Shown here piece after piece: positions 1 through 64,000 of a DNA stretch of 64,000 nt. This DNA is from Beroe forskalii (Eukaryota; Ctenophora; Nuda; Beroida; Beroidae): assembly GCA_011033025.1 (NCBI GenBank), contig WFMF01000054.1, positions 496,001 through 560,000 of the forward strand, written 5' to 3'. The position numbers and the translations under genes were made by a program. Position 1 is the first letter of the stretch. Each line of letters opens with the position of its first letter. Under the pieces are notes generated by a model. It did not search any database, had not been told where the DNA came from, and saw only the letters and a list, made by a program, of their open reading frames with translations.

Positions 1-214
1 CAACAATGAACCAGAACAAATTGCTACAAAGCGGTATAGAAATACAGCAAATCTAAGATTTATACGCTGAAGTTTACACAAAAACCAGTTATATATGAAC
101 CTGATTTGTTACCAGAATACAAATTGCTATAAAGCGGTATAGAAATACAGCAAATCTGGGATATATACGCTCAACGAATCGATTTTTAGACCTATAGAAC
201 TGAGAGATTAGTAA
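1..214 (-). repeat. Dispersed repeat D, uninterrupted copy
   Basis: This stretch is the reverse complement of 17296-17424 joined to 17885-17967. It contains two related internal units, each with the string AGCGGTATAGAAATACAGC, so it is itself a partial tandem duplication. Because it lacks the MITE present in the other copy, it serves as the empty-site reference. The left edge runs out of the window. No coding potential was seen. Confidence 0.85.
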
Positions 215-823
215 CAGATCCAGCAATCGTTATAATACGGTATATTGTAGCTTATACAATAGCAAACAAAGAAGAGGGGCGATATCACGACGAAGTCTTT
301 ATATATGAGTATATGATATGATCCAGGAGTACTATAGTGTCTGTCTACAGCTGTCTAGACATGTTGTTTTAACTACTTTCTACGATCTCGTTTGGATGAA
401 ATTTCTGTTGCCTTGTACCTAATTAGACCTTAGTACATTTCACTTTTGGTTAGTGGCGAAGCATATTTCAAACCTCATCACACATTGACAAGTTGACATA
501 GCATAAAGCAGCTGTGTAATGAGTAATGACTTGATATTCGCTAGTGAAATAATTAGTCCTGCCATGAAAATTGAACCTATTACTGTTAAATTTTGCTGCT
601 AATTAACTCTTCTCCTATTTCTTCATGCCTATCATTTTATGAATATGCCAGGAAGTTTGCAGAATGCAGATTCTGATAAGGAAACATTATACTTGAAACA
701 AAGCTCGTTTTGTCTAAAGAGAAAAGTCTCCCGTCATCGGAATGTCAATTGTACATTTTGTGATAATCCTCAAAAAGTTAAATGCTGCTATAAACAATAA
801 GTCCGAATTCGTTTCTTACGATT
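215..823. other. Intergenic or intronic DNA, nothing recognised
   Basis: AT-rich DNA with stops in all frames. I see no gene, RNA or clear repeat between the dispersed repeat on the left and the 3' end of the Penelope-like copy on the right. Confidence 0.5.
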
Positions 824-1188
824 CTGAGAAGTTTATTGGTTAGAACATACAACTGACACTCAACATATTCATATCACTAAGCTCTTATCTTAGCTAAATC
901 TATAAATAATTGAATTAAATTAATTTATTGGAAAATGCAATGCACTGAATATATTATACGATAATCTACTGTCTGCTATTATGTGAAATACAATATACAT
1001 TATACAATATACACAGCAATTGGCAATGTCAAGGCACGAGCACTGTACTCAGTACACGGTGACGTAATGACGTATGTGAGCTAGTAGAGAGAGAGAGAGA
1101 GAGAGAGTTCCCGCTCAAACCCTATGCTTGTCAATACGTCACTGCATACCAAAACTCTGTTGCTCAGTGACTCTGTGTCTTGACCTTG

Positions 1189-1605
1189 TCAATAGCTGGG
1201 GAAAATTCTGCCCTTCAGTTGGTCTTGATACGTTGGTAAATTGAATAAGAATAACGGTACTGATTTCAGTTTATCATTAATTAATGTTCCATCATCGTAT
1301 TCCTGTATATATAAGCTTTCTTTAATTTTGCGTTTAAACATTTTACTTTCAAACGTTAGTATATCACAATCCTCAAACGTAATTTGGCAACTTGGATTTG
1401 CCGCCAAGTGTTTTCCAACTTCAGTCATACCAGTTCCACTTGTCTTCATGTGTTCTTCAAACCGTGTTCGAAGAGCACGACAAGTCTCACCAATATACCG
1501 TCGCCCACAACTACAAGTGATCCTGTATACCAAATCATGTTTGAGGTGTTTTGGCTGTCTGTCTTTAAAACTGAACTTATGACATAATTTAGAATAACTG
1601 TTCAA
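1189..1605 (-). pseudogene. GIY-YIG endonuclease domain, Penelope-like (left copy)
   Basis: An open stretch of 138 codons reads as the C-terminal nuclease of a Penelope-like element. The visible core is VYRITCSCGRRYIGET, giving the paired tyrosine/YIG signature with the CxC immediately before it, then the conserved RTRFEEH helix with the catalytic-type arginine and a downstream glutamate-rich helix. In this family the nuclease nicks DNA at the insertion site to prime reverse transcription. The reading frame is not joined to the RT frame upstream (stop at 1611-1613), and a ~115-bp linker still present in the right copy is missing here, so the polyprotein is broken. The first ATG is probably not a real start; in a whole element this would be internal sequence. 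Confidence 0.85.
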
Positions 1606-1610
1606 ATAAA

Positions 1611-2210
1611 TTAACTGACATTTCCCCGGTTTTCTGTCGTGTTAACTTTATTAGTTATTTCCTTGTTGATAATACTATACGTAAAATTCTTACTGTATCC
1701 ATTATTACTTAACATTTCTACAATTTTCTCAACTTCATCATGAAATAGTTCCCACGAGCTACAAATTTTGTACGCTCGATCGACTAAGGTCCTAATTAAA
1801 CCTAACTTAAACTTAAACGGTGAAAAACTGAGAAAGTGAGTGAACACACCTGAGTGTGTCGGTTTACGGTATACTGTAATTGATATGTCCTCTGTACTAG
1901 AATTGCTGTCTTTAATGATAAGTAGATCTAAAATCGGCAATTTATCTGAAACTTCTTTATCACATGTAAACTTAATACTGGGATGTAAACTGTTTAAATA
2001 AGCTAAAAATCTGTTTGCATCATCTTCATTATCAAATACGGCTAAAGTATCATCTACATATCTACAAAATACTGTTAAAAAGAATGATTCGTAATTGTTC
2101 TGACTAATAAAAGTTATATTCAAATAATCGTGTTCCTCACGCCTAATCTTATCTTCTAACAAATGGTTCATAAAAATATCTGCTAAAATAGGTGCAAGTG
2201 GTGAGCCCAT
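1611..2210 (-). pseudogene. Reverse transcriptase, catalytic half (left copy)
   Basis: A frame of about 200 codons carries RT motifs in order: [15 protein letters not shown] (motif B region), then [12 protein letters not shown] with the catalytic YVDD box (motif C), then the LPILDLLI region and YRKPTHSG, which are standard in Penelope-like RTs. The frame opens to the left of the ATG ([14 protein letters not shown]), so the ATG at 2210 is internal to the original protein. A single-base frameshift separates it from the upstream RT half at 2278. The same break exists in the right copy, showing that the parent was already defective or that the two arms share an origin. Confidence 0.85.
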
Positions 2211-2277
2211 GGCACAACCATCTATCTGTTTATAATATTTGTTATTAAATATAAAACGTTATCCTTAAGGCAATGAT

Positions 2278-2988
2278 TCAAGGCTTTTCGAAAATAGTCC
2301 TTGTCATTCCATTCACTACTTGATCCTTAACTGCTACTCCCTTAATCCTAGGGTATAACGCATCAATAATGATGTTTATAGTTTCTTCTAGTGGTATGTT
2401 AGTGAATAAAGATACTACATCGTACGATACAAAATACTTATTGTTCAACTTGGCATCTCTAAGAAACTCAAGACTGAACGAATCCTTACACATATGTTTG
2501 GACTGTCTAAGTTCACTAAGCTGACGTCCTATCCACTGAGCGAAGGCATGATTGTAGCATCCGACCATCGACAGTATCGGTCTCAGTGGGGAGCCAGTTT
2601 TGTGAATCTTAGGCAGACCATACATAACAGGAATACTACCTGCACTAGGGTAAATTTCTTTGTACTCACTTTCTGATAAAATAGATTTAAAATTGCGGTA
2701 TATAAATGATTGAAATCGGCTTAAATAAGTAAGTGTTTCTTCCTTTTCTACTTCTACAAACTTGGATCTATCGTTCAAAATAACGTGCATCTTTTCAACA
2801 TATACAGTTTTATACATAATAACTACGGTCTGACCTTTATCTGCTTTAACTATAACTAAATTATGTAACTTCATTTTATCTTGAATACTCTTAATAACTG
2901 TGTGTACTTCGTCGGAGAAATGATAATTAGTACGTTTACTGTGAAAATAATTTCCTACATAGTCATTGTAACAATTAATAAGACAGTT
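2278..2988 (-). pseudogene. Reverse transcriptase, N-terminal half (left copy)
   Basis: The frame stays open upstream of its first ATG (2874) to about 2988, where the junction with the other copy lies. It shows IVKADKGQTVVIM, MYGLPKIHKTGSPLRPILS and SYDVVSLFTNIPLEETI, the fingers and motif A (catalytic aspartate in the YDVVSLF block) of Penelope-like reverse transcriptases. It ends in a premature stop after TIFEKP, before the region that should connect to the YVDD half. The 5' part of a full element is absent, so the copy is 5'-truncated. Confidence 0.85.
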
Positions 2989-3008
2989 TTTGAAGTAGTA
3001 TTCCTGTT

Positions 3009-4127
3009 ATGTATGGTCTGCCTAAGATTCACAAAACTGGCTCCCCACTGAGACCGATACTGTCGATGGTCGGATGTTACAATCATGCCTTCGCTCAGTG
3101 GATAGGACGTCAGCTTAGTGAACTTAGACAGTCCAAACATATGTGTAAGGATTCGTTCAGTCTTGAGTTTCTTAGAGATGCCAAGTTGAACAATAAGTAT
3201 TTTGTATCGTACGATGTATCTTTATTCACTAACATACCACTAGAAGAAACTATAAACATCAACATGATGCGAAGAAAATTTAGGAATACAAGGAGCAGCA
3301 GTTTTTCGAAAAATGGAAATGACAAGACTATTTTTCGAAAAGCCTTGAATCATTGCCTTAAGGATAACGTTTTATATTTAATAACAAATATTATAAACAG
3401 ATAGATGGTTGTGCCATGGGCTCACCACTTGCACCTATTTTAGCAGATATTTTTATGAACCATTTGTTAGAAGATAAGATTAGGCGTGAGGAACACGATT
3501 ATTTGAATATAACTTTTATTAGCTCGAACAATTACGAATCATTCTTTTTAACAGTATTTTTGTAGATATGTAGATGATACTTTAGCCGTATTTGATAATG
3601 AAGATGATGCAAACAGATTTTTAGCTTATTTAAACAGTTTACATCCCAGTATTAAGTTTACATGTGATAAAGAAGTTTCAGATAAATTGCCGATTTTAGA
3701 TCTACTTATCATTAAAGACAGCAATTCTAGTACAGAGGACATATCAATTACAGTATACTGAAACTAATTTACCGAAGACCACTCAGGTACAGAGTGTTCA
3801 CTAGCACACTCAGTTTTCACCGTTTAAGTTTAAGTTAGGTTTAATTAGACCTTAGTCGATCGAGCGTACAAAATTTGTAGCTCGTGGGAACTATTTCATG
3901 ATGAAGTTGAGAAAATTGTAGAAATGTTAAGTAATAATGGATACAGTAAGAATTTTACGTATAGTATTATCAACAAGGAAATAACTAATAAAGTTAACAC
4001 GACAGAAAAGCTGGTACACGAAGGGCCAGAGAAGTTTAAGGTGTATTTAAGTTACCATACATTGGCGACATTTCATCGAAAGTCAAACAATGTATTAGCA
4101 AGGATTTACCGGGGAAATGTCAGTTAA
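3009..4127 (+). pseudogene. Reverse transcriptase remnants (right copy)
   Basis: This is the mirror of the left copy. It starts at the MYGLPKIHKTG block with no fingers region before it, carries SYDVSLFTNIPLEET with one valine codon lost, then a rearranged stretch, then [21 protein letters not shown] and YVDDTLAVF near 3570-3600. Several single-base indels (for example in the T run near 3556) and a rearranged patch near 3765-3810 break the frame. Positions ~4005-4115 keep a linker (KLVHEGPEKFKVYL) that is deleted in the left copy, so the two copies together show more of the ancestral structure than either does alone. Confidence 0.8.
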
Positions 4128-4134
4128 TTTATTT

Positions 4135-4549
4135 GAACAGTTATTCTAAATTATGTCATAAGTTCAGTTTTAAAGACAGACAGCCAAAACACCTCAAAAC
4201 ATGATTTGGTATACAGGATCACTTGTAGTTGTGGGCGACGGTATATTGGTGAGACTTGTCGTGCTCTTCGAACACGGTTTGAAGAACACACATGAAGACA
4301 AGTGGAACTGGTATGACCAGTTGAAAACACTTGGCGGCAAACTCAAGTTGCCAAATTACGTTTGAGGATTGTGATATACTAACGTTTGAAAGTAAAATGT
4401 TTAAACGCAAAATTAAAGAAAGCTTATATATACAGGAATACGATGATGGAACATTAATTAATGATAAACTGAAATCAGTACCGTTATTCTTATTCAATTT
4501 ACCAACGTATCACATTCAACTGAAGGGCAGAATTTTCCCCAGCTATTGA
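4135..4549 (+). pseudogene. GIY-YIG endonuclease domain (right copy)
   Basis: Homologous to 1189-1605 on the opposite strand. An extra A near 4197, an inserted CA near 4290 and changes near 4320 shift the frame inside the nuclease, so only the C-terminal part (LTFESKMFKRKIKESLYIQE) is read continuously. The same stop and the same flanking 3' region follow it. Confidence 0.8.
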
Positions 4550-4633
4550 CAAGGTCAAGACACAGAGTCACTGAGCAACAGAGTTTTGGTATGCAGTGAC
4601 GTAATCGTATTGACAAGCATAGGGTTTGAGCGG

Positions 4634-4668
<35 letters not shown>

Positions 4669-4927
4669 GCTCACATACGTCATTACGTCACCGTGTACTG
4701 AGTACAAACAAAGCCTTGACATTGCCAATTGCTGTGTATATTGTATAATGTATATTGTATTTCACATAATAGCAGACAGTAGATTATCGTATAATATATT
4801 CAGTGCATTGCATTTTCCAATAAATTAATTTAATTCAATTATTTATAGATTTAGCTAAGATAAGAGCTTAGTGATATGAATATGTTGAGTGTCAGTTGTA
4901 TGTTCTAACCAATAAACTTCTCAGAAT

Positions 4928-5555
4928 GTATGACTATGATGAATGATATATTCATTGAAATATCACAAGAACACGACGTTTTAATTGTTACAATTGAAGA
5001 TGTTCGTAACCACTCTACTCGTCCTATTTCTGATTAAATTGACGAAGAAATCCCTATTCTACACACCGTTTCTTACGAATACAGGAATACCGATCAAATA
5101 TGCTGTAGACTTGGCGTACGAATCGTTCTGAAGTTATGGGAACGCGCAATACGCCGCGCTAAATTTGACACAATTTTGTACGGAAACATGTTCTGCCTAT
5201 ACAACGAAAACATCGATAGACCAAGAACTGAGCGGGAAATTGGAGCAGGCAGCAGCACAGTACTGTCAAAACAAACACGAAACATTACCCTGTCTACACA
5301 TAAGATCATAGCTATTATTAGCTTTCTCTTCCTTGTAACTTTGTAATGAGCTCTTATAAGCCAGTGAAGAGGTATGTTATCCAATAGGGATTTCTCCACT
5401 TCTCCAGAAACGGAGATATTTTCTCCGCGCATTCGCAACTCGAATTCGCGGAGCCGCGCACAACGCAGGGGTCACGCAAAAATAACAACGTCCGCAGTCG
5501 TTAGTCGTAATCTATACTTGAGAGGGACCTAAGTGTACCAAGTGTACCAAATTAT
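4928..5555. other. Spacer between Penelope pair and satellite
   Basis: No supportable gene. It contains AAATTTGACACAATTTTGT near 5162, half of the palindrome that recurs in the 18.6-20.5 kb satellite, followed in both places by GGAAACATG. A CTCCGCG/CGCGGAG pair near 5422-5452 can form a hairpin. The minus-strand open frame across 5094-5438 looks accidental. Confidence 0.45.
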
Positions 5556-8500
5556 GGGATTTGGTACAAGTGTATATTACTCGAAAACTAGTCGTCACAT
5601 TTTGATGAAACTTTCCAGTTATCTCAAGCATGACCCAGAGAACATAAAAACGTCAAAAAACTAGGGGGTCTATATGCTAACTTACGAGCTATATTCAAAC
5701 ACAAGGAAATATAATTTTAGCGATTTTCACAGTATTTTGGTACAACGATTACTTGAAAACTAGTCGTCACATTTTGATGAAACTTTCCAGTTATCTCAAG
5801 CATGACCCAGAGAACATAAAAACGTCAAAAACTAGGGGTCTATATGCTAACTTACGAGCTATATTCAAACACAAGGAAATATAATTTAGCGATTTTCACA
5901 GTATTTGGTACAACGATTACTTGAAAACTAGTCGTCACATTTTTGATGAAACTTTCCAGTTATCTCAAGCATGACCCAGAGAACATAAAAACGTCAAAAA
6001 ACTAGGGGTCTATATGCTAACTTACGAGCTATATTCAAACACAAGGAAATATAATTTTAGCGATTTTCACAGTATTTTGGTACAACGATTACTTGAAAAC
6101 TAGTCGTCACATTTGATGAAACTTTCCAGTTATCTCAAGCATGACCCAGAGAACATAAAAAACGTCAAAAACTAGGGGGTCTATATGCTAACTTACGAGC
6201 TATATTCAAACACAAGGAAATATAATTTTAAAGGATTTTCACAGTATTTTGGTACAACGATTACTTGAAAACTAGTCGTCACATTTTGATGAAACTTTCC
6301 AGTTATCTCAAGCATGACCCAGAGAACATAAAAACGTCAAAAAACTAGGGGGTCTATATGCTAACTTACGAGCTATATTCAAACACAAGGAAATATAATT
6401 TTAGCGATTTTCACAGTATTTTGGTACAACGATTACTCGAAAACTAGTCGTCACATTTTGATGAAACTTTCCAGTTATCTCAAGCATGACCCAGAGAACA
6501 TGAAAACGTCAAAAAACTAGGGGTCTATATGCTAACTTACGAGCTATATTCAAACACAAGGAAATATAATTTTAGCGATTTTCACAGTATTTTGCACAAC
6601 GATTACTGAAAACTAGTCGTCACATTTGATGAAACTTTCCAGTTATCTCCAAGCATGACCCAGAGAACATAAAAACGTCAAAAACTAGGGAGTCTATATG
6701 CTAACTTACGAGCTATATTCAAACACAAGGAAATATAATTTTAAAGGGATTTTCACAGTATTTTGGTACAACGATTACTCAAAAACTAGTCGTCACATTT
6801 TGATGAAACTTTCCAGTTATCTCAAGCATGACCCAGAGAACATAAAAACGTCAAAAAACTAGGGGGTCTATATGCTAACTTTGAGCTATATTCAAACACA
6901 AGGAAATATAATTTTAGCGATTTTCACAGTATTTTGGTACAACGATTACTTGAAAACTAGTCGTCACATTTTGATGAAACTTTCCAGTTATCTCAAGCAT
7001 GACCCAGAGAACATAAAAAACGTCAAAAACTAGGGGGTCTATGCTAACTTACGAGCTATATTCAAACACAAGGAAATATAATTTTAGGCGATTTTCACAG
7101 TATTTTTGGTACAACGATTACTTGAAAACTAGTCACATTTTTGATGAAACTTTCCAGTTATCTCAAGCATGACCCAGAGAACATAAAAACGTCAAAAAAC
7201 TAGGGGGTCTATATGCTAACTTACGAGCTATATTCAAACACAAGGAAATATAATTTAGCGATTTTCACAGTATTTTGGTACAACGATTACTTTGAAAACT
7301 AGTCGTCACATTTTGATGAAACTTTCCAGTTATCTCAAAGCATGACCTAGAGAACATAAAACGTCAAAAACTAGGGGGTCTATATACACTTACGAGCTAT
7401 ATTCAAAACACAAGGAAATATAATTTTACTGTATTTTGGTACAACGATTACTTGAAAACTAGTCGTCACATTTTGATGAAACTTTCCAGTTATCTCAAGC
7501 ATGACCCAGAGAACATAAAAACGTCAAAAAACTAGGGGGTCTATATGTTCTACGAGCTATATTCAAACACAAGGAAATATACTTTAGCGATTTTCACAGT
7601 ATTTTGGTACAACGATTACTGAAACTAGTCGTCATATTTGATGAAACTTTCCAGTTATCTCAAGCATGACCCAGAGAACATGAAAAACGTCAAAAACTAG
7701 GGGGTCTATATGCTAACTTACGAGCTATATTCAAACACAAGGAAATATAATTTTAGCGATTTTCACAGTATTTTGGTACAACGATTACTGAAAACTAGTC
7801 GTCACATTTTGATGAAACTTTCCAGTTATCTCAAGCATGACCCAGAGAACATAAAACGTCAAAAAACTAGGGAGTCTATATGCTAACTTACGAGCTATAT
7901 TCAAACACAAGGAAATATAATTTTAGCGATTTTCACAGTATTTTGGTACAACGATTACTCAAAAACTAGTCGTCACATTTTGATGAAACTTTCCAGTTAT
8001 CTCAAGCATGACCCAGAGAACATAAAACGTCAAAAAACTAGGGGGTCTATATGCTAACTTACGAGCTATTCAAACACAAGGAAATATAATTTTTTAGCGA
8101 TTTTCACAGTATTTGGTACAACGATTACTTGAAAACTAGTCGTCACATTTTGATGAAACTTTCCCAGTTATCTCAAGCATTCTAGAGAACATAAAAACGT
8201 CAAAAAACTGAAAAGCTATATTCAAAACACAAGGAAATATAATTTTAGCGTCAAAAAATTTGATGAAACTTTCCAGTTATCTCAAGCATGACCCAGAGAA
8301 CATAAAACGTCAAAAACTAGGGGAGTCTATATGCTAACTCTACGAGCTATATTCAAACACAAGGAACATAATTTTAGCGATTTTCACAGTATTTTGGTAC
8401 AACGATTACTTGAAAACTAGTCGTCACATTTTGATGAAACTTTCCAGTTATCTCAAGCATGACCCAGAGAACATAAAAACGTCAAAAAACTAGGGGGTCT

Positions 8501-11500
8501 ATATGCTAACTTACGAGCTATATTCAAACACAAGGAAATATAATTTTAGCGATTTTCACAGTATTTTGGTACAACGATTACTTGAAAACTAGTCGTCACA
8601 TTTTGATGAAACTTTCCAGTTATCTCAAGCATGACCCAGAGAACATAAAAACGTCAAAAAACTAGGGGTCGCCTCGAGCTATATTCAAAACACAAGGAAA
8701 TATAATTTAGCGATTTTCACAGTATTTTGGTACAACGATTACTTGAAAACTAGTCGTCACATTTTGATGAAACTTTCCAGTTATCTCAAGCATGACCCAG
8801 AGAACATATAAAACGTCAAAAACTAGGGGTCTATATGCTAACTTATTTGAGCTATATTCAAACACAAGGAAATATAATTTTAGCGATTTTCACAGTATTT
8901 GGTACAACGATTACTTGAAAACTAGTCGTCACATTTTGATGAAACTTTCCAGTTATCTCAAGCATGACCCAGAGAACATAAAAACGTCAAAAACTAGGGG
9001 TCTATATGCTAACTTACGAGCTATATTCAAACACAAGGAAATATAATTTTAGCGATTTTCACAGTATTTTGGTACAACGATTACTTGAAAACTAGTCGTC
9101 ACATTTTTGATGAAACTTTCCAGTTATCTCAAGCATGACCTTAGAGAACATAAAAAACGTCAAAAACTAGGGGGTCTATATGCTAACTTACGAGCTATAT
9201 TCAAACACAAGGAAATATAATTTTAGCGATTTTCACAGTATTTTGGTACAACGATTACTGAAAACTAGTCGTCACATTTTGATGAAACTTTCCAGTTATC
9301 TCAAGCATGACCCAGAGAACATAAAAACGTCAAAAAAACTAGGGGGTCTATATGCTAACTTACGAGCTATATTCAAAACACAAGGAAATATAATTTTAGC
9401 GATTTTCACAGTATTTTGGTACAACGATTACTCGAAAACTAGTCGTCACATTTTGATGAAACTTTCCAGTTATCTCAAGCATGACCCAGAGAACATAAAA
9501 CGTCAAAAAACTAGGGGTCTATATGCTAACTTACGAGCTATATTCAAAACACAAGGAAATATAATTTTAGCGATTTTCACAGTATTTTGGTACAACGATT
9601 ACTCGAAAACTAGTCGTCACATTTGATGAAACTTTCCAGTTATCTCAAGCATGACCCAGAGAACATAAAACGTCAAAAACTAGGGGTCTATATGCTAAAC
9701 TTACGAGCTATATTCAAACACAAGGAAATATAATTTTAGCGATTTTCACAGTATTTTGGTACAACGATTACTCGAAAACTAGTCGTCACATTTTGATGAA
9801 ACTTTCCAGTTATCTCAAGCATGACCCAGAGAACATAAAAACGTCAAAAAACTAGGGGGGTCTATATGCTAACTTACGAGCTATATTCAAAAACAAGGAA
9901 ATATAATTTTAGCGATTTTCACAGTATTTTGGTACAACGATTACTCGAAAACTAGTCGTCACATTTTGATGAAACTTTCCAGTTATCTCAAGCATGACCC
10001 AGAGAACATAAAAACGTCAAAAAATTAGGGGGTCTATATGCTAACTTAGGAGCTATATTCAAACACAAGGAAATATAATTTTAGCGATTTTTTAGCGATT
10101 TTTGATACAACGATTACTCGAAAACTAGTCGTCACATTTTGATGAAACTTTCCAGTTATCTCAAGCATGACCCAGAGAACATAAAAACGTCAAAAACTAG
10201 GGGGTCTATATGCTAACTTACGAGCTATATTCAAACACAAGGAAATATAATTTTAGCGATTTTCACAGTATTTTGGTACAACGATTACTTGAAAACTAGT
10301 CGTCACATTTTGATGAAACTTTCCAGTTATCTCAAGCATGACCCAGAGAACATAAAAACGTCAAAAAACTAGGGGGTCTATATGCTAACTTACGAGCTAT
10401 ATTCAAACACAAGGAAATATAATTTTAGCGATTTTCACAGTATTTTGGTACAACGATTACTCGAAAACTAGTCGTCACATTTTGATGAAACTTTCCAGTT
10501 ATCTCAAGCATGACCCAGAGAACATAAAAACGTCAAAAAACTAGGGGTCTATATGCTAACTTACGAGCTATATTCAAACACAAGGAAATATAATTTTAGC
10601 GATTTTCACAGTATTTTGGTACAACGATTACTTGAAAACTAGTCGTCACATTTTGATGAAACTTTCCAGTTATCTCAAGCATGACCCAGAGAACATAAAA
10701 ACGTCAAAAACTAGGGGGTCTATATGCTAACTTACGAGCTATATTCAAACACAAGGAAATATAATTTTAGCGATTTTCACAGTATTTTGGTACAACGATT
10801 ACTTGAAAACTAGTCGTCACATTTTGATGAAACTTTCCAGTTATCTCAAGCATGACCCAGAGAACATAAAAACGTCAAAAAACTAGGGGGTCTATATGCT
10901 AACTTACGAGCTATATTCAAACACAAGGAAATATAATTTTAGCGATTTTCACAGTATTTTGGTACAACGATTACTCGAAAACTAGTCGTCACATTTTGAT
11001 GAAACTTTCCAGTTATCTCAAGCATGACCCAGAGAACATGAAAACGTCAAAAAACTAGGGGGTCTATATGCTAACTTACGAGCTATATTCAAACACAAGG
11101 AAATATAATTTTAGCGATTTTCACAGTATTTTGGTACAACGATTACTCGAAAACTAGTCGTCACATTTTGATGAAACTTTCCAGTTATCTCAAGCATGAC
11201 CCAGAGAACATAAAAACGTCAAAAAACTAGGGAGTCTATATGCTAACTTACGAGCTATATTCAAACACAAGGAAATATAATTTTAGCGATTTTCACAGTA
11301 TTTTGGTACAACGATTACTCAAAAACTAGTCGTCACATTTTGATGAAACTTTCCAGTTATCTCAAGCATGACCCAGAGAACATAAAAACGTCAAAAAACT
11401 AGGGGGTCTATATGCTAACTTACGAGCTATATTCAAACACAAGGAAATATAATTTTAGCGATTTTCACAGTATTTTGGTACAACGATTACTCGAAAACTA

Positions 11501-11925
11501 GTCGTCACATTTTGATGAAACTTTCCAGTTATCTCAAGCATGACCCAGAGAACATAAGAACGTCAAAAAATTAGTGTGTCTATATGCTAACTTACGAGCT
11601 ATATTCAAACACAAGGAAATATACTTTTAGCGATTTTCACAGTATTTTGGTACAACGATTACTCGAAAACTAGTCGTCACATTTTGATGAAACTTTCCAG
11701 TTATCTCAAGCATGACCCAGAGAACATAAAAACGTCAAAAACTAGGGGTCTATATTCACATATTCAAACATGACCCAGAGAACATAAACGTCAAAACTAG
11801 TCTATATGCTAACTTACGAGCTATATTCAAACACAAGGAAATATACTTTTAGCGATTTTCACAGTATTTTGGTACAACGATTACTCGTAAACTAGTCGTC
11901 ACATTTTGATGAAACGTTTTCATGT
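5556..11925 (+). repeat. 171-bp satellite array, forward block
   Basis: About 37 head-to-tail copies of one unit. The period measured from the TATTTTGGTACAACG landmark at 10441, 10612 and 10783 is exactly 171 bp. Typical landmarks are ACTAGTCGTCACATTTTG, CAAGCATGACCCAGAGAAC and GGTCTATATGCTAACTTACG. Copies from ~9.7 to 11.7 kb are nearly identical. Copies from 5.6 to 9.6 kb differ mostly by one-base changes in A, G and T runs, with a damaged stretch near 8160-8280. Short open frames in it are by-products of the repeat. Confidence 0.95.
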
Positions 11926-13290
11926 TCTTAGGGTCATGCTTGACCTAACTGGAGAGTCATCAAATTTTGATGACTAGGCAGTTAGTTTTCGAGTAATAGT
12001 TGTACCAAAATACTGTGAAAATCGCTAAAATTACATTCCCTTGTGTTTGAATATATCTCGTAAGTTAGCAGATAGACCCCCTAATTTTTTGTCGTTTTCT
12101 TGTTCTCTTGGTCATGATTGAGATAACTGGAAAGTTTCATCAAAATGTGACGACTAGTTTTCGAGTAATTGTTGTACCAAAACAGGCCCGTAGCCAGGAT
12201 TTTTTCCGGGAGGGGCCCTTGCGCCGTGAGCGAAGCCAAGCTGCGGCAGGGGTCTGGGGGCGCAGCCCCCAGCGGGGTCCAGGGGCGGAGCCCCGGAAAA
12301 TTTAAGGGAAATTAGGGTGCTGTAGGATGAGTTTTACAATTAAGAAATGTACAGGAAATGTACAGGACGATATTTGTCAAAATCAGAGCATTGAAAAAGT
12401 ATACAATCAACTATAAGCGAGTTATAACAGTCAGAATAAGATTAAACTGCCACTATTTAACCAAGCCAAAGTATATTATTATGATTATCAGTCAAACAAC
12501 TTTTATTCTAGCTATTTTTTGAAATGGTACCTTTTCTTCCGAGGGGGGCTGCAGCCCCCCTAGCCCCCCCTCTGTCTACGGGCCTGTACCAAAATACTGT
12601 GAAAATCGCTAAAATTATATTTCCTTGTGTTTGAATATATCTCGTAAGTTAGCATATAGACCCCCTAATTTTTCGACGTTTTTATGTTCTTTGGGCCATG
12701 CTTGACCTAACTGGAAACTTTCATCTAAATGTGACGACTAGTTTTCGAGTAATCGTTGTACCAAAATACTGTGAAAATCGCTAAAATTTTATTCCCTTGT
12801 ATTTGAATATAGCTCGTAAGTTAGCATATAGACCCCCCTAATTTTTCGACGTTTTTATGTTCTTTGGGCCATGCTTGACCTAACTGGAAACTTTCATCTA
12901 AATGTGACGACTAGTTTTCGAGTAATCGTTGTACCAAAATACTGTGAAAATCGCTAAAATTTTATTCCCTTGTATTTGAATATAGCTCGTAAGTTAGCAT
13001 ATAGACCCCATAATTTTTTGACGTTTTTATGTTCTTCGGGTCATGCTTGAGATAACTGGAAAGTTTCATCTAAATTTGACGACTAGTTTTCGAGTAATCG
13101 TTGTACCAAAATACTGTGAAAATCGCTAAAATTATATTTCCTTGTGTTTGAATATAGCTCGTAAGTTAGCATATAGACCCCTAATTTTTGACGTTTTCAT
13201 GTTCTCTGGGTCATGATTGAGATAACTGGAAAGTTTCATCAAAATGTGACGACTAGTTTTCGAATAATTGTTGTACCAAAATACTGCGAA
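11926..13290 (-). repeat. 171-bp satellite array, inverted block
   Basis: The same unit reads in the opposite orientation from about 11926, where GATGAAAC of the last forward unit runs straight into GTTTTCATGTTCTTAGGG of an inverted unit. There are roughly 5-6 copies once the MITE at 12183-12586 is removed. These copies are more divergent from the consensus than the late forward copies (GGGTCATGCTTGACCTAACTGG against the forward AGTTATCTCAAGCATGACCC). The array ends near 13290 with a degenerate unit. Confidence 0.9.
12183..12586. mobile_element. 404-bp MITE, hAT-like, inside satellite
   Basis: The ends are inverted repeats (CAGGCCCGTAG at left, CTACGGGCCTG at right). It is flanked on both sides by TACCAAAA (12175-12182 and 12587-12594), an exact 8-bp target duplication. 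The empty site, a single TACCAAAA, is visible in every other satellite unit. It has GC-rich subterminal stretches (GGGTCTGGGGGCGCAGCCCC) and an AT-rich middle with no open frame, so it is non-autonomous. The 8-bp duplication and CAGG-type end fit the hAT superfamily. Confidence 0.85.
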
Positions 13291-13505
13291 AATCGTATTT
13301 TGTTACATATCATACACCGAGTTTTCCGCAGTATTCTTGGTACACTTTTGATTTAGGTCTTAGTGCTATACTTTAATGGATTTCCTTGTGACGGAACGCG
13401 CGAAAATTGACACTTCGCGATCTTAGGCTGCTCATTACTTTTTGTGCCTACTATAGAGCATAAAATCTTTGATCTGGAGACAACAAAAAATCATTTTTGT
13501 CCAAG

Positions 13506-13595
13506 GGGCCGGCTAAAATGGTTCAAAAACGATTGGATTTTTGTCCATAGGGCCGGTTAAAAGAACGGCCGGTTAAAAAAAGGCCGGCTAAATAA
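13506..13595. repeat. Cluster of GGCCGGYTAAA words
   Basis: Four occurrences of GGCCGGCTAAA or GGCCGGTTAAA lie in 90 bp at irregular spacing, separated by A-rich DNA. The word is not seen elsewhere in the window. It could be the remains of a transposon end region or a binding-site cluster; the sequence does not say which. Confidence 0.5.
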
Positions 13596-14831
13596 AAGCC
13601 AATAAGGTATATTATCTCTTATACAACTTTTATAGATAACAATATTATAGATATCAATATCCTTTTTATAAAGGATTAAGGGGGTTTAAGCACCTATGAA
13701 AAGTTGGGCCCACGTGCCGGCTAGAAACGGAGTTAAGATCCCGCGATTTTTTGCAAGGTAGTAGAAAAATAACCTATTTGTGGAAAGCCATCGTTTTTAT
13801 TTGAATTTAGGCTTTGGATTTTCCGTAATTAATGCTCAAAGTTGGAAAAAATATCGCGAAAAACAATATCGAGTTCAAGGATTGAATCAACCGTTGTGAT
13901 GGTTGCTATGTTGTTGCTATGTTGCTATGTTGTTGCGCGCAAATCTGCACGTGCATTTTAACGAATTACATGTCATTTCGTTGATTGCTCTTTTTGAGAC
14001 GTTTCGAATGTTGGAAATAGATTTGATTAGCTATGCACGGAATATTAAAATCATGGACTCATGGGGAGAAGCGTTTACGATAGAAGCACAATCAATATAA
14101 CATACGAGAAAAGGAAAGAAATTTAGAGGTAAGATTACTTTTCATCTGTGGTGGAAGTTCTGTATTTACGAGTCAATTGCAGAAAATTTTCCCTACAAAG
14201 CAAAAATATTAAGTACGGCAAAAACATTTTAAAGCCACGCCAATGAAAGGTGGAATAGAAATTTATGGTACGTGATGCATTCAGAGTTTTAAGCCGCGCA
14301 CGCGCATTAATTCAGCATTGCGCGTACTTCGCAAAGTTAGGAATTTAATAAAATTGTCAAATTGATGCCTGGCGCTGCGCGCGCGGCCGTATTCTATTCT
14401 CAAAAACGCCAAATAAAACGTGATTTTCCATTTACCGTGACCACCGACTACACAATTTTGGTTTAATTTTCTTAATTAAGTAATCATGCTGATGTGATTA
14501 CTGATTCACAAATCTCAAAAAATGATTTTACTGTTTCTGTTTTATCCGAAGTGCGCCTTGCAGGCTGCATTGAACCCCTGATTCGATAATTCATGTTTTA
14601 TGGTGGTGAGTGTCACCTACCTTCTCATTCAGTTTGTTGAGTGCCCTTGATGGGGATTTCATTATTTTCATTGTTCTTATTTATGTCTTTCAAAGTTTTA
14701 AAGCCCTTCAAAGTTTTAAAGCCCGCCGTGGGATTTCAATCAGCTAAGCAATCGTATCGCTATACTTCAACCATTAAAACCTATCTGCAATTAAATGTGT
14801 ACCCAATTGACTAGATAGAGGTCCAACTAAA

Positions 14832-14854
14832 GAGAAAACCCAACGGGTTTTCTC
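14832..14854. other. Perfect hairpin, 10-bp stem
   Basis: GAGAAAACCC, a three-base loop AAC, then GGGTTTTCTC. The stem is perfect. No adjacent gene gives it a role. Confidence 0.7.
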
Positions 14855-14946
14855 GTTAGATTATAATCAACAACATATTATATGCATAAATCGGAACAAA
14901 TTGTCTGGATTTTTCCGAGCTTCGATGGCCTCGCCTGTGCCAGAAG

Positions 14947-15276
14947 TCAGGGCCTGCAGTTGACTGTATCGACTGAGCACTTCCTTTTTAGCGCAAACAC
15001 ATTCGAGCCGGCACGGCCTTTGGTATTTGGTTCAGCTCCAGACACAACGTTTCGTAATTCCTCTTGAGACGGTGCGTCTTTAACGCGGTGTCCTGAGAGT
15101 TTGTAACTGGCGCATTCTTTGCAACGTGCACACTCTGCACCACTGTTCGGACACAGGCTGACTTTTTCTCTTTCGTCAAGTCTGTCTGTCCCATCAGCCG
15201 CAATATGTGGCCCATCTTTCTGGTGGATTTGGTTACAGGGCGTAATGTGTCTATGTTTCAGATGGTGCTTGATTGC
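14947..15276 (-). CDS. Unidentified cysteine-rich open frame
   Basis: A minus-strand frame of about 109 codons without an ATG. Its middle reads CPNSGAECARCKEC, a compact cysteine cluster of zinc-binding type, followed by a charged stretch. The GC content is higher than in the surroundings. A second minus-strand frame (starting MGHILRLMG) is open over the same bases, so the choice of frame is uncertain. It could be an internal piece of a degraded retroelement polyprotein, or chance. I do not recognise it. Confidence 0.2.
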   Translation of the reverse strand, partial: AIKHHLKHRHITPCNQIHQKDGPHIAADGTDRLDEREKVSLCPNSGAECARCKECASYKLSGHRVKDAPSQEELRNVVSGAEPNTKGRAGSNVFALKRKCSVDTVNCRP

Positions 15277-16399
15277 TTATTTTGAACATGGGATCCGAGG
15301 AAAAAGGGGGATTAGGAGACATCTTATCTAATATCTATCTGTAACTGCTGGAATTTCTTTCTGCTGAAATCGATAACTTATAAAAAAGAGGAAAATTTGA
15401 GGACGGTCATCAGTCAGCCGTGTCTTATTCTCATCTTCTCATTTTCTACGATGTATCTGCGGAAAACCCAAATCCAGGGTACCGGCCTCTGAATTGCAGC
15501 TCCGTATGAAGCTCATGATACAAATCTCGAAGACCTGTTATTTACTCTCTCCATCTGCTCGCACTGTTTCGCGTCTCGTAACATCTTCTGGTCACCGGAC
15601 AACATGAGTCGCTGGATCAGCTTCAACAGTATCTCAGTATCTTATTCACTCACCTTCCCTTCGCAGGACCAGCTTTCTAATCTTTCTCTTTTCATCTGAA
15701 GCTTCTTTGGTCTCTGCAATTGGTCTCAAAACAGAATATACTATTGCTAAACGCGGTTTTGGGAGTTCGGGGAACAGTCAAATTTCCACCATCACTATCA
15801 GAAGGGTTCTGGAAATGATTTGCTTGTTAAGTTTTCCGGAAGATTTCTGTAAAAATATTAACAAAATTGACAAATGTTATTTTTGCTGGGTCTCTTCCAG
15901 GTCGTACGCACCGTACTGATGCTCGTTGGCATCAGTTAACATCCTCCACAAGGTACCTCCCAGGCAGCTGATTGCTGCTGATTCTAGCTGTTGACATCTC
16001 TCATTAAACCGTTTCTCTGTTTTCCTTCAGCGAAAAAGGAAAAGTAACATCTCATTTCTGTGGAATCTCTTACGCAAGGTAGATTACTACAGCTTTTATG
16101 CATTTAATCGACGGATGTTGTTTTGGGAAAAATACCTATTTTTCTTTCTTCTTTATTATCCTTCGGTAAAACGATATTACGAAAGTTTGAAAAACCACTC
16201 TTCTTATTCCTGATACAGCACAGTCAGGATCAGATGTCTTCCGATAAATCTGGCCTCCTCCCGATCAGGATAAGATGTCCATTGTGTCTCCTATTCCAGT
16301 TTGAGTCTCTCAAATATTGGATGTCAACAAATTCTGTTGCGACTGACATCTCATGAGTTAGATAGGAGGTAAACCTTTTGTTTTCCATATCTTTTTTTA
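15277..16399. other. Stretch without a recognisable gene
   Basis: Short open frames at 15707-15919 and 16123-16356 show no domain or splice structure. Base composition is less AT-rich than average up to about 15.7 kb, which may reflect a worn-out transposon. Confidence 0.35.
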
Positions 16400-16645
16400 A
16401 GATAGGTAGGTACATGCTTAAAGTGTATAATTTACCTAAAAATATCAGAAGGTTCGATTTTAATCCTCAACTACAGTCTACAAAGTAGGTTCCTATATTG
16501 GAAATTTGGTAAACATTTTGCTGTACGGTATGTCGGTATGTAGAATTAAGAAACCGATTAAGAAACTTTTAGGCTCAAAATCGTGAAAAAATAAGAAACT
16601 TGTAGCCTAGGTTTTCAATAAGTTTCTTATAAAAAAAACTGAGTG
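16400..16645 (-). repeat. Dispersed repeat A, second copy
   Basis: This is the reverse complement of 33127-33378. It includes paired AAGAAACTT/AAGTTTCTT words and ends in CTGAGTG followed by TA. The other copy begins TA-CACTCAG. A TA at this end of both copies suggests the terminus of a TA-target DNA transposon, but I could not find its opposite end. Confidence 0.7.
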
Positions 16646-17295
16646 TAATTGACGGAAAACGGCCTTGTATTCCGTTGTATTTTCGAGTACGTGTTCATTA
16701 CCTTTACTTACTGTGTTCTTCATCATGTCGACTTCGGACATAGAGGTTGAGACCTGGATGAGAGGTTACCATATTTATCGTGACATGGAAGAACATTGAC
16801 AGAGACCAGGAAGTGTTTTTAAAGAAACAACCGAACAACCAGTTTGATAAGAACGCAATTGGAGGATATGTGAAGTTCCTAAATCCTGAAGATGACACAA
16901 TACTGACAGAAATCGGCCACTTACCACGTAACTTCTCACGTGCCCTGAAAAAGATAACTGGAGAGGAAGTATTCGGATTCAAATGCAGGGTGGCTGACAA
17001 GAATGCTGTGAGAGCATCAGGACTCAATGGTTTGCAGATAAGAGTCATCATCAACATAACTCTGACAAAGAAGAAGATCATGATGTTGAGAAAACAGTTG
17101 GTGAAACTTTCTGATTGTTGTTTGATTTTGTAAAATTCTAACAAAAAAATACATGAATTTTGATTTGTTTTGTATGTATATTTTCAAAATTTTCAAAATG
17201 TCTTAACGGGGAGGTTGTTAAATAACTGTCCCCCACCGTAGTAAAAATCCAAAAAACTGTAATCGTCCCCCCCCCGTCTATTTGAGACTGAAGAG
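16646..17295 (+). mobile_element. Part of a HIRAN-carrying, TA-flanked transposon
   Basis: The right end (…GAGACTGAAGAG followed by TA at 17296) is the same terminal repeat that bounds the short element at 33639-34020 on both sides. Inward from it the two share the CCCCCACCGTAGTAAAAATCC region and the 3' end of the HIRAN frame. The left terminus was not identified; repeat A abuts it. So this is a longer but incomplete member of the family of which 33639-34020 is an internally deleted derivative. Confidence 0.6.
16725..17133 (+). pseudogene. HIRAN-domain protein, frameshifted
   Basis: An ATG at 16725 opens MSTSDIEVETWMRGYHIYRD and then hits a stop at 16797. The frame one base over (from ~16780) continues WKNIDRDQEVFLKKQPNNQF and later EIGHLPRNFSRAL. 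This order (GYHIY..., W, acidic residues, K-x-x-NNxFDKNAIGGYV, IGHLPR) is that of a HIRAN domain, a DNA-end-binding fold known from HLTF/Rad5-type helicases and also found in stand-alone proteins. A one-base frameshift near 16780-16787 breaks it. The annotated-looking start at 16780 is a GTG and is not a real start. The stop is at 17131-17133. It sits 160 bp from a transposon terminal repeat, so it is best read as transposon cargo or a transposon gene. Confidence 0.65.
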
Positions 17296-17967
17296 TAATC
17301 TCTCAGTTCTATAGGTCTAAAAATCGATTCGTTGAGCGTATAAATCTCAGATTTGCTGTATTTCTATACCGCTTTATAGCAATTTGTATTCTGGTAACAA
17401 ATCAGGTTCATATAGAACTGGTTTGGGATCGTTCACATATTACGTAATCAATTTTTGGCCATTTTCAACCCCCCCTCCCTCCCCCTCGTAATCAAACGTA
17501 ATCAAAGCCCAAACCCCCTCTCTTGAGGAGAATATTACGTAATCATGGCTTAACCCCCCCACCTTTTTGAGTATAAAATGAAGAAAATGGACAGTGTAAA
17601 TACTTTAAAATTGATTATGTTTCAACTTTGGAAAAATTTATGAAAATATTGAGGTAAATTTTTAAAAATGGTGCTGAAAAATGGTGCTTTTGAGTTGGTT
17701 TTCTGAAAATTTTGCTTAAAATACCGAGAATTTGTGGCAAAAAATGTCGAAAATTGTGTCAAAAATTGTAAATTTTGATTACGTAATCAACCACCAAACC
17801 CCCTCCCCCTTCCCGTAATCAAACGTAATCATTTGAAAACTCCCCCCCTCCCCCTAGGTGATTACGTAATATGTGAACGATCCCTTTTTGTATAAACTTC
17901 AGCGTATAAATCCCAGATTCGCTGTATTTCTATACCGCTTTGTAGCAATTTGTTCTGGTTCATTGTT
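17296..17967 (+). repeat. Dispersed repeat D, copy split by a MITE
   Basis: 17296-17424 and 17885-17967 together equal the reverse complement of 1-214. They are separated by the MITE at 17425-17884. Confidence 0.85.
17425..17884. mobile_element. 460-bp MITE with GATTACG-rich ends
   Basis: Terminal inverted repeats of about 26 bp start GGGATCGTTCACATATTACG and are mirrored at the right end. Subterminal DNA repeats GTAATCAAACGTAATCA-like words beside C-rich runs. Comparison with the empty copy (1-214) shows that a TTTTT site became TTT-element-TTTTT, that is, a 3-bp duplication. A 3-bp, T/A-rich duplication and GGG ends suggest PIF/Harbinger relatives, tentatively. There is no coding capacity. 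Confidence 0.8.
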
Positions 17968-18077
17968 GTATTCTACTCAATTATACTCCAATAACGTTAT
18001 ATAGTTACCACAGAATCTCTGTTATTGACATCGTGTAAATAAATTTTATCCTATTCACCAGTACTAATTAATTTGCA

Positions 18078-18572
18078 ATGGATTTCGAGTCACTGAAACA
18101 GCACGCTTTTTCTATTCACAAAATGGCTCAAGAAGGTCCAGATCTCTATTTTTGCCAGCCTTATATTGAGGGTCCTACACATGCATATCCCAAAATAACA
18201 GATGTCCTTCTTAACTTTGTGTTCTGCAAATTGAATTGTGGCTGGGTCTTTATAACCAATGCTACTGGACTGAGTGTGTCATCTCCAGTTAGTATTTATT
18301 GTTCTAGCAAGGTCATGTTCGGTTCACCGTTGCAGCCTGAACTGAAAAGAGTTTTGAGGCATTTTTCCCTTTTGCTACTAAACTCAACGTCTATAACCCG
18401 AGAAATACTTCAAGGTACGATAAAGACGGTTGTTTGCTAGCACTTGCTTCATTTTGGTGCGCTGTGAATAACCGATTCATTGAAACAGAGCAGTGGTCAC
18501 AGGAAGGCTTTGTCCGTAATGTTGTTTCTGTGTTGGAACAAAAGCCTATCTGTTTCCCTGAATCAGTGCTCA
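18078..18572 (+). pseudogene. Unidentified protein fragment, frameshifted
   Basis: The frame from the ATG at 18078 (MDFESLKQHAFSIHKMAQEG) looks coding for ~90 codons. Around 18345 the protein-like reading moves to the next frame (FEAFFPFATKLNVYNPR, then YDKDGCLLALASFWCAVNNR and EQWSQEGFVRNVVSVLEQKP) and stays open until it is cut at 18572, exactly where the satellite begins. Cysteines and aromatics are common; no family is recognised and no signal peptide or membrane segment is seen. One frameshift plus the abrupt end indicate a broken gene or exon, with the satellite inserted in or grown from its end. A transposon gene is an alternative. Confidence 0.4.
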
Positions 18573-20525
18573 GGCCAATTTGAGGTTTATTTCAAAATTG
18601 TGTCAAATTTGACACAATTTTGTACTCGCAAAAATTTCTATGTTCAGGATCAGTGCAGTTTAGAAATGAATTTTTATTTTTTCGAATTTCGTTCTGAAAC
18701 TTTATCTGCACATGTTTCGGGCAATTTGGAAGTAAATTAGGCCGATTTGAGAATTTCTGATTTTTGCACGTGATGCGCGTTTGTCGCACGTGCAGTACTG
18801 AAAATGGCTTATTAGTGCATTAGATATAACCCTATTATGATATTCTATGAATACAAATCGATATCAGGCTGTTTTGGGGTTAAAAATGGCCAATTTGAGG
18901 TTTATTTCAAAATTGTGTCAAATTTGACACAATTTTGTACTCACAAAAATTTCTATGTTCAGGATCAGTGCAGTTAAGAAATGAATTTTTATTTTTTCGA
19001 ATTTCGTTCTAAAACTTTATCTGCACATGTTTCGGGCAATTTGGAAGTAAATTAGGCCAATTTGAGAATTTCTGATTTTTGCACGTGATGCGCGTTTGTC
19101 GCACGTGCAGTACTGAAAATGGCTTATTAGTGCATTAGATGTAACCCTATTATGATATTCTATGAATACAAATCGATATCAGGCTGTTTTGGGGTTAAAA
19201 TGGCCAATTTGAGGTTTATTTCAAAATTGTGTCAAATTTGACACAATTTTGTACTCGCAAAAATTTCTATGTTCAGGATCAGTGCAGTTTAGAAATGAAT
19301 TTTTATTTTTTCGAATCTCGTTCTAAAACTTTTTCTGCACATGTTTCGGGCAATTTGGAAGTAAATTAGGCCGATTTGAGAATTTCTGATTTTTGCACGT
19401 GATGCGCGTTTGTCGCACGTGCAGTACTGAAAATGGCTTATTAGTGCATTAGATGTAACCATATTATGATATTCTATGAATACAAATCGATATCAGGCTG
19501 TTTTGGGGTTAAAAATGGCCAATTTGAGGTTTATTTCAAAATTGTGTCAAATTTGACACAATTTTGTACTCGCAAAAATTTCTATGTTCAGGATCAGTGC
19601 AGTTTAGAAATGAATTTTTATTTTTTCGTTTTATTTTTTCGTTCTAAAACTTTATCTGCACATGTTTCGGGCAATTTGGAAGTAAATAAGCCGATTTGAG
19701 AATTTCTGATTTTTGCACGTGATGCGCGTTTGTCGCACGTGCAGTACTGAAAATGGCTTATTAGTGCATTAGATGTTACCCTATTATGATATTCTATGAA
19801 TACAAATCGATATCAGGCTGTTTTGGGGTTAAAATGGTCGATTTAGAGTTTATTTCAAAATTGTGTCAAATTTGACACAATTTTGTACTCGCAAAAATTT
19901 CTATGTTCAGGATCAGCGCAGTTTAGAAATGAATTTTTATTTTTTCGAATTTCGTTCTGAAACTTTATCTGCACATGTTTCGGGCAATTTGGAAGTAAAT
20001 TAGGCCGATTTGAGAATTTTCTGATTTTTGCACGATGCGCGTTTGTCGCACGTGCAGTACTGAAAATGGCTTATTAGTGCATTAGATGTAACCTATTATG
20101 ATATTCTATGAATACAAATCGATATCAGGCTGTTTTGGGGTTAAAAATGGACAATTTGAGGTTTATTTCAAAATTGTGTCAAATTTGACACAATTTTGTA
20201 CTCGCAAAAATTTCTATGTTCAGGATCAGCGCAGTTTAGAAATGAATTTTTATTTTTTCGAATTTCGTTCTGAAACTTTATCTGCACATGTTTCGGGCAA
20301 TTTGGAAGTAAATTAGGCCGATTTGATTTTTGCACGTGATGCGCGTTTGTCGCACGTGCAGTACTGAAAATGGCTTATTAGTGCATTAGATGTAACCCTA
20401 TTATGATATTCTATGAATACAAATCGATATCAGGCTGTTTTGGGGTTAAAAATGGTCAATTTGAGGTTTATTTCAAAATTGTGTCAAATTTAGAAATTTG
20501 ACACAAATTTGACACAATTTTGTCG
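18573..20525 (+). repeat. ~315-bp satellite with palindromic core
   Basis: About six copies. The AGGCTGTTTTGGGG landmark falls at 18866, 19181, 19495, 19815, 20127 and 20432 (spacing 305-320). Each unit has a perfect 30-bp palindrome: CAAAATTGTGTCAAA followed by its own reverse complement. Each also has a GCACGTGATGCGCG / TCGCACGTGCAG pair with CACGTG-type boxes. The last palindrome (20475-20520) is rearranged into a longer inverted structure. Short plus-strand frames of 72-86 codons recur with the unit and are not genes. Confidence 0.95.
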
Positions 20526-20834
20526 GAAACATGGACTCGATAGCTACGCGATACTCTTCTGTCGAAAGTGGAAGAAGTCGTGAAACGTTAAAACAGTAAA
20601 CCAGTGACGTACGTATGTGACATTCCTATCACCAGAGTAATTACTACTTGAGAAACAGAACGCAGTACATTGCATGTCCATTTCAGGTCACTAGTCAGGT
20701 ATACGCTAGGAAGTTTCTGGCGTGTGCACTGCTAAATCTGGTAGTGTGCGGTGTGCTAGGGAAGGGAAGCCCAACAAATCCACCTTATATTATATATAGG
20801 TAGTGTTATACCTTGGCACTTCGTTTTATTGTAG
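20526..20834. other. Flank of the satellite, possible 5' exon
   Basis: A short frame begins MDSIATRYSSVESGRSRETL at 20531, with a possible donor (ACA|GTAAAC) near 20595. Its phase does not fit the exon candidate at 20835, so I do not join them. Confidence 0.2.
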
Positions 20835-20966
20835 GCACAGACAAATGACTCGGGCATTGAAGGGCTTGAAACTCCAAACAGGAAACGGAAAAAATTTGCA
20901 CTTGACTTCGAGTTGCCAAGTGTGATGAAATGTGGAGACGCTGCTACCAGGCGAGACTACTTATAG
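20835..20966 (+). CDS. Candidate terminal exon, unknown protein
   Basis: A pyrimidine-rich acceptor (TTTTATTGTAG) is followed by 43 codons and a TAG. The peptide contains TNDSGIEGLETP and then NRKRKKF, a basic patch like a nuclear localisation signal, and ends ATRRDYL. Base composition and the absence of other stops support coding. No upstream exon of matching phase was found, and the plus strand is opposite to the ZNF608/609-like gene nearby. It could be the last exon of an unrelated gene or a pseudo-exon. Confidence 0.35.
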   Translation, partial: AQTNDSGIEGLETPNRKRKKFALDFELPSVMKCGDAATRRDYL

Positions 20967-21790
20967 ATGTGTATCTGTTGGCAGCATGTGAAACGCTAGG
21001 TATGGTGTGAAGGGGCTATTGGATGCTATGTTATGATTCGCAGAAGATGCTAGGTAAACAAACAAGCTCACGTGACACGTCACATAATTAAGTTGTATCA
21101 GAGTTAATTTTATCTAAATGACAAAATGTCTCTGTACATGGGGACGTGCATTGAGATATCACATCTTATGCATGTTTCCAAAATCCAATTTCCAACGAGG
21201 CATGGTGGCTAGAATCTCCACGACGTATGAATGTACATTGTACAAAGTGTATGTACAATGTTGAGTGTACGTCTATCAACGTTTAACATACTTCGTATAG
21301 ACCGAGGCCTTTCCCAGACCAGAAAGCCTAAAATTTAACGAATGATTCTGCAAGGTTTCATCCATTACGTACTATTTAGGTGTAACATGTATATAGCTGT
21401 AGTGTGGCAGGGAAAAGATTGCTACACTGGCTGTAAAATGAGAGACTGAAAGATTTTAACCATCTGTGATTTTCCCGGAAACTCCCATCAATATTCCGGA
21501 ATTTTATATCACTATCAAATCTTATGTTTCTCGTGCAGTGTTATCACAGTTCAAGTTTAAATGAATGTCTAGGACCAATGTTATCATTCAACCTAATACT
21601 CATGAAATTTTATATTACTGAATATTGTCAACTCCAATATAGTTTCCCCATGCTTAATATACAATCTAATTCAGTCATTAGCGAATCCAGTCAGTTCTTT
21701 TCCAAATTCCAGATCACGTATACGTAGCCATAGAGAATGGAGATGTATCAATGGCAAATGTATCATCTTTCACGCATGTAAATGGAATGT
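20967..21790. other. No feature recognised
   Basis: Moderately AT-rich DNA with stops in all frames; nothing supportable. Confidence 0.45.
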
Positions 21791-21792
21791 AC

Positions 21793-22003
21793 AGGTATGT
21801 ATGTATGTATGTATGTACAGGTATGTTTGTATGTATGTATGTATGTACAGGTATGTATGTATGTACAGGTATGTATGTACAGGTATGTATGTATGTATGT
21901 ATGTATGTATGTATGTATGTATGTATGTATGTATGTATGTATGTATGTATGTATGTATGTATGTATGTATGTATGTATGTATGTATGTATGTATGTATGT
22001 ATG
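21793..22003 (+). repeat. (GTAT)n / (ATGTACAG) microsatellite
   Basis: A pure GTAT run occupies about 21890-22003 and is preceded by an interrupted block in which TACAG breaks the tetranucleotide every 12-32 bp. Long frames in it (CMYV repeats, or HTYI on the other strand) are artefacts of the repeat. Confidence 0.97.
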
Positions 22004-23665
22004 TGTTATGAGTGTGCACGTAATTCACACGATTGGTATGTTGACAGGAGGTGCCAAGTAGGAGTTTAATTACAATAATCCACAACCCAGACACTTCATG
22101 GAATTGTGCACCAGAAACCGACACACGCGTGACTCATTAGAGTTGGGTGGCAGGATCACGTGAAATGTCACGTACCACGTGACGTAACACCGTGTCATTC
22201 TAGTGGTTTCAATGCTGGAATGAATGGTAATTTAATGGTTATTCTTTAGATGATCTACTCCCGCTTATCATTTACACCAGCATTTCATACCACGATTGGA
22301 GATGAAACGGCAACTCTTTAGGGAGAAGACTTTACATTTCTATCTGACAACAAATAGCATGCGTATATTGGTGTAGATGTTCGCATAATATTACACCAAT
22401 GAATATTCCAAGGCACTGCTGATATTATGCTTGAATAGGGAGGGAATGCCAATAGCACTAATAATAGTGAGCATGTTGTGTATTTCATTGCTTCTTAATG
22501 GACATGTAATGTACTGCAGACCTCTACTGGAACCATTAGAATGTCATCTACCGTGATGTGTCCCTTGTAAGGGACAAATAGTACTTCAGAATAGTCCATG
22601 CCAATTCAACAAAATCTTCACAAGATAATGTACAATGTTGAACAAAATCAATCACACCAAAGAGGCATTAAAACATATCACTTTTGGTACTTTCGTGTTG
22701 TGTCAATGAGAAAGGATTGCCAGAAAATTGTCTTTTGTCTATTGGTTAAATGTCGTATCAGGAACGGTGGATCAGAATTCAGGAAGTTACTTCTCTTACA
22801 TCGGCATATTGAATTACGCCACTGATCGAGGAGATCATTGTATTTTGCCACTTCTGTGCGACTGTTATGTGAATAAAACATCTGCACAGTGTGGAGCGTA
22901 TAATTATATATCTGAATATTAACTGCTTATAACCCCATACGATAAAGTGACAAAGAGACTACAATAGTTAATGAGATAATTAAAGTAGAATTATTAAGGT
23001 AGATGCTAAACTATATATATGCAGCGCAGTATGTTAGTAACTGAACGAGGAGACAAACAATAATCCTTTGTGTTCCGTCCTTTTGTTATAGGTATTAATA
23101 TATTCTTTTGTTCTGATGGGCTAGCTAGATGTTACTTTCACCTTTACAAAGTGACACATTATGAGCTAAATCAAGTGCATCATCGACGAAGATAGTTTTA
23201 TTCATTTTGCGGGGAAATGGGAGGGAGGGGTAGGATTTTAAGATCCTACCCGCCATTTCTGCACAAAATGAATAATAACCTAAAATACGACCATGTAGGA
23301 TACATAAGACCATGTACGCTGCATAATACCATGAACAATGTATAAGAGCAGGTACCATGCATAATTAGACCTTGTACAATGTGTACGATGCCCCTCGTCT
23401 CACCGAGTAGCAAGTACCCCATCTTCTACACACTCCTATCACAGTACGTGATATGCAATTAACCTAGAGGCATGGGAGTGTTTGATTTGATTTGCAATCA
23501 ATATCACATATACCACCACCCACCACCAGCTGTGGTGGGTCCCAACACCATGTGCTAATAACTAACGATGGTGGGATTAATAAGGGAAATGCCACTATAA
23601 AAGAAGTACACATCATCATCCTAAGGATATAATACCACTTGGAATACAGTGAATATGATAGTAAC
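22004..23665. other. Likely intron or flank of the minus-strand gene
   Basis: No exon with good splice sites was found on the minus strand, so the next coding exon of the ZNF608/609-like gene (expected to include its single C2H2 finger) is not identified here. A weak minus-strand candidate at ~23134-23202 ends in a donor-like AAAG|GTGAAAGT but lacks a convincing acceptor. Confidence 0.35.
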
Positions 23666-23833
23666 CTGTTTGGGGGTCTCTTCTGCGCTGGGTTTGCTCT
23701 CCTCCATCACCGTCTCACTAGCAGGGGGCTGAGGTGGGCCTGCTTTCTCTGCTGCCTTCTCTGAGGTGGGACTGGGCGTGGTCCGGTGGGTCTCCTCGGC
23801 TGCCGCAGATGCTGACTCTGATGTCTTCTTAAC
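23666..23833 (-). CDS. Third supported exon, ZNF608/609-like gene
   Basis: 168 bp, 56 codons, phase 0 at both ends. The acceptor is GCGTCCCAG and the donor ACAG|GTTACT. It encodes a low-complexity segment starting VKKTSESASAAAEETHR and ending ESKPSAEETPKQ, rich in Ala, Glu, Pro, Ser and Thr, as expected for a disordered linker. It joins exon 26789-26951 in frame across a 2955-bp intron. The GC content is far above that of the flanks. On its own it would not be assignable; its place in the gene rests on strand, phase and composition. The linker sits where vertebrate ZNF608/609 have disordered sequence before their zinc finger. Confidence 0.6.
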
Positions 23834-26788
23834 CTGGGACGCAGGCAGGTGAGTTACATGGGGTACTCTGCCGAACCTAATAAGCGCGGGGGGTCGAAAT
23901 AAGCGGACCGGGATGGGGGATTTGAGAATTTCGTGGGGGGGGGGGTCGCCAAATAAGTGGGTGGACATGGATTTCTGATGAGACGAATGTGCTCCTTAAT
24001 TGATCTTGTTCATCAAGTAATTGAAATTTCACTGATTTATGCTAGTCAGACCATCGCTTAGCCGACTTTATAAGCAAATTACCGAAAAATATAGAAAAAA
24101 GAACAAATAATTCAGACCATTTCTGCGTAGTAGATTTTCCACTAAATGCGTTTGAAATTTCCAGAATGGCTTAAACGGAAAGGGCGCTAGTTAAGTGTAT
24201 CTGGCCTAGACTTCTTCCTTGAAAATTGCTATCGTTTCCTCCCCCACTTATAAGCTACTGCAGAGTACATGGGACACATGCAGATGAGATACATGAGGTG
24301 AGTAACAGGGGTTACAGCGATGATTAACTGTGGTACTGGGGGTTTGTTACGGGGTACCAGAGGTTTCAGGGGTGAAATACAGACAGGGGTACCAGAGGTT
24401 CCAAGGGTGAATACCAGATGTTTCAGGGGTGTTAAATATTACACAGGTGGTCTACTACTCACTGGGGACATGTTACTTGGGACAAGTAAACACTGTCACA
24501 CTTGTGCAGCTTATAGCAGCATTCAATATACGTTTCTATGGAACATACTACTACTACAGGAACATCCGATACATCGTCAGGTAGATCCATTTACTAGTTC
24601 AACTTATTGCTGCTTTTCACTGCCAGAGAGCCGGTATACCTCCACCAATTCAATTCCATTAGCACTCAACAACTCTTATAATGGCCAGGCATATTCAAGT
24701 AAGGTGGTGTGCCCTGTATTGTCAAAGACTTTCGTAAGACGCCAATATAGTAGTCTTTTGTTATTAAATGTATTATAATGCGTTGTGCCCTATTTGGTAC
24801 TTGATCGCTATTACATACTACTGAGGGTACGGGGGCTAATTAGCCAAAGTCAATACATTATCACGATAAATACTGATTATATAACGTGCTATCAGAGTAT
24901 TAAGTCACTGGTTTGCATCACAATTAGTACGATACGGGCCGGGTAAGGGGCCGAAGTTTCATTGAAATTAACGATCAACAAATAAAGTAAGCTAACATGA
25001 TCTACGCTATTACATATATGAACAATGGCCGTGTTCGTGTAAGTGCGAGTAATGGTATCTAAATGACAGTATGTACCATAATATCGGTCTTACGATAATC
25101 ATTACAGTGCGGCGGAAGTGTCCCAATTTTAAAGTTTTAAAGTTTTGATTACCGTCAAGTATTAATATTGTAACGCATAACTTACATATTATTAGCATTT
25201 AGAAACCAGTGGTTACTTTAAAATTGAATAAGATAATATGGTATTTAAATTGATATTTCTGTCTATATAAGCACATATTATACCGATAAAACTTAAATTG
25301 AATACAGTGTGTATATATTATCATTCAAAATAACAACCATTTAGCCATGTCTTGACTGCAGATTATAGAATTCGAGCAACATGAATTATGCAGCCACTCA
25401 AATTAACAGCTCCCTAATAGTCTCTAGTCTTCCGCCACTGCATAATTATCAGAATATTAAAGGCGCAAATTACACGCACAATTCTACAATTGCAAATATA
25501 ACGTAATTAAATTACTGATTTATTACGTGTTATTTTGCGATATTGCACCTCCCCCTACAGTAGGTTTAAACACTGAACAACTGTATAACTGTCTAAGTGC
25601 TCCCGAAGACACTGACAAGTGACAGACGCCAAGTTACAGTCTGTTTTAAATATCATTAATACCAAGGAGGTGCATGATGTTCAACTTTGGGTTGTTGGTT
25701 GATGGAAGCATTAAATATGAATTGAATTTGACACACATGAAAACTCCCAGAAAATCACTCACCAACAGTGGTTTTGTATTTTGTCATAAAATTCAAGATT
25801 CAGAGGAATATTAAAATAAGTTAGACCAAGTGAATTAATTATCGGTTATTTCACTGAAGTGCCATTTACCAGTAGTATTATAATAGACGGAGATTGGATG
25901 CTCCCATCAGAAAGCCCCTCCCAATGCAATACTATATAGCTTTAACGACAGGAAGTGTGGAGGTTTAAGTAGTTGGTGGCGCCTGGTATTTAACATTTTA
26001 TATATAGCCCATCTAACTCCATATTATTATAACCCCCCATAATAGAGTGTATGCTGATTTAACCATGCAACCAGTAAACCATTAATTTGGAATGCTGAAT
26101 AGCCAATGTTGTAAGTATCACGTGTATTATTATAGTATTAGTAGGTATGTATCAGGGAAATGCAGTAAATTCTTGAGGTGAGTAACTGGTTCTTGAGTAG
26201 TGTGTGGACATAAGTCGGTGAGAAAATTACATACAGAAACCCAGAAAATAGTCCAGAGAACACCCACGTCACATAAACTGAGTTCTCCTTAATATACAAA
26301 CACTCCATTTGAGAGTTGAGAGTTATTACAAACATCATTTCATAGCCCAGCTTGTTCAATTTCATTGTGTGGGAAATCTGATAGAACACCAGGGTCTTGT
26401 ATCCAAAGGCCTCTTTATAAGGACTTTCTATCAAAGAGAATCATAGGCTGTGAATGTTGGTCAGGTGGAATCGCGAATCAGAGGCATTATATCCACGTGA
26501 GAAGTGAGCACTATCGCTAATGGAACTGTCTTGATGCAACATGATACAACTTGAGGGGATAGTCAAAGTGAGATCTACAATCGATGGGTCGAACATCACA
26601 TTTCAAGATTCAAGATCCTCTACTGTAACTAGCATGACCAATAGTTACAGTGAGCGTTAAAACTGAAGGCTCATTCCACAGCATAACTTTCTTGATTTAC
26701 GAGGCTTATAATGGTTTACATTTTGATCTAAGCTGGGACACATCAAGTGTAAATTTGAGGAAAATATTGGAGTTTATATTGAACTAAC
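23834..26788 (-). other. Intron, 2955 bp
   Basis: It begins GT and ends AG on the minus strand. It contains a G run (23934-23946), three loose copies of a GGGGTACCAGAGGTTTCAGG-like unit (24350-24432), and otherwise unremarkable AT-rich DNA with stops in all frames. Confidence 0.5.
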
Positions 26789-26951
26789 CTTTTTGATCTG
26801 GCTGGTGGAGGGCCCGCGTTTCTTCTTGCCCTTGTTCCTGCCCCGTTTACTGGGCGTATCGTCGTCCCCCTTTTCACTCTCGCTGTTCAGACTCCGTTTG
26901 TTGCGACCCCGCGTGAAGTGGTCCGCTTCTGGTGGCACCGCATCACCCAAC
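26789..26951 (-). CDS. Second supported exon, ZNF608/609-like gene
   Basis: 163 bp. The acceptor is ATTCCGCAG and the donor AAAAAG|GTTAGT. It enters with one base that completes an arginine codon with the AG left by exon 54739-54829, and it leaves in phase 0. It encodes LGDAVPPEADHF, then NKRSLNSESEKGDDD and SKRGRNKGKKKRG: alternating basic and acidic clusters, including likely nuclear localisation signals. Vertebrate ZNF608/609 have a comparable basic, serine-rich segment after the DWAPPRF motif. The protein is expected to be nuclear. The codons upstream of the acceptor are non-coding in character. Confidence 0.7.
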
Positions 26952-27387
26952 CTGCGGAATGACGCGTTATTTGGGAACAAATCACGCGTTATTTGGGAGA
27001 AATCACGCGTCATTAAAGAGCGCCGCGAGCTTTAGAATGGTATTCATTTAGACTCCATTTAATATCTTTAACACGGTCTTAAAAAAGTAAGATTTTTTGA
27101 CAAAAAGTAAGACTTTTCCCTCACTATCGAAAATTGAGAATTCACGGACACGCACTATTAAATCTTATGTAAATGATATTATTGAGATGTTGGATTTAAC
27201 CCTACAAATCAACGAGTATTTTTATCTATAAAAAGGTATTGCAATGTTGTGATCAAGTGTTGGAGGTTATGCAATCTCACTGCGCATTCCTGCCAGAAAT
27301 TTAGCTTCCTTCACAAGAAATTTATTCGGACCATTTAATCCCCTGTAATCTAAAGAGAGCTTATTATTACTGAATTTCACGAACAAT

Positions 27388-28108
27388 TTAAGGGGCCGGG
27401 GGGGGTCTGAGGTCGATTTTCGGTTTTTTGTTGTTTCTGATAGAGCTGAACGCCAGCTACCAGTAGGTTTTTACCCCATGAAAAAATATTGTTCCTAGCC
27501 AAAGTTATGAATTTTTCAAATCGCGAGTTCACCTGTAATTACAGTGCGCGCGCAAACTTACGACGCGATTTGCCGAAAATCAACTTAAAAATCTATCTCC
27601 TCCTACAGTTTTTGAGGAAAACCCTTCAAACTTGGTAGTTATGTTCTAGGGCATAAAACAAAACTTTGAATCGAGCCGATTTTTGATTTAGGCCTCAGAA
27701 GTGAAAATATGGCTTTTTGAAATTTGAAAATCGTCATTTTTGACTATTTTTATTTTTTGGGACAGGAGCCAACTTTGAGAGGCCATATTTTCATTTCTGA
27801 GGCCTAAATCAAAAATCGGCTCGATTCAAAGTTTTGTTTTATGCTCTAGAACATAACTACCAAGTTTCAAGGGTTTTCCTCAAAAACTGTAGGAGGAGAT
27901 AGATTTTAAAGTTTATTTTCGGCAAATCGCGTCGTAAGTTTGCGCGCGCATTGTAATTACAGGCAAACTTGCGATTTGAAAAATTCATAACTTTGGCTAG
28001 GAACAATTTTTTTCCATGGGGTAAAAACCTACTGGTAGCTGGCGTTCAGCTCTATCAGAAACAATGAAAAAACGAAAATTGACCTCGGACCCCCCCCGGC
28101 CCCCTTAA
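27388..28108. mobile_element. 713-bp foldback element, TTAA target
   Basis: 27392-28104 is a near-perfect palindrome with arms of ~320 bp and a short unpaired centre around 27713-27782. It is flanked on each side by TTAA (27388-27391, 28105-28108), and its ends are GGGGCCGGGGG at left and its complement at right. The TTAA duplication is the hallmark of piggyBac-like and some Kolobok-like transposons. It has no coding capacity, so it is non-autonomous. The arms match so well that insertion must be recent, or the arms are kept alike by gene conversion. Confidence 0.9.
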
Positions 28109-29090
28109 GTGGCTGTTAGGAGGAAGTAAACTGTTAATAACGTCTTGATTATAATCTTCATGATCCTAACACAGCATTGACCACGATAATTAGCATAAAC
28201 ATATTTGAATATTTCATAATCGCTATATACAAACTATTTAAACTTATCTTCCCCCATATTATGAAGACAAGAATACCATGTTTACTCTGTCATTTGTCAA
28301 GCTAGGCTAGTAATCTGCTAATATCAATTAGATGGCATGGTAATTAATTCTACCTTCCTTAATATTTTAATATTATGTTGTCATCAGCTAGGACGTCTGT
28401 GAGAACTAGTACTCTGGGAAGTTAATTGGTTTTCCTCAACATGAAGGCCCTGAATCACAAAGTTCCATGTAATGAGGTACTGAGTGTGAGCGAATCTAGG
28501 ACACATGCATGTGAGCTGCTAATCTAGGACACATGCAGAGTACTGTGTTGATCTACAAAGTGTCACAAATGAGTGAAATGGCACACCTCAACAGAGGGTG
28601 TCCAATGTTTACAAGAATGAGAGCAGCAGCCACTGTTGGGAGCTGGTTGGCTCCTGTAGTTACCCAATACAATGATCAGGACCATAGAAACGATCTATAA
28701 ATACTAAATATTCATACATCCATACAAGTTTGATAGTACCGCCACTCAGTATACAAATTGAAAACATTTCTTCACTATAAAGCCCTGATATTATGGTGAG
28801 ACAATAGCTCTTATAATATATATGAGATTATATCTGGACCAATTAGAGCGCATTCTATGAGTCAGGTGGCACCCCACAATTAGGGGAGGTCGGCATGTGT
28901 GCCACTAAAGTGTAGTTTCACACATGTCTATCAGCAGACAGAGGGTCTGAGGAGAGGGAATCCTCCCTTGCCGGGGAGGTGAAGTCCTATAAGTTGCTTG
29001 TTAATTGTCCCATGCAGAGTGGAGAGTGCCGGCTAGTGCTACCACCTGTCCCCTCTGTGGTGGAACCCACGCTCTCTAATCTGTGTGTGT

Positions 29091-29300
29091 CTGAGTGGTT
29101 GTAGGCAGTGTGTCACAGCGTGTGTGTTTGTGTGAGTCTGAGTGGTTGTAGGCAGTGTCACAGCGTGTGTGTGTGTGTGTCTGAGTGGTTTTAGGCAGTG
29201 TCAGTGTGTCTGAGTGGTTGTAAGCAGTGTGTCACAGCGTGTGTGTGTGTCTGAGTGGTTGTAGGCAGTGTGTTAGAGCGTCTGTGTAGTGTGTAGTGTG
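29091..29300 (+). repeat. Irregular GT-rich minisatellite
   Basis: Five copies of TCTGAGTGGTTGTAGGCAGTG separated by variable GT runs; spacing is 29-47 bp. Confidence 0.85.
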
Positions 29301-29540
29301 TACGGTGTGTGCGAGCCATTAACAGTCACGTGATCTGAACACTAAACATCGAGTACATTTTTATCTACATATTATATGTGTGCATGATCAGGACACGTAT
29401 TCTGCTACTTCAGTGATCTGTGTCTCATCCAATCAGGTGATGCGTATAGCAATAGGGGAAGCTGCAACAATCCGACATGAAAATGATATTAGAGGCCGTG
29501 GTAACACTAATAACATTACACTGTGATATGTAATATATAA

Positions 29541-29634
29541 CTATAGGACAGCATTGAGATGCATATTAGTGCATATTGTACGAGGCGAAGCCGAGTTCAA
29601 TATGCACAATATGCATCGAAATGATGTCCTATAG
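29541..29634. mobile_element. 94-bp foldback MITE
   Basis: The ends are CTATAGGACA and TGTCCTATAG. The arms pair over ~35 bp, including GCATATTGTAC-like words, around a loop containing GAGGCGAAGCCGAG, which is itself a small hairpin. It lies just outside the 6.5-kb palindrome. Confidence 0.7.
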
Positions 29635-29820
29635 AGTCTAGTCAGTTAAGGGCTGAGGTCTGCAACGTCTTGAAACAAAATAATGACCGGTTCAGAGATG
29701 TTGTTTTAGGCCTCCTGATTGCAAATCCGGAGAGACCCAATTTTGTTAGGTGGTGGAACATGGCGCAATTGCGCCATTTCGGCGCCGTGGCGCCGAAAAT
29801 ACTAACTTTTGATGGGAAGG

Positions 29821-30480
29821 TCGTAGAGACTCCATTTTTAGCTTAAAAGAACCGCAATGGCCATGTTTATATACGACTTGTTAATAAACATATGCCCTAA
29901 AACGCTCACAAACCGAGTTATGGGCGAAAAACTGTTTTTAGCCCATATGCGGGCTTGAAATCGGCGATTTTCTTAACTCGGGTCAGGAAGGTCGTAGAAA
30001 CTCCATTTTTAGCTTAAAAGAATCGCAATGGCCATGTTTATATACGACTTGTTAATTAACATATGCCCTAAAACGCTCACAAACCGAGTTATGGGCGAAA
30101 AACTGTTTTTAGCCCATACGCGGGCTTGAAAACGGCGATTTTCTTAACTCGGGTCAGGAAGGTCGTAGAAACTCCATTTTTAGCTTAAAAGAATCGCAAT
30201 GGCCATGTTTATATACGACTTGTTAATAAACATATGCCCTAAAACGCTCACAAACCGAGTTATGGGCGAAAAACTGTTTTTAGCCCATATGCGACTTGAA
30301 ATCGGCGATTTTCTTAACTCGGGTCAGGAAGGTCGTAGAAACTCCATTTTTAGCTTAAAAGAATCGCAATGGCCATGTTTATATACGACTTGTTAATAAA
30401 CATATGCCCTAAAACGCTCACAAACCGAGTTATGGGCGAAAAACTGTTTTTAGCCCATACGCGGGCTTGAAATCATCATC
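29821..30480 (+). repeat. 171-bp tandem repeat in left arm
   Basis: Four copies. The landmark TCGTAGA(A/G)ACTCC falls at 29821, 29992, 30163 and 30333. The unit includes ATGGCCATGTTTATATACG and AAAACGCTCACAAACCGAG. It is unrelated in sequence to the 5.6-13.3 kb satellite despite the same unit length. Confidence 0.95.
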
Positions 30481-30681
30481 AAAAAGTAATAATGTGTAAA
30501 GGGATATTTGGAGGGTTCAAACAATTTTCCAATATCAGGGAAGTCATAAACTTGAAAATGATGTAAAGTGAATATTGAAGCATGCTTATATTGACACATG
30601 GAAAAAGTCACTATAATGATATGTTACTACATAATCTGTATCTAAGAATGTTAAGTGTCCTCGCATCCCATCCATAGAATG

Positions 30682-32193
30682 CTAAGCTGTCGATATGTTG
30701 CACTTTCCTTTGCAGCCACATCTGAGTAAACACACCTTGCCAGACTTTGTACAGGAACATGTTTCACATTTGGCTGACCGACATATCAGGTCATTCAAGG
30801 TGACCTCTGACCCTTCTGTCCATGTGGCGGTGATGGAACCCTCAGAGATGCTCCATCCCATTTCGGCAAAGTTTGGGCAATCGTTTTGAGCAAACGTGTT
30901 TCCCCATACCCATTACCCAACCAACTTGTTAACATGCTCGAAGAACATGGAGCCTTAAGCTGTTAGTTGTGGGAGGTAGTTCCCTCAGATCCTTACCTTC
31001 CAAAAAGGAAAATCCCCTCGGTAGCAGATTTCAAAATCCCCTCGGTTTCAAGCTTGCTCGCGGCGAAGAGCCAATTAAGTGTTAATTAAGTACAGCCCGC
31101 CGCAGGCGAAAATTTTCAAGGTTTTGCACATGAATCTGCCTTTAAGATCAATTTGTTTATTAATGCATAATGTGATTCAAACAGCCAGCCGTTGGCAAAA
31201 ATTGTGAAAGTATTACATCTGAGATTGTGTGTAGGATCAATTTAGTGACATTACTGAATCACAACAGCCCGCCGCAGGCGAAAATTTTTAAGGTTTTGTG
31301 CCTGAGTCTGCCTCTGAGATCAATCTGGTAATGTTTAATTTGATTAACAATCCTTTTCTTGCCAAAGGCGTTTCTATCAATTATCTATCATTGAACTATT
31401 AAGCTATTACAAAAGTTTAAAATGGTCAGTATTTTCCTCTTGTGCGGCATATCGCTTTTCCCTCACCTCACTTCCCCTCACCTTACATCTCATCACGAAT
31501 CACCGTAATTCCCCTCACCATACTTCCCCTCGCCATACTTCCCCTCGAACGCGAACCTTAATTAGTTAATTCCCCTCACCATACTTCCCCTCACCATACC
31601 TCCCCTTACCTTAATAATTACTTAATTACCCTTACTTCCCCTCATCTTAATTACTTAAGTCCCCTCACTTTACTTTCACTCAGTTTATGCCCCCTCACCT
31701 CAATTCCCCTCAGCCCATCTGACCATTACACCATCTTACCCTCTACTTCACTTCCCCTTGCTTCACTACCCACTTCCCCTCGGCCCTCACCTTATGATCA
31801 CTTCCCCTCACGTCCCTTTGAATGTTTGTATTCCCCTCACATATGCATCTTTACAGTTAAAATTGATCTACGTTGTTATTAGAACACTTTAGTTGCAAAT
31901 AAATACAATTTTTTTAATCAAATTTTTATTTGAGATTTTGACTTGAAAATCCCCTCGGTTTTGAAAAAAATCCCCTCGGTAGCAGTGCTACTTCTGCTAC
32001 CCACTTTTGGAAGGTAAGCTCAGATCATCAGTTGTCATCGTCAGAAACTTATCAAGTAGAAGAAGCACACAAACCTTTCAATGAGCGGCAGACATCTGGA
32101 AATTGTCTCCATGGTAGGTTGACATGACAATTGTTGGAAACGAGCTGACAAATCTTCTTGTTCAGGGAACGATGCCCATGAGCCCATGATTTG
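30682..32193 (-). pseudogene. CxC-tailed transposon-type protein, split copy
   Basis: Minus-strand copy of the protein described at 32469-33065. The N-terminal part (MGSWASFPEQEDLS) lies at 32193-32027, and the C-terminal part, including the cysteine-rich tail, at 30983-30682. The 1027-bp MITE at 30992-32018 interrupts it at the codons for the DDLRELPPT block. Single-base changes break the frame of the C-terminal piece as well, so no continuous frame remains. Confidence 0.6.
30992..32018. mobile_element. 1027-bp hAT-like MITE with exact 8-bp duplication
   Basis: The ends are CTTACCTTCCAAAA and TTTTGGAAGGTAAG (14 bp, perfect). CTCAGATC flanks both sides (30984-30991, 32019-32026). The uninterrupted sister arm at ~32750-32770 has a single copy, so the empty site is known. 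Inside are three ~90-bp units starting ACAGCC(C/A)GCCG (31083-31370), then some twenty irregular TTCCCCTCAC words (31420-31840), then an AATCCCCTCGGTAGCAG block repeated from the left end. No coding frame. The 8-bp duplication indicates the hAT superfamily. Confidence 0.9.
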
Positions 32194-32210
32194 AGGGGAT
32201 GGAAAAACAA

Positions 32211-32254
32211 TAAGAGCCGATTGTCTGCTTCTTCTAGCAGACAATCGGCTCTTA
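32211..32254. other. Perfect 19-bp hairpin at palindrome centre
   Basis: TAAGAGCCGATTGTCTGCT, loop TCTTCT, then the exact complement. It lies within the ~360-bp centre between the palindrome arms. Confidence 0.85.
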
Positions 32255-32274
32255 ATACATATTATACAACACTA

Positions 32275-32293
32275 GCAGGCCCGTTGGGCCTGC
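32275..32293. other. GC-rich hairpin at palindrome centre
   Basis: GCAGGCCC, loop GTT, GGGCCTGC, preceded by ACTA. A partly similar ACTAGCAG-start with GGCCTCCGGCC occurs at 37298-37325, hinting at a shared mobile end. Confidence 0.6.
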
Positions 32294-32468
32294 AAATACA
32301 TGCTTTGAATCGAGGAAATCAGAAATGTGTAGTTAGGACTGTCGACTCTGATGTAATTGTCATTTGCACAATTCCTAGACCATGATTCAAATTTCAAGTT
32401 ATTCATTGACTTTGGAACTGGGCAAAATAGACGTTGGTATTCTATAAATTCATGTTATGAAACAATAG

Positions 32469-33065
32469 GAGTTCCTACAGCACTGGGCTTTTTTCCATGC
32501 CCTCAGTGGCTGTGATTCCACTGCTTCCTTTTTCAGACACAATAAAGGACAAATCATGGGCTCATGGGCATCGTTCCCTGAACAAGAAGATTTGTCAGCT
32601 TGTTTCCAACAATTGTCATGTCAACCTACCATGGAGACAATTTCCAGATGTCTGCCGCTCATTGAAAGGTTTGTGTGCTTCTTCTATGGATCCTCATCTG
32701 TTTCAAAGCTAGGTCATCTCCGCCTTGATAAGTTTCTGACGATGACAACTGATGATCTGAGGGAACTACCTCCGACAACTAGCAGCTTAAGGCTCCATGT
32801 TCTTCGAGCATGTTACCAAGCTGGTTGGGTATGGGGAAACACGTTTTCTCAAAACGATTGCCCGAACCTTGCTGAAATGGGATGGAGCATCTCTGAGGGT
32901 TCCATCACCGCCACATGGACAAAAGGGTCAGAGGTCACCAGTTACCTCTTGAATGACCTGATATGTCGGTCAGCCAAATGTGAAACATGTTCCTGTACAA
33001 AGTCTGGCAAGGTGTGTTTACTCAGATGTGGCTGCAAAGGAAAGTGCAACATATCGACAGCTTAG
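32469..33065 (+). pseudogene. CxC-tailed transposon-type protein, C-terminal part
   Basis: The frame is open from 32469 (a stop lies just before it, and there is no ATG there) to the TAG at 33063-33065, about 198 codons. Motifs in order: FHALSGCDSTASFF, GSWASFPE, LPLIERFVCFFYG, ELPPTTSSLRLHVLRACYQ, AGWVWGN, GWSISEGS, then a cysteine-rich tail CETCSCTKSGKVC...CGCKGKC. I know this layout (GCDST, WxxFP, LPPT, YQAG.WG, Cys tail) from a large family of uncharacterised invertebrate proteins linked to mobile DNA; it has no confirmed biochemical role. The N-terminal portion of the family is missing, so this is a truncated relic. It sits in the right inner arm of the palindrome; the mirror copy is at 30682-32193. 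Confidence 0.6.
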
Positions 33066-33126
33066 CATTCTATGGATGGGATGCGAGGACACTTATCATT
33101 CTTAGATACAGATTATGTAGTAACAT

Positions 33127-33378
33127 ACACTCAGTTTTTTTTATAAGAAACTTATTGAAATCCTAGGCTAAAAGTTTCTTATTTTTTCACGATTTTGAGC
33201 CTAAAAGTTTCTTAATCGGTTTCTTAATTCTACATACCGACATACCGTACGAAAAATGTCTACGAAATTTCCAACATAGGAACCTACTGTGTAGACTGTA
33301 GTTGAGGATTAGAATCGAACCTTCTGATATTTTCAGTTAAATTATACACTTCTAAGCATGTACCTATCTTTAAAGATT
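33127..33378 (+). repeat. Dispersed repeat A, first copy
   Basis: Reverse complement of 16400-16645. It starts CACTCAGTTTTTTTT directly after TA, and this is where the right palindrome arm is interrupted. It is therefore probably the left part of one insertion within the arm. Confidence 0.75.
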
Positions 33379-33638
33379 TGTGCAGCTGTATACAATAATG
33401 TTCAGGGATCTTCATCAAATGTTCTTCCAAAAAAGTTTGAAATTTTGAAATTTAGATAATATCTAAATCCTATAATGCTTGGAACTTTTGGAAATAGATA
33501 TGGAACTGTAATAGTGTCCTGTCGCAACAACAATTTCTAAATTTCTGTTTTGTGCTTTAGTATCTGGCATGTTACTTTAAACCGAAAAATCATGAAAGAT
33601 TCATTTTCTAAATTTCTATTCTATATTATGATCAATTA

Positions 33639-34020
33639 CTCTTCAGTCTCAAATAGACGGGGGGGGGACGATTGCAGTTATTTGGATTTTTACTACGGTG
33701 GGGGACAGTTATTTAACACCCTCCTCGTTTAGAAATTTTGAAAAAAATACATACATAAATCAAAGAAAAAGTCATATTTTTTGTTAGAATTGAGCAAAAT
33801 CAAGCAGCAACCTGAAAGCTTTGCCAACTGTTTCTCAGAATTACGATCTTTTTCTCGATCTGAGTCCATATCTTTGATCAATTTGGGTATTTCAAACCAT
33901 TCGATTGAAATTTACTTCCCCCTCCCTCTTATTTGCAACCCCCCCTTTTTGCGACAATTTTGGAAAACCTACACAGGGGGACAGTTATTACAGCCCCCCC
34001 GTCTATTTGAGACTGAAGAG
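33639..34020. mobile_element. 382-bp TA-flanked MITE derived from HIRAN element
   Basis: Terminal inverted repeats CTCTTCAGTCTCAAATAGAC plus a G run, mirrored at the right end, with TA on both sides. The left 200 bp match 17295-17100 in reverse, including the last ~20 codons of the HIRAN frame in antisense. So this is an internally deleted copy that kept both ends and a scrap of the gene. The TA duplication is typical of the Tc1/mariner-type group. Confidence 0.8.
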
Positions 34021-34089
34021 TATCACATATCCAGTGTAATACTGTAATAGAAGTTCAATAGAAGTACTAGATTAGTTTCGGAATGTTCA

Positions 34090-34652
34090 CAATCAAAAAT
34101 GGGGGTCTGGGGGCGCAGCCCCAGAAGCCAGACGTATCATGTTAAAAGAATTTCAGTTGCAATAGGATTTTATACACAAATTTCACCCAATTGTCCCTAA
34201 CTCAAAAAAAGTGAATTGGGACAGGGACATTTGGGACAAATGAGACATTTGGGACAAATCAAAAAGTGGGACAATTGGGACAAAAACTGGTAAAAAAATG
34301 GGACAATTGGGACATTTGGGACACATGAAACAGAACAAAATGGGTCTCCAAAAATGAATTGGGACAAGGAAAAATGTGACATTTGGGACAAATGTGACAT
34401 TTGGGACAAATTTGAAATTTGGTACAAATGTGACATTTTGGAGGAATATGACATTATGGACTGAGATAAATGGGACTCAAATGGTTGTGTTTGTGAGCAG
34501 CATTTTAGCATTATTTTCCTCGCAACATATGATATGAGAAAGATGGCAGTTCCACTGCAACAACAGCTGATTTAATGTTAAAATATCAGTTGAACTGACT
34601 TATTTACCTACTTACCTAGTATAGTAGAATACTAGAGTAGAAGTATGGTTTA
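34090..34652. repeat. GC hairpin motif and GGGACA-rich tract
   Basis: 34100-34125 carries GGGGTCTGGGGGCGCAGCCCC, also at ~12250 and, inverted, at ~38392. From 34197 to 34440 GGGACATTTGGGACAAAT-like words repeat irregularly; the same tract resumes at 35085-35150. Frames on the minus strand (SQMSHLSQMSH) are repeat artefacts. Confidence 0.6.
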
Positions 34653-34964
34653 GGTAAATTGAGCAATCCGTATAGGCCAGTATCACACCTGTATCACGCC
34701 AGCTCCACGCCAGTTTTGCACCAGTATCATGCCTACCTCACACCAGCATCGCTCCAGTATCACACTAGTATCACGCTATGAGCATGCCAGTAGCACTCCA
34801 GTATCAGATCATATACTGGCGTGTTACTGGTGTCCTGGCTTTTAAGTAAGTTTTGATTGGCGCAATACTGGCGTGATACTGAAGTGCTACTGGCATGCTA
34901 CTGGCGTGTTACTGGCGCAATACTGGCACGTGCTACTGGGCCAAAACAGATCGCTCAATTTACC
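34653..34964. mobile_element. 312-bp foldback MITE, 8-bp duplication
   Basis: The ends are GGTAAATTGAGC and GCTCAATTTACC, flanked by ATGGTTTA at 34645-34652 and 34965-34972. The left half is built of CCAGTATCAC-type words and the right half of their complement (GTGATACTGG), so the whole forms a hairpin made of a short repeat. Confidence 0.85.
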
Positions 34965-35319
34965 ATGGTTTAGTAGCATGGAAATAAGTTTCTGACAGAA
35001 ATAGTCAGAAATGATTTGAATGATAAAACAGGGACAAATTTGAAAATCACTTATTTTTTCCCGCTTTTTTCTTTGTCCCAAATGTCTCAAATGACAGTCC
35101 CTAAATTTAAAAAAAAAGTAAATTGGGACAGGGACATTTGGGACAGTGACATTCCCCCCTATAGTGACTTTTTCCATGTGTCAATATAAGCATGCTTCAA
35201 TATTTACTTTACATCATTTTCAAATACTTCAAGTTTATGACTTCCCTGATATTAGAAAATTGTTTGAACCCTCCAAAAATCCCATTACAAATTATTAGAA
35301 CTTTTTGATGATGATTTCA

Positions 35320-35990
35320 AGCCGGTGGTGTGGGCAAAAAGCAGTTTTTTGCTCATTACTCGGTTTGTGAGCGTGTAAGGACATATGTTGATGAACAAGT
35401 CGTATATAAACATGGCCATTGCGATTCTTTTAAGCTAAAAATGGAGTTTCTACGACCTTCCTGACCCGAGTTAAGAAAATCGCCGATTTCAAGCCCGTGT
35501 ATGGGCTAAAAACAGTTTTTCGCCCATAACTCGGTTTGTGAGCGTTTTAGGGCATATGTTTATAAACAAGTCGTATATAAACATGGCCATTGCGATTCTT
35601 TTAAGCTAAAAATGGAGTTTCTACGACCTTCCTGACCCGAGTTAAGAAAATCGCCGATTTCAAGCCCGCGTATGGGCTAAAAACAGTTTTTCGCCCATAA
35701 CTCGGTTTGTGAGCGTTTTAGGGCATATGTTTATTAACAAGTCGTATATAAACATGGCCATTGTGGTTCTTTTAAGCTAAAAATGGAGTTTCTACGACCT
35801 TCCTGACCCGAGTTAAGAAAATCCTCGATTTCAAGCCCGCGTATAGGCTAAAAACAGTTTTTCGCCCATAACTCGGTTTGTGAGCGTTTTAGGGCATATG
35901 TTTATTAACAAGTCGTATATAAACATGACCATTGCGGTTCTTTTAAGCTAAAAATGGAGTCTCTAAGACCTTCCTATCAAAAGTTAGTAT
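35320..35990 (-). repeat. 171-bp tandem repeat in right arm
   Basis: Mirror of 29821-30480, about four units, with nearly the same sequence. Confidence 0.93.
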
Positions 35991-37587
35991 TTTCGGCGCC
36001 ATGGCGCCAAAATGGCGCAATTGCGCCATGTTCCACCACCTAACAAAATTGGGTCTCTCCGGATTTTCAATCAGGAGGCCTAAAACAACATCTCTGAACC
36101 GGTCATTATTTTGTTTCAAGACGTTGCAGACCTCGGCCCTTTTTTAGCACTTAGCAGCCATACAGAGTCTCAGGTCTTTTGCTTTAATTAGATTCCCAGC
36201 CCGTAATATGATAAGAATTTAGAATTCCTCTCTTCAGCCCGGCTTCACATTAGATCATAGTGGAGGCCGGGGTGGAAGTACTGATGTAGTTCAAAGAACA
36301 TGGTGCCCTGCAGGAGCACACGACTAGGCCAAAACACCGTACATCAGCAATTACAGGAGAAATCCGGTGCCACCAGTCCCGTGATCTACACCGCTAAACG
36401 TAGTGTCGAAGTAGTGACAACAGCATGATGATGGGCACACGATTAGAGAGAAGCAATAGAAATCTAATTTCAGTGGCTGATTTAAGTGAGAGTCACGTGT
36501 ACACTGTAAAGGGGACTAAAGTGTTTATTGTACAACAGAGAATGTATAGGTACATGGTACAGGGAACTTCAAACACTGAAGTTTTCATTATACATCAGAG
36601 AATGTATATTATCTACATTCTATAATCTAAAGGGCACTGTAAATACTGTAGTGTCTTATTTTCATAGAATGTATATGGTTTAGAAGAGCCCAAGTGATTA
36701 ATGTATGAATTGTGACTTACCAAGAGTGGTAACCCCAATGGAATAATTTAAAAAAATTGGCTGGGAATGTACTAATTCAAGTAAATAGTGGCTGGTTTTA
36801 GTTTATAGGCCGGCTGATTCCTGTATGTTCTGCCTCTAATAACCGAAATTATACACGTAATTTGTCTCTTCTGGTGCCTGGAGGAACAATACAAGCAAAG
36901 ATGCTTTTAATTAAACATGGTGATGCTTTCTATGAATTTACTATGGTCATTCAAATTTTGTTCATTGAAATCATTGTCACTTAAGTTTAGCACAAGGATA
37001 TGGTTTGGGAATTGCTGGGAAGGCGAGACTTTTTTGGGAATGTAGCGGCTGGTTTAGGAATGGGGTGACAGATTTAGGAATGCAAGCGCTGATTATGGCA
37101 TTCTGAAAAAAATCATGCTTTTGAGTCCTTCATAAAATGCGTCCGAATTATGTCATCAAAAATGGAACTATTTTTAGTTTTTCAGTTATATAGAATTTGA
37201 ATGGGAATTTCTTAATTTCATTTCCATATTCCCAACATAATTCCACTGAGGCGGTAACACACATAGCATTGTAAATAATTTTATGATATTATAATCAACT
37301 AGCAGAACCCATGGCCTCCGGCCATCGTTCACAATTTTTTCGCTTCAGCAATTCGTACAGTATAATGCAGTACTGTGGTTCTTATCAGTGATGAGGTCAT
37401 ATTTTAATCGGGTGTGCCTACTTCTCTATGTGATGTCTATATGTCAGGTGGTGTCAAACGTCACTGGTACTCTGGTATGAACATTCCCATCATCGGCAAT
37501 CGGCATGCTTGATTGGGTACTGAGTGGTGTCAGAAAATCTGTGGCTATATAAGCCACCGGACAGACAGAAATCATAAACCGGACAGA

Positions 37588-38035
37588 CAGATATATATTT
37601 ATTTATTTATTTATTTATTTATATATTTATATATGAGGAAGAATTATAAGTAGTAAGATAATACTAATTATAAAAACGCTATATTATGCTAGGAGATGAC
37701 GCACATCGCAGCATTCCAAGTATCATATGTGCCAGGAATGTGACAACTTCCTCTCTCTCTCTCTCTCTATCTACCTGGTACGTGACCCCTGATATCATAC
37801 TAGATTGTGTGCGTAGGAGAGTGGGTGGGTGGGTGAGTGGGTGGGTGAGTGAGTAGGAGAGTGAGTGGGTGGGTGGGTGTTTGAGTGGGTTGGTTGGTGA
37901 GTGGGTGGGTGAGTGGGTGGGTGAGTGGGAGAGTGGGCGAGTGAGTGAGTGGGTGGGTGGGTGGGTGAGTGGGTGAGTTTATGAGTGAGTCAGTGAGTTG
38001 GGGAGTACGAGTGAGGGGGTGAGTCAGTGAGTGAA
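37588..38035 (+). repeat. (ATTT)n, (CT)n and GTGAGTGG-type repeats
   Basis: ATTT tetranucleotides at 37595-37630, a CT run at 37751-37768, then GTGGGTGGGTGAGTGA-like repeats from 37818 to 38035. The last consist almost wholly of G and T on the plus strand, with frequent GGG runs. Confidence 0.9.
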
Positions 38036-38169
38036 TGAGTTATTTCATAAAAATTTACTGGAAAACACATGCAATTCAGATTATTCAGCACCCTCTAACT
38101 CCCCTGAGTTGAAGGGGCTACCTCTAGTCTGATAGGACATGAAGTAGTAGCAGGAAGTGTAGGGATTTT

Positions 38170-38943
38170 AACATAGCTTCATCCCCCCCCTAAGAAAAGG
38201 GGGGGGATGAAGATTTTGGGTCAGATAAGGTAGGTGGGGGGTTGCCCTAATTTCAACGATTCTGGGGGACTTGGACTGGAGGGAGTGAAAAAATTAAGGG
38301 GGGGGATTGGGATCTGGCAGAAGAATTTCAAAATTTGAGATGAAAATCCTATTTCCGTGAGAAATATTTTTTCTCCGACCCTCTGGCTTCTGGGGGCTGC
38401 GCCCCCAGACCCCCGCTACCTTTTTGTAAGACTGCCAAATAACTACAATACTTCAATTCCCTGCCATTTTCAAGTGAAATCAACTTAACTAATGTGTTTC
38501 TATGTTTTAATATTGTGTCGACAATATCCCTGAGACTTGCTTTCATGCCATGATTCCCATACAAGTGTCACTTCATAGCTTTAATTATATTCAAGGATTA
38601 ATTTACATTAAAATTGAACTTCATTACCATTTCAGTCATTAGCAATATTATATGTTAAAACTCAAAATTGACTAAATTTCTTGTCTGTCAGCCACATATC
38701 ATAGTTTACATACTTTCATCTTGTCATAAAGTTTTTAGTTTCGATTGATTCTATTGTAAACATTTCAATGGACATAGCTTAGAAAGTTGTCTAAGTTTTT
38801 GGAGGGGGGTTGGTCAAATTTTTGAAATTCAGGGGCGGGTGGCCAAAAGGGGGATTGAGGATTTTGAAAATTCAGGGGGGAGGTTTTGTCAAGGGGGGAG
38901 TTAAAAAATTCAGGGGGGGGATTGGACCCAGGATGAAGCTATG
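38170..38943. repeat. G-rich repeat block, possible MITE
   Basis: CATAGCTTCATCC at 38170 and GGATGAAGCTATG ending at 38943 are perfect inverted repeats. Next to them lie several G runs of 7-9 with AAATTCAGGGGG words. The middle holds an inverted copy of the GGGGGCTGCGCCCCC motif. No target duplication is visible, so element status is uncertain. Confidence 0.4.
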
Positions 38944-39635
38944 GATGGTACCCTACAGTCTGCACTCCCTGCAACTCCTTTGTCATCATGGCCTCCTCCG
39001 AACATTTACATTCCCCTGCTATGTAGAACAATGAACATAATATGTACCTACTTAAATGCCTTACATAGATCTAGTTTACGTACAATATATCTCTCAGATT
39101 TACATGCCCTACAATAAACAACAACAACATGTATCTCCTCAGCAATGTAGCTCATCTACTGTCCACTGCCACTCAACAGAGCCCTTCTCTAGTCTAACTA
39201 CTGGCATGTTGCTAGATAGAGGCAACAGTGCTGGTTTAGTTCAAATAATGCGGCGGTGGTGCCCCGTATGTTTAGGTTAGAGTGTGACCAATGAGGATTA
39301 TAAAAAAAATATAGTCTGCTTAATATCGGAGCAAGTCTAGAGCAACCAGCCATTACATACGCACGAATATAGAGCGCGTGATTTAATAACTCTCCCTATT
39401 CATGGAGAGTAGAGCATTCACCATTTTACATTTACTGACGCATAATTGTATAGCCCGTAATTGGTACAAAAATCATCCCTGAACGTCAATGCTATGTTCA
39501 ATGTTCGCGTTGTATATTATAAATGAAGATCAAGAGAAGGGAGAAAATTGCCGTGAAGAATATAATATACCGCAAGGGAGGCATTTTAGCAGTCAGGATA
39601 AAAATAGCACAAATCACACCCACTCTCCATAATGC

Positions 39636-40610
39636 CACAAGCTACAACTACTCGGTTAAATCACACTCACTCGCCATGATCCCACAAGCTCAACTACTCG
39701 GTTATATCACGCTCACTCTCCATGATGCCACAAGCTACAACTACTCGGTTTATCACGCTCACTCTCCATGATGCCACAAGCTACAACTACTCGGTTATAT
39801 CACACTCACTCTCCATGATGCCACAAGCTACAGCTACTCGGTTATATCACGCTCACTCTCTATGATGCCACAAGCTACAACTACTCGGTTATATCACGCT
39901 CACTCTCCATGATGCCGCAAGCTACAACTACTCGGTTATATCACGCTCACTCTCCATGATGCCACAAGCTCAACTACTCGGTTATATCACGCTCACTCTC
40001 CATGATGCCACAAGCTACAACTACTCGGTTATATCACGCTCACTCTCCATGATGACACAAGCTCAACTACTCGGTTATATCACGCTCACTCTCCATGATG
40101 ACGCAAGCTCAACTACTCGGTTATATCACGCTCACTCTCCATGATGACGCAAGCTCAACTACTCGGTTATATCACGCTCACTCTCCATGATGACGCAAGC
40201 TCAACTACTCGGTTATATCACGCTCACTCTCCATGATGCCACAAGCTACAACTACTCGGTTATATCACGCTCACTCTCCATGATGACGCAAGCTCAACTA
40301 CTCGGTTATATCACGCTCACTCTCCATGATGCCACAAGCTACAACTACTCGGTTATATCACGCTCACTCTCCATGATGACGCAAGCTCAACTACTCGGTT
40401 ATATCACGCTCACTCTCCATGATGCCACAAGCTACAACTACTCGGTTATATCACGCTCACTCTCCATGATGCCACAAGCTACAACTACTCGGTTATATCA
40501 CGCTCACTCTCCATGATGCCACAAGCTACAACTACTCGGTTATATTTTTATATCACGCTCACTCTCCATGATGCCACAAGCTATTACTGCTCGGTTACTC
40601 GGTTATATTA
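39636..40610 (+). repeat. 46/47-bp minisatellite
   Basis: About 21 copies of a unit including TCACGCTCACTCTCCATGAT and CTACTCGGTTATA. Two unit types differ by one base (GCTACAACT, 47 bp; GCTCAACT, 46 bp). From ~40190 they alternate, giving a 93-bp dimer. The long frames in it are artefacts. Confidence 0.95.
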
Positions 40611-43600
40611 ACAACGACCTAACCACTCCTGTCTCGCTCAATTAGGGAGAGATAAAAGTTAAACAGTTTAAATATATCAAACCGTTTAACCTGGTAAATA
40701 TAATATGAGCAAGGTAAGGTTTCCAACTACATAATGTTTTATTCTCAGATAACCATCTTACATCGATACTTCGTAATATTATCCTATCATAGGGGAATTA
40801 ATATAGAAATATGATTAAGTTTTAAACGCATCATCATCATTTCTTCATAATATGTATACGTTGCACTAATCTCAAGCTAGCGCATAGCAGTTTCCGGTTA
40901 ACAAACTGACAGTAAGGAAACAACCATACTGTTTAAATAATTTAAAAAATATACAGTCTTCACTTCTCAGACAGAATACAAATGGTAAATGTTAATCACA
41001 TAAACATGAAATTATATGAGGATGGAAATACAAGGGTCAAAGATAATTTGAACTGAAAGTAGACATTTCTCAAAACTTCCATTTCGAAGATTTCGTTGTC
41101 TATCTGTGGACAAATTTATTCATTTTCATGAGCTTGTGTGATCAATGACACAAGGTTTGATGTCTGATTACTGAGTTTTCATGGAACATTAGGTTGAAGT
41201 ACGAGACACCAAGTCGAATCCACTTGTCCACAATCAGGACAGGCAATGATTACTTTCCTTCAAAGTAGACAGCAAATGTCTGCCTGGAAACAAGTCCTTG
41301 TTATTGGATAGAGCTATCCAGCCAAGCATCAAGAGATTGACCATTCAGAGACAGAAATATAGTTTACCCCGTTAAAGCAGGTATTACGGAAAGGTAGCTA
41401 TGTATTGACTATTGAAGATGCTAGCCTATAAACTTGCTACATATAATGTGGTTTAATGGCTCAGATGTCAAAAGGGCAATTAGTTTGACAGTTCATTTAT
41501 AATCTGTATGGATCAGTTTCTGAGTTTTAAACATTGCTCCTTCTTCCTCATAATTATCTCAGTGTTCATCGAGTTCAATGACCCTAGTTCTGCACCCCAT
41601 ACTCCCATAAGGTCTCAGGTGAGCATTATCATCCATGGGAAAACACGGCCCCTCTAGTTTTGGAAGATCCCCCTCAATCTAGAAAAAATCTAGGAGAGCC
41701 TCTACCCCCACAAGCTCGAAAAAGCGTGTAATGGCATGTTATCATGGTATTTCAAAGGTGGCACCAAATGATGACCTCACTTCTCCTCTTCACGAGATGT
41801 AGCAAGTTAATCAATCATGTCAATTAGTCTGAGTTTTAGTCTTCTGGGCCTGTGGCTCATGACGTGCAAGGTTTTATTCTAGTTCAGATTGAATTTAGAG
41901 GGAGACCCGAGACGGGAAGTTTAATTGCGAGATTTCAGTCATGCTCGTGTCGTCATTTCAGTGCTCTGGTCATAAGCAGTCGAATATCTGTTCTAATTTC
42001 ATATCCCATAGACGAATAAACGCAAGAAATCTCCAACTGGTTACTGCACAGCGAGTGCCCAATAGCTTTTAAAGCTTCACATCGTTTTTAGTTTCAGAAC
42101 ATAACAACTGTCAAATGATGATTGCAATGTTATGGACTCATTTATGAATTGTCATGTTGACTTAGTGAGATATTTATAAGAAAAGATGAGCCCCTACAAA
42201 GAAACTTGCATTTGATTTTGACAGTCACAAAGTGAACTGATATTTATTTGATGACTTCAGTTGATGGTCCTCTCGTTTGTTCGACAAGTCCATATAATAG
42301 AACTTGATAGGTGATGATAAGCTTCAACTCGGTCTGTCCGGAATGGCTACAATTTAGTACACAATATGTCCGGCTAGAAACCCTTCCCCCGAGATGTACA
42401 CTCATAATCTCCTAGTTCATGCCTCACCGATGTTTCACTGACATATGAATATATCCCATATATCCGATCTGCATAATGATATTCATCTCAATCTAGAGGC
42501 AGTGGTGGCAAGTGATAAGTGAATCACAGCACGTAATGAAACAGCCGCAGAGCGTACGCTATGCACTGCTACCAACGTGACAAATGTCACTCCGTCTAAG
42601 TAGGGTGATGACACAGAGTGTTTCCAGCTCCTATCTCCAGCTGCTGCCTCCCAATGGAGGAGAAGTAATAGAAGTGGTTGATAACACTCCTAGAGAGAGC
42701 GTGTTTTATGTGCATTAAACCTGTCTTGGATATATTATGTAATATATGTGTTGCACGATACATGGAACACGAGTTACCAACGCACAACATACAAGTTTGT
42801 AACTTGGAGTCATCTCAAGTAACACTCCCATCGGGGTTGTTATACTGCCCTGTAATTGGAGTCAGTTCAAAGAACATAATATTCCCATTCTCCGGAAGCA
42901 ACTCATTATACTTCATACTATTACAGCTAGTCTCGTGACACATCACGTGACACTTGGTATTCATCTTCAGAACAATATAATAACTTGCCCGCCGCACAAA
43001 ACCACTTAGAACATTTACACTTCCGCAAGCGTGTACAGTTCCAGCGTAGGCATTTTCCAGCACGCTCGAGGGTAAGGACAAGAGTCAACCGATCTTCATA
43101 TATTATGTTACTTAAAATACTTCCGTAACACACGCACAGTGGAGGATATATAGGATAAATTCATTATAGGTACCCATATAACGTCCACTATGGTTACTGG
43201 TTATGATATATATTAGAGATGTTGGTCGAGTCACCAGGAGAGCGGCCTACTAATGACAGTGGAGCATTAGTGCCACTCTGCATGAGGTGGGTATTACACC
43301 TGACTAGTGACATACGCTACAACACATGATGATCAGCCGTACTAACGAGCAGTGCCCGGAGAAGTGCACAGCCATCAAACCATCATATGTAATGAACACA
43401 CTTAGCATAAACACTTGCCAGTGTCAGTCGTGTCATGGGAGTTTCCAGGTATCACAATAATAATCCGATATATAGGTCCAGTGTATCTCAGGTCAAATGG
43501 AGTGTTTACTGTCTGTTTCAGGGGAGCACTAAGGTTGTTTAGAGTGTCAATAGAGCTCCATGAAATAACATTATATTATCTATTGACACAGTAAGTATCA

Positions 43601-46163
43601 AAGAGAATATCATCAGGTGTGTGCTACCCACCTGGTGTGTGATCAGCATTCCTTTATTATTACCAGCTACTGCTGCACTCACAAGTACAAATATCTCTAT
43701 TTGTTATATATCTATTATAAGTCTACTATAATGGGCTGATGAAAGGTCCTTATTGTAATTATTAAGAACCTTCGTGAGAGTTTCGTGGCAGGAAATTAGG
43801 ACAGTATTAGAATCTATCAATATATTTTGTAAAATTCAAGTTGAAACAGGGTTATTTCAGCTAATATTTTCAAGCTAGAATTTTCGTTCAGCGTTCCTAG
43901 GCCTATCGTAAAGAACAGCACAGCACATTTCCCAATAACATCAATAGAATAAAATTTGTGATTTAACACAACTTAATTTGGTTAACCTTGAAACGTTTAT
44001 TAGATTAAATCGTAATCTGAACTTACCCGAAAAGGGTTTCACATTTCTGAACCTCCCTTAATTTCACGGCAAAAGTGTTGATTATCCTTGACTGTCAATA
44101 AATTTAATGACGTGAAACGCTGGCCGCACGCACAGCATTTATTTCCAAAGATTGTCAACATATTTTGGCAGGGTCACTGAAAGGCAAGCAAGTAATTTTA
44201 GCTGACGTATTTGTAAAGAATGTAAATTTGGTGCTATACTGCTATAACAGTACACTGAGTACAGCAGGTCAGAACTCCATAGCAACAAACTCCCAACATG
44301 AAACAAGTACCAAGTGTTAGTTTGTCGCAACAACAGCCTTTGTCTTCAGGCTGTCTTCATGGTAAAATAGCTTTTGTTATAAGAATACCTCAACACAAAT
44401 GAGACACACTACTATGTGTTAGATCTGTATGTGATTTACAATGATGTTTGTGTACGCGTGTTGAGTGTCACACACATAGCTCTGCCATCTCATGAAACAT
44501 TCTGGTGTAATGAGTTGTAGACTCACATATTATTAGCCATGCAGCCAATGACGGTTTGTTGTATTTATTTCATTAAATGCTATGTGAATAATAATAACCG
44601 TTACATACTACGATAGAGCATTTCTTAATTCTGAGGAAGTATTCAGCTGTGACTCCCGAACACCTCATGGCTCATGTTACTAAGCATCAACATTCAAGTC
44701 AACAAGTCTGACCAAGTACAAACTATCTGACAACATTATCTGTTATCACGATCATTCACAACTTACACTCAACAGGAGACATGGAAACCCTTACCCAAGT
44801 ACCCATTTCTAATTAAGTCTGTAACAGATTCCACCCATCACACTCAGTGAAGGCACCAACCAACACAGCTACATTTAGTAGCTGGTCCCCTTCCAAATCC
44901 ACCACACTTACAGACACTAGAGGAAGCAGCAGATTGACAAGGACATTATACCAAGTACAGGGGCTCCACGTGGTGACGTTGTTATATTGTTGATTACACA
45001 TGTTTACGTTTAGTGCTTACAAGTCACGTTAAAGGTGCTCTTAGTAAGGGCTCAGGGGCGATGATTTCAGAAAGTTCACAGTTTTGGGATATGAATTGGT
45101 CAGGATGGTGAGGTCATTGGTAACAGGAGGGTAGTTTTGACTCCAATGTACCCAATATTGCCCAAGTGAGGCCTCGGACCAAAAATTGGCCCAAAATCAA
45201 AATGTTTAATTTTGAGGGAAAAAAGTGGTTACGTCATCAAAATAGCGAAGAATGCCACATCTATTATAGAATGTACTCAATCTATAGAATGCTACCAACG
45301 ACCGTTGTCACTTGTCTGATACATATTGCAATGATAAGTGCATGTGACATTGTCTTCATGACATTCTGCAACTCATTACACTTCCAATATAACTTCTCTG
45401 TCAGCCACAGTATCTCAAAATTCACAGGTAACCACAGCGAGACACGTATGTTATTATCATCGTATGTAGATATATGTTACTATACAGTAGAGAAGATTTG
45501 ATGCATGACCACACGTCTTTTACTAGCTCTCATGCTATACATCGCGATGATCCTGCACGCAAAACATAGGCAGTCCAACTTCATTAACTTACCACGTTGC
45601 ACTATGATAATGACGTCATGTCAACCGTTTGTTCCTTGCTTGGGTATAGTAGTAAGAAGTGATCAGTGATCCAGGTATATAACAAATATATGTTCGGAGT
45701 TAGCAGCAGCTTGCGTGCTTCGTACTTTAATATATTGTGATGTACATAACAAGCCTGACACACTAAACAATGCTAGGAATATTAAAGTTGTGATATATAT
45801 TACTCTCAGTTACAAACAAAGGATTCACAACAACATGTGAATTATTTCACGGTTGTAACACGTGTCATGTAATACTGAATACAATGGATTAGGGGAGGAA
45901 AGAAGCATTAGATTGTCATGGGATGTGTACTGTCATGATCAGGCATTCGGGGATTCATTCAGGTATGTCACCTGCATATTATTATGATACTGCGATATAT
46001 TGAAAATACTGAGATCGATTGAAATTACAAAAGATCATTGGTTATAAGAAGATTAGATGTATCAGACATTAGGCTCGCTGACACAATCCCCTTATCTCAC
46101 AGGTAACACCATCCATCTTTAGCTGATAATTCCACTGAATTGTTATGCTGGCAGAAGGTTTTT

Positions 46164-46195
46164 TAAGGTCCCCATCTTCACGGATGGGGACCTTA
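46164..46195. other. Perfect 13-bp hairpin
   Basis: TAAGGTCCCCATC, loop TTCACG, GATGGGGACCTTA, preceded by a T run. It lies 120 bp before a minisatellite; role unknown. Confidence 0.75.
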
Positions 46196-46309
46196 CGTCC
46201 TTACAATACCATGATAAAACCATAATATGTTACATTCTATACATAGCTAACCCTGCTCCATCATAAACTGAAAACTCTCAGACCAAGTCATCGTGAGTAC
46301 TGGGTAGCA

Positions 46310-47200
46310 GCTTTGCAGCAGATATGCTACCTCTGCAAGCACAGCAAACAGCAGATGTGGCTACCTCTGCAAGCACAGCAAACAGCAGATGTGGCTACCT
46401 CTGCAAGCACAGCAAACAGCAGATGTGGCTACCTCTGCAAGCACAGCAAACAGCAGATGTGGCTACCTCTGCAAGCACAGCACACAGCAGATGTGGCTAC
46501 CTCTGCAAGCACAGCAAACAGCAGATGTGGCTACCTCTGCAAGCACAGCAAACAGCAGATGTGGCTACCTCTGCAAGCACAGCAAACAGCAGATGTGGCT
46601 ACCTCTGCAAGCACAGCAAACAGCAGATGTGGCTACCTCTGCAAACACAGTACACAGCAGATGTGGCTACCCCTGCACTGCACACAGCAGATGTGGCTAC
46701 CTCTGCAAGCACAGCACACAGCAGATGTGGCTACCCCTGCACAGCACACAGCAGATGTGGCTACACTGCACAGCACCCAGCAGATGTGGCTTCCTTTGCA
46801 CTGCACACAGCAGATGTGGCTCTGCACAGCACAGCAGATGTGGCTACCCTTGCACAGCACACAGCAGATGTGGCTACCCCTGCACAGCACACAGCAGATG
46901 TGGCTACACTGCACAGCACACAGCAGATGTTGCTACTCTGCACAGCACACAGCAGATGTGGCTACCTCTGCACACAGCAGATGTGGCTACCCCTGCACAG
47001 CACACAGCAGATGTGGCTACCCCTGCACAGCACACAGCAGATGTGGCTACACTGCACAGCACACAGCAGATGTTGCTACTCTGCACAGCACACAGCAGAT
47101 GTGGCTACCTCTGCACACAGCAGATGTGGCTACCCCTGCACAGCACACAGCAGATGTTGCTACTCTGCACAGCACACAGCAGATGTGGCTCTGCACAGTA
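46310..47200 (+). repeat. 34-bp minisatellite (GCAGATGTGGCTAC)
   Basis: About 30 units. The first block has an exact 34-bp period (46351, 46385, 46419); later units shrink to 28-31 bp by losing part of the GCAAGCACAGCAAACA segment. All three plus frames are open for 304-322 codons because no unit contains a stop in any frame. This is a property of the repeat, not evidence of a gene. Confidence 0.95.
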
Positions 47201-47233
47201 CAGTACTCCCACAGCCACACAGAATAAGGGCGG

Positions 47234-47241
47234 TGACGTCA
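47234..47241. promoter_or_regulatory. Consensus CRE (TGACGTCA) beside minisatellite
   Basis: A full CREB/ATF-type palindrome within GGCGGTGACGTCACACCGCC. It could be a promoter element, but no transcription start or gene next to it is supported. Confidence 0.3.
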
Positions 47242-48089
47242 CACCGCCATTATTCTCAAGCTCTCTACTCTCTCTCTACTCTCAGTGTTTGAAGGAGGTC
47301 ATGAGGAAGGCTTCTGAGAAGACTATCCGGTACAGCGTTGTGTAATGACAATAGAGGGGAGTTATTGTAAGGAGGGCTATTGTTAGGGCATATTGTACAC
47401 AATAACAGCAACTCTCATCAAATTGGATTGTTTTCACCACTCATCTATAACTTACATGGTCTATGGTTAATGATTATATTCTTTAATTAATAACACTCTA
47501 ATAGCCAATCACTAATCAGGAGAGTTGTTGAGACAATGAAGTACTAAACTACTTGGATACATGGTAATTATTAAGCGCGCTTTCATTGTAACAGAATAGG
47601 ACCCGTTTTCAGCTCGGGCTTATAACCACTAAAATTACTCAGTAACGTAAGATAATAGCATGGGCATTTCACGAGCTGGGGAACATAGCATTGGAGTTGT
47701 ATATTAAGTGCTTGGAAATATTTCCAGTAAAGCAGTTGATCGCTGACTAGACTGATCCATTTAACGTTATTAATTGGTGTGTCTGCACATAATATCACGT
47801 CGGAAGCCCACGTAAAAACGGGTAAAATAAGTTATACGTGCGGTAATAATCCAGGCTGTGCACTTACACACACTAACACACACTAACACAGACCAATGGT
47901 TGTTGGTTACAAACACAGATTGTCATCCGGTAACAATTTCCCTGGGAGTATCACTCCTCTCACAAGTTACATTAACACTTCACAGTAAGCAGCATCCTCA
48001 TTGTGCAATTAGCAACATGGCGAGAGAAAGCACACACACACAAAACCAATGAAGTTAGAGTTCATGAGGCCACTTGAGGACCAATATGA

Positions 48090-48656
48090 ACAAGCTCCAA
48101 AAGATTCATTTTCAATGAAGAAAACAGAGATGTATTCATTGAAGCTCTAGACAGTGAGCAATCAAAGCAGAGGCTAACTGAACTGCAAGATGCAATGGAC
48201 AGGCTCCCCAGGACTAGAAACACAGAGGATAGTGGGATCAGCACAGCAATTAATGAAATTAACGACAAGTTTACTGAACACTTACGTAATATGGCTTCAG
48301 AATGCTTCAAACAAACAAAACACATAAAAACAAACAAAATTAACAAGAAGCCTTGGTTTAATGGTCACACTCGGGCAGCTAAACGTGAATTGAGGCAAGC
48401 AACCAATACCTTTTCGAGTCACCCTAACAGCGACTTCCTACGTGAAAACTTCTACAAAGTAAAGGGATCATACAAGAGACTCATAGACAGTACGAAAAAT
48501 AAGTATGACACCGACATAGAATCTAGAAAGCAGCACCAATCCTATATAATAAACTGCATTTGTTCATTTATTTGCAATGCGTTTAAAACTCAGGTCAAGT
48601 ATAAAAGTCGATCAGGAAAACAGAATTCCCCAAGCGTGATTTCGATAAACCTATGA
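48090..48656 (+). pseudogene. LINE ORF2 fragment between nuclease and RT
   Basis: Open for ~188 codons from 48090 (a stop precedes it; the ATG at 48195 is internal). It contains NKKPWFNGHTRAAKRELRQA, then FYKVKGSYKRLIDSTKNKY. This is the PWF...K.....R...F.....YK..I...K linker that follows the AP endonuclease in CR1/L2-type non-LTR elements. The coding similarity fades near 48540, and no RT motifs follow. It is a truncated internal piece, not part of the LINE at 55.9-58.6 kb, whose matching region is different in sequence. Confidence 0.55.
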
Positions 48657-49297
48657 AGCTGGATTATGAATAGGCTATTTAACGCGCACACAGTAAACGA
48701 CACCATGCAAGTGTGAACTGGGTTATCCGCTTTGGCAGTGAAATTGAAATTTCCTGTAGGTACATTGTATAAACGAGAATGTGCCTCGCGCAATGAATGA
48801 TGAAATTTCTTGCATTGAATATATTATGCACAAAGTGCGGAGAAATATACATCTGAAAATGAGAATTATTAATTGTTGGTATTTGATTTTAAATACACTT
48901 TAAACTAGACATTTGGGATACTTGATACTTGAAGTGAACTGAGACAAATAGAGACATGGAAATGAATTTTGATGAAATGAACGATTGAGGTATGATTATG
49001 ATTGAATGAAGTATTGGGAGATGATTTCAAACCAATCGAGACATGAAAACAAACCTTTCTAAAATTAATGATTTTGAAATGACTTTATCGTTATGAATGA
49101 ATGAAGTATGACGTGATGAACTGAAATACACCGAGACGTGAAAAAAATCACGACAAAGTTTGTTTAAATAAAGTATTGTGTGCTTAGAATTTGAAATATT
49201 TATATTTACAATATGATTTTGTAATATGGCGGTTAGCGTTAGCTGGCCAATATTTGAATTTTAAACCTGTGTAAACCTGTGTAAAAAACCTGTGTAA

Positions 49298-49298
49298 A

Positions 49299-49388
<90 letters not shown>
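49298..49388 (+). repeat. (CA)n microsatellite
   Basis: About 44 uninterrupted CA units, preceded by three copies of CCTGTGTAAA. Confidence 0.98.
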
Positions 49389-49390
<2 letters not shown>

Positions 49391-50639
49391 CCTCACAAAT
49401 CCGACATTATCTCCCCGACACCAAATTATTAAGAAATATCTATCTAATGGCTTTAAAATGCCGTGAGAGAGATAACGATCACCACCACCACCACACTTAA
49501 AGGAGGAAATCACCACGTCCTAATCCTCGGCTGTTTCCTTCAACTCCAGGAAGAGCTGAGCTTGCAGCAGAACACCCGACTCCGCAGATATTAGACAGTT
49601 TTAGACATGTGAAAATGAGTTAATTAGCCAGTTCAAGAGACCATTACATGTATTATTATCTGGAAACTGGTTTCAATGTGGCGCACAGTTTAGTGTTACA
49701 ATGTTTAGACAATTTGTGAGAGAGAGCTGGCACGGTACAAGTAGCATGATTCATCTCTATCATATCTTGTGAGTGGTCATGAAATTATTAAGACAATTAA
49801 ATAATCAGTATCAATTATGTAAATCATATTTAAGTTGATATAAGGATCTTCGTCGCAATTCTTCTGGAAAAAGGAATGGTGCGATATGAATTCATATCAT
49901 AATTAAATTACAGATAATTATTTGAAGAATTATGAAGCCCTAAATGAACTTCATCCCAGGAGTTTCCAAGATGTCAGTTACTGTAACATGATACATACTA
50001 ACAAATTAACGACTTGAGAAGAATAGTACATTAGCATTTAATTACCAAAACACTGAATTTAATCTAACATTTGGAGGGGCATATTATCATTATCGTGTAG
50101 TTCTCAATCTTTGGAATAATCCTGCAGTTTATAAGAAAACCCTCAACATGGCCTCAACTTTCCAAAATTCATGGAAAGTGGTATTCGACATTTATATTTT
50201 AGTCATTCAACCTTAAATAAAAATAGTTCATCAGTGTTGAAGAACAATTTATTGCATGGATAGACGTTTTTGGCCAGTTCTACTGCAGAAGTACCTACCG
50301 ACCAAATTACGTTATCTAGTAGCCCTCGTTCTATATCGTGATAATCCAACGATAAATATGATTAGCACAACCTGCTTTCAGCACAGTTCATTTGACAACT
50401 CCTGATAAAACATGAAGTGTGACAACGCATACTGCAGTGTGACAACGTATACTGTAGTGTGACAACGGATGTATTGTGACAACGCATCATGTAGAGGGTG
50501 AATTTGACAACATTCCCAACATCAGCATTGTACTAAAGTCTGTGCGGCATCACTGTGTGCCATAAAACAACGGTGTAAAGATTGTACAGCTTCACAACGA
50601 ACACATTGCATTAGAAATCATTAACTTCCAGTCCGATTC

Positions 50640-52545
50640 TCAAACAGTGCACATTCTCAAACAGTGCACATTCTCAAACAGTGCACATTCTCAAACAGTG
50701 CACATTCTCAAACAGTGCACATTCTCAAACAGTGCACCTTCTCAAACAGTGCACATTCTCAAACAGTGCACATTCTCAAGCAGTGCACATTCTCAAACAG
50801 TGCACATTTTCAAACAGTGCACATTCTCAAACAGTGCACATTCTCAAGCAGTGCACATTCTCAAACAGTGCACCTTCTCAAACAGTGTACATTCTCATGC
50901 AGTGCACCTTCTCAAACAGTGCACATTCTCAAACAGTGCACATTCTCAAACAGCGCACCTTCTCAAACAGTGCACATTCTCAAACAGCGCACTTTCTCAA
51001 GCAGTGCACATTCTCAAACAGCGCACCTTCTCAAGCAGTGCACATTCTCAAACAGTGCACATTCTCAAACAGCGCACCTTCTCAAACAGTGTACATTCTC
51101 ATGCAGTGCACATTCTCAAACAGTGCACATTCTCAAGCAGTGCACATTCTCAAACAGTGCACATTTTCAAACAGTGCACATTCTCAAACAGTGCACATTC
51201 TCAAGCAGTGCACATTCTCAAACAGTGCACCTTCTCAAACAGTGTACATTCTCATGCAGTGCACCTTCTCAAACAGTGCACATTCTCAAACAGTGCACAT
51301 TCTCAAACAGCGCACCTTCTCAAACAGTGCACATTCTCAAACAGCGCACTTTCTCAAGCAGTGCACATTCTCAAACAGCGCACCTTCTCAAGCAGTGCAC
51401 ATTCTCATGCAGTGCACCTTCTCAAACAGTGCACATTCTCAAACAGTGCACATTCTCAAACAGTGCACACTCTCAAACAGTGCACATTCTCAAACAGTGC
51501 ACATTCTCAAGCAGTGCACATTCTCAAACAGTGCACATTCTCAAACAGTGCACATTCTCAAACAGTGCACATTCTCAAACAGCGCACCTTCTCAAACAGT
51601 GCACCTTCTCAAACAGTGCAAATTCTCAAGCAGTGCACATTCTCAAACAGTGCACATTCTCAAACAGCGCACCTTCTCAAGCAGTGCACATTCTCAAATA
51701 ATGCACCTTCTCAAGCAGTGCACACTCTCAAACAGTGCACATTCTCAAACAGTGCACATTCTCAAGCAGTGCACATTCTCAAACAGTGCACATTCTCAAG
51801 CAGTGCACATTCTCAAGCAGTGCACATTCTCAAACAGTGCACCTTCTCAAACAATGCACCTTCTCAAACAGTGCACATTCTCAAGCAGTGCACATTCTCA
51901 AACAGTGCACCTTCTCAAGCAGTGCACATTCTCTAGCAGTGCACATTCTCAAGCAGTGCACATTCTCAAACAGTGCACATTCTCAAACAGTGCACATTCT
52001 CAAACAGTGCACATTCTCAAACAGTGCACCTTCTCAAACAGTGCACATTCTCAAACAGTGCACATTCTCAAGCAGTGCACATTCTCAAGCAGTGCACATT
52101 CTCTAGCAGTGCACATTCTCAAGCAGTGCACATTCTCAAACAGTGCACATTCTCAAACAGTGCACATTCTCAAGCAGTGCACATTCTCAAGCAGTGCACA
52201 TTCTCAAGCAGTGCACATTTTCTAACAGTGCACATTCTCAAACAGTGCACCTTCTCAAGCAGTGCACATTCTCAAACAGTGCACATTCTCAAACAGTGCA
52301 CATTCTCAAGCAGTGCACCTTCTCAAACAGTGCACATTCTCTAGCAGTGCACATTCTCAAGCAGTGCACATTCTCAAACAGTGCACATTCTCAAACAGCG
52401 CACCTTCTCAAACAGTGCACATTCTCAAACAGTGCACATTCTCAAGCAGTGCACATTCTCAAGCAGTGCACATTCTCAAGCAGTGCACATTCTCTAACAG
52501 TGCACATTCTCAAACAGTGCACATTCTATGCAAACACACAAATTT
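50640..52545 (+). repeat. 17-bp minisatellite with higher-order structure
   Basis: About 112 copies of TTCTCAAACAGTGCACA with a few fixed variants (A/G in CAA(A/G)CAG, A/C in CA(A/C/T)TT, occasional GCGCAC). The run beginning CATTTTCAAACAGTG at 50805 recurs with its following variants at 51162, a 357-bp (21-unit) higher-order repeat. All three plus frames stay open for 345-514 codons, because 17 is not a multiple of 3 and no frame of the unit makes a stop. Confidence 0.97.
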
Positions 52546-54738
52546 GAAGTGGATAAAAGTCTGAGTTTTACGACCTATAGGTGCACTCTGCGGGCAGTAA
52601 GTAGATATAAGATGTTTACGACCAATGCACGCATTAAGACCGATTAGTGAGAGGGTCTGTGAAGTGATTAATAAAGACGAGAGGAGGCTGCACCCATTTA
52701 AAGTTCTGTATATCGTACGCACATTAAATACCACTTCATTAGGATCATTATTTCATGTCCACGTTATATGCTGCTCGTATTATATATGGTAGCGATTAGG
52801 TGAGCAAGTAACATTAGTGCCAGCCTCTCATGATGCCTCCTTACACACTCACTCTCTCTCTATGTCTTTGATGATCTCTCTCAACCTCCAGTAATCTCTA
52901 AACATCCAGTACTACCTATTGGAGGGAGACCTCCATGCTCTTATCTCTCTGACACACCAATGATGTGACATTACACATGCCGAGACAGGGAGTATCGGAG
53001 CTGTTACACACAATTGGGGGAGCATTGGGGAGCCCCCCCACCTCTCACATTCAGAGGGCAGCTTCACGGCGTTAAGAGTCCATGCGGAAACCAGTAGGTG
53101 TATTTACGAGGGTATTTACATGAGAATCTTTAAATAATTATCTGAAAATACTCAAAATCCTAGCATTTGACTTAGCAGGAAGTTATCTATTTCCTGGTGT
53201 AATTTCCCACAATACACGTATAAAATAAACGCGCCTGCTGCTTCCCATATATTATAACAGCATAACACTACTGTATGGTCTCTGAGAAGAATGGTCTTAA
53301 CCAGTGGCCTTAGTCTAGCCAATCCATTATATTCACATTGACGCGCCGCAACTCAAAAACTCGTAGAATAAGGAGGCCCCATCCACAGTTATAAGTCTCT
53401 GGAGCTGTGTAGTGTGCTAAGTGGTGTGCAGGTAACCACGCACACACACTCTACCTGCTCATGTAGGGCTCTACCATTATATTGCAGTGGAATATTAATA
53501 CACCGTGAGCCGGGCACCAAATACCGTCAGATCTTTGTAGTACCTGTCCAGACATGGTATATTCATACCAGGAACTAAACTGGAGGAGATACGTCACGAA
53601 TGATAGGAAATTCAGCAGCTGGTGCACACTGTCTACAAGCTTCTAATTCAGAGTACACTGTGTGTATGGAACAAGAGGAGAGAGAGAGAGACACTCTAAT
53701 ATGGAAGTTACTTGGCTTAATGAATCTATATTAAAACCAAATTAATGTGTGCAGGGTATTATGTATGAACATAATATATTGGGTGTGCTATATAACTTGG
53801 TGTACAAGGACTTCAATATATGTGAATATGTTTAAAGATATCCTGGATGGCAATAAACCGCTTATTTCTGGTTTCCAGAAGTTAAATGTCAGTTGAAGCC
53901 CGGCTAAACCCCTGTTAAACCCTGCTGTTAACTCCCTGTCGCAGAGTGCTCTGTGAAGCTCACTAACAGATTCCTTGGCACACGACCCACTTCCTTCTGA
54001 TATATATTCCAGCATCATGTAATACACTTAATAAGTGGAGGACTTGTTGTGGAGGAGTCCTCTAACCAGAGAGGGCAATGACTACCTACTCTCCCTCTAA
54101 GAGGAGAAGGAGAGTTCTCATTCCGGATTGGGCTGTGTCCACAGAGAGTCACGCAGTAAGAGGGAGGGAGTCGGCTATCTTGGAAGTGCAACCTACCCTC
54201 CTCCTCCTCCTCCTCCTCCTCTCTCTGGTAAGTTTGTAGCGAGGAGGCTGGGTGGGTTGTTCAGGGGAAGTTATATCCCGCGTATTGCACTTGTTACAAC
54301 GCCAGTAATTACCACTTGGTACATGCTCTGCGCTAGTTGGATATGACAGTGCCTTGGTAGCGCAAATAACACATTCATTAGCTCAGGGAGGTATGTATTT
54401 GTATAATATGCTTCCTGCATATATAATATCGTATATTTAAAATGGCATGTATAATGAAAAGCTTCAAGGAATTCCCGGAGCACTAGATTATATAAGTTAT
54501 AATGTTTAGTGGACCTAGTAGACCTAGCAGGTCATTGGCCATATTACTAGACACATGGCCATGTGATAAAACGTTTATAATTTATCATGGAGAATTCCAC
54601 CAAGAGCCGTCCTCAGAGGCGTCCTACATAAGTTTTACATGTACTTTACAAAAGACTACCCCAGAACGCAATATCACGCTTAATGAAAGTGTGACATTTC
54701 AACAAAACTTCCGCAAGATATCGGATGTAAGTTCTTAC

Positions 54739-54829
54739 CTCGGAGGTTGCCAGTTGTGTTTCTCTATGTCGATGAAAGCACCGCAGTAGGTTTTCCCTCT
54801 CCACTTGACGTTCATTACAACCAGACCAG
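54739..54829 (-). CDS. ZNF608/609-like: ZNF608/609 (scribbler)-like exon, core motif
   Basis: 91 bp with a textbook acceptor (CCAACTTTCAG) and donor (CCGAG|GTAAGAA). In the frame entered after one base it encodes GLVVMNVKWRGKTYCGAF followed by IDIEKHNWQPP. This matches the conserved stretch I know from ZNF608/ZNF609 and Drosophila scribbler/brakeless (VVNVTWRNKTYVGTLLDC, then HDWAPPRF), including the W-R-x-K-T-Y core, the acidic/basic pair and the closing W-x-P-P-R. Proteins of this family are nuclear transcriptional regulators. The exon leaves AG, which the next exon completes to Arg. The other minus frame is also open but lacks any known motif. Upstream exons were not found in the window. 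Confidence 0.78.
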
Positions 54830-55924
54830 CTGAAAGTTGGTACATTATTAGGTGTGAGTGTGATAAGTGTTAGTTTGTGATCCACTGAGATACGAGATGT
54901 GATAGACAGCACTAATTTGCGATGTGGGAACACAGCACTAATTTGCGATGTGGGTGGTTGCGTGTGTGAAGAACATGTGTAATAGCGTGGGATTGGACAA
55001 TGAACGTGTCAGACAGCTAATAAGTCTAGATGACGCACTGTCACATGGCCTGTCTGCTACACACTGCAACACCCTACTAAACCCTCCCTTCACGGAGGCA
55101 GGAAGTGTTATAATAAACTCTACATATAATAGAATAATAGCGCAGCACGTGGCACAGGTGGCTCTGTGGAGCTGCGCCCCTATTCTATTTCATCAACATA
55201 TCACTTTAATTAACATAATATTATCAGACTTTAAATACGAGCTGCTTCTCACCGCGCTATACCATCCACAATAATATATAATTGTGTAACGGGTTGTTTA
55301 AAGCTCGTGTGAGTGGCCACGATAAGATTGAACCGGTGTTCTATGTAATACACTTGTTAGCATTCAAATAAATCCACGTTTTACTGTTAAACAACGTATC
55401 CGTTTCATGTTGACAGGCTTCCAAGAATTTTCTTTTTAACATATAATGCAGTTTATTAACGCAAAGCGGCCTTTAAAAACGAACTGTCGCTCGTAGAGCA
55501 TGTTAACACAATGAAGTTATAACACGTGGTGCACGAAAATAGTCAGTTAAATTATAGAGTACTATAATAAGGGTATAATTACCAGGCAGGTCTAATAAAG
55601 TAACGAGGTATCCCATTTATTTATATCAAATCCATGCACTTATCCTGTAAATGAATGTGCGGGTAATATAATACTAACGTTTAAATCGTGGTTAAGAGAG
55701 CAATAACCTGGACACTAATTAAACTTGCTCCGCCTCTTTGATTACTGTCAATTATTACCCGCCTTATGCTCGCTTTCACTAAGCTTATAATTTAAATCAG
55801 GCTTATATCCTTCAAAGAGCTTGGGGATTTCCATAATCAGTATTAACAATGCCTTTCGCAGTCAGCATAGTAATTCTATTTACTAAACTATTATAAGAAA
55901 GATCTATCGTAGAGCAGAGTTTAA
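54830..55924. other. Upstream intron or flank, nothing recognised
   Basis: No minus-strand exon with a one-base trailing phase was found. Open frames of 70-110 codons on the plus strand lack motifs. Confidence 0.4.
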
Positions 55925-58592
55925 GTGTTTAAATTCAATTCAATTCAATTCAATTATAAATTTTTACAGCACAAAACATGAAATATATTTTTCTCTGGGT
56001 TATATAATGAAGCATTTGGGATGTGCTGAGGGTAGGCACCAAGTCAAATTTAAAATCTGTTAAAAGGGCCTCCCACCAAGGACTAAGTATAGGATAGGTA
56101 ACCATATTGGCAAAAATAGTGGTAATACCTTCTGTTGTTAAAAACTTCAACATAACGTTTACCCTCAATACTGGTAAATACTGGCAATAATTTGAATAAA
56201 AAATAGAAACAACTTCATAATTTAATTGGGTTAAAAAGAATAATAGGTACTGTAGTATTATTTTAACTTATATACAGAAATAAGGCTGCATTTTTGTGAC
56301 TTGCCGAGGTCAGGCCGCATTTGAGACTTGCCCGAAGTCAAATTTGAAACAAAATAATCAATAATCAAAAAAGTCAGTTTCAATAAATTAATTAAAAAAA
56401 CACTGGTAATAAACTGCAACATCCAGGAGAATCATGATTTGCCTTAATCATTTTAGGGATAGAGATTACAATTTCAATTTATAAACATAGTCAAATGCAT
56501 TATTCACAGTATAATTTGAGTTTCCAATAGCAGATTCTAGTAATTCACTTTTGTACTTTTTGCCAAATACCTTAGCATCACTAAGATTTCTTAGTTCAGA
56601 TGGCACAGAATTCCATACTTTGGCACCAAGGTAATAAAAATTTTTCAGATTTTTTGATCTGGGAGTATATAAATTGCAACTTGCCCCATCTCTACTTCCT
56701 CCTGAGATATAATTGAACTTATTGATAAAGTTGGATGGGCTTTCCCCTTTCAGAATTTTAAACATATAAGAAGATAAATGGACTTGACGCCTTAAATGAA
56801 GAGGTAACCATTTCATATCTTTGTAAACCTTAATGCTACTTTCTGTTTTATCAACTCCTAAAGCAATTTTAGCAACTTTCTTGTAAAGAATATCAAGTTC
56901 ATGAAGTTTGGTCTTGGATGCTCTTCCATAGATGGTGTCAAGATAATCGAAATGTGGTAGCACAAGTGAGTTAGCAAACATTTTCCTATACTTTATAGGT
57001 AAAAGACTACTTCCCCTGTACATAGCTCCTATTCTCTTATGGATCTTCTTCTTGATGTAATCTACATGAAAGTCAAATCTAAGGCAATTGTCAACCATCA
57101 GTCCTAAATATTTGTAGACCTTGCATTCTTTAATTGAACAACTGTCATTCAGCTTAATTTTGACAGAAAAATTTGCATTATCAAAAACTAAGATTTTAGT
57201 TTTATCTATATTTAGGGAGAGCTTATTCACACTTAACCATTTCATAATTGTAAGCATTTCTATTTTGATACTCAAGTAGGTTTTACGGCAGATGTTTTCA
57301 AATAACATAGCTCCATCATCTGCAAATAAGTAAGGGTTAGATAAGTTGCATGCATTTACAAGATCATTGATATAGATACTAAATAGAAGTGGGCCCAGAA
57401 GACTACCTTGTGGAACACCAAACTTGATGAACAGGTAACCACTTTTTTGATTCAAGAATTTTGTAGCTTGTTTCCTATGCGTAAGATAATTTTCAATCCA
57501 CAGAATCACCATTCCATCAACTCCATAGAATTTAAGTTTGTCTATAAGGATTTTATGATCTACAGTATCGAATGCTTTTTTGATATCTAGAAATATAATT
57601 GCAGGTGTATTCCCCTTACTTTTACTATCAAATATTTTGTCGAACATGTCGAGAGTAAGATAAGTAGTAGAATGGTTTTTTCTAAACCCATATTGGTGTA
57701 TACTTAGTAGTTTATTACTTTCGAAGTAAGAAGTTAATTGCTCATTAGCAAAGTTTTCAATACATTTAGAGATTAGAGGCAAGATAGAGATTGGTCGATA
57801 GTCATTAGGATCATTAGAGTCTCCACCCTTGAAAATAGGAGACACAACAGCTATCTTGCAGCTTTCTGGGAACTGGCCAGTTGAAAGACTAAGATTAACT
57901 ATGTATGTTATACTTGGTAGGATAATTGGCAGTATACTTTTAAAAACAATCAGTGGTAACTGATCAGTGATAGCTTTACCAGATGGTAATGATAAGATGT
58001 AAGATTTTATTGTTTCACTAGTTATTTCATTAAAAGAGTCAAGGCTGCAATTATATTTTGTAGTAGGTAAGAAATCACTATACTTAATGTTATTAAAGAT
58101 GGGAACTTCTGCATTCAACTTAGGACCTATTTCACAGAAGTGTTTATTCAGGTTTTCTGCATTTATGATATTCTCATCTGTCTTAGGCTGAGTATTGGTC
58201 ATGGCAGATGAGTTGGTGGCTAGTTTTATTGATTTCCATATTCCCTTAAGGTCGTTCTTAGCACTTTTTGAACTTAGATCATTGATAAGATTCTCACGCT
58301 TATTGGCTTTAGTAATCCTATTTGTTTCATTTCTTTGCTTCCTGTACTCATCCCATGCAAGATGTGCACTAATACATCTATTACAAATATTACAACTATT
58401 GCAATTTGATTCTTCTAATTTTTTAAGTTTCTTTTTGAACTTCTTATGCAACCTCTTTTTTCCTTTAATGGCATTCATACTTTCTTTAGAGGGCTTGAAG
58501 ATAAACTTTTCATGTTTTTTAATACTTTTGAGAGGAAAAAAATGATCATCATCAATAGTTGGATTAAGGGTACAGTTTGGGGGACAAGCCAA
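55925..58592 (-). mobile_element. 5'-truncated non-LTR retrotransposon (LINE)
   Basis: It consists of the RT frame (56466-58592), a ~510-bp 3' untranslated part and, at the far 3' end, five AATTG/AATTC pentamers (55931-55955), the short-repeat tail expected of CR1/L2-type elements rather than poly(A). No AP endonuclease is encoded, and a stop codon lies just four codons upstream of the frame, so the copy begins inside ORF2. A target duplication could not be assigned. Confidence 0.8.
56466..58592 (-). CDS. LINE reverse transcriptase, uninterrupted
   Basis: 708 codons with no stop. The frame begins at a TTG after an in-frame stop; the first ATG is codon 39, so no authentic start is present. 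An unusual CxxCxxCxxC cluster is at residues 64-73. RT motifs: RPISILPLISK (~266-276), AIIFLDIKKAFDTVDH (motif A, ~331-346), GVPQGSLLGPLLFSIYINDL (motif B, ~392-411), YLFADDGAML (motif C, ~421-430), NKLSLNIDKTKILVF (motif D, ~456-470), YKYLGLMVD (~493-501). The C-terminus has the RSKNLKNFYYLGAKVWNSVP block common in CR1/L2-like elements. All catalytic aspartates are present. An open frame in a 5'-truncated copy points to a recent insertion. It would act on element RNA at the target site in the nucleus if a full copy supplied the nuclease. Confidence 0.9.
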   Translation of the reverse strand: MACPPNCTLNPTIDDDHFFPLKSIKKHEKFIFKPSKESMNAIKGKKRLHKKFKKKLKKLEESNCNSCNICNRCISAHLAWDEYRKQRNETNRITKANKRENLINDLSSKSAKNDLKGIWKSIKLATNSSAMTNTQPKTDENIINAENLNKHFCEIGPKLNAEVPIFNNIKYSDFLPTTKYNCSLDSFNEITSETIKSYILSLPSGKAITDQLPLIVFKSILPIILPSITYIVNLSLSTGQFPESCKIAVVSPIFKGGDSNDPNDYRPISILPLISKCIENFANEQLTSYFESNKLLSIHQYGFRKNHSTTYLTLDMFDKIFDSKSKGNTPAIIFLDIKKAFDTVDHKILIDKLKFYGVDGMVILWIENYLTHRKQATKFLNQKSGYLFIKFGVPQGSLLGPLLFSIYINDLVNACNLSNPYLFADDGAMLFENICRKTYLSIKIEMLTIMKWLSVNKLSLNIDKTKILVFDNANFSVKIKLNDSCSIKECKVYKYLGLMVDNCLRFDFHVDYIKKKIHKRIGAMYRGSSLLPIKYRKMFANSLVLPHFDYLDTIYGRASKTKLHELDILYKKVAKIALGVDKTESSIKVYKDMKWLPLHLRRQVHLSSYMFKILKGESPSNFINKFNYISGGSRDGASCNLYTPRSKNLKNFYYLGAKVWNSVPSELRNLSDAKVFGKKYKSELLESAIGNSNYTVNNAFDYVYKLKL

Positions 58593-59610
58593 ATAGGGCT
58601 AAAATCGGTGGGTTGTCTTAATGTTGCTGAAAAATGGTTAAAAATCCTGCAATTGACCTCAAAGTAAGGTTATTATGACTCTCAAATGATTAGAGCATAT
58701 AGTGTTGTAAAGTAAATGGTTAAAATTCATTCCAAATGTGGTTTTTTGGTGGTTAAAGTAGAAAAAGTCACATTTAACCACTTTCTGAAATTCGTTTTTT
58801 GGCTGAAAATGGTCTCAGAAGCTGATATAAGCCTTCATTTTAGTATTTCATTGAAATTTCCACTTAAAAGGCTAAATTGTTGCCCATAAATGTGGTTAAA
58901 ATAAACATTGGTAAAATAGCTTATAATCTGTAATCATCAAAATAGTGGTTAATAATGGCCTGTAGGAATTGGAAACTGTCATACACATATTTTGATGATA
59001 GAAACTACATATATAATATGAAAATATGCACTTTGTTGATTTTGGTGGTTAAATAGATCAAAAGGCATTTTAACCTAAATTTGGGGATTTTAACCACTAA
59101 ATTGGCACCTTTTGTCCTGAATTTGAAGGAGAATGTTCTCTAAGGTGTTAAAGTATATGCAATCAAATTTATATCATTCTGAACATTTTTGGGTGCTGAA
59201 AGGGTGGTTAAAGGGACAATATCCAGAAATGGCCATTTTAAAAAAAAATGCTGTTTTGGGCCATAAAGTGGTTGAATTGAATTTTTGATGGTTAATTCCA
59301 ATTCAGAAAGAAACATACCATTAAGATAAACTACCAAACTGAATTTGAGCCAATTATAACTGCGTTGTGGAGTTATGTGGTTAAAACTTCAAAAACCAGT
59401 TGTCCGACTAGCCTAAGAAATAAAGGTTATCGTTAACCACCACCAAGACTACATCAGATACAGAAAAATTACTGGTGTTGTGAATTTCTGGCATTATTGG
59501 CAGACCACTTTACAACAAAAATTTTGATAGTCTGGTCTATTTTGGTAGTTATTGTGCGGTTAAAACTAATCATAACGTCATTATCACAGGTTAAAACGGT
59601 AAATTGAAGA
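58593..59610. repeat. Region with many TGGTTAAA words
   Basis: Roughly twenty GGTTAAA or complementary TTTAACC words at irregular spacing over 1 kb, mainly on the plus strand. No constant period and no coding frame. It directly abuts the 5' end of the LINE. Confidence 0.5.
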
Positions 59611-61223
59611 GGAAAAACCGCCTATATTTAGGCTGCGCCCGATCTTCCCCAAATATATCTGAGACTTAGCTCGCCCCTCCGCTCCAGCCTCATCCTCAGG
59701 CTCAGACTCTGACAAGGACAGTCCCGGATTGCTGGCCTCTTAACAACTTATAATTTGATAAGGTACACAGCTAATTAACAAAAACAGACTGAAACTTAGT
59801 TACGCGACCGGACAGCCTAATAGAATGTAAATAGAGGCGAATATCAGCTCGAGTTTGTCACATAACATGTGGCAGTTCAGGTGAAACTCTGGCAGACTGT
59901 TGTACAGAGTTATAAATATAGTATACTCGGTGCTGCGTTGAAATATGTCTCGAGATATACGCTATTTATTTAAAGTCATCATCGTCGCATGATGCTGCAG
60001 CTACAGGTGGTGGCCTCAGCCGTGACATGATGAACTGTCTTATTGTGATATATGGGCGGCGTGCGAAAAACCGGCGGTTTTATGCCATCAATTCAATACT
60101 TTAAACCATAGTAATGACATCACTTTCAGTCACCTGTTATATTGGAGCACAAAGGAAATTAAGTATCATATGCTAGCTTCTAACACTAGTAGCTAAACCG
60201 GCGTGCGAATTCTAAGAATGTCCAATAGTTTTGAACTCAAATGAGACTTTGAAAATGGGACATATGGTCAAACATACCTTCACATGACATGTCTAGCGCT
60301 TGGAATTTATTTAAACTGATAGTGCGAAATTCGGTCTAAATTCCTTTCTGAATGAACAAGCTTGAAACAGCTTTGAAAAGCCACCTTTAGCTTTTCAAAT
60401 TTCAGAAATTTCAGAAACCGCAGACAAAGACGATAATACCAAAATAGCTCATTTATTACCACATTTTAGATTTGAGGGATAAAAATAAATCAAACGCTGA
60501 TTTTAAGACTAAAATGTTAAATTCTTCATTGATAACCACCAACGTATTTATTTCAACCCAAGTCCCAACGCAAAGCTTAATAATAGTAAATATACGAAAA
60601 TTTTAATTTCGCTATCAGCTGACAGTAGAAAAAAGTTATGTTAGCATAACTTTCAAAGTTTCGATGAAGAAACGAAGGGAAAAACGTGGATAATCATTTT
60701 TACCCATAAAAGCATAAACTAAGGTGTTCAATCAAACTTCAAAGTATCAAATCAAATCCAAATGCGACAGAAATACGGTGAGTGCATGCCTTCAACAAAT
60801 TGGTGCTATGATGTAATGAAACTTTCAATGCAAGAAAAGAGGGGTAAATTATGCCCATAAATAAACGAAAGTCTTCAATCAAAGTATCAAATCCAAACCG
60901 ATTGATGAGCCCCTGCGATAGGATTTAGGATGCTTTCATCCAAACAATGATTATGGCACCACTCAAAATTGTCTATAACAATCTCTTTGACATTACAACG
61001 GTAGAATGCTGTGATATCAACCAAATATTCGAAGAATGGATTGCGTGGTGAATAGCGGTATAATCGATAAATTTTACTGATCGGTTGAATTACTGATATT
61101 CTATGTTTAATGATTTAAGTGGTTTCGAACATATCAATTATGAGGTGATGATAATTTTGGGACTTTGACCTTTAACATAGTTTCATCATACATAGAATTC
61201 TCGACGAAATTCATCGATGTATC
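59611..61223. other. No gene supported
   Basis: A GC-richer patch at 59630-59745 has a minus-strand frame reading SLSESEPEDEAGAEGRAK, but without splice sites or an ATG. The rest is AT-rich with stops in all frames. Confidence 0.35.
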
Positions 61224-61379
61224 TCAGAATCTCTTTTCATTGAGCGGGAGCATGTTTGAAAGTTCATGGGCATTATCAGAAGCAGTGGTGTCGGCTCCAT
61301 GGTTTATGACCATATTCACTATCTCTTGGTCACCCATCAATTTAAGTGTCCAAAACGGCCCTTTTTGCACAAAAAACAT
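61224..61379 (-). pseudogene. Ankyrin-repeat-like fragment
   Basis: A 51-codon minus-strand frame from an ATG at 61379 to a TGA at 61224. It contains LKLMGDQEIVNMVINHGADT followed by TASDNAHEL, which fits the second half of an ankyrin repeat (G-x-x-EIVxxLIxHGADxxAxD). One repeat alone cannot fold, and no further repeats are readable nearby, so this is probably a remnant of a larger ankyrin gene or a single small exon. Confidence 0.35.
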
Positions 61380-63255
61380 GAACCTTCTTCCTCATAAACG
61401 AAGAAAAAGTTGGTGATTTCGGAATTATTACGCCACATCGTTGAACAAGGTTTTGGAATAGATAAGGAAGCTAGCGGAAGCTAGCGAAGCCTAAAAGGTG
61501 TGAAAAGGACACAAGCAAATTATGAACCATCCAAATCAAGAGTCGCTAGGAAAGCATGGGCGTTTTGAGACTGATTGGGTGACTAGACAATTAATGCATT
61601 TAACTAAGTATCTAGTATTCAGAATTACCTACTGATACAAATTGTAATGAAAACTTTTTAAAATAATTGGAAACAACGGAAAAAAGAGACTTTTAAATGA
61701 CTGGCATTCAAAACGGCAATGAGGAAAACACAATGATAATGGTAGGATAATATTATACCAACAAAATTTAAAATCAAAATTTAAATCAAAATCACAAAAT
61801 GTATACTGTGACGAATTAGAACTCTTGCAAGAAGTCGTGTAGAAGTTGAAGCGATAAAAAAGGAAAAAGACCATATTCATGCTATGAAACTGGAAGGCGG
61901 CAGCAGCTTGCTTGATCGAGAAGACGTTCTAATAAAACCTTCAGACTGCAGACAGCATGCAATCTAATAACACCATTTTAAACCGCAGCAGACGTATTAT
62001 ACGTCCTGACAGACCTGTTAAAAGTGGCACGACCAAAGCACCTGCGGTGTGAAGTCATCGGTTGGTCATCTAAAACCATATGATAGTGACATCACGACAA
62101 AATGACAATTATTCGAGCATGCCGCATGGATTTTGGCGTGAAAGGCATTTCCAGACGGGAGGGCACGAAATAAAGCACCAGACAAGCGGAATTTTGAGGA
62201 ACGCATGTCTTTTTAAATTGTACCACAACTTACCTGACTTTAAATCACGAGATAATTGAATTTGGATTGATCTTTAAACAATTTCTTAATCTAATGATAC
62301 ATTAAAATTTGAAAGTAAAATATCGATTCTCAATTTGAACGATTGCTTTAGATAACGATGAATACAGAAAAATTGAGCAAAACGTAGCACGTAGAACTAA
62401 GAAAATAGAGAATAATGACTGATGCCACGCATGACACATGAGGGAATGATGAACAGAGATCAGAAATAAGTGGAACGTCCAACAAATGAGCCTTTGCAGA
62501 TAAAGCAATTAAAACGTTTCGAAATTTATCAAATTTCCTAACGAATATGTGAGCTAAATGTATACTATGCTCACTCAAAGGTGCAGAAGTGAGTCAAAAT
62601 TGGCATTGCAGAGCTGTAGTTTGGATTCGAAGAGGTCATTGTCCACGTTACAGACAGGGAATGTCCGTTGGCCCTTATGAAGACTATCATGGTGTGGGGC
62701 TGGTTTTTCTGACTGGCTGTATAAAGCGATAAATTAGAAAATTAACCACCTTTAGATCATCAGAGCTCATTTTAAAGAAAGGCAGAACTATTTCTCAGAT
62801 ATAAAATATATTTATTCTATAAATTGATTGTAAAAGTGCCAAGAAATTAATAAATATATTTTTACTTGTAAATTATTTGTTTACTTGAAGGAATACAGAA
62901 CAGTGAACAACCTGGTACGAAAAATTCTGATGAATTGAAGGAAATACATAGGATAAAAAGGGAATGCTTATTGCTTGGTGACTGGTATACCTAAAATATT
63001 CGTGATAAGCAGTATACACGAAATCATGATATACATATAGCCATCGTGACGTCATGAATTATATGTCGTATTTCACGACTGATAAATCAGAATCACCAAT
63101 TTTTTCTACCAGCTTCGTTTTGTTACGGGTACAAGAGATGGCTTGGCTTTATGTTAAATTCTATCCAAATTTCTCCTTCCTTTGTGGGAAAACTGTGCGA
63201 GGAAGAGAACGGTTGACAGTGATAATATGACTGATGATATCATTATCTTGGTTAA
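61380..63255. other. No gene supported
   Basis: Minus-strand frames at 62348-62578 and 61629-61880 are open by chance or are remnants; no motifs, splice sites or repeats could be assigned. Confidence 0.35.
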
Positions 63256-63392
63256 AAGTGGCAGTTCGAACTGCAGTTTTGTGTGCACGGCGTTATGTAA
63301 GTTTGCGCTACGTACAGACATGTTATTCATGTCTTTACGCCGCGCATACTTACGCCGCGCACAAAAACTACAGTTTGAACTGTCACTGTAAT
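63256..63392. mobile_element. ~135-bp foldback MITE
   Basis: GTGGCAGTTCGAACTGCAGT at left and the complement of GTGACAGTTCAAACTGTAGT at right pair with the TTTTGTGYRCGGCG sequence that follows, and the middle has two CGCCGCGCA words. A TA lies near each end, suggesting a mariner-like MITE, but the left end is off by about one base. Confidence 0.65.
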
Positions 63393-64000
63393 GGAATTCT
63401 TCGAATCTGTAATCAACATCCCAATAGAACCTGCTTACCTGTCATTTTCAGATTCAAGAATTAGCTCCATCATCTGGAACTGTTGGTGTCCTGTAACCAC
63501 ATTGGCAACCGCTCAGTACACACTATACTACACAGTGATATCTCCTCCGTAAGACAGCAAACGATCCAAGCCCATGGAGTTATTGTAGACACGGTCTGAA
63601 ATAATTTAAAGGTGTTGAATTAGGTGGTATTGAGAGTAGGAAGTCACTATAATAAACTTTCCATAACTACTTCGTAATCGTACAATCAAATTTGAGGTTA
63701 TGTATGACGAAAAGTCATTGAATGTGCTGATTTTTCATTTGCAAGAAACTAATTCACTTGATCAAAAACTTGCTTTTCATTGCTTAAGAGCTGTTACGTG
63801 GGAGTGGAGTTAATAGAGAAAAAACAGCTCAGTTGAAATCGTTGACTCACGTTCACCTCACGATGCAATCCAGGGAAGGATGGAATTTCGGGTTCAATAC
63901 CAGTCGCTGTGTCACATAATGAATCCATGCTTCCTTTGATTGAGGAAAGGTGTCAAAATAGAAAATTTCATAGCTTATCAGATAAAATTGTGATAACCAG
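63393..64000. other. Window end, nothing recognised
   Basis: AT-rich with no clear gene or repeat. GGTTCAATACC at 63891 resembles an RNA polymerase III B box, but no A box or tRNA fold was found upstream. Confidence 0.4.

Follow-up and report, generated by a model that had tools for sequence, protein, structure and literature searches.

Foldback-like transposons with repeat-bearing arms have been described from Drosophila. The available part of the description of Galileo, an element of the P superfamily, reports long TIRs, some with tandem repeats, that have recruited inner sequence, including 69 bp of an ORF end (PMC4168063). The Tetris foldback element of Drosophila virilis, as presented in the accessible text, has ~220-bp tandem repeats within its TIRs, is tied to satellite DNA, and produces target duplications (TSDs) of 8–10 bp; Mutator has been suggested for it, and no coding copy was found (PMC4079207). 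The consulted sections on AcademX give TSDs of 3 or 4 bp, and the difference in TSDs between AcademX and AcademH is tied there to the encoded helicase and nuclease (PMC10045372). A literature search, covering parts of the sources, retrieved no tandem-repeat-armed foldback element in Academ.

The element from the ctenophore Beroe forskalii resembles Galileo in its long TIRs, tandem repeats, and inner gene sequence taken into the TIR. However, it differs in superfamily, mirrors a far longer gene end, and has a single centre that recurs at ten loci. It shares with Tetris the tandem repeats inside the TIRs and the link to satellite DNA, whereas the TSDs of its relatives are 3 bp long and, unlike Tetris, it has coding relatives. 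It probably derives, as a non-autonomous foldback element, from an AcademX-like DNA transposon, and its founder palindrome was later mobilised.

Architecture of the foldback element

The element lies in a window of 64,000 nucleotides, the whole stretch of DNA that was analysed (Table 1). Its left end is intact and its right outer end is lost. The initial annotation placed the left end at 29650; the actual end is 15 bp further out, and these 15 bp are part of the TIR. The inverted arms that it reported are borne out: positions 29648–30289 and 35500–36141 (642 nt) are 98% complementary. Moving inward, the complementarity of the arm blocks ranges from 88 to 99% (30472–30556/35228–35312, 88%; 30620–30799/32948–33127, 99%; 32057–32193/32550–32686, 99%). 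Each arm begins with a ~166-bp tip, continues with 3.9 copies of a 171-bp repeat, and further inward carries a mirrored gene end. The arms are thus repeat-bearing as annotated, although the repeats do not form the tips but begin ~166 bp inside them. With its very long inverted repeats, which contain tandem repeats and enclose hardly any unique centre, the element has the structure of a foldback element.

At the centre, the two copies of a perfect 17-bp inverted repeat enclose an 8-nt spacer. It had been proposed that only the right gene copy extends past the symmetry point; in fact, both copies reach the centre, and the left one is internally deleted, with 18 nt (32194–32211) at the place where the right copy has 296 nt (32254–32549). 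The 296-nt stretch carries on the coding homology, traces of which run upstream of the 198-aa frame as far as the centre. The mirrored protein fragment with a CxC tail and a GCDST motif was correctly recognized: the cysteine-rich tail is present in both copies and GCDST in the right copy.

The base before the left TIR (29634) is G, compared with T in 14 of 15 paired relatives. The expected right outer end is not recognisable beyond 36139, where 706 of 1000 shuffles align equally well. With this terminus broken, no target duplication can be read from the flanks of the window copy. An Rfam search of positions 29000–37000 gave no match.

Table 1 Positions of the parts of the foldback element in the window
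Feature	Position	Strand	Evidence
Whole foldback element as preserved	29635..36139	.	Inverted-arm and end comparison
Outer TIR AGTCTAGTCAGTTAA, A-type end (3' end in coding relative L049)	29635..29649	+	
Left tip, 96–98% identity to several other loci	29650..29814	+	
Left-arm 171-bp tandem repeat, 3.9 copies	29815..30474	+	
Left arm inner part, including 3' end of left nuclease gene copy (from 30682)	30475..30991	-	
Nested insertion CTTACCTTCC...GGAAGGTAAG	30992..32018	.	8-bp duplication CTCAGATC at 30984–30991 and 32019–32026
Left gene copy resumed to symmetry point, internal deletion of ~0.28 kb	32019..32228	-	
Symmetry centre, 17-bp inverted repeat with spacer TTCTTCTA, common to 10 loci	32212..32253	.	
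198-aa open frame, nuclease C-terminal part (FFHALSGCDST ... Cys tail)	32469..33065	+	
Block without left-arm counterpart (nested insertion or insertions)	33127..35159	.	Arm comparison
Right arm inner spacer	35160..35312	-	
Right-arm 171-bp repeat, 3.9 copies	35313..35975	-	
Right tip (B-type side), without outer end found in relatives	35976..36139	-	

Relatives with the same ends and centre

A search with the ends of the element, as the initial annotation had suggested, located further copies. The TIR sequence AGTCTAGTCAGTTAA occurs at 60 exact places in the genome, and its reversed control at none. The symmetry centre is shared by 10 of the 23 loci examined. Genome-wide, it is present at nine places with up to three mismatches (six identical, two with one mismatch, and one with two), compared with no place for the reversed centre in the same search; the tenth locus, L017, has 3 extra nt. 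Since the same centre is found at these ten loci, one founder palindrome was mobilised.

The TIRs of the relatives begin (T)AGTCTAGTCAGTTAA, and all 15 pairs in which both ends could be compared are flanked by 3-bp TSDs, whereas none has a 4-bp duplication. Eight of the 23 loci were left out of this count: the window copy with its lost right end, L016 (composite), L015 (whose right TIR is shorter by 5 bp), L022, L025, L026, and L027 (single end), and L050 (left end not found). The dispersed copies and target duplications of the relatives show the mobility of the family, and the proposal of a foldback family with satellite-bearing arms is upheld.

An A end is combined with a B end in all 14 both-end pairs among L009–L028; in L049, the 5' end is B-like and the 3' end is A. 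In L010, the orientation of the core is flipped relative to its own ends. L012 contains a single gene copy and repeat-bearing TIRs; it may be a pre-palindrome ancestor, and may equally be a recombination product.

Foldback read artefacts have been documented, according to the part of the report that was available (PMC12870357). An assembly or long-read artefact of this kind, or a simple local inverted duplication, is nevertheless hardly credible here. Assembly inversion is unlikely because one centre recurs at ten loci whose flanks differ. There are 3-bp TSDs at eight of these loci, and the two arms of a single copy diverge by substitutions and indels. The palindrome is real and is part of a mobile-element family.

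Coding relatives and superfamily placement

Longer relatives encode a transposase-like core and a nuclease with a FEN1/XPG pattern and a cysteine tail. As judged from sequence, the GCDST/CxC fragment of the window is the end of this nuclease; it is 76% identical to C913 and 74% to C536. The nuclease is fused to or adjoins the transposase-like core in C274 (a single 1513-aa frame), C536 (frames of 195, 913, and 486 aa), and C180 (220, 934, and 476 aa). The element of C536 ends with a related TIR, and its left TIR was not found; in C913, the transposase-like frame is represented by its end alone. No close (>90%) coding parent of the window element was found.

The motifs D-Y-K, EAD, DxD, and GxD are invariant across six nucleases. 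A core profile of seven nucleases, trimmed by hand, pairs these motifs with those of the genome's own XPG/FEN1/GEN1 proteins at a score of 27.7, which is reached by 0 of 100 column shuffles (maximum 22.8); however, the HH-suite probability of this alignment is only 15%, and its P value of 0.0018 is uncalibrated. No XPG match emerged from Pfam, from PDB sequences, or from an initial profile comparison, and in one XPG comparison the reversed control outscored the real profile. XPG homology, on which motif order and one profile alignment agree and the other searches do not, is only moderately supported. The cysteine tail of C392 matches Pfam TCR/CXC above the cut-off (1.3e-6), and the CXC domain was called in one of six nuclease-bearing proteins scanned. 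The sub-cut-off Pfam matches of C925 to PTHB1_hp (0.0089) and APD1-4_N (0.00065) were taken as chance. D, D, and E motifs are present in all four transposase frames, by patterns drawn up after the sequences had been viewed. No Pfam transposase match of any superfamily was obtained in the coding frames scanned. None of the 24 transposase matches from another search falls within the ten same-centre loci. The window element carries the nuclease end alone and can be a non-autonomous derivative at most, since it encodes no transposase of its own.

The nuclease of Academ is of the XPG type, and its tail is a Cys8 finger. The Beroe family is provisionally placed near AcademX because of its 3-bp duplications, all from relatives of the window copy and within the 3–4-bp range, and because of the nuclease encoded beside the transposase-like core in its longer relatives. 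The window copy departs from AcademX in that it lacks a transposase, belongs to a palindrome with a single founder, and bears 171-bp repeats in the arms. The element had been regarded as impossible to place in a named superfamily; a provisional placement can now be offered, but membership in AcademX is probable, not proven, with Academ compared by description rather than by reference sequence.

PIF/Harbinger elements have a 3-bp target of the TWA type and a Harbinger transposase. It is unlikely that the element is a foldback derivative of this or another superfamily with 3-bp TSDs (CACTA/EnSpm, Zator), for which the nuclease would not be diagnostic of Academ. Only one of the 15 TSDs is TWA. 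The termini are TAGTCTAG..., with TAGTC in place of the CAC of the CAC...GTG termini of CACTA/EnSpm, and the association of nuclease, transposase-like core, and related TIR described above also argues against such an origin. The missing Pfam transposase match decides for neither placement, and TSD length by itself is compatible with several superfamilies in the sections consulted (PMC10045372, PMC12730594).

Proposed origin, homogenisation, and spread of the palindrome

In the favoured derivation from an AcademX-like transposon, the founder would have retained both native ends, A and B, and its B arm would have been extended inward by a copy of the A arm with the tip, the 171-bp repeats, and the 3' gene end. 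This copying, possibly repair synthesis begun in the shared TIR, would have reached the codons for EEADNRLLL, which would form the junction of the two arms; the nuclease would have lost its front part and the element its transposase. The palindrome then transposed, probably in trans by the enzymes of full-length relatives, with the 3-bp duplications seen in the relatives, leaving the ten same-centre loci.

In the ten loci with both gene copies, to which the comparison was limited, the gene segments are 97.87% identical within elements and 96.36% between same-type arms (pairing permutation, 0/10000). Because the gene segments are more alike within one copy than across copies, they have probably been homogenised, presumably by gene conversion. 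The tips of the same ten elements have no within-element excess (95.07 versus 95.32%), whereas those of a wider set of 16 loci with mixed subfamilies do (95.9 versus 92.3%). The nearest opposite arm is the element's own partner in 5 of 10 cases for the gene and 2 of 16 for the tip.

The palindrome might function now, either through a repressor-like protein made from the nuclease ends or through a read-through hairpin RNA that silences full-length relatives. The frames of C406 and C345 are still open (288 and 289 aa), and the structure would yield hairpin RNA if transcribed. Nevertheless, a present function is improbable: 21 foldback gene copies give a pN/pS of 0.79, with the left copy of the window, L023, and all copies below 380 bp omitted, and some copies contain stops. 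The mirrored gene fragment is most likely a passenger. The dN/dS ratio is 0.11–0.13 among the window, C913, and C536, a rough value because dS is 1.35–1.80; it is 0.21 for C536–C180, and C536–C274 yielded no value.

The 171-bp repeat is common to element families with differing tips (L061 and L062), and one of its 26-mers occurs at 2084 places in the genome. A broader, rather unlikely reading attributes the palindromes and satellite arms to the chemistry by which this lineage transposes: a FEN1/XPG-like nuclease carried by the transposon would act on flap or hairpin intermediates, so that TIR-templated copying would repeatedly make, homogenise, and spread palindromes and the 171-bp repeat. If this were true, such copying would have dispersed the repeat genome-wide.

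The element links a foldback, satellite-armed transposon to coding relatives within one genome, so that the conversion of a coding transposon into a palindrome can be followed in the sequence. The ten loci derived from one founder provide a natural series for studying arm homogenisation, and the family connects a transposon clan to a dispersed 171-bp repeat.

Palindrome, ends and target duplications

The element at window 29635–36139, probably an AcademX-like foldback transposon, contains the long interrupted palindrome described in the initial annotation. When arm complementarity was computed, the outer arms of 642 nt were 98% complementary, and the inner arm blocks paired at 88–99%. The annotated 171-bp tandem repeats are present in both arms, with 3.9 copies per arm. 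The left gene copy carries an internal deletion; copies in both arms are long in the genomic loci L009, L013 and L011, among others. The genome (216 Mb, 1134 contigs, the window being C625:496001–560000) was searched with the left tip, as had been proposed, and the left 351 bp gave at least 129 matches, which come from 40 scored among 1473 candidates. Among the matches listed, 13 inverted pairs spaced 3.6–8.4 kb were recognized by eye, the window's own excluded.

The left end had been placed at 29650; however, the homology of the copies extends 15 bp further out, AGTCTAGTCAGTTAA. There are 60 genomic copies of this 15-mer (reversed control, 0); inward of it lies GGGC in one terminal type, the A end, and AGCAAAAAAAGGGC in the other, the B end. 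The B end has 31 occurrences at up to three mismatches (control, 0), and an A-type 18-mer, which also picks up B ends (one mismatch), has 104 at up to two (control, 10). In the window copy, the A end is intact apart from G as the outermost base, and no B terminus is recognizable at the right side.

The target duplications that the annotation had sought are 3 bp long and abut the terminal inverted repeat (TIR) in all 15 pairs with both ends; none reaches 4 bp. These pairs were counted in a set of 23 loci (the window, L009–L028, L049 and L050), of which eight were untestable or omitted. The outermost TIR base is T in 14 of the 15 pairs and A in one (L010), and foldback copies retain one A and one B end in 14 of 14 pairs. 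At L015, the right TIR is one TAGTC unit short (TTAACTGACTA, then TTA), and the duplication, read by eye, is TTA, as if the inner TAGTC served as the end.

Coordinates of the element and of other features (window positions unless a contig is named)
Feature	Position	Strand	Remarks
Outer arms	29648-30289 / 35500-36141
Centre	32212-32253		Symmetry point
198-aa frame	32469-33065	+	C-terminal part of nuclease gene
Nested ~1-kb insertion	30992-32018		Termini CTTACCTTCC/GGAAGGTAAG; perfect 8-bp duplication CTCAGATC
94-bp hairpin CTATAGGACA...TGTCCTATAG	29541-29634		Immediately adjoins left end of element
L045, related end	C35:184340		Neighbours same TGATGTCCTATA sequence as flanking hairpin
L016	C35:113800-121500		A-type tip fused to apparent end of another element, TCGCGTCATGCACCTTTAA; looks chimeric or composite
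Second palindromic satellite block	5576-13295		Same period as element's 171-bp repeat; kinship not implied
171-172-bp repeat, two arrays	5576-11755	+
171-172-bp repeat	11983-12182, 12585-13280	inverted
Tandem array, 315-bp unit	18573-20491		6.1 copies
Two frames	1611-3006	-	Putative Penelope-like reverse transcriptase, by resemblance
710-aa frame	56466-58598	-	Putative LINE reverse transcriptase, by resemblance

The 171-bp repeat and related elements

Genome-wide, a 26-mer taken from the 171-bp unit matches at 2084 places, of which 134 fall within the 23 loci; its reversed control matches nowhere. The first 100 exact matches, on contigs up to C242, were inspected, and many of those listed form convergent pairs 0.7–6.5 kb apart, as judged by eye. 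Nine contigs in this range carry nuclease matches, inside listed repeat pairs in five (C35, C158, C181, C209, C228) and outside them in four (C99, C132, C180, C225). Inverted repeats that carry the 171-bp unit are also present at two further loci, L061 (C181), where they measure 660 bp, and L062 (C1), where they measure 817 bp. Their tips are unlike those of the window element; therefore, the repeat is a property of a larger clan of elements. At L061, the right end begins TAGTCTGGTC, as in the family of the window element, and this locus retains a broken nuclease.

Passages of PMC10045372 give target duplications of 3 or 4 bp for AcademX and 9–10 bp for AcademH, and link this difference to the nuclease and helicase. 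Foldback elements with tandem repeats have precedents in Galileo, of the P superfamily (PMC4168063), and Tetris, perhaps a Mutator element (PMC4079207). No foldback Academ element is described in the titles and abstract openings listed when an open-licence library was searched for the two together, and a literature search for Academ with XPG yielded nothing on the topic.

The nuclease gene

The 198-aa frame has no match in Pfam and is 76% identical to a frame on C913 and 74% to one on C536. The related element on C913 is 4.3 kb long, with both TIRs and the target duplication ATT; it contains a nuclease frame of 432 aa and, from a transposase-like frame, the 188-aa end. On C536, there are three frames, of 195, 913 and 486 aa, together with a related TIR at the right; the left end was looked for and not found. 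C180 has frames of 220, 934 and 476 aa, and a single 1513-aa frame on C274 spans the transposase-like core and nuclease. DN(x)D, DxxLY and C-terminal E motifs occur in all four transposase frames, by patterns composed after the sequences had been inspected.

Six nuclease sequences share an invariant D-Y-K, EAD, DxD, GxD series and tail cysteines; we take this order to be that of the FEN1/XPG active-site acids. The C392 tail is a Pfam TCR/CXC domain (E=1.3e-6), which Pfam called in none of the other nuclease-bearing proteins (one of six scanned). A seven-sequence nuclease core profile, compared with a profile of the XPG/FEN1/GEN1 proteins of the same genome, scored 27.7 with these motifs aligned; the reversed control scored 13.3, and none of 100 shuffles reached 27.7 (maximum, 22.8). 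The HH-suite probability of this match is only 15%. Searches of Pfam and PDB gave no support for XPG homology, nor did a prior comparison of whole-protein profiles, in which the reversed control outscored the real profile. Overall, homology to XPG has moderate support.

Among 21 foldback gene copies, pN/pS is 0.79, and the fragment is under little constraint. Between lineages, the ratio for the nuclease gene is 0.11–0.13 at high dS, which indicates that the gene was constrained.

Origin of the arms and the shared centre

In L049, a coding relative, the 3' end is of the A type and the 5' end is B-like, with a common TIR of 286 bp (95%). The nuclease gene end is present in both arms of foldback copies (10 loci). 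The B arm was probably lengthened through repair synthesis on the A-arm template, which would have entered via the common TIR and stopped at the centre. Movement is probably in trans, as judged from the ends common to the elements.

Gene segments are 97.87% identical between the arms of an element versus 96.36% between same-type arms across elements, with no fixed A/B difference (10 elements) and 0 of 10,000 permutations in a test of arm pairing; this points to homogenization of the arms. The tips of the same ten elements have no within-element excess (95.07 vs 95.32); an excess is present for tips in a 16-locus set mixing subfamilies.

The centre lies at the EEADNRLLL codons of the nuclease gene, where L049 has GAAGAAGCAGATAACCGGCTC. 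At L010, the core is inverted relative to its A/B ends, which suggests recombination between the inverted arms. Small variations aside, the arm junction is identical in 10 of the 23 loci: TAAGAGCCGATTGTCTGC-TTCTTCTA-GCAGACAATCGGCTCTTA or its reverse. Genome-wide, the centre sequence occurs at nine places with up to three mismatches (six identical; control, 0), and L017, with three extra bases, is the tenth locus. Because the same centre recurs in these loci, it is best explained by a single founder event followed by mobilization.
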